Shown: positions 1 through 64,000 of the stretch, in pieces | Layout of the letters: every line of letters starts with the position of its first letter | Position numbering within the stretch: position 1 is the stretch's first letter | Assembly (NCBI RefSeq): GCF_905475395.1 | Contig: NC_058337.1 | Location: 101,860,368-101,924,367 of the forward strand | Direction of reading: 5' to 3' | Length of the DNA: 64,000 nucleotides | Origin: Chrysoperla carnea | Lineage: Eukaryota > Arthropoda > Insecta > Neuroptera > Chrysopidae | The notes under the pieces: model-generated | Database searches by the model: none | The model's input: the letters and a program-made list of their open reading frames with translations, nothing else | Told to the model about the DNA's origin: nothing | Made by a program: the position numbers and the translations under genes

Positions 1-744
1 CTAGTGTAGCGCCACTTTCTTATAAGTTGACAGTGGGTTAATCAGGCTTCCGTACCGTAGACCGTACCCTATTTTATACATATAAACCTATCCTAAACCA
101 TATGTATACATAATATAAATATGTCTATATAAATATTCTTGAACATAATTATTTAACTTACTTTTACCCCTCTAGTTAATAAATTTAACTCAAAGTGAAG
201 AATATACTTTGTGTGTACTTTTTTTTACTTAATTTATGCAAACAATATACCTCTTTACAGTTCTTTATTATTGTCTTCTTAGGGGTTTGCCAAATAAAAC
301 CTTCGCAAAAGTCAATGAAATGGTTATTGTTATGCAGGTCTTTTTTCTTATCCTTTGTTTGAAACTTTGTGGTGTTTTTCTAATATTTACTAAGAATTAC
401 TTACATCCCCATATAGTTGTAAAAAAATTGTGATGTCTCACTTTTCTTGTATTTTTTAGGATTTAAGTAACAGACTTGTGGGCTCTATAAATTTATGAAT
501 CCATTATTCTATTTTACTCGTTCCCAAACTCGAAATTATTTTAGGAATAGAATTCGCTCACTTATTGACGGACAAACAGAAATAGATAAAATAAATCAAT
601 AATTAATTTAACTCTAAATCAAGAATATGCTATTTATATGCTAAGGTATGTTTATTTGTTAGCGCTCAAAACTTTATATTTCAAGGTTTAGTTTAATATA
701 TCGCTCGTATATATATTACTTTTGTTTGAAGAATTTTCTTGAAA

Positions 745-965
745 ATATTTCTGTTTTCCCATGAGAGTCCAAATGAGGGCAGAACTTAAGTTTCAAACAA
801 TGATTCTATTGATTTAAATTTCGTACAAACAGATCCAATAATATTAAGAGGGTCAAATGGGTCAATTTACGTGTCAAATAGGTCAATTGTTTTGGTTAAG
901 AATTTGTTTTTCTAGAAAACGAAAAAAAAAATACTAGAAAAGTTTTCGAGGACCGCTATTTTATC
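745..965 (+). repeat. Decayed family A (variant B) fragment
   Basis: CCCATGAGAGTCCAAATGAGG resembles the family A word CCCGTGAGGGCGCAAATTAGG. The stretch around 905-950 (TCTAGAAAACGAAA, then TTTTCGAGGACCGCTATT) resembles the variant B body seen at 45690-45850 on the other strand. The similarity is weak and scattered. Confidence 0.3.
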
Positions 966-1276
966 CAACATAAATCTTTTTGTTTTTTGTATATATAATT
1001 ATAAGTTTTTTTTTTTGCTTATTTCAAAAAAAATTTCTTCTGAAGGGGTTTCCGAAGTATATTTTGTTTAAAACTTCTAAAAACTCAAGAATTGTAATTA
1101 TCAAGACTGAAAAGTAATGCCACCTTATAGAATTTTTGAGCTTGCCAAAATCCTAAAATGATGTTTGTAACAGCCCTTGGCAAAATCCCGAAAAGTAATT
1201 ACATCCCTTTTCAATTGTTAAAAATACCTTGGGCCTAGAATGAGCCAAAAATAATAAACAATAAAGTATGGGATGT

Positions 1277-1395
1277 TGATTACTCTTTCACGCAAAAACT
1301 ACTCAATGGATTTTAATGTAACTTTACAGTAATAATAAAGCTCATTTATCGGAATAGCATATGGGCTATAATTTATAAAGATACTTGCATTTACT
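1277..1395 (+). repeat. Fragment of dispersed element E
   Basis: The words CTTTCACGCAAAAACTACT and GGGCTATAATTTATAAAGAT match, with divergence, the element at 4701-5128 and another fragment at 24443-24540. All three share a Ser/Thr-free non-coding text around ACTATAATTTATAAAGAT. It looks like a decayed non-autonomous transposon copy. Confidence 0.4.
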
Positions 1396-2213
1396 CGCCC
1401 ATTTCGCTGGATGATTTCAATTTTAGAAGCAAATTAGATATTTAATAAATCACCACAACTTCCCTCTGAATGATACTAAAACTATAAAACATACTTTATT
1501 GTACCAAATTTTCATATGCAAACTCGTCATATTCATTTTTTTTTCAACAATGATTTTCAATTATACAATATTAAATTTTTTCTCTCGTTTAGCATATTAT
1601 TAATATAAATTTATTAACAAACAAAACATTTTTAACAAGGGGTGCTAAAAATGATTAATTATATTACTTTATTTAGCCCAAATATTATTATATACCCTTC
1701 CAAAAAAAAAAAAGCGCTTTCAACACACTAGGATTAAATTAAATGTGTACACACAAAAAAAATATAATTCGTTCTTGGTAACAGGAACGAGTGGTATATG
1801 TTTGGTCCAACCCTCTTTTAATAATTTTTAATGTAAACAAAATTCTTTAATAAAAAAAGTTCATACTTATATTTTGTCAATATTTATCATAATAATACGA
1901 TATAATAATAATAACCAGCCCGGTGTTCTACAATTTTGCGTAACATGAGTAAAGAAGACCTTTGTATAATGTTTACAAATAGTAATTTTTATATAATGGC
2001 TCCGTAGTCACATAAAGGTACAGTTATTATTTGTAAATCTGGAAACCTTTTTATTGACAGTAATTGTCAGGCTTCATAATTTACTTCTGAGATATAAAAA
2101 TGTATAAAAAAATTAAAATCGATTAATAAAAATTGAAAAATTTAAGTAATTATATCAATCTTCCTCTTGCAAAACAACTTTTGATATGTAGTCTCTATGA
2201 CAGTTGCAAGTTA

Positions 2214-2228
2214 TGACGTCATCACGTG
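2214..2228. promoter_or_regulatory. Adjacent CRE and E-box palindromes
   Basis: A perfect cAMP-response element (TGACGTCA, 2214-2221) is followed after one base by a perfect E-box (CACGTG, 2223-2228). CpG-containing palindromes are rare in this AT-rich intron, so an intronic enhancer is possible. There is no proof of function from sequence alone. Confidence 0.3.
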
Positions 2229-3520
2229 CTATTTTCTTCTCTTTCTATTTGTGCATTTAAATTCTTCATATTTTCGTAGTTTTTGATTTTAACCAAAAGA
2301 AGATTTGACACGATGTTTTTGATCGATAACGAACGTAGATTGAAGCAATAAACAAATTTTAGAACCCAGGCCTATTGTGAATAATATTTTTTTGAGAGTT
2401 CATTTTAACAACTTGGGTTTTTTAACTGAAACTTCAGTTCACGAGAATCTATTAGACAAATTCCAACCAATTTTTTTTCTGCATTACGAATTTTAACAGA
2501 TGAACTAAGAATTATACAAAATTTTTATGTATCGTGAAACGTACTGCTATCATAATTTAAAACTTCAACCATATTAAATCCGTTTTTTTTTCTTCTATTT
2601 ATTTCTTTCCCTTTGCATTGTATCCTCTCGTAAACAGCTTCTGCGAATTCTCTAATTCTCTGATTAGACATTGGACTCTTTGATTACTCAATGTAAAAGC
2701 TCCTAATTTAATAATTATTTTCACATAAAAGACATCGCATAATGTACTTACTGTATAATAATGGTAATTTTTTAAGCATGACCAAAATTAAGGCGAGTGC
2801 ATTTTTCTGACCCTATGAAATTTTATCACTGTCGACGACGTGTTCATTCTGGATGCAGTAGAATATCGGTATGTAGGTTAGGTTACAGTCAAAGATGTGA
2901 GTTCATATTGGGCATGATATTGAACACAGGCGGTTTTGACGAATGATTTTTAACGCTTAAATTAAACATAATGATTAAAAAATTTGTTAAAGCTTCAAAA
3001 AATAGTGCATTGGATTTGTTTGTCTTGAAAAGTTAATTTAGTAAAAAATGGTGGGAGCGCAAATAAATATATCTTACATAGCCAACATTAATATACACAT
3101 AATTTAATTGCGCTTCCACCCATTTGAAATAAAATAACTATCTTATGGGCATATAGAGAAAAAATCAGTGCCTTGAAATTTTCATACTAGTCAAGCATAT
3201 TTTTGTATCTACCGTTTTGTATCAAGATTCGCAAACCCAAACAGGATTGAGGTATAAATCACCTACATTTAAATAACTCCACGAGAGGCTTTTGTCAAAA
3301 TAACTATATTGTGAAACATGGGCAGATAGGTAGTGGACCTATCTTCCACTTTATACCAAATTTTTTCGAAAATTTTGAGAGTGTATGTCTCTCTTTTGAT
3401 TGAAAGTAAGACAAAATTTTGTAAAAATGCCAGTTAGGCTCATTGCTAACTTTCTGATAATGTTTCGTAGTTCTGTCGTTTCCTCAGTTATTTAAATTTT
3501 CTTGATATACTTTCAGAGTT

Positions 3521-4061
3521 TTTATACCATGTATATATGAAATATACATAGTATATTAAGTTTAGTCCCAAGTTTGTAACGCTTAAAAATAATGATGCTA
3601 GGAAAAAAATTTTGTCATAGGTGTTCATAAAATCACCCAATTAGTACATTTCACGACACGATAACTCAAAAACGAAAAAAGATATCGAGCTGAAATTTTT
3701 TACAGCGTACTCAGGACGTAAAAAGTGAGGTCAAGTTCGTAAATGAGCATCATAGGTCAATTGGGTCTTAGGTCCGTAGGACCCATCTTGTAAACCGTTA
3801 GAGATAGAACAAAAGTGTAAATGTAAAAAATGATCCTTATCAAAAATTAAACAACTTTTGTTTGAAACATTTTTTCGTAAACATCACTGTTTACCCGTGA
3901 GGGCGCCAATTAGGCGGAAATTTTATAATATGTACTATACTTGATTATCAGTTATGTATGTGTCACATGTTTGTATGTGTAATGTAATGTAATAAAGAAA
4001 TCAACACTGACTATGCATGGTATTTCAACAATTAACTCAGTCAATTGTTTGTTTTCACTTG
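3521..4061 (+). repeat. Family A repeat, full-length copy (forward)
   Basis: This copy sets the family's landmarks. It begins TTTATACCATGTATATATG. It then has AGTTTGTAACGCTTAAAAA, a GTTCATAAAATCACC block, GATAACTCAAAAACGAAA, AGGACGTAAAAAGTGAGGTC, TTGTAAACCGTTAGAGATAG and GTTTACCCGTGAGGGCGC. It ends with CAATTAACTCAGTCAATTG and TTTGTTTTCACTTG. No protein is encoded. At least a dozen copies or fragments lie in the window in both orientations, so it is a dispersed non-coding element. This copy lacks the GTCC/GTCT tract that other copies carry between the TTAGTCCATTTCC block and GATAACTC. Confidence 0.85.
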
Positions 4062-4477
4062 TTCATATTCAAATTATTAATTTCTTCCTACGGAACCTCA
4101 CTTTATAGTTTATTCTAACATTTACTTTACGAATTTATTGTATTTTATTTATATAACAATATATTATGAATAGTCTGGAGAATTGAAAAAAAAAATTAAA
4201 AATAATCATACACTTGGTTTAACGCTAATTGTGTTAGGTGAACTGTTTCAGACCTTTTTTCTGTATTTAAAGGTAAATATCTCTAGGTAGGTCTACATAT
4301 AAAATATATATCCTATAGTCTGACTATATTCTATACGTATTCAATATAATAAATAATATTTATTTTTTCTAGTTTTATATAAATAAATAGAATTTTGCAA
4401 AATATATTTATTTTATTTATTCCATCTTTTATGTTTAATGCTAGTTTCATGTTTATACATGTATAACGGTTTGAATA

Positions 4478-4699
4478 TAAAATATATAAATGACTTAGTT
4501 AATTCTGTTCTCTGTTATATAGTAAATATATTAAAAATTTGATTAATCTACAAATTAAAGTCGAATGTATGCCTTTTCTCTACAAAAAAATTTTTAAATT
4601 AAACATATTTCTATATTTATTTAGTTTGTTCTTATACAAAAGTGTGCACACCTTATAGTATAAATATGTACTACACTTTGAGAAAGATAGCTTTATAGT
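4478..4699 (+). repeat. Direct repeat R, left copy
   Basis: A block of about 220 bp, from TAAAATATATAAATGA to GAGAAAGATAGCTTTATAGT, recurs at 5129-5335 with substitutions and small indels. The two copies flank element E directly, giving an R-E-R structure. No coding sequence is visible. Confidence 0.75.
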
Positions 4700-4700
4700 C

Positions 4701-5128
4701 TCTATTTTTATATTATAAATGCGAAAGTAAGCATTTTTGTTTGTTTGTTTGTTTGTTACGCTTTCAGGCTTAAACTAGCGAATGGTTTTTTATGAAATTT
4801 TACAACAATATAGCTGATATATCAGAATAACACATGAACTATAATTTATAAAGATATATTAAAAAAAATGAAAAAATTTAATTTGACATTTGAAATGGTA
4901 ATAAATTACAGATTTCTGTAAAAATAGTAAATATAAAATATTTTAAGACCATCTCTCTGATACACTCAATGAATAATTACTATTATACATTTAAAAAAAT
5001 AATGTATTTTACCTGTGTAAAACAATTTTCACCATTATTTCGCGAGTGTTATAGAAAAGGAATAAGCGGGAGCAATCTTTATAAATCTTTAATTTTAAAC
5101 CCAGCGAAGCGGGCGGATATCACTCTAG
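4701..5128 (+). mobile_element. Non-autonomous element E (insect AAATGCGAAAGTAA type)
   Basis: It starts TCTATTTTTATATTATAAATG and includes AAATGCGAAAGTAAGC, a (GTTT)n run and GTTACGCTTTCAGGCTTAAA. It ends with a short GC-rich hairpin-like stretch (GCGAAGCGGGCGG), then CTAG. This text resembles a class of non-autonomous elements common in insect genomes. The TC start and CTAG end are compatible with a Helitron, but the left flank is not A, so the class stays open. Fragments lie at 1277 and 24443. Confidence 0.5.
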
Positions 5129-5335
5129 TAAAATATATAAATGATTTTGTTAATTCTATTTTCTGTTTTATATTAAAAATTTGATTAATCTAGTTTAAAG
5201 TCTGCCTTTTCTCTACAAAATTTTTTAATTAAACATATTTTCTACATTTATTGCGTTTGTTCTTATGCAAAAGTGTACACACCTTATAGTATTAATGCGT
5301 AAATAATATACTTTGAGAAAGATAGCTTTGTAGTA
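5129..5335 (+). repeat. Direct repeat R, right copy
   Basis: Second copy of the block at 4478-4699, starting right after the CTAG end of element E. Shared words include AAAAATTTGATTAATCTA, GCCTTTTCTCTACAAAA and GAGAAAGATAGCTTT. It has diverged visibly from the left copy, so the duplication is not recent. Confidence 0.75.
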
Positions 5336-6019
5336 TTACAAGCAAATCCGTTTCTCGCGACCGTTTCTTTTTATGGTAAAAAATTAAGAATAATTATACG
5401 TAAAGAGTGCTATAAAATAAATTAACCTTGTCCTCTGCTTTCGATCCCCTGATTCTATACCCACTGCACAGTATTCTCCACTACTTAATCCGCTATTTCA
5501 TTCCATTACTCCCCTTTATTTTCCAAGAAGGCCTTTGACGTTGAAACTCGCTTTATATAACAAAAACTAAAAAAAAGTAAATAAATTTTCAACCAAATCA
5601 ATCCAACAAAAAATTTATGAATAAGAATTGATTATTCAAATCCAATTTAAAAAAAATAAACGTAAATAATTTTTTTTTAAAAGTACAATTTAACAAAGTA
5701 GTCAATGTGCTCTTAAAATGCAAGTAATATCAAATTAGGTCTTATAAACTGCTTGAGACCATCTTGGAACCTCCCACCCCTACAAAAGCAAAACATGCCA
5801 ACAACATACATAGTCGCATCAATGAATGTTTTTTCTCGGGAGTCCTCAATATCAGCACCGTTTTTGATCGGTTTTATTTTCAAAATGATTCTTTTTGTAT
5901 ATTATTCAAATAATCTGGAGAGAGAAAAGGCAATGTCCCGACTGATATATCGTCGACCAGCGTAAATCGCTAATGATAGAAGTTTCATATTTCGAGAGAA
6001 TATTAATTTTAGACTGTAG

Positions 6020-6190
6020 GTGTCATTTAAGAAAATATATTTTGAAATTCATCCCCTAAAGTGGTGAAATAGAGTATGAAAGTTTGTATGAAAATATATA
6101 CAAACCGCCATTTTTGAGTTCACTATACATAACCGATTTTAAAAATTCTTCAATCTTATCAAATTTCAACCGGGTGCGAATTTTTGTACC
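6020..6190 (+). mobile_element. Probable transposon-derived fragment
   Basis: ATTCATCCCCTAAAG, GGTGAAATAGAGTATG and AAAGTTTGTATGAAAAT form a text that I associate with widespread non-autonomous insect elements. No ends or target duplication can be defined and no protein is encoded. The surrounding 5340-6820 region shows nothing else that I can support. Confidence 0.35.
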
Positions 6191-6826
6191 TTCGCATGTT
6201 TAAATTGGCCGGGTACTAAACCAAGATAATGAGAAGAAATCATCTACACAAAGGTTTATTATCCTAAAAATTGGAAGCTTCTCGTGTCATTTTTATATTC
6301 CTCTTTGTACTTTCATTATAAAAAAAAACAGACATGCTACCATGTTGTACATGTTAGTAATATTAAAACAAAATACAAATCGATCAAGTGTGAAGATTAC
6401 ATTATTCCAAAATTCTGGTAGTTACAGTATGTTGTTTTTACAAATACAAAAGAAATTGTGTACTTTTATTTTGCTTCCACCATTACTTGTAAACTTCTTG
6501 ATCATATATGGGTAATTTTCAAGTAACCCATCTTAAGCTGGATCAGAAACAGCGAGTTTTGAAGCTATGACTTCAGTAAATATTAGTATTTTTTTCAATG
6601 GGAGATCTGCTTTTTTACCTTAAGATTGATTAAACCACGTAAGCTTTCTCTATCGATATTTGACTTTTTTTTTCTGAATATTTTTTTAACTGTGGTTCAC
6701 ACGACTGTTATAAATACGTCGCTAGTTGAAGCATTATCCAAGCAAAAAAATAGTAATCCTTGTTTAAAATAAACTTTTTCTTGATTAAAAATTTTGTCAA
6801 AAAATCTTATTTATAGGTTTGAAATA

Positions 6827-6860
6827 TAACTAATTCTTTTTCTTTTTGTTTCAGGTAAGA
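6827..6860 (+). promoter_or_regulatory. Recursive splice site 1 (zero-length exon)
   Basis: A branch-point-like ACTAAT is followed by an unbroken pyrimidine tract and TTTCAG, ending at 6854. It is joined directly to GTAAGA at 6855-6860. A strong 3' splice site fused to a strong 5' splice site (CAG|GTAAG) is the defining structure of recursive splice sites in long insect introns. The second site at 23228/23229 has almost the same layout. Both are on the strand of the Frizzled exon and should split its last intron into segments. Confidence 0.7.
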
Positions 6861-7363
6861 GCTATAAACATCGAATTCAAATAATGTAAGTTATAATGAG
6901 TGCAATTAGTATCAACATGAAAATCAGGTTTTATTAATATATAATCTAAAAAATATATAATCCCTCATTCTATAAGAAAGAAATTAGCGAAGTTTAGGAG
7001 AACCTATTAAATTTTTATAAAAGGTTAGTGATCTGACGTTTTTATTCCGTTTTATTCAAAAGGGCCAAAAAAGATCAACTAGAAAAACCTATGGTTTTCG
7101 ACATTCTTTTAAGACGAGTATAAAGCAAGTTTTTGACATTATTTAGTTTGGAGGAAGTGATAAATTGTGATAAATTATTATGCACTTCCCAGATAAGAGA
7201 AATTCATATTAAAGAGTTTTCGGCGTCACTGATAACAAATTAGAAATCAAAATTATTATAAAATTTCAAACTGTTAAGTAAAATGCATTTTACGTTGCGT
7301 AATTTACTGTATTTGCTAAAGTACAATTAATAGAAGGTAATAGACATTATATTGACTACAATT

Positions 7364-7745
7364 ATTATACCCTGTATATATGAAATATGTATCAAAGTAT
7401 ACTAAATTTAGTCCCAAGTTTGTAACGCTTAAAAATATTGATGGATTAATGACTAATTAGTGGATCCGGTTGTTCCTGTATCGTGCTAAGGACGTAAAAA
7501 GTGAGTTCGTAAATGAGCAACATGGGTCGATTTTGTTTTGAGGGCGTAATTAGGACAAAACTTTGGTGTCCACTTTTTTCAAATCAAATCACAAGGAATT
7601 GAAAACTTGCAGTTAATTTGACTTCAACTAGTGGTTTTGTGGAACATTCTCGAAAAACAAAATAATTCAAGAAAAGATTTTCGAAAGCTCTTCTAATTTA
7701 TTAAAAATAGTGCAATCACTGACATTCAACACTTTTTATACAATC
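7364..7745 (+). repeat. Family A repeat, variant B body (forward)
   Basis: It opens with TTATACCCTGTATATATGAA and TAGTCCCAAGTTTGTAACG, has GAGGGCGTAATTAGGACAAA, then leaves the usual family A text. The inner part (CTTCAACTAGTGGTTTTGTG, ATTCTCGAAAAACAAAA) matches the inverse of 45690-45850. It closes near 7740 with CACTGACATTCAACACTTTT, which corresponds to the family A 3' region. Confidence 0.65.
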
Positions 7746-7831
7746 AAGAAATATTGAATTGATTTTCCTTAAAATTGGGCAATACAGTATGCTAATATGC
7801 AAGTACTGGATCCAGTTTACTATGGAGTTAT

Positions 7832-8330
7832 ACAGGGTGTTTTTTTTAAGTTCACATATACTTGAAATTCGAAAAATAACTATTATCGATAAAAATGCTT
7901 CAAACGAAAAATGAATAGGCGAAAACGTACTGAAAAGTTTTACCTAAAATTATTCTTTCGAAAAATTGTTTCTGCGAAATCAAAGCACCTCTTCAAAAGA
8001 CAATTTTCCAATAAATCCAATAACAGTGGTTTGTTTTTCTATAAAGACCATTTTTGTTGAAATTGAATGAACAAACGCACAAAAAGCTAGATTTTTGCTA
8101 TGAATTACTGTTCTAAACTATTTGGTTTACGGAAAAAAGTTTCAAACAAAAAGTGTTTGCGTATTTATATAGAACAACTTTTTAATTTAAAGCGTTTATC
8201 TAATAATTGTCAGTTATGAATCAGAGTGTGGTTTTAATTGAACCTGAAAAGGTTTGAATTCGATTCTGTATAAAATGTGTGCCTTTGAGACTAACATTTT
8301 TCGTTTGAATTATTTTCCTTGATTAAATTT
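7832..8330. mobile_element. CAGGGTGT inverted-repeat element
   Basis: It starts TACAGGGTGTTTTTTTTAAG and soon has GAAATTCGAAAAATA and TTCAAACGAAAAATG. The right end carries the inverse (ACATTTTTCGTTTGAAT). The inner TTTGGTTTACGGAAAAAAG and GTATAAAATGTGTGCCTTTG match the inverse of 43072-43310. It is a TIR-type non-autonomous DNA element without coding sequence; the right terminus is decayed. Confidence 0.5.
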
Positions 8331-8692
8331 ATCAAATAATAAAAAACAACAGTATTGTTTATTTATTACATGTATGTATACAATCTATATATATGCAGAG
8401 ACATTGGCACCATCTGTGAGCTACATCTAATACTAAAATATAATTGGCTATATTTAATTTTAATTTTAATTGAGTGGCCATCTGTAGATCCTTTCAAGTA
8501 TTAAAAAACATCATAATGAAATACAAAAAACGTGATAACAAAATACAAACAATTAATTTTTGCAGTTTTACAGTAGAATAACTAAAAAAATTAAGTGATA
8601 TTAATACAAGTAAAGGAAAAATTTTAATTATAGTTATTATAATTTTAAAGTTATTTATTAATTCATTGTTATTTTAGCAATAAAATGCCACG

Positions 8693-8836
8693 ATGCGACG
8701 TCGTACATTGATTGGTCGTAAAGAACGTGATCGTAATCGATCATTAATGGGTGATCATCCTTTTGAGATTGCTCAAAAGAATTTGAATTTTGAAGTATGT
8801 AATGTATCTCATCGTCGTTGGTTTGATTTGTCATAA
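8693..8836 (+). CDS. Possible small ORF, 47 codons, unknown
   Basis: A short ATG-to-TAA ORF encodes a basic peptide. It begins MRRRTLIGRKERDRN and ends SHRRWFDLS. All nine arginines use CGT or CGA, the codons favoured in the real genes of this window (Frizzled, TRF2). Its GC content is higher than that of the flanks. An in-frame TAA lies 12 bases before the ATG, so it is not an open extension of an upstream exon. An AATAAA (8843-8848) lies just after the stop. I do not recognise the sequence. It could be a true small ORF, a decayed exon, or chance. A longer ORF on the opposite strand covers the same bases and has less gene-like codon use. Confidence 0.3.
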   Translation: MRRRTLIGRKERDRNRSLMGDHPFEIAQKNLNFEVCNVSHRRWFDLS

Positions 8837-9910
8837 ATTTAAAATAAAAAATGAATTGAATATTTTCACAGCGCATAATAACATGGATCTATTTTATATG
8901 ATACCATTCGCGAGCCATTACAAAGTTATCTTTTAGCTAGTTTACAATAAACCAGAAGAAAATATGATAAAACAGGAAATTTATTCAGTCGTTACCCAAT
9001 AATTGAATATTTGAATACCTAAACGATACGGATTCCCAATACCAACTTGAAAATATTTATGATATAAGAAAAAAGTACCTATATGCATACACACAAATAT
9101 AAAAACTTGGTATTTTATAAAACGAACACATGTTTATTGTTAAGGTGTTTGATATTCATAAAAGCAAGCAGGTGATGTATAAAAAATAATAAAGAAGAAT
9201 TGTTGATTGAACTACAGTAAGTAAAACGGAAAGAAACTTCATCAGGTACCTCCTCCTTTTATCATATGTCTTTTTTACACACATAATATACCAATGCTTA
9301 AAATTGTATAAAAGAAAGAGATGAAATAAGGATAACTTGATATGATTTGCAATGTTTTTTTTTGACATTCTTGACGATTTTTTCTATACTCTTTTCTATA
9401 CCCGACAAACACTTCATTACGATTACAATTCTGCCAGATCCATTTCGATGCTTATCGCTAGGTTATCCACAAAATATGCATTCAAATAGAGAAAAACTGG
9501 AGCACCGTGGGTGGCTTCGAACATGATAAATTTGTGGCTTTTCATTTACATTAAAAAATAAAAATAACATGTACACTTTGTATGAAAAATATCATATTTT
9601 TGATAAGATAGATTATAAAAATACGTCAACTATTTATTACCTATCATACATCGAAGACCGTCATCATACATCGAAGACCGAACATCTACTTGAGGGTAAA
9701 TCGGGTGCATACTTGAGAGTTAGAAAATTTCCCGTTCGAAGCTGGACACGGTTACAACTCATGTTAGAGAGGTCTATTTTTTTTTTAAATCTTAGGTTTT
9801 CTGAGAGTATGAAATGATTACGCACGCATTACACACAATACATTGTTTGGAGACTTTTTCTTTATTCTATACATAAGAACGTCCATAAAAACTTTGCTTA
9901 CTTCATATAT

Positions 9911-10463
9911 TTTAATGCCATGTACGTATGTAATATATATCAAGGTATACTAAGTTTAGTCCCAAGTTTGTAACGTTTAAAAATATTGATGCTACCAAAA
10001 ATATTTTGGTGTTCATAAAATCACCTAATTAGTCCATTTCCGGTAGTTCTTCTGTCTGTCTGTCTGTCCATCTTTCATTACGATAACTCAAAAACGAATA
10101 GGAATAGCAAATTGAATTTATAACGTGCTTATTACGTAAAAAGTGAGGTCGAGTTCGTAAATGAGCAACATAGGTCAATTAGATCTTGGGTCCGTACGAC
10201 CCATCTTGTAAACCGAGATAGAACAAAAGTTCAAAAAAATGTTAAAAAGAACAAATGTAAAAAATATTTCTTATAAAAAATTTTACAATTTTATTAGAAA
10301 TATTTTTTCGTAATTATGACTGTTTACCCGTTAGGGCGCAAATTTTATAGTTATTGAGATATCAGTTATGTATGTGTGACATGTATGTACCTATGTGTAA
10401 TCTCAACACTGTCTATACATGGTATTTCAACAATTAACTCATTCAATTGTTTGTTTTCACTTG
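9911..10463 (+). repeat. Family A repeat (forward)
   Basis: Near full-length copy: TTTAATGCCATGTACGTATG start, TCCCAAGTTTGTAACG, a CTGTCTGTCTGTC tract, ATAACTCAAAAACGAA, TTGTAAACCGAGATAG, CCCGTTAGGGCGCAAATT, ending TCAATTGTTTGTTTTCACTT. The AACCGTTAGAGATAG word is shortened here. Confidence 0.8.
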
Positions 10464-11236
10464 TTTGTACCTATATTCCGTTTTCCAAGCGAATATCGTT
10501 TAATAAAATTTTAGAAGACAAACGAAAATATATGCAACTTTTCAATCACTTTTCATTCCATTTTAGTGAAAAATCGGAAATTTTTTATGTGAATTTTTTT
10601 TTGTATTTTGAGAAGTGAAACCCCAAGATGATAGCACTTATAATAAAAATATAGAAAACTTTTAAAAATGAACACTACATAATATATTCGCTGTATGTAC
10701 CAGGCATTACATTAAAGTATAAGCATCTTCAAAAAAAGTATTCATTACGTTAGGTACCTTAAAGAGCCTTTTTAAATGTTTTTGATATGATAATTCTTGA
10801 ATGAATTTGTATAATAATAATTATGATTCAAAACTTAACATACAATTGGTCATTTCCGTTATTAAATTCCTTTATTTTGTTGTTGTAAGTAATTGTATAT
10901 TCTTCACAAAAAAAAAGTATAATCATTACATAATTTTGATGGATAAGGGAAATTGAAATGTTTATTAGTCATTAAGAGATTTTGTTAATATACTAAAATT
11001 TCGTTTTTTGTAATTTAAATAATGTTTCGAAAAAATGTATGTTGTTACTTTCAAAATAATTATTTTAGGTGACCTTCAATTGAATACCTAATCATCGAAA
11101 TTAACGTTTAACTATAGTGAGATTAATGTGAAGATTATGAAAGATATAATCAATGAGAACGTAATTAACTTCAAATTTTCAGTTGTCCAAGTTATAAAGA
11201 ATGTGCCTAAAAATCAAAATTATAGAAAGACTTGTT

Positions 11237-11492
11237 TTTATACCATGTATATGAAATATACCAAAGTATACTAAGTTTAGTCCAAAGTTTGTAACGCTTA
11301 AAAATATTGATACTATGAACAAAATTTTGTTATAGGTGTTCATAAAATCACCTAATTAGTCCATTTCCGGTTGTCTGTCTGTCTGATCACTCAAAAACGA
11401 AAAGAGACATCGGCTGAAATTTTTATAGCGTGCTTAGGACGTAAAAATTGAGGTTGAGCTATGAGCAACATAGATCAATTGGGTCTTTGGTT
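11237..11492 (+). repeat. Family A repeat, 3'-truncated copy (forward)
   Basis: It runs from TTTATACCATGTATATG through AGTTTGTAACGCTTAAAAA and CTGTCTGTCTGATC to GAGCAACATAGATCAATTGG. The family A text then stops. The break lies just downstream (on the - strand) of the heat-shock-type promoter at 11543-11579. Confidence 0.75.
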
Positions 11493-11542
11493 TCATTTTA
11501 GATCCGAACTCTCAAGAAAGATTTACTCAAGTCGCCGAGAGA

Positions 11543-11579
11543 GCCTCTTTTTATACCCTGAGGTTGTTCTAGAAGCTTC
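11543..11579 (-). promoter_or_regulatory. Heat-shock-type core promoter (HSE plus TATA)
   Basis: On the - strand, a perfect three-unit heat shock element (GAAGCTTCTAGAA, bases 11579-11567) is followed about ten bases later by TATAAAAAGAGGC (11555-11543). This closely resembles the TATA region of insect Hsp70 promoters. The expected start site is near 11525. Downstream, the sequence enters a truncated family A repeat within about 35 bases, and no heat shock protein reading frame follows. It therefore looks like a promoter that lost its gene, or one that drives a non-coding RNA. Two more HSE arrays lie at 11849-11866 and 11903-11930. Confidence 0.5.
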
Positions 11580-11848
11580 TGGTTAAAAAAAATGTTCGAG
11601 AGAAGGGTTTTATTCTATTCTATTAGCTTCTATTGTTCTTTTTCTTGTTAGAAAATCGTTTAATTTAGTAAAATTTATTTGAAAAAACACTAAACTTGGT
11701 TAAAAGATTTAAATTCCGGAAGAAGGCCCAGAAAGTTCGTGTCCGTTACTGGCTTGATAGTTCTACTGGTCGTCGAGAGATGGCGCTAACAGCTCTCGGC
11801 GGTCAGTTTAAAGTTGATCATGATTATAGTTGTCGGTTTAAACAAACT

Positions 11849-11866
11849 TTCTAGAATTTTCTAGAA
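11849..11866. promoter_or_regulatory. Four-unit heat shock element
   Basis: TTCTAGAATTTTCTAGAA consists of four perfectly phased alternating units (TTC, GAA, TTC, GAA, five bases apart), the binding layout of trimeric heat shock factor. It lies about 290 bases upstream of the - strand TATA box at 11555. Confidence 0.55.
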
Positions 11867-11902
11867 AATTTTGAATCGATTTTGACCGTTACACACATTT
11901 TG

Positions 11903-11930
11903 GAACTTTCTAGATCATTCCAGAAATTTT
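11903..11930. promoter_or_regulatory. Six-unit phased heat shock element array
   Basis: Units start every five bases: GAA 11903, TTC 11908, GAT 11913, TTC 11918, GAA 11923, TTT 11928. Four are perfect and two have one mismatch. Such phasing over 28 bases is unlikely by chance. Together with the two other arrays it marks 11.54-11.95 kb as a heat-responsive control region. Confidence 0.5.
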
Positions 11931-11984
11931 TTCTGAAAATTTTCGAAAGTTCACATGAGTAAGAAAAGGACTATATTTTTTATC

Positions 11985-12095
11985 ACAAATATCAAACTCC
12001 CTTACTTTCACTGGGAGACCAAGGGGTATTTGCCGCCCCAACGAGAAGTTGATTGGAGTTGGTGGCCCTGTCTTCACGTACTAACATTAGCATTT
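11985..12095 (+). other. GC-richer block, possible transposon remnant
   Basis: CTGGGAGACCAAGGGG, TTTGCCGCCCCAACGAG and GGTGGCCCTGTCTTCACG stand out against the AT-rich flanks. A 66-codon ORF (11955-12155) covers it but shows no known motif. I suspect a fragment of a dispersed element rather than a gene. Confidence 0.25.
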
Positions 12096-12689
12096 TATAT
12101 AAATATTAGATTTCATACTAAAATAAAATACAACTTCGTCATCGCAAATTTTTGAAAACACACCTTCTAAGGAAATTTTATATATTTTTCAAGAAAATTT
12201 TAAAACCAAAATCACATCATCATATATCTTGAAAATTGAATATTCGATAAATCTTGTATAAAATAGTTCTTTGCTACACCTACTGGCGGACATTTTATTT
12301 CTTCATCTTACAACGTAATTCAATTTAATAAAACAGTCGTTTAAAAATCAATTCCGTTCGTAAACTCATAAATAATTCAATTTATGAAATATAGATATTG
12401 TAATTTTTTTTCTCCCTAAATTTTCATCCGTGTCATCATCATTCCTACAAATAAATATATATTTATAGAAAACTGTGTACCTACACAAATTGACTTACGT
12501 TTGCTTAATAGACATTGGGGGAGCATTTTCGACATAATTTACTACTCTTCAGGCTTTTACAAGTCTTATAACGGGTGATTCATTTGGAGATACTTTTTTC
12601 AAAACTAAATACAAAATTTTAAAACCATTCTTTACCTTTAGTTTTTAAAGATTATTTCTTTCAAATATTAACCGTAAGAAAGGCCAATC

Positions 12690-13130
12690 TTAGATGAAAG
12701 AAGGAACGCATTTATGGTACTACAAGACAGAGTTTGTCTGGGTATAATCGTAGGAGTTTCAAAGTTCTTATATCGCTTCCAAAAGCTTCTATAAGCAAAA
12801 TGGATGTGCCCATTACCGGACACTAGCTAGGCGACAGGAACGTTGAACTAGTGAATCACGATTATTGCAGGAGTTGCCTTAGGGGTGGGGGGTTGAATAA
12901 ATTATGTCTCATCTTCTCTGTCTAGTTCATCTCTTGTCATGAAGAGATGGACTCATTTGAGTCAACATTTCTTTGACGACCTCTTCGACTCGTAATTTGT
13001 TGACGTCAAAGCTCTCCTGCTGTTCTCAAACAGCTCCAAATAATAAGTAGTGGCCGGAAATGGGTCAATCCTCTTTTCGATATCACAACGGATCCTGTGG
13101 TTTAAGTGTAGCCCACCCCTTTTCTTGTTT
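12690..13130. other. GC-richer island of unknown nature
   Basis: About 440 bases have a higher GC content than the surroundings, with words such as CACTAGCTAGGCGACAGG, CCTTAGGGGTGGGGGG and AGTAGTGGCCGGAAATGG. On the - strand a short open stretch (about 12950-13025) reads like coding sequence (FDVNKLRVEEVVKEMLTQM), but it is bounded by stops. It may be a decayed gene or transposon fragment. The rest of 12.2-15.1 kb shows no supported feature. Confidence 0.25.
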
Positions 13131-15126
13131 GATTACAATGATTAATGCATGATTAATTCTCTCTAACTGCACGATTTTCCGTGCAATGACATTAAGCTAA
13201 TTACCCATTGCCTGTCAAATTTACTAATCGCATATTTGTTGAACTCAGTACAGAAGAGAACTCAGGAGAAAACATTGCAGAAAGAGTACTCATTTTATAT
13301 GAGTAAAGAAAAATACTAAAAATTAATTTGGTTTCGAAAAATTCGCTATTTTCTCAATGACAAAGACAAAGACAAGGAGTTTATATTTTCATTAAACTTC
13401 CGTATTATTTAATATTAGTAGTATTTATTTATAGATTATTATAAAACATAAATAAATTAGTAATTTTAATAAAAGTATTGTTTATATTTTTTATTATAAA
13501 CTTTTAAGCACGTTCATTACACTTTTTTTTAAAGGTCGTTTTAACTATGTTTGTAAGTGTTTTGAAAATACTACAAAATTCAAAAATCTATAAGTTAAAA
13601 ATTTTTATGAATTAAATATATTAATCTTAAGCTTGCTTTATTCGATAAATATATCACATTTGTATCATTTTACGCATTTGCGGACATTTTTTTTCAAGTG
13701 TTTTCAATCTTATCGTTTTCGAAAAAAATTATGAAAGCCAACATCTATGAATTCTATATGGTTCAATTAAAAGTTCGTATAGAAAAATTGTGAAGTGAAA
13801 GTATTTTAGAGTAGAAAAATAAGAAGTAGAATTCATTTATGCCGCCCTTGCTTTTTGAATGTCTGCTTAATAGTTGGAAATTATTACAATTCATTTTTTT
13901 AAATTTTAATCTACTTTGAACTTCAAAGAAAACACTCAGGAATTATTAAAAAATAGGTATATTACAAATGTGATAGTGTATACTATACAATATGCGTATG
14001 CGTAAAATTTTACAAATGTGATATATTTCCAATTAATATTTTTTTCGTGACTCTGTAGGCTATAAAAATGCATCATCAGTTCTACTGGCGACAAAGAAAT
14101 ATAGGAACGGAGTGAAAGCGAGTGTGTTGCTACCGTGAGAAAAGAAAATCAGGGCAATCAAACCACGTCAGTGGGTCCACTTTCTACCTTCTTGATGCAT
14201 GATAAAAGCGCAAATATCAATACATTGCATCACACTATGCATTCTATGCATTGCATATTCTTACATCAATTGACATAGCCATAATTTGCTCAAAATAACA
14301 CCAAATAAGTTGTTTTCTACATGTCATTGTCAATACTTTGTAAATTGGCTTTTTTTGTGAAATAAGCCCGTTACTATATATGTCATCAATAATAGTTTTC
14401 CATCAAAATACAACCCAACCAGACCTAAGTTTTGTTATTTTATTACTTAATTCGCATTTTTCCCATTCGGCGCGTAATAAAGTCAAAATAATAGAATACT
14501 TCGAAAACTTTTAAAATCTACGACGCAACCTCCCGAAAATAGAAAAACACCCTCAAAATTCTTCTATCCATGCTAGAAAAATTCGTTTTTGTGCATTCGA
14601 GGTGAAATTCAATGAAACTCTTCAACCCATAGCGCAAAGCGGTAGGAAATTATACTAATTTTTCAGCTCTACATATTGTCAAAAAACTTACAGTGAACAT
14701 TTCCGATTGAGTTATATACCGCTCAAGAGCGGATCATATTTCGCGAAGATTCTGACAGATATCTGAAATTACGGTAATTTTGTACGACATCATCGCCACG
14801 TCATAACACTCGCAATTATACTCACTAGTAGGACTAGTTATTACTACTGAACCATAATACGTATTTATACCACACTTAACCAACTAGGAATAATAATAAT
14901 AATAAATTTATCTTGAAAAAAAAAGCTGAGTTTGTCTTTTAAAAGCTAGATCAACAATTTTCTGATTAAGCTTAATTTTAAAATTTCTTAAGTTTCTCCA
15001 GCATAGTACTAGTAAATCAATAACGATTTTCATCAACAGTTTAAAATAGAAAAAATCAACTTTACTTTGAAAGTTACTTCGAGAATTCATAAATTCGCAT
15101 TTACAAGAAGAGACAAACTTTTTACC

Positions 15127-15629
15127 TTTTTATACCATGATTATATGAAATATATGAAGGTATACTTAATTTGGTCCCAAGTTTGCACCGCTTAAAAATA
15201 TTAATGATAGGATTTTGGTATAGAAGTTCATAAAATCACCTAATTAACTCATTTCCGTTTGTCCGCCTGTCTGTCCATCTGTCATCACGATAACTTAAAA
15301 ACGAAATGTGATATCAAACTGAAATTAACCTATTCAGGACGCAAACAGTGAGTTTCAGTTTTAAATGAGCTTCATGGGTCAATTAGGACCCATCTTTTAT
15401 ACCCTTAGAGATCATTACTGTTTCCCATGATGGTGCAAATTAGGTTAAAACATTATTCATGTGTTGTATCAAGTTAACATTTATATTATTGTATATACTC
15501 TTATTACTTTGTGTGTAAGAGTGACTATCTATCTTTACTTACATGGCGTAAAAAGCAAATAATTGCGTAATCAACACTGTTTATACATGGTATTTCAACA
15601 ATTTATTCAGTCAATTGTTTGTTTTCACT
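15127..15629 (+). repeat. Family A repeat (forward)
   Basis: Landmarks are TTTTATACCATGATTATATG, TGGTCCCAAGTTTGC, TCCATCTGTCATCACGATAA, TTTCCCATGATGGTGCAAAT, and CAATTTATTCAGTCAATTG near the end. It ends about 235 bases before the TATA box of the nested gene. Confidence 0.75.
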
Positions 15630-15864
15630 GTATTTTATATTACTCAAAATGTATACAATTTTTATTTCATTTTTAGGTGTGAAAACAATTCTTTTCTATC
15701 AGCAAGTTAAAATTAAATTGTCACGTAATTAATTGATCCGCTATAATAATTTAAAATTGAAGCAAATCGCTAAAACAAAAGACTCATCATTTTGTAATGC
15801 ATGAACAACGTATTGACTCATCATATTAGTGAACTATTGTAGATTTGAAAGATTAAAGTTTCAG

Positions 15865-15900
15865 TATAAATATTATAGCTTCAAATTACATTTCGTTAGT
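15865..15900 (+). promoter_or_regulatory. TATA promoter of the nested repeat-protein gene
   Basis: TATAAAT at 15865-15871 is followed by an initiator-like TCGTTAGT (15893-15900), about 32 bases downstream, the usual insect TATA-to-start distance. The predicted 5' leader is about 125 bases and ends at the ATG at 16023. Confidence 0.55.
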
Positions 15901-16022
15901 AATAAATCAAATAAAATAATTAGTAAATCATTAATATATTTTAATTAATTAAAATATATATAGTGATTATACTAACAAAAAAAAAACTTATTTTATAACA
16001 AAAAGTATTTTACTCCAAAAAA

Positions 16023-19000
16023 ATGGGGCAGTTAATGCACAAAATATTCATAATTAATAATATTTTATTAATTGTTATAATTGTGTTTACATCAGCATAT
16101 CCACAGGATATTACTTATGTCAACAATAATGATGTAGCTACTAATACAGTTCCGGGCGGAATTCAACAGCCACAATTTCAACAACAAGAATTTCAACAGC
16201 AACAATTGCAGCCGCAACAAGTTGTGCAAGCTTTGCAACAACAAGTTGGACAACAACAGCAATTAGCCGTACCACAGCAAGGAGATGCAAATAGCCTGTT
16301 AAATAGAAATTCATGTTTATTCGGTTACTTATTAATGTTGCTTATTGATATAGTACGACCATCGTCAAACAATTGCATTGGTTGTAATGATGATACATCG
16401 ATTGGCCAAAATATATATCCACCACCTCAAACAGACGTGGTTGGAACAACTTTATCCACAAGTGATACAGGTGTAATACCGGCTACAAAGATAGCTTCTA
16501 TACCGAATACAAATACTGTAACAGATTCCCAAGGTAATGATGGTGGTAACACTGGATTGGGGATACCATTAGATAATTCTGGAGTAAGAAGTGTTACGAC
16601 AAATCCCGCAAATGGTATTCCTACTCAAATTGTTAGCGATACAACACCGGTTGCAGCTGGTACGAGTAGCATACTTCCTCAAACTACACAGCTACAACAA
16701 CAACAACAGCAGCAACTGCAGCAACCAATAACTGATACAAATGCTGTACCGTTCTTAACTGGTACGAGTACAATCCCTACTCAAACTGGTGTAGGTACAA
16801 TACCAAATTCATCTGGTACAAATACAATACCTATTCAAACTGACGCAGGAACAATACCGACTTCAATCGGTACAGCTACAATACCTACTCAAAGTGGTGC
16901 AGGTGCAATACCGGTTGCAACTGGTACAAATTCAATACCTGTTCAATCGGGTGTAGGTACAATACCAACTGCATCGGGTACAAATACAATACCTATTCAA
17001 ACTGGTGCAAGTACAATACCGATTTCCACCGGTAGAGCTACAATACCTACTCAAACTGGCGCAGGTGCAATACCGGTTGCAACTGGTACAAGTAACACAC
17101 TTCCTCAAACGGTACAGATACAACAACAACAACAGCAACAAGAACAAATAACAACGTCTTATGGCATTACACAGCTACAACAACAACAACAACAACAACA
17201 GCAACAGCAGCAACCAATATCAGGTACAGGTGTGGTACCGTTAGCAACTGGTACGAATTCAATACCTGTTCAAAGTGGTGTAGGTACAATACCAACTTCA
17301 TCGGGTACAAATACAATACCTCTTCAAACTAGTGCAAGTACAATACCGACTTCCACCGGTACAGCTACAATACCTACTCAAACTGGTGCCGGTACAATAC
17401 CGGTTGCAACTGATACAAGTAGCACACTTCCTTCAACTGCACAGATACAACAACAACAACAGCAACAACAAATAAGTAGCACTGATATTGTACCTGCTCA
17501 AACTGATGCAGGTACAATCCCAGTTTCAACTGGTACAAATACATTACCTACTGGTGCAGGTACAAGTACAGTACCTACTCAAACTGGAACAGTAACTTCA
17601 GGGCAAGGTGATGCAAACAGTGATGATGGAAGTGGAAATAATAGTCTTATTGAAGTACCAATAGCTCTTGGCTTAAATATACTTAGTCATGGTAGTGCAA
17701 ATGCTAAAGCTAAGTCTGGACGAAACAGTGGCGGAAGTGGGGGAAATACTCTTATAGGCGTTCCTTTAGATTTAGGAATAAACATATTAAGTAATGGTAA
17801 TGCAAATGCTGTTAATGATGATTCAATTGGAACAACTTCTACCGGAGGAAATGGAGGAACAACTGGTACAGATACTACAGGTGCTTCAGTGATACAACAA
17901 CAACAACAACAAATAACAACGTCTAATGGAATCACACAGGTACAACAACAACAACAAATAACGACTGATTCAATAGGAACAACTTCTGGCGGAGGAAATG
18001 GAGGAACAACTGGTACAGATACTACAGGTGCTTCAGTGATACAACAACAACAACAACAACAAATAACAACGTCTAATGGAATCACACAGATACAACAACA
18101 ACAAACAACGACTGATTCAATAGGAACCACTTCTGGCGCAGGAAATGGAGGAACAACTGGTACAGATACTACAGGTGCTTCAGTGATACAACAACAACAA
18201 CAACAACAAATAACGACGTCTAATGGAATCACTCAGATACAACAACAACAACAAGTAACGGCTGTTACCCCTTCAGGAGGAAATTCTGATGGAAGTAAAA
18301 ATAATGGTGGAACAGGAGGAAACAGTCTTATTGATATACCAATAGCTTTTTCTGAAAATATTGTTAGTAATGGTGATACTACTGCAATATCTTCGTCCGG
18401 AGCGAATGGAGGAAGTGGTAGTAACAACATTATTAATATACCAATTGCATGTGCTACAAATGTACTTTCTAATGGTGATGTAAATGCAACAGCTTCCACT
18501 GGTGGAAATTACGGAAGTGGTAGCAACAATGCAGTAAATGCACCAATAGCATGTCCTACAAATTTTCTAGCTAACGGAGATACCACTGGAACAGCTACAA
18601 CCGGTGGGAATAATGGAACCGGTAGTAACAACCTTGTTAATGCACCAATAGCAGCCGCCGCGAACGTAATTGCTAACGGAGATACAACAGCAATAGCTAC
18701 GTCTGGAGGGAATAATGGAAGCGGTAGTAACAACATTGCCAATAGTCCACTTGCAGTTGCCAGAAATGTTGCCTCTAACGGTGATGCGACCGGAATAGCG
18801 AACAGTGGTAAAAATACAGGAAGTGGTAGTAACACCGTTGTTAACATGCCAGTGGGCGCTACCAATAAAGTATTGAGTAATGGAAATGTATCTTCAAATG
18901 CCTCCTCTGGCGGAAATACAGGAAGTGGTAATAACAAACTCATAACTAGACCATTAGCAACATCGGCGAGTGTTTTAACTGACGGAGATACAACTTCAAT

Positions 19001-19156
19001 AGTTCCGTCGAGTGGAAATCCAAACGGACTTGCATCACCAAATGCTGGAAATGTTGGAATTCCTTCGGGACTCGGTACCGGAAGCAATACTGTTACAGGT
19101 ACTGGTATACCTCAAACTTTGGTTAATAATTCACCCAGTCAAGCAGGTGTCAATAT

Positions 19157-19230
<74 letters not shown>

Positions 19231-19232
19231 AG
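16023..19232 (+). CDS. Secreted Gln-rich tandem-repeat protein (1069 aa)
   Basis: A single uninterrupted reading frame. Residues 1-25 form a signal peptide (a hydrophobic run, then FTSAYPQ), so the product is probably secreted. Residues 45-85 are Gln-rich. Residues 96-123 form a hydrophobic stretch with three cysteines (NSCLF, NNCIGC). Next come 9-residue GTxTIPxQT/GxGTIPxxT repeats: 12 units at bases 16761-17084, then 6 units from 17250. Two 34/35-residue units begin at 17639 and 17744. Three ~50-residue DSIGTTS repeats (17818-18260) carry polyQ. Seven 34-residue units follow (18321-19034; core IPIAxxxNVLSNGDTTA, then GGNxGSGSNN). The protein ends in 24 glutamines. This composition suggests a structural secretion such as silk, glue, egg coat or cuticle, but I do not recognise the family. 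The gene sits inside the Frizzled intron on the same strand. AATAAA lies at 19280. The large antisense ORFs here are by-products of the repeats. Confidence 0.85.
18321..19034 (+). repeat. Seven tandem 102-bp (34-codon) units
   Basis: Seven consecutive 34-residue units in register inside the nested gene. Each has the order hydrophobic strand (xLIxIPIA), N-x-LSNGD turn, short Thr/Ala strand, and Gly/Ser/Asn linker (GGNxGSGS). Two related units lie earlier (17639 and 17744), separated by the DSIGTTS/polyQ block. The regular strand-turn-strand pattern could stack as a beta-solenoid; this is inferred from pattern only. Confidence 0.8.
19158..19229 (+). repeat. Pure (CAA)24 microsatellite, C-terminal polyQ
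   Basis: Twenty-four uninterrupted CAA codons directly before the TAG stop. The lack of CAG interruptions suggests recent slippage, so length should vary between alleles. Confidence 0.95.
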
Positions 19233-19279
19233 CCATAATATTAATAATAACAAAAATTAACAACTGATATAATTCTTAC

Positions 19280-19285
19280 AATAAA
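19280..19285 (+). terminator. Polyadenylation signal of the nested gene
   Basis: A canonical AATAAA about 50 bases after the stop codon at 19230-19232 would give a very short 3' UTR. Confidence 0.5.
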
Positions 19286-19357
19286 TCGTAAAGGTACAGG
19301 AAACTGGTTCAACACTTCTTAAAATTCGTACAAGTTCAAAACTAGTATGAATATACT

Positions 19358-19450
19358 TTTCGGAACTGATACAAATACAGCACCTGCTTAATCTGGTATC
19401 GATACAATACTGATTACAACTACAACAGGTACCACAATCCCCGACAACTA
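19358..19450 (+). pseudogene. Decayed copy of the 9-residue repeat array
   Basis: Read in the frame starting GGA ACT GAT, this segment gives GTDTNTAPA, a stop, then SGIDTILITTTTGTTIP. That is clearly related to the GTxTIPxQTGxGTIP repeats of the upstream gene. It lies beyond that gene's stop and AATAAA, so it is a remnant of a longer ancestral repeat region or of a second tandem gene. Confidence 0.6.
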
Positions 19451-19675
19451 CCAAAGGTGTAACTTCTATTCAAGTTATCCGAAGTGCAATTATGACTCTA
19501 ATTGTGAAATAGAGATAGAGTATATTTGTTTAAAACTTCTCCAGTAAATGATCAAGATGTTTTGATAGAAATTGTCTTGTCAATCATAAAAGAAATCGAA
19601 AACAATGGATTTTTCTATTTTCGTCGCTCTGATTTTACTCACAAAATATTTTTAAAATAAAAAATACAAAAAATA

Positions 19676-19721
19676 TAATTTATTTAATTTTATTTAATTT
19701 TATTTAATTTTATTTAATTTA
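19676..19721 (+). repeat. Minisatellite, 10-bp unit
   Basis: TATTTAATTT is repeated four times in perfect register, with a partial unit on the left. Confidence 0.9.
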
Positions 19722-20073
19722 ACCATAAAAGAATGGCTCCATAATATTCCGGCATAGGACTGTGGTGGTATCACTGATCCTAGTTAATAAAAAGCAGAAC
19801 TTTCCATGACCTTAATGCCTGGTTACCTTTGAATTTCATCGTTAAACTAGCTGTACCCTGCCAGACTTCGTTGTGGGACATTACGGTTGCATGGATATAG
19901 ATGAAAAGTATCTAGTAAATTTTATGATTATATGATTTAGTGTCCATTTGTAATGTACAAATCATGCTCTTTTAGTAGACGCCAGATTACTTTACAGAAA
20001 CGATTTTCATGAAAATGAGTATGTAGGGGTTTTTTGGGGCGATAAGTCGATCTAACAAGGTTTCATTTTAAAA

Positions 20074-20087
20074 AAACGTGCAATTCT

Positions 20088-20123
<36 letters not shown>

Positions 20124-20137
20124 AGAATTGCTCGTTT
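20074..20137. repeat. Palindrome with (TA)n core
   Basis: Two 17-base arms (20074-20090 and 20121-20137) are reverse complements with one mismatch and flank a 30-base alternating TA core. The arm word is GCAATTCTTGT. The whole stretch could extrude as a cruciform. The rest of 19.7-22.4 kb shows only AT-rich sequence and short ORFs without motifs. Confidence 0.9.
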
Positions 20138-21594
20138 AAATATATAAGATAAGATTAAGTTTAAGAATGACTGCGACTGTTGGGAAATATTTGTTTTATT
20201 TTACGACTGTTCAAAGCCCCCTCGATTGATAATTCCGTTGTAAAACGCATTTTCATCAACCAATTTATTTGTAAATCACGTTTCCATCACCCAGTCTAAA
20301 ATCAAATAGCTTTTATTATGAAAGAAAGCTTTTTTTCCGAGAGTAAAATAAGCGCACTCATCTAAATAATAACCTATTTTAGTGTCGTTACTCTGCATTA
20401 ATTATAATTTTTTTGTTTCTACAAAAATAACCAAAAAAACATAAATCTACATAAATTTGTTGACTGTTAAACCCAAGATTTTAAAATGAATTTAATATTA
20501 TTTAGGGACTCACTACTAACTAAATGGGATATTTGTAGGCGATGTGGGACGTTATTTAAAAAGTCATAAATCTTAGCTGATAATTCGTATAGTAAAGCCT
20601 CTCATATATCGTATGAAAGCAACTCAGACAAACACCTAAATATATAAGAATATTGTTTTGTATTTTGTGAATCGGTTCAAAAGTCTCATTTATATTACAG
20701 AATGTATCAAACAAAATTAAATAACATAACCAATAATTATTTTAATATCACATGTCGTGAAACTCGAATAGATATCTTATGTATATAAAATAGACATACA
20801 TATCGATATTTTAAAATAACGATAGTTTTTTTTAATGATATCTTGTTCTTTGTTGCTCACTGAGTGCAAGTAGGAAGGAGTGACCTAAACTTTTACTCGA
20901 TGAAAAATTAGTGTATTGTACAAGAAGAACGGAAAGAACCCATAGTAATAACTGACTTATCGGAATAAATTATATATTTTCGTAATTAATAGTATGGTTA
21001 TTCGTTTATTGCAGAACCAAAATTAGCAGCAAAACTGATAATTTAATAACGGTATATTACATTAGATAAATAGGCAAGTATTTAAGGTGATTGTAAACCA
21101 AATACTTTTTTTGTAGTCAAGTAATGAGTTATTTTTAGCTTTACAATACCACGCAACTACAAAAATATATAATATATTGTGTGCAAGTGATGCTTATAAA
21201 TTTGATAATATAGATATCGCTCTTCAATCATCATTACTCTAACTTTAGCCGTCTCTGTTCATCAAATGATGTATCTTCGATTTTAAGATCCCTTTGTCCG
21301 ATTTCAAAAATTTGATATGGTACTGCTCCTGCTGGCGATTTGCTACAGGTCCTCGAAAAAAAGGTGTCCTGTGGTGGGGAACATATTTCTGGTTTGGATT
21401 ATCGAAAATGAAAAAATCCAGAAAATTTATACAGAAAATTCCATAGATGAACAGGTATTCATGGAAGGAATAGTCAAAATTATAATTTTTGACAAAATAC
21501 GGCTTCCAAAAAAAAGTTCACAAATTTCCAACTGTGGAGGTCTAAAATATCGAAATAATTTTCAGAAATCTTATTTCTTTGATTAATACCTGGA

Positions 21595-21690
21595 GAAAAT
21601 ATTTAAGAAGATTTTGTAACCGACTTTGAAAATTCTGTTTCGAGAAAAACGCGTTTAAAGTTTCAAAAAACGTTACTTTACTACACTCAG
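21595..21690 (+). repeat. Short dispersed motif block (TTCGAGAAAAACGCG)
   Basis: GTTTCGAGAAAAACGCGTTT and AAAGTTTCAAAAAACG recur in similar form at 38670-38730 (GTTTCGAGAAAAACGCATTT). The preceding ORF (21317-21586) has no known motif. Probably a fragment of an interspersed element. Confidence 0.4.
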
Positions 21691-22462
21691 CCAAAATATT
21701 TTTTTAATCACACGAAAAATTACACAACATTTTTATGCTACATACATCTTTTACATTAAAAATGTATCAAGAAAATAAAGATACTAAATACTTCACATAC
21801 ATAAGTGGAAAAAAGATATAAAAATAAACTTGACGATATTATTAGAAGACACTTCTCAAATATCCCAATGAATTATATTTGGATATAAATTTTAATTAAA
21901 AAAGGCTGTAAATAAAAGATACAAAATAGAATGAAATTATGTATTAGAAAGAAATAAGCATATAATACCTTTTAACTATATATTATTCACCTTTTTTTGT
22001 ATTGATAGCTATAAAATTTTTCAAAAGATTATTATTTTTTATATTTTTTGAAACTTATTTTAAAATTCTATTCTTGTTTGGATAACTAACCCAAAAAGAT
22101 TTTTATAGTTATATTTTGTGTAAAAGTTCTATGATGCCCTTAATTTTTTGTATTGTAGTTCTGAGAAATTTAATTTAAATTTTTTTTTTATTTTTAATTT
22201 TACTTTTCTTGCCTAATATTAAAAATACATATTGAAGACTCTATTCGAATTGAATTGGATTTTATTGTTTTATGAAACAAGAGGATAAGGTCCATGATAC
22301 CTCAAAGTTTAAGTTCTATTCTAGACGAGGCGAATGGGGGCGATAACAGAAATGATAATTTTACAATACAAGGAGTATATTTTAAATACTCCAAAAAGTG
22401 GTAAAATAGAAGTAAGTCTAAATTAGTTGATACATTCTGAGCATGATTAAAAATCGATCTAT

Positions 22463-22963
22463 CAAGTGAAAACAAACAATTGACTGAGTTAATTGTTGAA
22501 ATACTACGTATAAAAAGTGTTCTTTACGAAATTGTTTGTTTTTTCACGTCATGTAAGTAAAGAGAAATAGCTACACATACATACATGTCACACACATGAC
22601 TGATATTCCCATATGATACATACTATATAATTTGCGCCCTCATGGGTAAACAGTTATGTTTACGAGAAAATGTTTGGAACAAAAGTTGTTTATTATTTTA
22701 TAAGGAACATTTTTTTACATTTAATCTTTTGTTCTATCTCTAACGGTTTACAAGATGAGTCCTACGGACCCAAGATCCAATTGACATATGTTGCTCTTTT
22801 ACGACCTCACTTTTTATGTCCTGAACACGTTGTCAAACCTTATCTTGTTGTCAGACAGGCAGGCGGACGAACAGACATTCATACAGATAACCAGAAATGG
22901 ATTTTATGAACCCCTATACCAAAATTTTGTTCGTAGCATCGATTCCATATACATGGTACAAAA
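22463..22963 (-). repeat. Family A repeat (reverse)
   Basis: Reverse copy: AAGTGAAAACAAACAATTG start, CATGGGTAAACAGT, CTCTAACGGTTTACAAGATG, CAGGCAGGCGGACGAACAG (the inverse of the GTCC/GTCT tract), ending near CCATATACATGGTACAAAAA. Two overlapping short ORFs here are translations of the repeat and occur in other copies. Confidence 0.8.
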
Positions 22964-23202
22964 ATTAATCGTTGAAAAAGAAAGTATATATCATTAAAAT
23001 TCGGTGAATCGATCGGGGAAGGGTTTGGAGTAATATTTTCTATATTAGGTCAAAATCGCTAAAAAAATTACAATCAACCTTAATTTAAGTACAGGCATAT
23101 CAAATACCTATGATTTTCATGAATTATTTTTGGTAATTATTAAATATAATCAACATTTGATAATTTTTTAAGTATTTGAATGTTGCATGCTTATAAATTT
23201 TA

Positions 23203-23234
23203 CAACTAATTTTCTTTTTTCGTTTCAGGTAAGC
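23203..23234 (+). promoter_or_regulatory. Recursive splice site 2 (zero-length exon)
   Basis: ACTAAT branch-point-like word, then TTTCTTTTTTCGTTTCAG ending at 23228, then GTAAGC at 23229-23234. The structure and wording nearly repeat those of site 1 at 6854/6855. Removal in steps would leave 16,374 nt between the two sites and 5,770 nt from here to the terminal Frizzled exon. Confidence 0.75.
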
Positions 23235-23776
23235 CAAGGGTCGAATTAAAGTTATCGGATAAGTATAAAAAATCAAGTATATTATTTATATCAAAATTTT
23301 ACAATTTTTAATGTTTTTACCAAAACGAAGTTAACAAAAAATTATCACAATTTGTTAAATGCATTAAATTTCAAAACACTTCCCAGTAAAAAAAATTAAA
23401 AAAAATAAAATCATGTAAACTCTATTTAGCTCCAAAAAATGAAGAAAATCAAAAAAACTGTTACCCCACGATTTTGAAATGCGCTTTGGTTTATATTTAT
23501 TTTTTTAGACATATATATGTCTAAAAGCCCCTTTCATATTATATTATTGTTTACTAAATATGCAAATAAAATAATTTTCTTCTAAATTAAATTCTTTTAG
23601 ATGTAACTAGACATACGGTGTTTCTTACATTGAAGAAAATATGCACACATTCATTTTATTCTACATTTACAAGGGCTGTACAAAAGTTTACATGCTTTGC
23701 TACAACCTGATACAATCACATCGAGCGCTCACTTCCGGTGCGTTTTTTTATAGTTACTAATTTAATTTTGGATAAA

Positions 23777-24192
23777 AACTATAAAATTTACACCTAATTA
23801 GCGCCTTCGTGGGTAAACAGTGATGTGTACAAAAAAAATGTTTCAAACAAAAGTTGTTTATTTTTTTATAAGGAATATTTTTTATATTTAAACTTTTGAT
23901 CTATCTCTAACGGTTTACAAGATGAGTACTACGAACCCAAGACCCAATTGACCTATGTTGCTCATTTACGAACTTGACCTCACTTTTTACGCTTGATATC
24001 TATTTTCGTTTTTGAGTTATCGTGCTTACGGAAGGACAGACGGACAGGCAACAGGAAATGGAATAATTAAATGATTCTATGAACACCTATAACAAAATTT
24101 TGTTCGTAGCATCGATTTTTTTAAGCGTTACAAACTTAGGACTAAACTTAATATACCTTGATATATATTACATATATACATGTTATAAAAAC
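23777..24192 (-). repeat. Family A repeat, truncated (reverse)
   Basis: It starts inside the element (TAAAATTTACACCTAATTAG) and lacks the CAATTGACTGAG end. It keeps GTGGGTAAACAGTGATG, CTAACGGTTTACAAGATGAG, CGTTTTTGAGTTATCGTG, AAGCGTTACAAACTTAGGAC and the final ATATACATGTTATAAAAAC. Confidence 0.8.
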
Positions 24193-24442
24193 CTTAGTGT
24201 AGCCAACCATTTGGACAATCCTGTTATTAAATATTTGTTAAAATGCTAAAAATATATTTTACAAATTCATATACAAAACATTTAACAGCAAATAACGTAT
24301 ACAAATTATGTACAAATTTTCTTTATGTCTGCAAGCAATGAAAATAAATGTACCACAAACATCGTTATGTTAGAAATTTAAAAATCATGCTTGATTTTAC
24401 CTCTATATACAGATTTCAATTCTATAGAGTCTGTCCAAAAAT

Positions 24443-24540
24443 GGTTTTTATTGAAACTGTACAGCAATATAGCTGATATATCAGAATAACACATGAACTA
24501 TAGTTTATAAAGATGTATTAATAAAATGCAACTAAAACAA
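24443..24540 (+). repeat. Fragment of element E
   Basis: CAGCAATATAGCTGATATAT, CAGAATAACACATGAACTAT and AGTTTATAAAGATGTATT match 4804-4860 of element E closely. The rest of 24.5-27.3 kb is AT-rich intron in which I see no supported feature. Confidence 0.7.
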
Positions 24541-27327
24541 TGGCAGCGCTATTCTCTTCTAAAATTTTCAATAAATCATTCATTTTATTTAAATAAAAAA
24601 AATTTCAAATGTTTACATGTAATTGGTATATAGTAAATGTCTATTACATATTGCGAACAAGTTCTTAAGCCACGATTTCAAAAGCCCTAAAAAAGTATAG
24701 GTAGGATCTGCTTAAATCTGTGTTATATTAATATTCAGCTCTGCACATAGAGGTCGTGTGATTAAAATTCTTTGTTCTTTACTGTAAATTCATGAATTAC
24801 AGAACTTTTATGGAACCATACTACCATCAAAAATTATTGTACAAGCGTTGGAATTTTATTTTCTTCAACACCCAAATATAGCGCATTTATTTAAACAAGA
24901 CGTCTTTTATTTTTATTCATAATATTTTTTTTATTATTTCATTTACTAACTAGATATCATTTATTGTTTAATAAAAGCTGTACTTCGCCTACGTCATTTT
25001 TATACTTCAATATTAGATGTATGTAATAGTAATGGCAGTAACGTTATACATATTGCATAGCTTGAAAATTGAATTAATTCTATCAAATAGTTTTTAAAGT
25101 GAATGCGTTGATTTAAAACAGATGAAAATGTCAATATGTATCTGAATTTATTACTTCCTGTGCAATTATTTTTATGTATGTTTAAAATATTTTAGTTATT
25201 CAATTAAATTTTATAATTATTAATAGTTTTTATAATTTTTAAGGCGTATTTCTTTTAGATTATCCTATTCTGATTTATACTTTACTATTACCCCGGTTTG
25301 GCTTTGCACGACAAATTTTTCACCCCCCAAGTAGACACCACCAATAGGGCCTCGATAATCCGTACACTCAAAATGTCTTTATTGAAATTAAACAGCTTTT
25401 TATAATTGAAAATGAATACAAATTTTTATCATTAAGTATTTTTACAATATTTTTTAAAAAATTTTAATTGAAATCAAACGAAATTTTCAATTTTCGATAT
25501 ATTGAAAATTCCTCTAGATATCGAAAAATTTAATCCTCACTTTCCGTCTAATATTGTCAAGTTATAACATATAACCACTAACGTGCTCATACATCCTTAC
25601 TTACAATTAGTCGGGCACAACGGGTTTTTTTTTTGTTTTCAATTATTTAATAAGGTTTTAACTTTAATTTAAATAGTTGTTATTTAATTTCTACCGACTT
25701 GTTTTGGAAACATCTTTGAAAATCCGTCCGCATTGTTTTAACGTTGTAACTTTGGCATAATACACAATAAAGACGTTTTAAACTATTTTTGAGAGCCTAA
25801 CCTTGAAATTATAAAAAAACAGAATAGAAGAACAGGAGAAGTGGATGCCAATGGTTAAACCTTTTGTAATGAGAGACGTATCTTTGTAATATTATAAAAC
25901 ATAAGAGCCAGTCCTTCGAAAAAAATAGTTGGACCTACAGCCTTTTGATATCAACTTGCAGCTATACTGATGATGCTTACATGGTAATCGAAATACGTAT
26001 TTTTATAATACAAAATTGATCTAAGAAATTGGTGAAAAAATCGAAATTTATTTAGAAATATCCTAAATATCGAAAATGAGCTAAAGGGTTAAAAATTGGT
26101 ACAAAAGTTGGGATAGTATCAAGGATGTATCATTAGGGGGATGTTAACTTCCCACCCTCTTCACTTTTTGTAGTCTCTACACCTTCTCCAGTTTGAGCTA
26201 GAGAGTTGAGGGACACCTCGAAATATTACGTTTATAAGTCTTTTAACATCTCCGTATCCCCTCCGAATAGGGTCTAGAGGTTGAAAAGTTGTATGAAAAA
26301 TGAGTTCTAGTTAAGGAAGTGCCTTTTGGAAGTGTCAACTTTCCATCCACCTATATCGCTCTTAAATATAAAATTTGCATGTTTCCCAAAACTTGAAAAA
26401 ACAGAAATCGTATTTCAATAAAAATCGTTCTATAATGTAAGAAATATCACTATTAAATAAAAATAAACTACTCAAATATCAAAAATATTGATAGAAATTA
26501 CTTCTAGGTAACAATTATTATTTTAAAAATCCAAAATCTGTACTGTCTTATACAAATGTTGCTTTAATAATATTCATAAAATTAAAACTTGCTTAAAAAT
26601 TTGATTTATGTATTTATTGGACATTATTAAATGTTGAAGTTGAACAAAAATAAATTTAATTGAAACATTTTTCATGCTTTTTTATGTTTTAATGTCGTTG
26701 TTGTCAAAAATATATTATTTTATATATAAATACAGATAAAAAAACTTGTATGACCAGTTGTTTGTATAGCCATATGCATATAATAAAAAATTTTGTTACT
26801 TATTTAAGAATATACAATTTTTAATTATTATCAAATTTAACACTTAATAAATTAACTTAAATTGATGTATTTATTATTGGTGTCCCCCAAATATGTACCG
26901 TAAATTGATAGTAGTTCGACTTTGTAGGTCTGTTTTACTATACTCAATGTCAGTGCATTAATAATATTAAAATCTCGACTCCGCTCAGCTGTGAAATGAA
27001 CCGAAATACGCTCGCTCTTTGAAGATCATCGTAATGCCTGTGGTCTCTCCGTTCATCTCACGTTCTCTTTCCTTCAATCAGATGGACTCAAATCTGAAAC
27101 AGAAAGCTTTATCATCGCTACTCAAGATGGTGGCATAGCTACTCTAACATAACAAATAGCATGCATATCTCAGCGGAAGTCCTTCTGATATCTCGAAAAC
27201 TAACGTATATTGCCAAACGCTGCCCTCCGAGTTCTTTACCATTTACTTCCTTAAACAAAAGTAATAAGTGCATCCTACACCATTCCTACCACATCCTTGA
27301 TTGAGTCCGCCGTCAATAACGAGATAT

Positions 27328-27922
27328 TTTATACCATGTATATATGAAATATACATAGTATATTAAGTTTCGCCCCAAGTTTGTAACGCTTAAAAATATT
27401 GATGCTACGAAAAAAATTTTGGTATAGATGTTCATAGAATCACCTAATTAATCCATTTCCGGTTGTCCGTCCGTCCGTCCGTCCGTCTGTGGACACGATA
27501 ACTCAAAAACGAAAAAAGATATCGAACTGAAATTTTTACAGCGTACTCAGGACGTAAAAAGTGAGGTCAAGTTCGTAAATGAGCATCATAGGTCAATTGG
27601 GTCTTGGGTCCGTAGGACCCATCTTGTAAACCGTTAGAGATAGAACAAAAGTTTAAATGTAAAAAATGTTCCTTATAAAAAAATAAAAAACTTTTGTTTG
27701 AAACATTTTTTTGTAAACATCACTGTTTACCCACGAGGGCGTTAATTAGGTGCAAATTTTATAGTATGTATTAATATAGGAATATCAGTTGTGTGTGTGT
27801 CTATTTAAAAGTGAATATCTTTTGTTATTTACGTGACGTCAAAAAAACAAACGATTGCGCATCAACACTGTCTATACATGGTATTTCAACAATTAACTCA
27901 GTCAATTGTTTGTTTTCACTTG
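27328..27922 (+). repeat. Family A repeat, longest copy (forward)
   Basis: The most complete copy. It has TTTTATACCATGTATATATG, AGTTTGTAACGCTTAAAAA, a (GTCC)n tract (27460-27490), GATAACTCAAAAACGAAA, AGGACCCATCTTGTAAACCG, CACTGTTTACCCACGAGGGC, and ACGTGACGTC, an extra segment missing from the shortest copies. It ends CAATTAACTCAGTCAATTG plus TTTGTTTTCACTTG. Confidence 0.85.
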
Positions 27923-28073
27923 TTTTGTATACTTTATAAGTCAAAGTCTCTCATACATGAAACTTTTAATAAATTTTGTTATATTAACACATTATACCAC
28001 TTAAGAGAGTGAGACTGTACACTTTAATGGAAAATGCAAATTACGTATTTTCATTTTAACAAATAGAAAGAAA

Positions 28074-28157
28074 CAAAAAAATTACATAGAAGCCGAGACT
28101 CGAACCCGGGTTCTCTACATATTCGGTCTAGGTCGTAACCAACTCCGTCCAATTATA
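28074..28157 (-). repeat. tRNA-derived (SINE-like) fragment
   Basis: On the - strand, GTTGGTTACGACCTAGACCG resembles a tRNA D-arm region. CCGGGTTCGAGTCTCGG then forms a complete T-arm with a B-box (GGTTCGAGTCTC). A T7 run follows (around 28080), as in a Pol III terminator. No intact acceptor stem or anticodon arm is evident, so this is a SINE or a tRNA pseudogene, not a working tRNA. Confidence 0.5.
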
Positions 28158-28422
28158 TGTAGGTAACCCGTTACTTTGTTAACGTTTATTTATAGATTTG
28201 GGCTTTTAAAGTTTGCGTTGAGCAGTTAAAAGGCTAATTTTCTTAAGAAAAATTTGGAAAACTAATATTCATTAAGTAAAAGCATGACAAATATTTTTCT
28301 ACAAAGAAAATTACAGCAAGCCTCGCTCGTTTTTCCATAAAATACATTTAAAGTGATGAAATTGCATGCATTTATGTATTATTTCTCCTACAAATGGTTT
28401 TCGGCATCAATATTTCAAAAAC

Positions 28423-28605
28423 TAGGTTAGGTTAGGTTATATTGGCTGTCCAGGAAGGACACACTTAGCCTATAGAGCCCATTGTGATATCATGTATGTG
28501 TTTTACCACCTTTACGCTGGTAATTTCATTTATCAGCTCCTCAATTTCAGAGGCTGAGTGCACCTCCTTCATATACCATGCATATACCATGCACTACTCC
28601 AGCCC
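28423..28605 (+). mobile_element. TTAGG-headed retroelement-like fragment
   Basis: It begins with GGTTAGGTTAGGTTA, then TATTGGCTGTCCAGGAAGG, ACACACTTAGCCTATAGAGC and CCATTGTGATATC. A GGTTAGGTTA head followed by GGCTG...GGACACACTTAG...CCATTGTGATA is a recurrent dispersed sequence in insect genomes, from memory. It ends with a duplicated CATATACCATG. I see no coding part, so it is probably a non-LTR element end. Confidence 0.5.
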
Positions 28606-28998
28606 AACTCTTAATTAAATTAATTTTGAGAGCTGAGCTAATAGTGCGACTTTCAAAAACTATGGTATATATCGAAAAATTTTACTCTTAATTATCGTTT
28701 AATTTTCCCAAGCTCTAACAGAATTTATAAATAAAATTTGAAAGAGAAGTCTCAAGTATGATCACACATTCACTTTTTGTGGAACTACCTTAATGTCATA
28801 ATTAAAATGAGACTCGGATACATTTTTTCTATAAATAGACTTAAATAGTTAATTCTAAAAACAGCAGATGCTCTTTTAATTTATATGTCTATAAGATTTA
28901 TTCATTAGATAAAAATTGTTAAAAAAAAAAAAGAACTAATTTCAATAAGAGTTTCATTCAATTAGCATACTAACATTTTTTTTGTTTTCTAATTTCAG

Positions 28999-29516
28999 GC
29001 GATATACTAAGCGGTGTCTGCTATGTTGGATTATGGAATGTGGATGCATTACGTGGATTTGTTCTAGCACCATTATTTATCTACCTCGTATTGGGTACAA
29101 TATTTTTACTTGCTGGTTTCGTATCATTATTCCGTATACGTACCGTAATGAAACATGATGGCTCCAAAACGGATAAATTAGAGAAATTAATGATACGTAT
29201 TGGTATATTCAGTGTACTTTACACAGTACCAGCCTTAATTGTATTAGGCTGTTTATTCTACGAACAAGTGAATTTTGAATCATGGATGACTACATGGCAC
29301 ATGGAGATGTGTAACAAAACATATTCAATACCATGTCCAATAAATGCACGTAATACTGGACAAAAACCAGAATTTGAGATATTTATGATAAAATATTTAA
29401 TGTGTATGATTGTTGGAATTACATCAAGTGTATGGATATGGTCTGGTAAAACGTTAAACAGTTGGAAACGTTTTAGTGATCGAATACAAGGCAGACAAGT
29501 ACAAGCATACGTTTGA
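28999..29516 (+). CDS. fz: Frizzled Wnt receptor, terminal coding exon
   Basis: The acceptor is TTTCAG at 28993-28998, with a TACTAAC branch point upstream. The first two bases complete a split codon, followed by [19 protein letters not shown], the conserved Frizzled text before TM5. Then come TM5 ([20 protein letters not shown]), intracellular loop 3 ([19 protein letters not shown]), TM6, an extracellular loop with two cysteines (MCNKTY, IPCP), and TM7. KTLNSW is the KTxxxW motif that binds Dishevelled. The protein ends QAYV, compatible with a PDZ-domain ligand. About 171 codons lie here. The cysteine-rich Wnt-binding domain and TM1-TM4 are not in the window. The family is certain; that it is fz rather than fz2 or another paralogue rests mainly on the short tail after KTxxxW. 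Confidence 0.9.
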
Positions 29517-29692
29517 TATTCATGTGCTACGTAAAAAAATTAAATCGGTCAAAAAATGAAAAAGTACAAATATTTTTTTAAGAAGTATTTTTACTCTTAT
29601 TCAATTTTTTTTTTTAAATATATTTAAAAAATATGTTAATTATAGTTTTATGAAAAAGAATAATATGGGACACTTTTTGTGTATTAAATAAA
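29517..29692 (+). terminator. Frizzled 3' UTR with polyadenylation signal
   Basis: AATAAA at 29687-29692 is the first canonical signal after the Frizzled stop codon. Further AATAAA words follow within about 120 bases, so alternative ends are possible. Confidence 0.4.
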
Positions 29693-32600
29693 AATGTTTA
29701 ACTGCCATTTGTTTGTTAAAACGAAACATAAAAAAGAGTATTATATATTATTTATATTTAGACATCGATTCTGGAGATAAATAGTTGAAGTAATATTAAA
29801 TTTTGAATAAAATACTGTTCAAATCGTAAATTTTAATAAGTAACTTTAATATTTAGTTCAATTATTTATTTCAGTCTCGCAAAGATTTTAAAAATTGACG
29901 CCTAAACGCTTAAATGTGTGACGTTATGGACACGTTAACAATTATGTATGCAAAAGGCTAGAGTAACTCAGAAAATTGACGTTAGAAAGATTTGGAAGAA
30001 GTCGCTTTTACATGCTGAATTCGTGTTTTAATGACTTTAAACTCAAAAACTATAATTTTCGAGCAACAATTTCGTTTATAATAAACTTAAATCTTATTAC
30101 AAAGGAAACGGTAATCTCATAAATCTGTGCGAGAGAAGACCCTAGATCTAGCGAATGGGGAAGGAAGCGATTCAAACCTTAAACTCATAAGAGATGTGCG
30201 AAGGATCGGTACATTATCTTGACGAAACTACACCCTTTTCGTTAATTGCGAATATTGAAGAATTTCTTCAATATTTTACTGCTGTTATGACTCGTACTGT
30301 TCCGTTTAAACGATGTCACCAAATGTACTTTTACTGTAATGACTGTTAAAAAATTACTAAACAGCTTAATTTCTTTAAAATTCAAGATTAAGCTCGTATT
30401 AAGTTCATATTTTTGACCAAACTTATTTTGTCAAACATCAACTGTCAGTCATACGTTAAGTCATGTACTTCCGGAACTATGATCGTAAATTTTAGTCAAA
30501 AACGGGCGCACATTTTTTGAAAATTTGAGTTAACTATTTCTATAAACGTAAAAATAAAAACCCAAGCACTCTTACTAAAAATGTTTGAATGGGCGAAAAC
30601 TTTGCAAAATAATTAAGTATGTAAGTGAGTCATAAAGTATTCGACACTTCTTGGCGGCATACTCATTCCGATTACTTCATAAAACTTAATTTCAGAAGTG
30701 ACTTTATTAAACGAATGTTAAATTCTACGTCTAAATTGAAAACGATGAGCCTATAAACACATAATAAATAATTAATGCATTTATTTTTTTTTTTTAAATG
30801 GTTATGTTTAAATATATTTCAAGATAGACTTAATTCAGTAAAATATTGCAATTGTAAATGCGTTTTAAAGTTACCATTTCAATATTTCTGTTTTTATTTA
30901 TCCGCGGTTTAACATTGCGCTATAACACTATTGTGCATTTATGCTCCCACTGATTTTGGTATCATCTCGTTCCTCGAAAATTTATAAACAACTTTATAAA
31001 TTGTATTCTTAAATTTGAAACTACTATGTATGTATAATGATTTCAATTTAAACAGAATCCTTGTTTGTATTCCATTTCTATGAATCATATTCTAGTAGAA
31101 ACAGATGAATCAACCTCTTGCCGTGCAGTTCAATGTACGATGATTTTAATAAACAAAAATAGCATAAGTAAAGGTCCTTGATTCGAATAAGAACACAGTG
31201 TTATATTAATTTAGGCTTTATTTGTATCAAGTGTAATATTTATTTATTCCACTATTCCTGATAATAATATAAAATTTGTTACTCTAGGTTGATAAAGTGC
31301 ATGTTTATGAGAAAAAGATGGATATACTAATTCTAATAGGGACTTCCTGGCTTTGTTCGATGCATATTATCCTCACAATAGTTCTTGTAAACTAATAATT
31401 TACAACAAAGACGCGAATTTCCTATTTATATTTTATCAATCCTCTTCACTGCGTACAGTACCATGTACCAGTCAGTATACTGGATAAACATTTTTTTACT
31501 CGGTCTAGTCGCAGCTGTAATTGTTTATTATAGGTCCAGAGCTGGGAAACTTAAACTGATGTAATATAATTCTAGAGATTTTTTTAGTAAAGACGGTAGT
31601 AAAAAAATATTATTCAATATATTGGACATTGTTTATCGTGAGTGGTAAAAACTTCAAATAGGCCTTTTCATCGATTTGCTTTTGTTACGGACAGTTGTCA
31701 AAAAACCTATTCAATTAAGAAAATCTTCTATATTTTATCTTTATCAAATAGCGCTTTTTTTACTAGGATAGAAGATAAGTGATATTTCTTTTCGTGATTG
31801 ACATCTGCCCGAAACAAAAGAGAATCATTTTGTTAATGAAAAGCCCTAAAAAAAGGAGCGACGAGGTTTAAATCAATAGCGAAGAGGTTAAGTGTTTTTA
31901 CTCAATGTGACATATTTAAACATAACCTAAAAAGATTGTGCTTCATATGAATTGTATTATTGTGCATGTATTTGAAAATTATTAAAATTAAACCAAGCGG
32001 CAAGCATTTAAATGCTTCAAATCTTAGTATAATTTTCCTTATCCAAATGTGATTTTGACTTCCAGATTTAAATAATAGACAACTTTTTGAATTTGTAAAT
32101 TTATTTTTTAATTTAACTTAGAAATAAAAAGAATGAAATCAATAAAACGCACAGATTTTCTATAAATTTTTTGTAATTATTAGCATTTAGGATTTATTCC
32201 CTCATGATATCATTGATCGTGCTTTATGTTAATATTTTCTTTGTTTTTATTACAATCTAGACGAGTTATTAAAAACTTTTCTTATTAATTAAAATGATTT
32301 ACTCGAATTTTTCGATAGAGTGGTTTCATTTATTGAGTTAGATTACGATCGATGATATTAGAATGTTAATGAATCTAAGTAGCACAAAATAATACAGAAA
32401 TAATCAACATTTTGTTAATACTTAAGTGGGAAAATATTTAGTCAACATTCAAGCTCTGCTTTTGGTTTATACTGAAAAAAAGGCGTGCAGGCGTTGATAG
32501 TAAACATTCATTTTTGATAATTATTTCCCGTTTAAGACTTAACATAAACTTATTATACCTGTAATTTAAATTGTTTTGAAAATCAAGAAATTTTTCATAG

Positions 32601-33949
32601 TAATTTATATTAAATATGCATAATTCGATAATATTTTCAAAATAATTAAAATGAAATATTTACAAACAAAAAATGTCGATTATATTACCTACAAAAATAA
32701 ATATGTAAACCGAAACTTTTTGTAGAAATAGAATTTCGTAGAAAATTGATAAAATTTCTTTACGAGAATGCATTTTTTTTTATTTTCTACCAAAGAATAA
32801 AATCAAAATTAATTTACTGCCTTTTAAATGAAGAAATTTATCAGATTGTATATATTTGAAAATTTCAATTAATCTGATTTCAATAAAGAGTCAATAATTC
32901 GATTTTAATGTACAAATGTTTTTTGAAAAGCGCTGTAATAATATTTTTATATTCACTTTTATAAGCTTTTCTACTCTTAAATTGTAATTTTTCAAAGTTG
33001 TATTTAAACATTGTAAAATTATGAAACATTTGGACAATGTATAGATTCAAAGAATGTTCCATGTTAAACAGTATCTATCATTGCCAAAAATATTTTTTAT
33101 CAATGTATTGTATTATACATTTAAATAGTAAATTTTTTAACGCTTTTTAAACTGCTGTAGCTGGAAGAATGATCAATGTTTTTATTATATAAAAATCAAT
33201 TAAAACTCAGAGTATTTCTGCCTTAACTATAGACTTGCAATATTATAAATTATAGAAGGCGGTCGTATAAAGCGAGAACTTTATATTAATTACGAATATC
33301 GTTAAAAAAAGATTTCCAATAACATATTAGGTTACTTGACTCATGTATTTTTCTTTGACATTTTGTTTCCGACATAATTTCGCACAAAATGATACTACCA
33401 TAAAATTGATATAACTTTATTTTTTAATTTATAAAATTTTACAAAAATTTAAAAAGAAAATTATACAAGTTCTAATTTTTGTATTAAATTAGGATATAAA
33501 AACAAACTACTCTGTCAAAAAGTGCCGGAAATTGTTACATAAATTTTCAGGCGGGGTAAAAATTGTGTAAACACGAAGTTGGTAACCTTTGATTAAGTCA
33601 TAATTTGATCAAATACGCTTTTCAGGAATAAGATCGGAATATTTGCGATCAAACATGCCTAAAGAAATCTATTTATGGTACTATTTTTCTATAAAAATTA
33701 TGACTTACTAGGAAGGTATACTGATTTAACATTTTGAGGCACTCAATGATTTTACTAATCTGATCTGTAAAATCAAACGATTGGGTAGCATACGTAAAAC
33801 CCATAATGGTATTCATCGATGGATCATTCGGTCCTTTTGAGTCAACGGAAACAGACTCTAAGTAGGTATGTGGAACTCAACCTACTAACTATCTGCTACA
33901 AACAAAATAATTGGCAGATCGTTCTATGTAATATACAGAAGTTAAAGCG

Positions 33950-34144
33950 TAGAGATAATACTAAAAAGCTTTATAAGCATAGGAAACGCAATAAGTGAAT
34001 TCTTGAACGTAGTGAGAGAGGTCGAAAGAGACAGAAATTGTAGGCGGTTAAGAGAGACGAAGACTGTTATACGCGCCTGCTTTACCTGCCTCTCTTTATT
34101 GCGTTCAACCGTTTGGCGGCGACTTAGCTCTGGTATTATCTCTA
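33950..34144. mobile_element. Small inverted-repeat element, GC-richer core
   Basis: TAGAGATAATAC (33950) is mirrored by GTATTATCTCTA (34133-34144), with a second nested pair inside (ACGCAATAA and TTATTGCGT). The core holds AGACGAAGACTGTTATACGC and CGTTTGGCGGCGAC, unlike the flanks. It resembles a MITE; no target duplication could be fixed. Confidence 0.45.
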
Positions 34145-36502
34145 GAGTTAAAGACTAAAGGGCTACTCTAATTAATCATTGACCCCAAATTTTTCAAATT
34201 ACAAATTCCTGGTATTTTTGACAGGATGATGGTATAATCAAAATTAAATAATCATCTTTATTCTATCGTTAGACAGACAGTCAAAAAGACTTCTAATGCT
34301 TAATGCAGAACTCTATGGTTAATTACAACTTGATATTTCAATTTTTTTTTTTTTTTAATGAAATTAAATTTAAATATTTAACGATATTCATAATAATTGA
34401 TAAAGTTCCATAAATTCCGCTATTTAATAATAATTTTAATTATAATTCTGTGTATTTAAATTTAAAATAATATTCAGACTTAACTTAATAATTAATAATA
34501 TATTTATGTGTTAAGTTTCGATTATTGTGAAACATATTCTCGAATGTTATATATAATGTTTTAACGGACTGTTTAATTTTATAATCTATGTATGTATAAA
34601 TTTTCTAAACATCACTGTATAGTAACACCAATTTTTATTTTTAAATAATGTAAATAATTTATCATTATTTGTCCAATAAAATATCATTTGTATATATTAC
34701 TCATTAGTTTAATTCAGGTTTTTTATTCTAATATAGTTAATTATTTTATTCTATTATTAATCTATTATGAAGTGTTTAAAGAAGTATCTTAAAGTTAAAG
34801 TTTCTTAATCATTCAAGCTTCATCGTTGTAAATATGTTGCATCATGTAGCGGGTGAACCGTACACCAGTAAAATTTTTCAGAATAATGTAATACAATTAC
34901 CACAAAATTATATAAAATTTCTCAATTCCTCCAAAATGCATGGATCAATATTCGAGATAACTCGATAAGGATTGAGCAATACATCATTTTTGACATAAAA
35001 ACCCAAGACATTTTTAATACCTTTAAGGATTTTAATCCTGAATAAAGGAATATTTTATATGCAATAAAAACCAAGTTAGTCACTGCTCGATTTTGGATTG
35101 TAAGACATGTATAACCACTGTGGCTTTTATGTGACTTGCCTTCTAGTATTCAAATTATGTCTTCATCTTCTGTCGCAATTTTAGAAAACGAACCAAGATA
35201 CCTTGTAACTTGTTAAATTCGAATTGTCAGGTTGAAAAAATCGCCATTTTTAATTAATGTTATGGTGTAAGTATTATTTTTTAATACTTAAACCGTGCAA
35301 AATAAAAATTTAATTTTATTATAATGTTATTATGAATTGCAATAATTAATTAATTAAATTAATATTAATAGACCGTTAGATAATGTAATTTTTCGGAATA
35401 GCTACAATTTTGTCAACTCTGTCATGTTTACTATGATATTGTTTGAGAGAAATTGTTAAAATAAGAATCTAATTTTCTAAGCATAGAAGCATGATAATAT
35501 ATTTTGATATATATTTTGAAATCGAAAAAAAGAAAATGGTTCACAAAAAATACTGACGTAATACCTGTTCATGGTATAACGAATATATTACTTACATGGT
35601 ATGATCGTTAGACTAACAAATTTTTAACTAGTCTCTTATCTCAAATCATTTATCTCATGATATCACAGGATGTGATATCTACCTACGCAAGAACATACCA
35701 TATTAATTCCCTCTATCATGGGTTTGCGTAAGGAGAAATAAGATTTACTTAGAGCCTCAAAAATAGAAAACAAATATTTCGATCCGTAAAACTCGGAAAG
35801 GTTAACACTAATAAAATTTTCAGACCCTTCCAAAACATAAGCGAGAAAATAAGGTACTCAAATATATTACTATCTTACAGTCTATAATTACATCACATAA
35901 TTACCAGTCATACGACTTGTAAATGACACATTCGAACGTCCATGTGAAAAATTTGCTAAAATCATTATTACGTAAGTAATGTTTTTAACAAAATTTAAGC
36001 TTGAATTTCGGTTTTTTTTTCTAAATAAACTATAAATTTTATCCAATGTGTTTAAATTTTCATACATATATCATTGTTGTTGATTAAGCAATATAAATGC
36101 AAATGCGAACCTTAGTAACAACCTTATTTTAGTGTATCTGTGAATCAAAAAATAATTGTCCAAATGTTATGAACTTTAACATACCCAATTTATCCCAGAA
36201 AAACCCTAAGTTAATCTGAGTGTTTTTTCTAAGATTGTGTATACCATATTCCATTCCATTTGGATAATTATTTTTTAAGTATCACGTGCATAAAAATTGT
36301 TAAATTTGTTATTGTCATAGACTTATATTTGCAATATATTATAGGCGCCTGAATTTAGTTCTTTAATGTAGGTAGCCCTATCGCTGTTTTAAAATAGGTC
36401 TTAAGGGTAAATTAAAATCAAAGTCTTAGCAACGTAAGTATTTATGATATTTACAATGACGTTTATAAAACTTTTAATTGCATCTGATTTCACTTAAAGA
36501 AG

Positions 36503-36535
36503 AATAAATTTTATTTTATTAAAATAAAATTTATT
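36503..36535. repeat. Perfect AT palindrome
   Basis: ATAAATTTTATTTT and its exact reverse complement are separated by a few bases. A hairpin is possible; it may be the remnant of a foldback element. Confidence 0.6.
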
Positions 36536-38105
36536 ATAAATGATATACTTTTACCTTAGTGACATTGAGTAATGAAAAATGAATAAACTGTGGAAACAAA
36601 AGCTGGTGATAGTATTCGATAATAATTAACTTTAACTTTAAAAAGAGTTGGTCAAACTTTGGAAAAAACGAAATTTACATTATGAAACATACATATTGGA
36701 TTTTCCAGCTAAGAGATACTCAATCTAGTGTTTTTTATAAAAACCCTATCTTCGATAAGCAACCTGTCCAAAAATTATCCAAAATGTTTGAAATTTATTT
36801 TGATAAAAAAACTGCTAAATGATCTTGAATCAAATGAATTCGATAGAAATGATTTACTTGACCAGTTGTAAAAAATATGAGAAAACAAAAAACAGCTGTT
36901 TTATCGAAGATTATGGTTGATATTTGTGGCGTTATGACGCTGAAATCTTCATTGAAAAACCCAATAGTGTTGGAATAAATTATGATTCACGAATTGATTA
37001 CTTTTAACAAAATATATCGAATTTTCATTTCATCATTTTTTAAATGATTTTTAAATATTATTTATTTATATAAAAAGCAAATAATATTTTAAGAGTCATT
37101 TTTATACGGTGTGTAACTATCGCTGTCGGAGATATATTTCCGTGCATGGCTCTAAATTTGGTCCTGCACGCAACGAATATATCAAGTTAAACTGTTTTAA
37201 CCAGAGACCAGAGACAGTGTTATTTGTTATTATTGTTTAATTTTAACAATTGATTTAAACATTTACATGAATGAACTTAATTAATAATTATAAAACTGAT
37301 GTGCATGCATATTTTCAAAAAGTAGGGAAATAATTAATTACTTTAATTAATGTTTATATAAACTATATTAATTATAATTATTACGAATTATGTGATGATT
37401 TGTTGCTTATTCAATTAAGTTTTATTTTTCATTAATTCCTGCCAAACAAATAATTAGCATAATTTTGTTTACAAATATTATTAAATACATTTTAATACAT
37501 TTAAACAAAAAATGTTTTGTTTTCGGACAGAATATTGTCAAAAATCGAATGTAGTTAAACAATTAATAAATATCCTTCATCTTTATCAATCTTGGAATAA
37601 ATCATCTCATCTGTTTGGAATAAAACGAATCGTTATTGGAATGTAAGGTTATTGGAATTTTTAAGAGCTTGATTAATAAATGAATCAATTCCTGAATCAG
37701 AGTTTTATAATCGAACAACATTATGAAGTTATTCGTATTAATATTATGCATGTAAAATTAATTTTAAGACCAAATATTAATTTAATTTTTTATGTATAAA
37801 GATTATTTTTTTCTTTCCTTTTAAATTTTTATTATAGATACTTAACAGCTTCATTGATTTTTTTATTATTATACTTACTAACTGACATATTATTATTAAA
37901 CTATAAGCGTATAAAAATTTATATACTTTGTACAAATTTATTTATAAAGAGTAAAAATATATGAAATTTTTTTAATTTGTTTTTATTGTTTTGTTATACC
38001 TTAAATGTTATCCAAAAAATATCTTTGTTCTTGAAAATATGATACTTAAAACTCTGCCATTGACTGTAATGTTGTAAATGCGCATTAGTTGAAAAAATAA
38101 GGCAT

Positions 38106-38336
38106 TTGAGGTGGGAATTAAATCAAATTTTACTGGACCGGGAGCAAACAGAAAATGTGGCCTATAAATTTACGTGCGTTGAACGCGCTTACAAAGACCA
38201 GGCATTTTCTTATGTCGAATATCTTGAAAAATTGAAAAATATAGATGTATTAACCGTCTTAAAGTTTATACATAAATTTCCTTTTCCAAAAAGTTTGAAG
38301 TTACATTTCTTTAAGCTCATTATGGAAAAACGATAA
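38106..38336 (+). other. 76-codon ORF of doubtful coding status
   Basis: The frame contains REQTENVAYKFTCVERAYKD and YVEYLEKLKN, less repetitive than typical AT-rich noise and somewhat GC-richer than its flanks. It has no recognisable domain, signal or splice context, and starts at a non-ATG codon unless shortened. It could be a transposon or gene relic. Confidence 0.15.
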
Positions 38337-38554
38337 GAGTGAATTTTTATTATGCGTGCGCACTGGGTGAAAATCTATGAACACAATGGATAGGTTAACT
38401 ATTATTATATTTATTATTACCGAAGAAGTATAACTTCTTATGAGCGTACATTAGTAAACACATCATTTTAAATTAAACGCAAAAAATAATAATTTTTATA
38501 GTTTATATATCCGTTTTTCTAAAAATTTCAAAAACCCACCGTTTTTGGGCGTGA

Positions 38555-38780
38555 ATTTACTCCTGGTTTACAGGTTTATTTTATAATTTTAATTATAACA
38601 CATCAAAAACCTTCTGCTTTTTAAATATCTATCGCGTGGACTACAAAAAAACATCCTACCAGTTTGAGTAACGTAGTTTCGAGAAAAACGCATTTAAAGT
38701 TTTTGTACAAAGCGCTACTTCTGTAGAAACCAGTTGGCATCATACGCATGTACCGTTACCCAAATATAGCTATGAATTTT
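38555..38780 (+). repeat. Dispersed motif block, second copy
   Basis: GTTTCGAGAAAAACGCATTT and AAAGTTTTTGTACAAAGCGC relate to 21640-21690. The neighbouring text (CCGTTTTTGGGCGTGAATTT) is not shared. Probably a fragment of an interspersed element. Confidence 0.35.
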
Positions 38781-39557
38781 TTTGTACTTCGAATTTATTC
38801 ATAAATTGTTAGGATAAATTGATTTTTTTGAAAATTTTAAATGAGAAAATCCGCTTAATATTAGCAAATGATGTTTGTTAGTATTTATACTTTTCTAGCG
38901 TATACGGCATATACCCTTTGATTTTTACGAAATATACACCGCATATACTTCATATCAGTTCCACGAATTCATCTAGTTAGTTACTGTAATTCACTGAACA
39001 AAGGATACTATCATATTTTCTTTTCTATAAATAATTACTTCCTCTTAACTTGTTCATACACGTTGTTCCTGGAAGCAATTTTATTATGTATTCCAAGAAT
39101 TCATCCAATTAAATAAAATATAACGAGGTATAAGATGACTGACTGCCTTATCAGTATTCAGTTCCAAAACTTCATTCAAAGACAGCCACCTCCGAACACG
39201 CATTCAAGACATCCATTTATTTTAAATTTTCCTTAGCGATTGCAGCGCTTCTACCCGTGTACCACAAACCATTTATATTTCATTTGTATGGTTTCTCTTC
39301 CGAAATAATAGAGTTGGGAATTGGGATTTTGAAAATTTTTGGAAATAAATGCCACGGGCGGCCCTAAAGGGGTCGTGATGGGCAATAACCCCCTTGAGGA
39401 AACTTCATAGCTGCGCCAATAGTCGCTATATCTGCTAGATTTTCAAATAATCAATTTTTTTAAATTTATCAATGAGAAGGTTATATCTAATTCATCATAA
39501 AAGATTTTCGGTTGTACTTTTTTTTTTTAATTCTAGAAGTATTCATATAAAGGTTAA

Positions 39558-39645
39558 ATAAAACAAGCGAAATATAAAATTGAGTTAATTCAGTTAATTG
39601 TTGAAATATACTCTGTATAGTCAATGTTGAATATCAGACCTTGTA
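39558..39645 (-). repeat. Family A end fragment (reverse)
   Basis: GAGTTAATTCAGTTAATTG, TTGAAATATACTCTGTATAG and TCAATGTTGAATATCAG match the 3' end of family A. The element stops after this end. Confidence 0.55.
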
Positions 39646-39908
39646 TTGTTTCATAAATTAGATAAGTTTAAAATGTCAATAACATTTATGTCAACTAAAA
39701 TGATGACCTTTGGCCGCCATTTAGAAATTTCGAAAAATTTTGTATTTGCCCTTCATATTATCTGACATGTTTAGTATAGAATCAATAGACTTGATTTGGT
39801 ATAGGTGGAAACTTTGTCCAGCATAAAAATTTCAGCGTTAAAATAAATAAAAGAATATTAAGTTTCAGAGAGGAAATAATTTGAACTTCCGTATACCATT
39901 ACGGCGCT

Positions 39909-40118
39909 CATAGATAAAATATAGTAGTGGGAACACTCAGCATAACTTATTTGAATTGCCGGTGATGGCGTTCAATTATAATGAAACTTATCATTATATT
40001 ATTCTATGATGATTCTATGTTTAATATTCTGCCGGGTTTTAAATATTGGTTTGCATGAGAATATTGTCTTAAAACCCAAAGTGCTCTACCCAGTTCCCAC
40101 TACTATATTTTATCTATG
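39909..40118. mobile_element. 210-bp MITE with perfect 26-bp TIRs
   Basis: Bases 39909-39934 (CATAGATAAAATATAG, then TAGTGGGAAC) and 40093-40118 are exact reverse complements over 26 bases. No coding capacity lies between them. The flanks do not show an obvious target duplication. Confidence 0.75.
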
Positions 40119-40639
40119 CTACCCAGTTTAAATAAGTAATCGTTACTCTGTTTTGTTCCTCAGACACATTTTTCAAAAATTGATTAATGTTTTAAAAAAT
40201 AGAAAAATGTAGCATTTAAAATGTTTTTATCTGATACCAAAAAACTTTTCTTTTTTATTTATATTATTTTCAAAAATAATTACTATAATTATTATAAGAG
40301 AATTATTAATTCAAAATGTAATTGTTTCTATTTTTGAAACATCGCGAAGTAAAAACAATTGGTCCACGTCATTTGAAATAGTATAAAAATCAATAATAAA
40401 TAATTAGTCATATTGGTTGTATTTTATTATGCATCATAAATCAATACAAATTGGTTAATTAACAATTTTGATAAAATAAATGTATATCAAATATACATTA
40501 AATAATAATAATAACAATCCAATAAAAGGATATTTTATTATATAAATATCAACAAAATTTCATTCTGCGAATCAAAGCTGCGAATCAAAATAAAAGAGAA
40601 GAGGTTTAAAATGAATTGTATGTAATTTATTTCATACAA

Positions 40640-41234
40640 TTAATTAATTTTTTTTAGGTTAAATAAAACTTATGAATGAATAAATAAACTTTTAAAATAA
40701 AATTTTGTTAAAATGAATAATGATAAACTAGTGAAACGAGCAATAGACAACGCATTGTTGAAGGGAGATCGGAGTGGAAGTTGTGCGTTTTTCTGGTGCG
40801 ACGCGAGCATCAGTCGACCAGCGGCCATTGCGCTGGTCGAGGTTGACTCGGTCCCGAGATCTTTTGTCATTTATAATACAACATGGCCGCCATTCACAAT
40901 GCCAGTTGAATGTGTATAATCGTAGTGTCATTTATAAATTCGTATAAAAATAGCGTTTTATAAATCGATTTTTAGCTAAATATAGTTCGAAAATTTTTAC
41001 TTTTAATTAGTTTAAAAAAAAAAACTTTAGTTTGTAAGTATTATTTAGTAAATAATACTTTCAAATTGTATTAAAAAATAATATTAGCTTAGTGAAAAAA
41101 AGCACGCATTGAGATCTTTGTTTTTATAATAAGTCGTACCTCGTGCATTGCATGGGGTTGTATTAATATTCTGGTTAGATATAATAAATGAAGTAACTTT
41201 CTGTGAAATAGTTGAAGTTTTTGAGGGGATTGAA
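40640..41234 (+). promoter_or_regulatory. Putative TRF2 promoter and 5' leader
   Basis: Bases 40745-40910 are markedly GC- and CpG-richer than all neighbouring DNA (GTGCGACGCGAGCATC, GACCAGCGGCCATTGCGC). They contain ATGGCCGCCAT (40883-40893), which includes a GCCGCCAT core of the YY1/Pleiohomeotic type. Several short ORFs on both strands overlap the block; none looks like a known protein. The TRF2 start codon is about 325 bases downstream, so this is most simply its promoter and first exon or leader. Confidence 0.4.
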
Positions 41235-41657
41235 ATGGCTGCAGCCATTCAAACAAATGGTATGGAAATTTCAACATTACAACAAAACGGTAACGGTTTG
41301 ACATCACATTGCGAAACAAATAATGCAGTTAACGAACAACAAAATCAACTTGCACAATCCACAACAACACAATCGAATAATACGTCAGATGAACCAGAAA
41401 TTGATATCGTTATAAATAATGTGGTATGCAGTTTTAGTGTACGATGTCATTTAAATTTACGGCAAATCGCATTAAATGGCTTTAATGTTGAATATCGACG
41501 TGAACATGGTATGATCACAATGAAATTACGACGACCATATACCACGGCAAGTATTTGGTCGTCAGGTAAAATTACATGTACAGGTGCTACTAGTGAGGAT
41601 CAAGCAAAAATCGCTGCACGTCGATTTGCTAGATGTTTACAAAAACTTGGTTTTAAG
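41235..41657 (+). CDS. Trf2: TBP-related factor 2 (TBPL1/TLF), exon 1
   Basis: It encodes an N-terminal Gln/Asn/Thr-rich tail of about 56 residues and the first half of the TBP-like saddle, from EPEIDIVINNVVCSF through IWSSGKITCTGATSEDQAK to LQKLGFK. TRF2 replaces TBP at TATA-less promoters, including histone H1 and ribosomal protein genes in flies. The DNA-intercalating phenylalanines of TBP are changed here (HGMITM; ASIWSSG where TBP has IFSSG), as is usual in TRF2. I chose the ATG at 41235 because it is the first ATG in the open frame; the frame continues upstream to 41148 without another ATG. The donor AAG|GTAAAT is at 41657/41658, phase 0. The intron is 5.2 kb. With exon 2 the protein is 259 residues. 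Confidence 0.9.
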
Positions 41658-41875
41658 GTAAATATTTTGTTTCTCTTTTATTATTATTGGTAATTACACT
41701 AATTGATTTGAGTTACTTATGTAATTAATTAAATTTTTTATCCACCCACTTTAAGTTCAGATTATGTGCATAATTTTTCACTTCCATATACTATTACGTA
41801 AAATATATTATGGATGTATTGTCAAGTCTGAAATCGATATAAAATTTTTATCAAATCACATTTATGCAATTATTA

Positions 41876-42385
41876 ACCGATTTCAAACAAAAAAGGAGTA
41901 GGTTATCAATTCGACTGTATTTTTTTTTTTTTAATAATTGTTACCTCAGAACTTTCGACTGGGTGAATCGATTTTGATGATGATGTTCTGATAACGGCAT
42001 CCATGAGAAAATCATAAAAGTCTTAAATTTGCATTAAGTATGCACGACAAGAGGACGAATAACTCAAAATCACGCCAACCGATTTCGTTGATTCTTTTTT
42101 TAGTGATAAATTAGTTAGTGCACTTCAGGTTCACTAAAAATCACAAAATAAAAAAAACTTAACAAAAAAAAACCGACTTCAAAAGAAAAACTTTTCCAAA
42201 ACAAATTAAAATGCACTAAAAAGTAAAAAAATAAGTCAAGAGTTGTTTCTTTGGCTGACACCGACTCCAAAAATAACAATAATTTTAACTACATTATATT
42301 TTCGTTATTTTTTTACTTTTTAGTGCATTTTAATTTGTTTTGGAAAAGTTTTTCTTTTGAAGTCGGTTTTCTTTTTGCTAAAAGT
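41876..42385. mobile_element. ACCGACTTC-type repeat with perfect 66-bp inverted repeat
   Basis: Bases 42169-42234 and 42305-42370 are exact reverse complements over 66 bases (outer word AAAACCGACTTCAAAAG), with a 70-base loop. The similarity continues imperfectly outward. Bases 41876-42100 carry a related text (AACCGATTTCAAAC, TATCAATTCGACTGTAT, CGATTTTGATGATGATG) that I know as a widespread insect interspersed sequence. No coding part is seen. It lies in the TRF2 intron. Confidence 0.7.
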
Positions 42386-43071
42386 TTTTTTTTTATTTAA
42401 TTAATTTTGTTTGGGTGTGTGTATTTAAACCAAATTTCATTTTGTGTCCAGGAGCTCAGTTCGAAGATGTTTTTTGAGCAGCCGTAGTTTGCATTATTTG
42501 ATAGTTGTCAGTGTTATTGGACACTTAGTATAAAAAATCGACTATCCTTAACGTAGATCGAATTCAGGAAAATAAATTTCAGTTTATTTAACTTGCTTTG
42601 TTGCCTGTACTTCTTGCTATTTAAGCTGAGCCAATAAAAATCTCGACTAGTTGCAATTGAGTTAGAATTTTGAAATTTTGCTTTGCTGCCACACGAGCGT
42701 CTTAAAAAATGCGTAAAATAGTTTATTTTGCCAAACTATAACTGTATGAAGGTACCCGAGTGCCTCGTCACTGTGATAATGTTGTTTTTTTTATCACTTA
42801 CATAAGGATTATGTAATGTTTTTATATCCACACAATGACCCAACGTCGTACACCTTGCAAATACCTAACACCTAGTCTAAAAGTGTACACTTTAGAGTAC
42901 AAAACCATCACTGATAAAACTAAAGTTTCTTGTAGTCTTTTCATTTCATTTTGTTGCTTTTAAGGGAATAGATTTGTGCAATCTAGGGCAATCCCGGAAG
43001 AGGTCAATTCCGTTGAAAGAATTTGATTTTTACGTAATTCCTTTTACTATCTATATCAAAATATTCTGAAT

Positions 43072-43310
43072 ATACAGGGTGTCTTCTTTTTTAACTTGAT
43101 ATATGCGTGAAACTCGAAAAATAGGTTTAATCGATCATTCAAACGAAAAATGTTAATTTCAAAAGCACACATCTTATACGGATATTGAATTCTAACAAAC
43201 ATTTTATGTTTGAAACATTTTTTTGCAAACCGAATAGTTGAGACAGTAAACGATAGCAAAAATCCCTGTAAGAAACTACATATTATAACTTTTTAGCGTT
43301 TCTTCATTCA
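43072..43310. mobile_element. CAGGGTGT element, second copy
   Basis: It begins TACAGGGTGTCTTC and has GAAACTCGAAAAATAGG, TCAAACGAAAAATGTTAAT and AAACATTTTTTTGCAAACCG. These match the inverse of 8085-8310 and the left end of 7832-7910. It lies in the TRF2 intron. Confidence 0.55.
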
Positions 43311-44861
43311 ACTTGAATATGAGTGCCTAGATTCTGCTGAGGACATACGAAAAAACAATAATTGGGGACTCCGATTACCAGTAGCTACCAAAAAATAAAT
43401 ATTTAAGTAAAAACTACGTAAGGCAAGCTTTTATTTCGCACAAGGGACTGCGCAGAAAGAACCAAGTACTATAAGATAAATTTTTACTTGAGTCATCTCT
43501 ATGTCAATAGTATAAAGCATGATTACTCATGGAAAAATCTTATTTCTACTTTTTAGGTTATTATGGATTTTTCTCCTCAATCCTGAAAGCTTGCCTTTAA
43601 AAAGTAGAGAATAATTTTTAAAATCTTAATAATATTTTGTTAATTTTTGATATTCGTTTTCATTTAACAGTAACTGCCAAATATTTCTAAGAAAAAACGG
43701 GATGCATTTTAAAACTTGGTATGATACCATTAATTTATTATCTATCAATATTTTGTAAATATAAAGTGACGCTAAAAATTTAATCCAAACATTGTAAGAC
43801 GAGTTTTTGTGCAATTTAAACTAATGTCAAATAATGCCTTTTGTTTCCCATTTACGAAGTTTATAGATATTACTTTTTTTTGGTTATTGATTTTACTTAA
43901 AAGAGATCAGGTTTTAATATGACACATTCAACCCTCATGCCTTTCGTATTCCAATGATATTAATTTTTCGATACACTAGCTACGCGGAAACGTTTATGTA
44001 CCCATCGTATTCGTAGTGTGGACTCATTTATTTAATATATAAGAAATTATTTTTGAAGTTAGAGATTAATACGCTGAAAACTTAAAAACCAAGGAAAATG
44101 TTAAATTAAGAGTTTAAGTTAAGACTGTTAAGGAGTTTTTAATGGTTTTTATTTTTACTTAGTGAGGTTTATTGGTGTTTTTTGTTTATTAATTATACAA
44201 AATGTGTTAATAATGTATTACTATTTATTACATACACAAGAACTGGGTTAAATTATCAGTAAATAATATAGATGTTTTAAGTTATTGAGATTGTCGAAAC
44301 ATTACTTGAAGTTACTGAGGTCCAATGCCCAGATTATTTGTTTAAGTTATAGCGGATTTGCATTTTAATTAAGAGGTTTTAGGCTCTGAGGAGAAGGAAG
44401 CAAAAAAAATGCATTACCTTCTAGATGTTTTAACGTTGTCGAGATTTAAGTTATCGAGTTTATACTGTATTAGGCGGGTAGACGGAAAACGTTCGGGCGT
44501 GTGTTGTAAAGTACTTAATTTCGTCCACTCAAGTCTAACTGTCTATACAAAAGTTAAGTTGTAATCGCTTACGTATTATATTTTCTAAAACATGAGAATA
44601 ATTTTTTCTACTACGTATTACTATTATCTATTTTGTGGGTAAACTATCACTTCTGACGCTAGTTCTGTTCTGCGCATAACATAATTGAGGAAATAAGGTC
44701 AGAATGAATCATCTTTTCCTAAACCTCGACGTGTCTAAAAAATTTGTGATTTTTAAAATTTGATTCAAAACTAATTAGGTCTTATATTTTGGATATATCT
44801 CGCCGTTATCCGAGATGTCGACGGATTTGATCTTATTTAATTAATTAGTCAACCAACCACT

Positions 44862-44962
44862 TTTTGTATGTGTGACATGTATGTGCGTGTAATGTGACAG
44901 TGTAATCAACACTGTCTATACATGGTATTTCAACAATTAACTCAGTCAATTGTTTGTTTTCA
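44862..44962 (+). repeat. Family A 3' end fragment (forward)
   Basis: TGTGTGACATGTATGTGCG, AATCAACACTGTCTATACAT and CAATTAACTCAGTCAATTG with TTTGTTTTCA are the last 100 bases of family A. Confidence 0.8.
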
Positions 44963-45586
44963 TCTATCCTCACCGTTTTCGTGATATAGGCGTTTAAAAA
45001 ATCGATCTCCGTGAAAATGTACAAAATTCAAAATTTTAGTTTCTTAGTTATTTAGCTCTTAATCTTTTAGAAGTTTTGATAAATTCGATAAATTTGTAAT
45101 CTTTTTTCTTTCTTTCTACTTTCCTTTCAAAATAATGTCAAATTGATAATTTGGTAAGGAAATTTTTGCATTATGCAATTGGAAAAATCAGATAATTTTG
45201 AAAAAATCGTAGCCACCAAGATCAAAGATTGTAGTTTGCTTAAAATTGTATATATTCTAAACATTACAATATATATATTCAGATAAGTAAGAATTTAGAA
45301 CAAAAAAAAACAGGATGCAATTATATCAGTACTGATAATTGATATAGAATCATGCATTCATATAGTTTTAAATGACTCAATTATCTCCTACATGTATGGT
45401 CGTAAATTCGATACCTAAACAATAACTATATTTAGTTATAATGTTTATATCGTTCAACCTAATTCTATCACGGTTTTAGTTTAATCAAAATTCTAAAATT
45501 AAAGCCGTTAAAATAATTATAAAACACTTCGAAATCAATAGATATAATTAATTCCTTTTATGGTTCTGTTTTTAATATTAAACAAA

Positions 45587-46081
45587 TGAAAACAAACAAT
45601 TCACTGAGTTAATTGTTGAAATACCCTGTATAGAAAGTGTTGAATATCAGTGCTTGCATTTTTTTTTTTTTTTTTTTTTTGATTAGGAGAGTTTTAAAAA
45701 CCAATACAAATATTCGGCCGCTATTCATTTGGTTTTCGAAAGTATTTTCTAGAATTTGTTTTCGTTTTTCGAGAATATTTCATAAGACCACTAGTTGAAG
45801 CTACCTATTTTCAACTCTATCTTTTATAGTTTTGGAGAAAATGGACAGCAAAGTTTTGTCCTAATTTGCGCCCTCACGGATAAGCAGTGACGTTTACGAA
45901 AAAATGTTTCAGCGATTTTTTTAGTTATCGTTTGCACAGACAGACAAAAATGGGCTAATTAGGTGATTTTATGATCACCTATACAAAAATTTGTTCGTAG
46001 GATCAATATTTTTAGGCGTTATAAACTTGGGACTAAACTTAATATACCTTGATATATATTACATATATACAGGGTATACAA
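45587..46081 (-). repeat. Family A repeat, variant B body (reverse)
   Basis: Both family ends are present: ATGAAAACAAACAATTC at the left, and AACTTGGGACTAAACTTAAT with ATATACAGGGTATACA at the right. Between them lies the variant B body (GCTACCTATTTTCAACTC; the inverse holds CTTCAACTAGTGG) also seen at 7364-7745. A run of 22 T (45659-45680) sits at the body's edge, like the tail of a - strand retroposed insertion. Confidence 0.75.
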
Positions 46082-46499
46082 ATAAAGTGCGGACTGTAAA
46101 CTTCGGTTATATAATCCAAATAGGCTTTTATAGGTCTTTACCGGTTCTTGCGAATAAAGCGGAGGTTAAAAGGTGTGGACATTCGATTGTTTATTTTCTC
46201 TAAAATTTCTTTGCATTTGATTGTCTGCATTTCCAAAACTACAAAAATAAACTTTTTAATGAGGGGTTCGAGGTCTTAATGAAAAAGTTAGTAAATAAAA
46301 GAACTGGTCCAATTTATCTGCGTTTTCTTCTATACAAGTACAGATATGCAAGATAAATTAATTTTAGTTTAATAAATAGTTCAAACAAGTTGTTTATACT
46401 TTTCAATTGAATTAGATAAAATTTCTGTATCTCGAATTATTTTTTATTGTTTTCACATGTATACAAATTATAAATTGATATAATAAAAATAAAAAATCG

Positions 46500-46745
46500 A
46501 ACAGATTCATGACAGCACATAATATTTGCACGTCCAGAAACCTGCAGGGAGTGTTTGATGTTTAGTTCTAAACCTTGGACCCATTAATCCTGGGATAAAT
46601 CCCTGCGGAGAAGCTGGAACTTTTTGCACGACGTCTGATCTCGATAGCTTCATCTGCTTAAAATATTTCGTAATAGGCTGTTCTCAAGGATAGCACAGAT
46701 TCCCCGCTTGGTCTAGGTGCTAGAGACCCATTTTTCGGTACTCCT
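46500..46745. other. GC-richer insert in the TRF2 intron
   Basis: CGTCCAGAAACCTGCAGGG, CCTTGGACCCATTAATCCTG, GATAAATCCCTGCGGAG and GGTCTAGGTGCTAGAGACC contrast with the flanks. No long ORF or domain is visible on either strand. Probably a fragment of a dispersed element. Confidence 0.3.
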
Positions 46746-46840
46746 CTTATTAGTATTATTTTTATAATCCCCTCCTCTGCTCTATTTTTTAACTTATTTT
46801 ATTCACAAATATTGACAACTATTTATTTAATTTTTTTCAG

Positions 46841-47197
46841 GTGCGATTTAATAATTTTCGAGTAGTTAACGTATTGGGAACATGTTCAATGCCATTTGCA
46901 ATAAAAATCACGTCATTCTCAACGAGACACAAAGAACATGCCGACTACGAACCAGAATTACATCCAGGTGTCACATACAAATTAAAAGATCCTAAGGCAA
47001 CACTAAAAATATTTTCAACAGGAAGTATTACTGTAACAGCACCCAGTGTTGCCGATGTCCAAGCAGCAATTGAACATATATTCCCATTGGTATATGAATT
47101 TCGTAAAGAGCGTAGCCCCGATGATGAGGCAGTGTGGCAACAGACTCAGCAAGCGATTGCAACCGAAATTGAAAGTGAAATTGACGAATGGGAATAA
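46841..47197 (+). CDS. Trf2: TBP-related factor 2, exon 2
   Basis: The acceptor TTTTTTTCAG ends at 46840; the exon opens in phase 0 with VRFNNFRVVNVLGTCSMPF. It carries the second TBP-like repeat, with YEPELHPGVTYKLKDP, IFSTGSITVTAPSVADVQ and HIFPLVYEFRKE, all typical of TBPL1. The reading ends with an acidic tail of about 30 residues (SPDDEAVWQQTQQ to EIDEWE), longer than in the vertebrate protein. The long C-terminal extension of the Drosophila factor is absent. AATAAA lies at 47357. Confidence 0.93.
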   Translation: MRFNNFRVVNVLGTCSMPFAIKITSFSTRHKEHADYEPELHPGVTYKLKDPKATLKIFSTGSITVTAPSVADVQAAIEHIFPLVYEFRKERSPDDEAVWQQTQQAIATEIESEIDEWE

Positions 47198-47356
47198 AGC
47201 AGTAGTAAATGAATATTTAAGTGTATTTACAGTGTGTTCAAAAAAAAAAACAACAAAGAACAAAGAGTGTTATTTAAAAAAGGCATTAATTAATTTATTC
47301 GTCGAAAACGTAGAAATATTTCTGGTTTTATTTTTATTTATTTTTTACCTGTAATT

Positions 47357-47362
47357 AATAAA
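47357..47362 (+). terminator. TRF2 polyadenylation signal
   Basis: The first AATAAA, 160 bases after the TRF2 stop codon, followed by a T-rich stretch. Confidence 0.5.
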
Positions 47363-49914
47363 CTTGACGAATGAATGTTTTTTTTTCTTTTCGAAAAAAT
47401 GTTTTAAAAAAAAAATTGATTATTTTTTTTGTGTTTTTTGTCAATTAAAATAATATTTGTGAGTTATTTTGTCCTTGGAAAAGAGTAAAATTTCACCGTA
47501 GAATTATATTTTTTTTTGTTTCAATTCTAGTGCAAAAATTTTCGCAATTTTTGAAAAAAATGATATTTGTTCAAATTTTTTCATATTTTCTTAAAATATC
47601 TTTATTGAAAATGAGTGTATAATTGTTACTTATAAGTAAATTTAATACAATAAATGTTAAATACAATTTTTTCGTGTAGTTTTCACCATTAGATACAATT
47701 ATATAAATGTATACTCTCCAACTAACAGTAGATAAAAATATGTTTTCCTGCAAAAAAATTCGTATTAAATTTCGATTCAATCTTTAAGAAATTCATCGAA
47801 TCATAATGTTTTGTTTGACTTGACGACATGAAAAAATTGTATAGGCCTAAAAAAAAATCTCTTAGATTAAACAGGAAAAAATAATGTCTAGTTTTTTATT
47901 AAATTTTTTTTGTTTTTCTTGAAAAATGTAAAGTAGCTAACGAGATCAAATAAATTATTTTCTTTTAATTTCATTTTATAATACACAAATAGTATTTTGC
48001 GCGCGCAAGGAAATTCTATACGTGTAGATTTAGGTTTTCCTAAAGAACTGATTTATATGAAGACTGGTATTATCATGCAATTTTTCCTTATAACATTTAT
48101 CATCGTAATTTGTTATTATTAATATTATTTTGTTATTTAAAAAAATATTTTTCCTGTTTATTCCACTGAAATATTTTTTGATTCATCATAAATTTATTTC
48201 GTTTAGAAGAAAAAAATATTAATTCTAAATAATTATCGCAATATTATTTCTATTTGATAAAATTAACACTTGTATTTTTCTGTGACTAAGTACAGTTTAT
48301 CCGAATTTTTTTTCAATTCTAAATAACCATTTTTGATAAGTTACCAGATAAAAATTGAATTTTCAATCATTTTTATCATTGAAGAATTGTTTAATTGTAG
48401 GCAAATATTAAGGTTTGTCTATTGAGATTTTTTGATCTGGTCCACTTTTATAGAATAAAAACTTGTTTTTTTGTTTATGTCGAAAGACATATCATTAAAT
48501 TTGAAATGCCCCCAAGACTATGATTCTCTTGCTTCGTTTACTTTCTAATGAGTTAATTGAGAAAAAGGAGAAGTTGAGAACTCTTTTTGGGAACGGAAAA
48601 GCATCAAAAATTTCAATGCGTCATCCATCAAAGTTACTTATTTTTAAGTATCTTTTTTTAAACAATTTTCAGTTTTTAATTATAAAATCGATGAAATGGC
48701 AAGAATTTTGGTAACACGACTACACTACCAAAGTATTTGCAACTAGGAATCAACTTTATATTTTTTTTTAATCCGCCTCTTAGAAGTCGATTTAAATTGA
48801 TTTTATTTTATTATTTTATTTTGAGTTATATTCGAATTGAATAAAAAAAGAGACACTGTACTCGCGATGTAAGCGTTAATTAAAATCGGTGCATATTACT
48901 GTATAAGTTTTTTTTTTTGTTTTTTAAATAAATATTAACAGTAGAATGCACAAGGCTAACCCATTAAGGGCACAGTCTTTAATTAATTTTTATTAAACAT
49001 TTTTCATCCTAGTTCAATATATTATGAAAAAAAAATGTAAATAAACCAAAGTAAAAATCGTGATTTATATTTTTGTTTAAAAATGCTAATTGAAAAAAAA
49101 AAATTTTTCCCTTGGAAAGCAATAAAAAAAGTCGAATATTAATTTTTCGTAAAATCATCAAGAACAATTTTTATTTTTTAACGAAGAGATAAGATGTGAA
49201 AGTGTAATTTAATCAATTTGACATAATTAAAGCATTTAAATTTTTAAAATTTATGACCATATTGTTATTGATTTGTTAAGACATACGAATATAAAGAAAA
49301 CATCTTAAGACTTTACTACGATAATATATGTATTATGGGTAATTTTCGCAATAAAATATTTACTATTTTTGTAAGATCGTGCAAGAGATTATAGTACGTC
49401 TTGTTAACCCTAAAGTTGTTCTAGGGACAGTTATCAGGCTACGATTGGCTAAAGCTTTTATATATCAATATACATCAAACCTGTGTGGCTGAAAAACGGG
49501 ATATTGTCTTAACTCTCTCTTGAACAACTCTAGCTAAAAAAAACAAAGTAGTCACACTTAAAAATAAAAAACAGTTTAGTTAAAACTAATATGAGAATAT
49601 GCAACAAAACAGCAGAGCGTCGAGTTTCAATCCTCTCATCTTTCGCGATGCGAATAGGTTCAAAATCATATACATTAATATAATAAAATTATTTTTCCAA
49701 CAAAGCCAATGTGAGGATTAATATTATTTTTCTGTTTAATTTTGTTTTAAACAATATAACTTTAAACACCCATTATATAATGTAGCTTTAGTTTTGTAAC
49801 TTATTCTAAGTTTAAAGACAGTTACACGACGAAAAATATCCAGGCACATAGAGAGATGCGTATTGAGAAAATATAGCTTAAAGAATCACTGGAATGTTTA
49901 CCTTGTGCGACTTA

Positions 49915-50120
49915 TGCCGGTTTTTCACTAAACGGGCAAACAAAAACAAAACACAAACTCGTGTCGAATAAAACAAAACTTTTGAAGACTGACTAACATG
50001 TTTTGCGACAGTTTGGTTTTTTGTTGTATGTAGTCCACTTGATGGAAACAAGAGTTTAGTTTTTGCTTTTCAAGTTCTAGAAAAGACAAACTTAACTGTA
50101 CGTTTAGTGTAAAACCGACA
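49915..50120. mobile_element. 206-bp MITE, Harbinger-like (TTA target duplication)
   Basis: The left end TGCCGGTTTTTCACTAAACG and the inverse of the right end (TGTCGGTTTTACACTAAACG) agree at 18 of 20 positions. The bases TTA stand immediately outside both ends (49912-49914 and 50121-50123). A 3-bp TTA/TWA duplication is typical of PIF/Harbinger elements. The inner part is non-coding. Confidence 0.75.
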
Positions 50121-53100
50121 TTAGATGGTTTAAAATACAAAGCTCCTCTAATGAGGACTAAAATTACATGAAATTTGTTTAAAAATAACTCGAGTTCTAT
50201 ATAAATAATTGGTGCCTAAAATTTAATTTGACAAATATTTAACAATATGAAAAATATGTTTAGATATTAATTGGTAGTTCGGATAGAATAAATTTTATCA
50301 TTAAACAAATTTTTTTTGATGTGACATTTTGCCATCATGTGTTTAGGATAGAATTGCGCTTAGATCTTAAAGATCTAAACTATATACTTGATTTCGATAT
50401 TTCAGAAAATTAAAATAAAATTTGAAATTTTTATACCAAAATACATGTCGCTAAAGTGTATAAATTTTGATGCTACTTTAAAAAATATGAATATCTTAAT
50501 AGAAGATAATTTTGCGCGATCTAGAATTACAATTATTGAAAAAGCTTTAATAAATTGATTATGAAATTAATGTTGATTTCAGATCACTTATCAACATTTA
50601 ACAAAAATTTTAGAACTGATTGTGCAGTTTGACAATACCCCCATAATTTACACTTATTCGATAATTGCTGAATATTAAATAAAAATTGATGTTATTGTGC
50701 TTATTACCCCCAATTAATTCAAATATAAAATCATAAAAATAATTTATATCAATATTAGTGATATCTTACAAGCAATGTTAATTGAAATATAGAAAGGCCT
50801 TATATAAATAGTTCATTACAAATTTCAGTTTTCTTAAATGTAGTTCAAAATCAGTCATTTTTTTAGTTATCAATTTTATTGAAAAGTTATTATCTAATTT
50901 TGCAAATTATTATTTTATAATTATCAAAAGAACTTTTATTTCTAATAATGGGATATTAAAACATTTTTTACCAGAATTTAATTATTATTTAAATAAAACG
51001 GTTAGTATTATAGAATTTTTTTAAGTTTGTCGGTTTTAATACAACTTGTATTTTAAGTAGCGAAATTTTCATATCAAACATTTGATTTCAAAATTAAAGC
51101 AAGTTGTAAACAAGTATTGCAAGATTTATATGTACTTTACAGAAGTTATTTCTACAAATTCGCCTTCGAAGCTAGCATTCTTATACTATCATAACACTGA
51201 ATACTTTCAGTCTATCGAATATTATTCTCACGATAGCATGGTAAGCATGTAAATCGTAATAGTGAGCTCATGTATAACTACAATGCCAATCCAACCATCG
51301 ATCGACTAAAACGTCTGAAGTGTCCGATAAATTTATATTATTAGAATGCCTTTTTTTCGGCTAAACGCAGCCGATATTATAACAATTAACTTTTGTAAAA
51401 TGTACAAAAATCTTCAGATGAATGTTACATTACTGGAATTGTATAAAATTCATTGCTATTTCCCATGCTTCACCGTACATTCACTAAAATTAAACTTCTC
51501 AATGTTTTAACTAAAAAATTGTTAATTTCAATTCAATTTTTTAAAACTTATCACCGAATACAGCCCTTTGACTCAACTACATTCACAACTGCTAAATCAG
51601 TGCCTAAATGGATAGAAAAAATTGGTATATTTGTGTTTGTGCAATGAAACTTAAAAGTGTCAATTGATTAATAAAAGTGTTCGATTTTCATTTTATGTAT
51701 ATGATATCGGGTGTTATAAATATGTATAGCTTAAGTTATATGAGCATTTCGAACGCTTAAATGTTTCCTTTACGCCTTTTTAATTTTACATCCGAATGTT
51801 TTGTAAACAAAGACTTGTAAAAATTGAAAAATATTTTATTATTGTAAATGTAAGAAAAATATTTGTTCAAAGGAAAATTTTATTAAAATCGTGGCGATAG
51901 AAACTTGAGATTAATTTTGACAAATACTTATGTATGCGAAATCCACTCACTCATTTATTCACCGACTGACTGACAACTGTATCTATGTAAAATCAATACC
52001 TAGAAAGCCGAAATTGTGCTTCAAGGTTCCTTCTATAATAAAATAGTATTGAAAATGCTCTGTGATCGGATTCTATAGCTCCTTAACAACACTCAAAGGC
52101 ATCGTTAAATTTAGATAAGTCACCAATTTTGATTTAGATGTTGATGTTTATAGCGTTAACCGATGTCATGACAGATACCGGTAGTCGAATACGAGTTCTG
52201 ATTTGAAATGTCAATATTTTAGAAGCTGAAATTTTAAATAAATATTCATAAAATAGAAGGAAACAGTCCGCGGGCCAATGCGTATGTATTTTTTGAATTA
52301 TAAAAATAGCTTTCTTATGCTCATATTAACTAGGCTTATAAAATGTTTCTTTTTGTAATTTTATCATAGAGACGATTTCAAATATCCATAATATTATTAA
52401 TTGACAGGCTTACTCATTATTTGGTCTACATTGTTAACTCATAATACTGTACATGACTGTTTGTTAATAAAAATAATAATGGCAAAAACATTTCGATGAA
52501 AAAATGCGAGATCGCCTCATTATTTTGAGCGGACTTTTTATAGCTGGCAGTCCTGTCCAATATTATGTGCCGAAATCATGATCGTATTTTTTAAGCTTAT
52601 ATAACGATTTTATTTATTTTATAAAATCTATGACAGTAGCTTTTAATTTTATCTTTGTAACATCCGTTATTAAGATTAAATGTACTACTAGACGATTTCG
52701 TTTATTTTATCGAATAATAAATTCGACAAGGTTTATATTATACTTTACAAAAGTTTACCAAATCCCTTACATGGTATCGTTTTTATTTCGTACACTTACT
52801 ACTAAACTATTGTTGAGATTTTATGAATGCGATATATTTTAGTTTTTCAACTTTTTAAAAAGAGGTTTGTTATTCTACTATCACAAAATGTTTAATTTTA
52901 TTTCTTATTTTAAATGGTGCTAAATAATGAGCTTCCCAAAGGACGCGTGCGTGGTTCTGCAACTATTAACTTTTTTTAAGTTTATGCGCGATACTTACGT
53001 ATAGAACTCACTCCGAAACTAGTCAAGATGAATATTTCCGTTGAAGTTGCAACACCGAATTTTATCACGATTACAATTAACTTTACTTCTTAAGATTTAT

Positions 53101-54959
53101 TTATTTGAAATAAAAAAAAATGTGATGTGTACAACGCAAGATTTTTTTATTTGTACGCAAAAAATTAGTAGGAGAACATTAAATTGCAAATAACCTCTAA
53201 AATAGTAAAAATTATTTTCCTGCTTTCTGTAAGATGTGTAAGTCGGATGGTCGTCTGGTGACACAGTTCAACGAATGAAGATCTTTATGCAGAATATAGT
53301 TATCTTTTTAACGTGACTTCAAGAGTAGTTTAACAAGTGTTTACTTTAGAAAAACGAACATTTTTAGTCATAGAGAATTAAAATTTTAACATTAAAAAAT
53401 TTTTAATTAAAATTTTAATTCACTATTTCTATAAAGCCATAAGAGATTTAACTTCCGGATGATAAATATAAACCTTGTGTATTGATTTAATCGATTGCAT
53501 AAATCATTTAAACTTAGAAGATTATTAGAATTTCGGTAACTTATCATTGTGAACTTTCGATTTAAGTAGAATCGATATCAAGTAACTGAAAATCCCTACA
53601 AATAAAACATTACCGTCACAAACTTCAAATAAGCACATAGAACTAATACTAATAAATTGTATAATCAAACTGTCACAAAAAAAAGTTGAGATTCATCCTC
53701 AATTGTTTATACTCGCATTAAAATAAATGGGAAAAAAAACGTGTCAATGTAAATTATGTTCTTTTTTTTTAATTTTTATTAATACGTATCCTATTATTAT
53801 ATTACTATTATAATTATGATTAATATTATTATTAAACTCAAGGAACTAAGGTTTTATTTTAAAAAAACTATAAAATTCGATTCGAATTTTTTTAACAATT
53901 GAATACTTCGTAGTTCTTTGGTTTTATTTTTCTTGTCTTATAAAAAAGTTGTTGCATTTTTAATTTAGATTAACTATTTAAAGTCAATTATATATTTATA
54001 TTTAAATAATATACTTAATTTTTCAATATTTTATAAGTAATTTTCATAATTAGTAGAGACATTAATTGAATGAATATTGAATAGTATTTTAATTGACAAA
54101 AATTTGAAGTTGTGTAAATAGATCTATAATGGTTGCATTTAATTTATTAGTTATTTTAGACAAAACAAGTGAGACCAACACAGTTAATTGATTCAATACC
54201 CTGCATATGCTTGGATGTTAATTATTAATGTTTGAACAGTTTATAATTACAACACATAGTAATATGCCATTATATGGATATGTGTATATTCACTTTGATG
54301 TATTTTTGTAATCCACTTTCTCTTACTTCGATCACGATTGATATATTGAAACACGCATTCAGAAGTCAATTTTTAAATGTAGAACATGCTGTTAATATTA
54401 CAGTTCATTATCTCTTTTTGTTTCTGAATTACCGCGTTCAATTTATTGTGTGAGGTACAACTGTGCGATAAAAGCAACCGTTTCACATAAGCCATAAGCT
54501 TGTTGAGTACAAAAGAGGATATTTTATGTAGAATATAAATTTCACATTGATCTTGAAGGCTATTCAAAAGTTCAGTATAAATAAATCTAAAATTTATTAG
54601 TTATCAGAAATTATTTTCTGTTTCTCATCAACTATGAACTTGAGTTGAACTTTTAAATATTTCTAAAGAATGAAGTTTAGATTCAAGGTTACTATAAGAT
54701 GTCACCTTCTGAAACTTCTGTTAAATATTTTTCTAACAAAGGGAAATAAATTCTTTTAAAATAAATGCAACCAATATAACTAACAGAAAACATTTTGCAG
54801 GAGTTATTCAATTAAATGAGTGCTTACTTATAATATTTAAATATTTTTGAAATGAAGAGAGACTCGCATATTATTTATTATAAGAATTGGCAGTCACTTG
54901 AGATGCGAATAGAGTCACCCAAACCCATTTGAAAAATTAACTGAATATTTAAAGTAGTA

Positions 54960-55017
54960 TCGAAATAGCTTCAAAGCAGTATCGAATACTCATGAAGCTG
55001 TTTCGATACTGCTTTCA
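54960..55017. repeat. Nested hairpin repeats (AGTATCGAA)
   Basis: AGTATCGAAATAGCTTC is mirrored by GAAGCTGTTTCGATACT with one mismatch, and AGCAGTATCGAA in between pairs with TTTCGATACTGCT. Overlapping inverted repeats could fold in more than one way. Confidence 0.6.
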
Positions 55018-55693
55018 ATACTATATGAACTTAAAAGATAAATTTATATATTGATTTCGATAGTATAGGTTGCGAAAAAATGTTTTCGCCACTATATTAA
55101 GACAAAACTTTTAAGAATTAATATCAATAAGAGAAGAGCAAATCCAAACTACATATTTTAACGAAAAAACGAATATCTTCTGATGTACATTAGAAAAATT
55201 TGTTTATAGATGGTCGATAGAAATAGAATTTTCTATAAAAGATTCTAAACAAACTTTGAAAACTACTGATTAAGAGACTAATTTTATACCCGTAGTGAAA
55301 AACATTCAACCTTTGATAAATATTAATTCAAAGCGTGTTAAAACTAGAATGTGAAATAATCGATTATTAAATTCTAATTATTATAAAATATGTTACATAA
55401 TACAAGTTACATTATACAAGCGAAAGATTCATTTCAATAATTGATAAACTCCTGTATTTATTATATTTATTTCTAATATTTCGATATAATTTTAATGAAG
55501 TTTAATGCTCAACGCTACCTATACGGCGCCATGAATGTCTAACTTAAATAAAAGAACGTTCAAATATTACATAACATTTTTATCTCGAGTTAGGGATTAA
55601 ATTTACCATTACACGTGTGTTACATTGGTGGGAAACAATGTCAATACATTACGTCTCACCATTATTTTTAAAATGTTTCTATAATTTTTTATA

Positions 55694-55981
55694 CAATTCG
55701 TTTGATAAATCATTTCGCATGCAGCTACATCCATAAGTATGAGAGAGTGTACATACCTTAAGCTATAAGAAAGATACTATTATATGTTTGCTTGTGTGCT
55801 GACTAATGCATGTGGCCTCTGAGCAGTAGTTCGGTATACTTTTACATGTAATATGAGTGGTTAAATAATAAACACATACATGCAAACATAATAGTATCTT
55901 ATCTTATACACGTAGCTTAATGTATATGTACTCTCTCATACTCATGGATGTAGCATGCGAAATGATTTATCAAACGTACTG
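55694..55981. mobile_element. 288-bp foldback MITE, Tc1/mariner-like (TA duplication)
   Basis: Arms of about 100 bases (55694-55800 and 55871-55981) are imperfect reverse complements. Shared words are CGTTTGATAAATCATTTCGC, GCTACATCCAT and AAGATACTATTAT. The right end reads CAGTACG inverted, followed by TA; the left end is CAATTCG, preceded by TA. A CAGT-type end with TA duplication fits the Tc1/mariner superfamily. No transposase is present. Confidence 0.7.
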
Positions 55982-58390
55982 TAACGCAAAAAACAAACTG
56001 AAATGCTACAGACAAGAAAACATGTTATGTAATACTCTTGAGCTTTCCTTTGAAATTATTATCAAATTTTAAAGTTTAACGAATTTATAAGTTATCAATA
56101 TGAATTATCATATTAATCTGCCATACAGTATATCAAGTAACTTTGTAATGATTATACAGTTCTGGCGTTTTAGTTGCAAAAGTTGGCATAACTAATACTG
56201 GTATACTATTATTCAATCTGGATAATTTAATATTTTATATTTGATGTTATATAAGGTTTATTCATGTATCACAGGGTGTCTAAAAATGAAAAAAAATTCT
56301 TAACATTTGGTCTTCTACAAATAAAATTCTAGGACGACACAGAAATGGTTTCAAAAATAAGCAATTATCTGATATATAAATGATAGGCTGTGAAAAATGC
56401 AATCGGTCTAAACAAGCCGTTAAATAATTATTTTATCCTTAACAACTACTATAGATGGATAAAGAACAATATTGTTTAATGTGAAGATACCTTAAGTTGA
56501 GCCTATTTTAGAAATATATGTGTGCTTTTTCATTTCAACAAATGGACGATACTAAAAAAAAAAATTGAAATAATTAAATCCTCGTGTACCCCTTACCTTT
56601 ATTCATATATAAAATAAAAAATTAAAATTTAGGAAGTTACCGTAATGAAAATATTCGTCCAAAATTTATATTAAATGTTAAATATACAGGACCAGGATAG
56701 TAAAAAAAACGCACATTTTCCTTTGTTTTGTAGAATATTCTACTATTTATAAATATTATTTATAAAGTACCTATATAAAAAAAAAAAAAGAGAAATTTTT
56801 TTCCCTTTTTAATGACTGAAATAAAAAGATCTGTATCAAACAAAAAAAAAAAAACAAAAATAATTCGAGAAAATATTAAGTCAGTGTTATCCAAGATAAT
56901 GTAACTACATCCAACATTATGATATTTTAAATGGTGGACTGCGAAACGTATCAATTGGCTTCCGCCTATCTCCATTCAGAACTTCTCCATTAGAAAAGCT
57001 GAGTTTCATATTATTAATTGATTTTTTACAATGTGATATTTGATTTAACACTACTGTGTTCTCCGTTTAATTATTTTTTTTTTAATTTGGATAACATTGA
57101 TAAAGATTTAAGGTGACATCTCTAGGCCCATTATTAATTATTATTATTTACTATTATAGTACACTTGTTATCTAGTTAAGTTTTTTAGTTATTGCTTTAT
57201 TTTGATTTAATAAGTCAGTTGATAAGTTTCGTAATTTACGTTTTTGTAACCACCGAAAAATGTTCTTTAAGTTATAACTGATTTTCTAAATAAATTGTCT
57301 TTCAGTAACTTACGTCTTTTATTTTTCCCTTTTACTAATTCAAATAAATATGCAAGCTGACTTAACAACAGGGCTAAGTGAATTATAGCTCCGGAGTGAT
57401 ATCCTTTTTAGGGTAAGGTTGGTAAGTTGTTATGAAACGAGTGCAAAAAGTATCTGTACTAGAAGTTATTTGATATTTTGTTACAAAAAATGAGGTGGTG
57501 TCAATTTTATATTTTTAACCAAGGAAAACGAATCTTCTCATGTTAAAAAATATGAGTTTCCATTTAAAAAAAATGAAGATGGCACCTATTCGAGAAAATG
57601 TACCAGAGCCACTTGATTTTCTCAAATTTGGATACACAAAAGAAAAGTATCTTTTCTGATTTAATACAACGGTGCTAAGTTCATGTAAAAGTGTGTGCTA
57701 CACCGTATCCTTTAGATGCATAAAATTAAATGTAACCTTAAATTTATGTAAATTGGTAATAGAACATAACGGTTATAATAATTATAATCGATTATCCCGA
57801 TTAAAATAATTATAATCGGGAAATTAATTGATTTATAAGTGTTAAAATTTTATATATATCTCCTTTCCAATTTTGCGGCTGATAAAATGCGTTATCATAC
57901 TTCATCCTGGCTATTTTTGATATTTTAGTCTAATTTCATATTTTATTTTATTAACCTACTATTTATCACGCTTCTAAAAATAAATCCAACGAAACGATAC
58001 ACAAAATCAACATGTATTTCTTACCCTATTGAGCCGCCTTGGCAAGAATCGTTAGATAAATTGCGTGTCCATAACGTACAATAATTATGTCCCCAATGAA
58101 CATCTTTTTAGAAGAGAACCTACAATTGCTGTATACTTGGGTTACTTTGTTTGATGACACCTAGAACACATTTTATGAAGTTTTGAAGATTCGATATAAT
58201 AGATTCAGAGAAGGAAGAAAAAGGAAGTCTTCGTGGTGTTAAGGAATTTCGAATATAGCCGAAAAACAGATTTTTCCTTCTTCAAGTAAAAATAAATCGA
58301 AAACCTTGTGTATTAGAGAAATTCTGATGCCGCATTCGATATCCACAAAACTATAATGAATGTTCTATCGCATCAATGTGAAAGAAAAAA

Positions 58391-58930
58391 CAAGTGAAAA
58401 CAAACAATTGACTGAGTTAATTGTGAAAATACCATGCATAGTCAGTGTTGATTTCTTTATCACATTACACATACAAACATGTGACACATACATAACTGAT
58501 AATCAAGTATAGTACATATTATAAAATTTCCGCCTAATTGGCGCCCTCACGGGTAAACAGTGATGTTTACGAAAAAATGTTTCAAACAAAAGCTGTGTAA
58601 TTTTTGATAAGGAACACTTTTTACATTTAAACTTTTGTTCTATCTCTAACGGTTTACAAGACCCAATTGACCTATGATGCTCATTTACGAACTTGACCTC
58701 ACTTTTTACGTCCTGAGTACGCTGTAAAAATTTCAGCTCCATATCTTTTTTCGTTTTTGAGTTATCGTGTCCACAGACGGACGGACGTACAACCGGAAAT
58801 GGACTAATTAGGTGATTTTATGAACACCTATGACAAAATTTTTTTCGTAGCATCATTATTTTTAAGCTTTATAAACTTTGGACTAAACTTAATATACTAT
58901 GTATATTTCATATATACATGTTATAAAAAT
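58391..58930 (-). repeat. Family A repeat, full-length (reverse)
   Basis: AAGTGAAAACAAACAATTG start, CTCACGGGTAAACAGTGATG, TCTAACGGTTTACAAGACCC, CGTTTTTGAGTTATCGTG, ACGGACGGACGTACAACC, and ATATACATGTTATAAAAAT end. It is very similar to the copy at 3521-4061 and ends about 220 bases from the RPS18 stop codon. Confidence 0.85.
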
Positions 58931-59152
58931 TTTGTTGACCAGTGTAATCAGTAAGAGAGATAGTTCTTAAGAGAAATAGCAGAGACTGAATATAAGAGAA
59001 TAAATCTTATTAAAAAAAACAATGTACATTTCTTAGAAATAAATTTTATTTATTAAATAAATTTTTACCAAATTACAATGGCTTAAAAAAAGATGGTTGT
59101 AACACAAAGATGGTAATATACATTTGAAATGTATAACAATGGAATAAAAAGT

Positions 59153-59320
59153 TTATTTCTTTTTGGATACACCCACAGTTCTTCCTCTTCGGCCAGTTGT
59201 TTTGGTGTGTTGACCACGTACTCTGAGACCCCAGTAGTGACGCATACCACGATGGGCACGGATTTTCTTCATACGTTCTAAATCATCACGAAGTTTTGAG
59301 TCTAAGTATGAAGATGTAAG
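59153..59320 (-). CDS. RpS18: 40S ribosomal protein S18 (uS13), exon 3
   Basis: The last coding exon, from [19 protein letters not shown] through [18 protein letters not shown] and [18 protein letters not shown] to the stop. The acceptor (TTTTCAG on the - strand) lies at 59327-59321. The C-terminal basic tail that threads into the 40S head is fully conserved. The stop codon overlaps an AATAAA (59157-59152). Confidence 0.97.
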
Positions 59321-59576
59321 CTGAAAATAGAATAAATCTTTTATAAATAACATATAATAAGTTCATTCAGGGATGACAAGGTTGCCATTTAAAAAATGAA
59401 AAAATTTCATGACTTAGGGTCTTAAATAGGGCTGAAATATAAATATGGATATAATGTCAAAAATAAATCATGAAATTTGAAAAAAGTTAAAATTTATATA
59501 AAAATATAGTTAAATATTCTGATTTCGAGTCATAAAAACACATTTTTCTTTTAAAATATTAAAATTAAAAATCGTA

Positions 59577-59825
59577 ATTTTTAAACTGTATATCACGTGA
59601 CCTAAAACGCGGGCAAGTCCTGCTGTGATGTCATAGCGGTATGAGTCATAGACCATCAGTTAGTTCAGTGTAGACAGCTGGGTATAATATATACATAGAT
59701 AAGTATTTATATTATAATCAGATGTCTATGAATATATCTGTCAAACTTATTTGTGTTATTTCGTATAGTGATACCCATATTACGCCATCAAATTGGATGC
59801 CCGCGTTTTTGACAGTTTAAAAAAG
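59577..59825. mobile_element. MITE-like inverted repeat in RPS18 intron 2
   Basis: The left part TTTTTAAACTGT...AAAACGCGGGCA and the inverse of TGCCCGCGTTTTTGACAGTT (near 59799-59818) pair, with a short offset between the matching words. The inner sequence is non-coding and GC-richer (CTGCTGTGATGTCATAGCGG). No target duplication could be fixed. Confidence 0.5.
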
Positions 59826-60400
59826 GTTTAAAATTTAGAAATAAATTTTTTGTGGCTTTTTATTAGCAATATCAACATTTGGAAGTACTTTTTCAAAAAT
59901 AGTGGAATACCCTATTATTAATTTTTAGCCATGGACAATTTGTTGTGAAAAATATAAGTTAATGCAAATTACAAATTTAAAAATAAGGTTAAATTGGGTG
60001 ATATTTAAAATAAGGCTAAAAATGCTGTTCTATCTTCGTTCATAAGTAAAATAGCCTAAAACGCTTCCAATAGGTAAAAAAATTCAAGTCTTCTAACAAT
60101 ATTATATTTTTTATTGTTTAAAAATTAATGATCGCGAAAAAGCTTCAAGTTAAAAAAAATGTCGAATGAAAACGTTTGTCTTAATACTGTAATCAATAAA
60201 TGTCCAAATAACTCTTAACGCATAGATCCATGTTTTTATGCAAGTTATAAACAATTTATTATCGAAAGTATCAAGACTTATCGAATTAATCCTAATAATC
60301 TTGCACCAGCTACCAGTTTTTAATATATTAATTATAAGAAAAACCGTTTTATTAGTGCACAATAATTAACAACGAAAACATGAAAAACATTTAAGTTTAC

Positions 60401-60688
60401 CTGGCTGTATTTTCCGTCAACAATATCTTTTTGTCTGTTAAGGAACCAATCTGGAATTTTGTACTGTCTTGGATTTGACATAATTGTAATAATTTTTTCT
60501 ACTTCTTCTTCTGAACATTCTCCAGCACGTTTATCTAAGTTGACATCGGCCTTTTTCAATACAATATTAGCATACCGTCTTCCAACCCCTTTAATGGCAG
60601 TCATGGCAAACATAACTTTACGTTTACCATCAATATTCGTACCCATGATACGAAGGATGTGTTGAAATTTCTCTGGTATTACGAGCGA
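60401..60688 (-). CDS. RpS18: 40S ribosomal protein S18 (uS13), exon 2
   Basis: Main coding exon, 96 codons, phase 0 at both ends: [19 protein letters not shown] at the start, [19 protein letters not shown] in the helix-two-turns-helix region, [17 protein letters not shown], and GKYSQ before the donor (CAG|GTAAAC on the - strand). uS13 sits in the head of the small subunit and contacts the P-site tRNA and inter-subunit bridges. The assembled protein is 1 + 96 + 55 = 152 residues, the same length as the human protein, with no gaps. A 1080-base intron follows, containing a MITE. Confidence 0.97.
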
Positions 60689-60937
60689 CTGAAATAAAAA
60701 ATAGGGTTGAAAAAATTAATATTAAAATTTTTGTTTTCGTACACATGTTAAAAACGACCATTAGAAATTTAACCACAAAATTTTATTCACTACTTTTAAT
60801 TTCATTAAATATGGAAAAATATAGTATGATATTAAAGTAACATAATTTAAAGAAATGTATTTTACCATTTTGAAAAAAATTCAAGAACTGATTTTTATAG
60901 ATACATTAGATTAAAATTAAATAAAATTTATACTAAC

Positions 60938-60940
60938 CAT
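60938..60940 (-). CDS. RpS18: 40S ribosomal protein S18, exon 1 (start codon only)
   Basis: The ATG alone lies in this exon. On the - strand it reads AAGCAAAATG|GTTAGTA, with a good donor immediately after the start codon. Joining it to exon 2 gives MSLVIPEKF, the invariant N-terminus of this protein. Placing only the start codon in exon 1 is common among animal ribosomal protein genes. Confidence 0.9.
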
Positions 60941-60964
60941 TTTGCTTGTCTTTCGTGTCTCCAC

Positions 60965-61020
60965 TCTCTCGTGAAAAGAATCGTCAATGAGCGATTATCA
61001 TCGATGTGGAACGAAGTTGA
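60965..61020 (-). promoter_or_regulatory. RPS18 promoter with TOP/TCT-type start
   Basis: On the - strand, GATTCTTTTCACGAGAGAG contains a pyrimidine start (CTTTTC from 60978) like the TCT initiator and 5' TOP of ribosomal protein genes. Upstream, ATCGATGATAATCG is DRE-like. No TATA box is visible, as expected for this class. In flies, TCT promoters of ribosomal protein genes depend on TRF2, which happens to be encoded in the same window. Confidence 0.5.
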
Positions 61021-61407
61021 ATTGTATAAAAACAGCGCGAATTTTGAAATTATTTTGTACCTATTTATTTATTTTATTATTTATAATCACTAATTTTGAT
61101 AAAGTAAAAATAATCAAGAATTTTAAATATTTAACGTGATAATTTTAAATGTTTTACTTTTGATTAATAATTATAAATATAACTTATTATTGAGTTATTC
61201 TCGATAAATCAAAATTTTTTTGGCATAAAAGAAATTTGAGAACTGTTATTTAAAATTTATATGATTAATAATTTAATGGCCTGTAGTTATTGAAAAATAT
61301 GATAAATTGATAAATCATATTTAAAGCTTATTCTAAAGATAAAGAAAAAACAAGAAAATCATAACCTATAAGAAAAATTTGTCACTGGTCATACATATAA
61401 GTAAAAA

Positions 61408-61489
61408 ATGGCAGCAACAACTTTTCATAAATTGGTTTTAGTAATTGGATTTTCATCGTTATTTCATGCAGCTTATTCTGCTGCTCAAC
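61408..61489 (+). CDS. EMC5: ER membrane complex subunit 5 (EMC5/MMGT1), exon 1
   Basis: It starts at ATG 61408 (MAATTFHKLVLVIGFSSLF) and encodes TM1 up to HAAYSAAQ, matching the HAAFSAAQ segment of vertebrate MMGT1. The donor CAAC|GTAAGT splits a His codon. EMC5 is a core subunit of the ER membrane protein complex, which inserts tail-anchored and multipass proteins. The three exons give 117 residues, close to the animal norm (about 130 in mammals, with a longer tail). The gene is head to head with RPS18: about 430 bases separate this ATG from the RPS18 start site. Confidence 0.92.
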
Positions 61490-61548
61490 GTAAGTTAATT
61501 CTTTTATCATATAAAATAAATCTAAACGAAATATTTTAATTTTTTTAG

Positions 61549-61601
61549 ATCGCAGTTATCTTCGTATTACAGAGCAAGAATTCTATGCCTTACCCGCAGA
61601 T
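61549..61601 (+). CDS. EMC5: EMC5/MMGT1, exon 2
   Basis: 53 bases completing the split codon and encoding HRSYLRITEQEFYALPAD, aligned with HRSYMRLTEKE...LPID of MMGT1. Flanked by TTTTTTAG and GTAAGT. The 59-base intron before it is near the minimum for insects. Confidence 0.93.
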
Positions 61602-61666
61602 GTAAGTATTCCAAAAATTGTGTATTAAAATTCTTAAAATAATGAATTACATTAAAATGTTTTCAG

Positions 61667-61885
61667 ATTGTAATACAAGGAATTGTCAGTTTATTTGTGG
61701 TCATGTATGGTGTAATGTTTATAGCTGGTGATTTCAAAGAAATTCGAGCAACTGTTGAATTAGAAAACAAATCATGGGAAACGTTTAGAAATATATCATC
61801 ATTTTATACATTCAATCATCGAGGAAAAGTGCTTTCACCAAATTTTATACCTTCACAAAAAGCTTCACTTGAAGAATTAGAATAA
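61667..61885 (+). CDS. EMC5: EMC5/MMGT1, exon 3
   Basis: Phase 0 exon with TM2 (IVIQGIVSLFVVMYGVMFI), then AGDFKEIRATVELENKSWET and SSFYTFNHRGKVLSP, the conserved cytosolic part of the family. It stops at TAA 61883-61885 after SLEELE. No AATAAA lies in the 60 bases before the next family A copy, so the 3' end may fall inside that repeat or use a variant signal. Confidence 0.93.
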   Translation: MVIQGIVSLFVVMYGVMFIAGDFKEIRATVELENKSWETFRNISSFYTFNHRGKVLSPNFIPSQKASLEELE

Positions 61886-61948
61886 TTTTATTATATTTAT
61901 AGAAAGTTTGTAATGTTTTTGTTTGTACCCAAAATATAATTATTTATA

Positions 61949-62395
61949 AGTGAAAACAAACAATTGACTGAGTTAATTGTTGAAATACCATGCATAAATA
62001 GTGTTGATTACTCTATTACATTGCACACACATATAAAATTTATATAATACATACTATACAATTTACGCTTAATTTGCGCTCTCACGGGTAAACAGTGTTC
62101 TATCTCTAACGGTTTACAAGATGGGTCCTACTGATCCATAGGTCAAGACCCAATTGGCCTATGTTGCTCATTTACGAACTCGACCTTACTTTTTACGTCC
62201 TGAATACGCTGTAAAAATTTCAGCTTGATATCTTTTTTCGTTTTTGAGTTATCGTACCCACAGACGGATGGACGAATTAGGTGATTTTATAAACACCTAT
62301 ACCAAAATTTTGTTGGTAGCATTAATATTTTTAAGCGTTACAAACTTGGGACTAAACTTAGTATACCTTGCATATTACATATATGCATGGTATAA
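61949..62395 (-). repeat. Family A repeat between EMC5 and HYDIN (reverse)
   Basis: AAGTGAAAACAAACAATTG start, CTCACGGGTAAACAGTG, CTCTAACGGTTTACAAGATG, CGTTTTTGAGTTATCGTAC, AGCGTTACAAACTTGGGAC, and ATATATGCATGGTATAATA end. The part between CAGTG and TTCTATCTC is deleted relative to other copies. It fills almost the whole spacer between two + strand genes. Confidence 0.85.
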
Positions 62396-62506
62396 TAAAC
62401 AAAAAACAATTGAATTTTTCAGTATATATTACTGAAATGTCTATGAGTGACAAGGAATTTCTTATAATTTCTATTTTATTTTATAAACGTTATTTTATAC
62501 GAAGTT

Positions 62507-62608
62507 ATGGCTTGTTCTAGGAATCATAATAAATTTGATGGGAAGAATAGAACGGTTAATGTTATTCCATATTTATTTGAAAATGCACGAGGCCCTGATG
62601 GATATCAG
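62507..62608 (+). CDS. HYDIN-like axonemal protein, exon 1
   Basis: The ATG at 62507 opens 34 codons (MACSRNHNKFDGKNRTVN to DGYQ), ending at the donor CAG|GTACTT in phase 0. This leader is not conserved enough to identify by itself; the assignment comes from exons 2 and 3, which continue the frame. The start lies about 110 bases beyond the family A copy, so the promoter must be very short or inside the repeat. Confidence 0.6.
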
Positions 62609-63201
62609 GTACTTTTTACAATTACATATAATTATCAAAGATATATATATAAGAATGAAATCTAAAGTAAATGGAATAATATTATACAATATGTAATACT
62701 AATGCAAATATTATTTGATGCATCCTCTCGCGTTCATATTGAAACCGCCATTTTCAGCTTCCCGATTTGCATATTACAATTGTGATCAGGGAACTGGAAA
62801 AAAGCTCAGGCGAAGATTATATTCCACTTTTCTTGTTTACTCTCTGCTAATAACCAATTTCCCTTTAACAATCGACCATATTGGATCCCGCATTTTGAAT
62901 TTCTCAATTTCCATATCAAAATCATGTTCAACGACCTAGTAAATCCCCACCCGAAGATTTTAATCCACTTTCTTTGTTTATTTCCGTTAAAAATAGAAAT
63001 TTTTCTTTAACAATTGACCTTATTGAAGCTGTTTTCTTAATTTTTGGAAAGCATAGTTTCTAAGGATATAAATTCTGAACTTGAGTTACTCACTATGCTT
63101 AGGCCAAAATCACGCCGATCCGCCAACTTCCCACAAAAAATTGCCGTTTTTGAAAGTCATTATAATGTTAATTAACACGTTGTTACTTGTTCTTTTTATA
63201 G
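62609..63201 (+). other. HYDIN intron 1 with a repeat-like inner block
   Basis: Bases 62720-63150 are GC-richer than neighbouring introns and contain internally similar phrases: CGAAGATTATATTCCACTTT and CGAAGATTTTAATCCACTTT, then CCCTTTAACAATCGACCATA and TTCTTTAACAATTGACCTTA. This indicates an old tandem duplication of about 170 bases, perhaps a transposon piece. The ORF at 62715-62939 has no motif. Confidence 0.45.
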
Positions 63202-63607
63202 ATTAAACCTTCCGTATTTCGCAAAGAAATGGAATTGTCAGCCAATGAAAGATATGAAAAGTTATTAACATTGCGTTCGAAACCGCCTCCATCTGAATTA
63301 AATATACAATCATTTAAATTATCACCACCGATTATCATTTTCCAAACATTCACCCCTAGTTCAGTATATACAATACCTTTGTCAGTTCGAAATGTGTCCC
63401 ATGTAGTAAGACCACTGCGATTATGTTTTGAGAAAACACCTTTTTTCGATGTGGTCCTTGAAAATGGTAACGAAGATAGATCTAGTCGTGTTGCTCCTGG
63501 AATGAGTGTTCAGTATAATGTTAAATTTTTCCCTGTCGACGATATTGACTATACACATAAAATTAATTTTCTTACGGAAGGCGGAACTTTTGAAATTCCA
63601 ATAATAG
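63202..63607 (+). CDS. HYDIN-like axonemal protein, exon 2
   Basis: The acceptor is TTTTTATAG at 63201. The exon reads IKPSVFRKEMELSANERYEK, then a first ASH/PapD-like beta domain (IIIFQTFTPSSVYTIPLSVR, RVAPGMSVQYNVKFFPVDD, DYTHKINFLTEGGTFEIPI). The order 'TPS-F-EM', 'IVFQNYTP', 'VAPGVP..F.ILFTPEE..DY.H' is that of the HYDIN N-terminus. HYDIN is a giant protein of the C2 projection of the axonemal central pair, needed for motile cilia and sperm flagella. The donor is G|GTAAGA at 63607. Confidence 0.8.
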
Positions 63608-63758
63608 GTAAGATTTTACTATGAGTACCTAACGTGTATCTACTTACCAGATTTTGGAAATTTGCCCAAACTATTTTTTGAATCATTCTGGACTTATTCT
63701 ATCGCCTTTCAGAATTTGCTTAATCAAATTTGTACCTTTTAATATGTTCGTTTTGCAG

Positions 63759-64000
63759 CTATTGGATCTAGACCATTACTTGATATACCTGATTGTATTT
63801 CAATACCAATTGGTGCTGTAAATATCCCTTCTGAAAAAATTATAGCAGTGAGAAATATAGGTAAAGTTGAAGCTGTGTTTAAATTAAATTTGAATCCACC
63901 ATTTTATGTAACACCCGATGAAGGCATATTGGTACCATCAGAAATATTACAATTAAAGCTTGAATATAAATCAGAAACTGCTGGGAAGAAAAAAGACAAA
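63759..64000 (+). CDS. HYDIN-like axonemal protein, exon 3 (cut by window end)
   Basis: The acceptor TTTTGCAG ends at 63758; the phase matches exon 2 and gives PIIAIGSRPLLDIPD across the junction (HYDIN: P-I-x-A-x-G-x-R-x-x-LDFPD). A second ASH-like domain follows (EKIIAVRNIGKVEAVFKLN, PPFYVTPDEGILVPSEILQL). The frame is open to the last base (GKKKDK). About 250 residues are visible of a protein that is usually several thousand residues long. Another ASH-repeat ciliary protein remains possible. Confidence 0.78.

Follow-up and report, generated by a model that had tools for sequence, protein, structure and literature searches.

A probable ratchet point in the 168-kb frizzled intron of the green lacewing Chrysoperla carnea

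Recursive splicing, the stepwise removal of a long intron at intronic ratchet points, is a well known process in Drosophila, in which the introns of frizzled, Ubx, kuzbanian and outspread were the first four to be validated (PMC6110457; PMC8758631). The recursive segments of flies range in length between about 2 kb and more than 60 kb (PMC8758631). Intronic ratchet points of flies are described as being followed by a cryptic recursive-splicing exon (RS-exon) of about 50 nt, the downstream donor of which loses to the ratchet donor (PMC8605326). Beyond the fruit fly, an excess of ratchet-point (RP) sites over the complementary strand was computed in 2009 for introns longer than 50 kb in mosquito, honey bee and beetle (PMC2773006, Table 2); that table covers fruit fly, mosquito, bee and beetle and no neuropteran, and gives counts by intron class and for no single gene. 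A search of the open-licence literature, which was not exhaustive, found no report of recursive splicing in Neuroptera. The kind of element treated here is well known, and the frizzled gene of the lacewing adds a probable new case in an insect order for which no report was found.

In this study, a fused 3'/5' splice site, CAG|GTAAGC at 23229 on the plus strand, was analyzed in Chrysoperla carnea, which is a green lacewing (Neuroptera) and not a fly. The window is the whole stretch of 64,000 nucleotides that was analyzed. The element, referred to as site 2 (23205..23234), consists of a branch-point-like ACTAAT (23205–23210), a pyrimidine tract (23211–23221), GTTTCAG up to 23228 and the donor GTAAGC (23229–23234). 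It was read from the letters, scores 20.4 bits with a composite matrix and corresponds to a genome match at C1:101883580-101883600. Pyrimidines occupy 14 of the 16 positions from −20 to −5, and the branch-like CTAAT lies at −23. From its sequence, site 2 is very probably a ratchet point (a recursive splice site or zero-nucleotide exon) of the frizzled pre-mRNA.

A second element of this kind, site 1, lies at 6829..6860 on the same strand and is composed of ACTAAT (6829–6834), a pyrimidine tract, GTTTCAG up to 6854 and GTAAGA from 6855. An earlier note on this DNA had described the two sites as almost identical, with the same order and spacing of their parts. The order was found to be the same, whereas the rest of the wording is slightly strong: the start of the branch motif precedes the junction by 24 nt at site 2 and by 26 nt at site 1, and position +6 is C at site 2 and A at site 1. 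The letters before the junction are TGTTTCAG at site 1 versus CGTTTCAG at site 2, with TG and CG, respectively, preceding TTTCAG. The two sites are similar over 35 nt at 83%. An origin of both as one duplicated block was considered and ruled out, the likeness being limited to these 35 nt.

The composite acceptor–donor weight matrix, which is approximate, placed sites 2 and 1 at ranks 1 and 2 among the 163 AGGT on the plus strand of the window (20.4 and 20.3 bits), and the top score among the 166 AGGT on the minus strand was 12.05 bits. Exact CAGGTAAG occurs twice in the 64 kb, both strands included, namely at sites 1 and 2. Furthermore, in Markov sequences of orders 1–4 (40 each), the mean number of sites with this score was between 0 and 0.025 for 64 kb of one strand. 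These ranks and means agree with the earlier claim that two sites of this form on one strand are unlikely to have arisen by chance.

Judged from its sequence, the host gene is frizzled, the orthology being judged from the closest solved human receptors. The terminal coding exon lies at 28999..29516 on the plus strand (Pfam Frizzled, 218.8 bits), behind the acceptor CTAATTTCAG ending at 28998, and a search of the lacewing's own genome located the remainder of the Frizzled receptor on this contig and strand, 168 kb further upstream. A start of the frizzled intron inside the window was considered and rejected, as no upstream exon was seen among the open frames of the window and the genome search placed this exon 139 kb before the window. 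With this exon and the 160 kb that precede the window, positions 1..28998 were recognized as the 3' part of an intron of 168,113 nt (plus strand, phase 1), which runs from the donor AAG|GTAGGT at C1:101,721,253, equivalent to window coordinate −139114 counting through 0, to CTAATTTCAG at 28998. When the two exons are joined, a complete Frizzled of 577 amino acids is obtained, which is gap-free against Frizzled-7 at the junction. The mature coding sequence of frizzled is therefore complete without site 2, which counts in favor of a ratchet point.

A matrix scan of the whole intron returned six sense-strand sites with scores of 18.7–22.1 bits, which lie at −76595, −60019, −30718, −20139, 6855 and 23229 in window coordinates; the next best position on this strand scored 14.0 bits, and the top score on the antisense strand was 12.65 bits. 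The first four sites sit upstream of the window, sites 1 and 2 are the fifth and sixth, and site 2 is the last before the terminal exon. CAGGTAAG occurs six times on the sense strand of the intron, in each case at one of the six sites, and is absent from the antisense strand. Strong acceptors, defined as 13 pyrimidines in 16 positions followed by CAG, number 27 on each strand, and GTAAG follows in six of the 27 on the sense strand and in none of the 27 on the antisense strand. At the −60019 site, a simple consensus found no branch-like motif, which counts against the reading as a ratchet point.

The earlier note had counted two sites per 29 kb. This must be corrected to six sites, four of which lie beyond the window, and to seven steps over 168,113 nt; from 5' to 3', the steps measure 62,519, 16,576, 29,301, 10,579, 26,994, 16,374 and 5,770 nt. 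The last two lengths had been given correctly, although the division of the whole intron by two sites no longer holds. The placement of a nested gene in the larger of these two steps was also accurate: a single-exon open reading frame at 16023..19232, on the strand of frizzled, lies inside the 16,374-nt step. The first step, from −139114 to −76595, is the longest and contains no strong site; its best positions score 14.0 bits at −138915, a weak candidate 199 nt after the intron donor, and 13.0 bits at −137702.

Like Drosophila fz and further long introns of flies (Ubx, kuz, osp, Ten-m and luna), the lacewing intron has a sense strand with several sites at which AG|GT is fused. In both fly and lacewing, the intron is very long, the pyrimidine tract and the donor are strong and the gene is frizzled, and the precedent of Drosophila fz supports the interpretation of the lacewing sites as ratchet points. 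The two systems differ in that the mean step is 24 kb in lacewing frizzled versus 9.1 kb in flies (PMC6110457), and in that T occupies position +6 at none of the six lacewing frizzled sites, whereas the published fly consensus is gtaagt (PMC2773006). Elsewhere in the lacewing genome, T was observed at this position in 11 of 40 sites. The mean step, longer than that of flies, and the 62.5-kb first step with no strong site count against ratchet points.

If site 2 acts as a ratchet point, the upstream exon, carried forward by the earlier steps, would be joined to the nucleotide that follows the CAG ending at 23228. This junction would rebuild a strong donor, exon..G|GTAAGC, which would in turn be spliced to the acceptor at 28998, so that the last 5,770 nt would be removed and nothing of site 2 would be left in the mRNA. 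We infer that site 2 is used in RNA, that the steps proceed in 5'-to-3' order and that the site is under selection.

The cryptic exons known from flies offer a further comparison. Five of the six frizzled sites are followed by a donor of 4.65–9.54 bits at +31..+71; at site 1, a possible cryptic exon extends over 6855–6885 (plus strand) and ends before AAT|GTAAGT. For the frizzled sites, a P value of 0.0001 was obtained with a donor range of +25..75 that was selected once the data were known; the P values were 0.0016 and 0.017 with wider ranges and 0.27 with +100..250. Because the range had been chosen post hoc, a separate test was performed on 40 of the 295 matches outside frizzled (the genome-wide matches are described below), which comprised the first 37 listed on C1 and three from the Hox span; to accommodate the latter, the three sites that came next in the list were left out. 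For each bin, the sites with a donor scoring 5 bits or more were counted, with random positions of the frizzled intron as the null. Such a donor was present in 40% of the sites at +20..60 (null 12.8%), in 32.5% at +60..100 (null 12.3%), in 20% at +100..140 (null 11.1%), in 7.5% at +140..180 (null 12%) and in 12.5% at +180..220 (null 11.9%). The excess at +20..100 indicates that this class of sites behaves like the ratchet points of flies, and it fits the fly RS-exons of about 50 nt (PMC8605326), whereas site 2 has no convincing donor of this kind. Its best donor at +10..250 reaches only 3.26 bits, compared with 12.95 bits for its ratchet donor; a donor of 1.89 bits lies at +48 and one of 4.57 bits at +389. 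In having no visible cryptic-exon donor, site 2 belongs to a minority, as 5 of the 40 sites outside frizzled likewise lack a donor of more than 4 bits within 150 nt, and this lack of a good donor counts against its being a ratchet point.

The donor at +48, CAA|GTATAT, enters into another explanation, by which an ordinary alternative microexon, for example one of 48 nt, begins at 23229 with the letters GTAAG and is retained in a part of the frizzled mRNAs, the site not being used as a ratchet. The 48 nt from 23229 are indeed in frame with the phase 1 junction of frizzled and free of stops. However, the donor of this exon scores 1.89 bits versus 12.95 bits for the ratchet donor, the putative exons of the other five sites, with one downstream donor tried per site, all shift the frame, and the exon would mechanistically still be a recursive-splicing exon. 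We consider an ordinary microexon very unlikely. A related proposal, to which we attach only a slim chance, is that site 2 alone of the six sites (again with one downstream donor tried per site) heads an in-frame recursive-splicing microexon of 48 nt, which would add 16 residues at EG|DILSGVC. The microexons of Ubx, at 51 nt, are comparable in length to these putative 48 nt. If the proposal were true, recursive splicing would make a second Frizzled isoform in lacewings.

The background frequency of ratchet-point-like sequences was determined in 559 Mb of the genome. A strict pattern, consisting of 12 pyrimidines, any base and CAGGTAAG, gave 97 matches versus 3 when read backwards, and it fits one of the six frizzled sites. 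As the other five were missed, a relaxed pattern was adopted, which was shaped on all six frizzled sites and fits all of them, and is thus fitted to those sites. The relaxed pattern gave 301 matches on both strands of the 559 Mb, versus 8 when it was read backwards and 15 when its donor was permuted (GTAAG to GAATG; one permutation, with the relaxed pattern only). Four of the 15 permuted-donor matches have the same 21 letters, and probably represent one repeat. With the real sites counted in, the resulting rate amounts to 0.27 per Mb per strand, from which about 0.008 sites are expected in 29 kb and 0.045 in 168 kb. The earlier note had proposed that a genome-wide count be made and that a rate at which two sites per 29 kb are expected would speak against its interpretation; with 301 matches versus 8 and 15 in the controls, the background is low. 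Position −7, at which the pattern allows any base, is occupied by G in 44 of the first 100 listed matches versus 14% G in the window, giving TGTTTCAG|GTAAG.

The matches are also clustered by strand. Among the 97 strict matches, 20 pairs within 200 kb of each other lie on the same strand and one pair lies on opposite strands, while random placement of these matches produced 1.7 same-strand pairs, with a maximum of 7 in 2000 trials. In the list of the 301 relaxed matches, the first 100 were compared in this way, which comprise all of those on C1 and part of those on C2; their pairs closer than 200 kb number 39 on the same strand and none on opposite strands, or 24 and none when frizzled is left out. 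Clustering on the same strand is expected of sites strung along long introns and not of chance or mobile repeats. Approximately 300 sites by one narrow pattern, with those listed being clustered by strand, suggest that recursive splicing may occur genome-wide in the lacewing. Four strict matches, all on a single strand, were observed in each of two regions, C3:77,613,439-77,736,190 (minus strand) and C3:83,651,254-83,789,438 (plus strand), and these clusters predict further long introns that are recursively spliced.

It could be argued that the motif belongs to a dispersed repeat, of which the sites would be copies. Many of the matches are near-identical over 21 letters, for example TTTCTTTTTGTTTCAGGTAAG, and some longer, weak alignments were obtained, one of which relates a site elsewhere in the genome (L054) to site 2 (112 nt at 72%, E = 6.5e-7) and another one frizzled site to a second (74 nt at 74%). 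However, four of the five alignments between frizzled sites cover just 34–40 nt around the motif, and a repeat should have left copies on either strand of the intron. In addition, with a query of 600 bases around site 2, for which 40 of 140 candidates were scored and common words were skipped, the 39 scored non-self matches were confined to the first 44 bases, about 280 bases away from the motif. An origin from a repeat is therefore extremely improbable. The segment 22901–22944 (plus strand) has at least 39 near copies genome-wide and is a short dispersed repeat that is clear of site 2. Finally, a chance meeting of a pyrimidine tract and CAGGTAAG in an AT-rich intron would be favored by the many pyrimidine tracts of this sequence, which has a GC content of 28–29%, and by the 27 strong acceptors on each intron strand. 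Such a meeting is hardly credible, since the controls yielded 8 and 15 matches against 301 in 559 Mb on both strands, a single intron holds six sites on one strand and zero on the other, and sites cluster on the same strand.

The interpretation of site 2 as a ratchet point, which the earlier note had put forward, is thus supported by the frizzled host gene, by six sense sites with no antisense counterpart, by the low background and by the precedent of fly fz. With this locus, the sequence evidence for recursive splicing of frizzled is extended from flies to a lacewing. If the recursive splicing of fly and lacewing frizzled is shared by descent, stepwise removal would be old in insects with complete metamorphosis. 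Furthermore, the lacewing is another insect, with a mean step in frizzled above that of flies, in which the control of recursive splicing by step length and cryptic exons could be studied.

Several other features were recorded in the window and beyond it. The nested open reading frame at 16023..19232 (plus strand) is about 1,070 residues long, opens with a signal-peptide-like segment and has repeats rich in Q, N, G and T, such as NGDTTAIATSGGNNGSGSNN; it contains Q-rich tracts and, immediately ahead of the stop, about 24 consecutive (CAA) units, and it had no Pfam match at an E value of 0.001. Searches of the window against Rfam at gathering thresholds and for tRNAs returned nothing. Downstream of frizzled, two open frames on the plus strand, 41133–41693 and 46793–47197, each match PF00352 (TBP) and are likely, from these matches, to be exons of a TBP-related factor, which is presumably TRF2-like. 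An open frame that matches ribosomal protein S13/S18 (PF00416) lies at 60332–60715 on the minus strand.

A homeodomain search, with 101 matches, revealed a run of six exons at C1 106.8–109.0 Mb on the minus strand, which from their homeodomain letters we take to be Scr, ftz, Antp, Ubx, abd-A and Abd-B. Relaxed matches are present in this Hox span at 107,591,532, 107,963,415 and 108,636,001, all on the minus strand; they are located on the 5' side of the homeobox exons of Antp, Ubx and abd-A, respectively, and are candidate sites by position. At the end of the window, an open frame that matches CFAP74 / DLEC1 Ig-like domains (Pfam) extends over 63202–63624 on the plus strand, and a near-match, TAGGTAAG, is found inside it at 63605, where it is perhaps the end of an exon with its donor.
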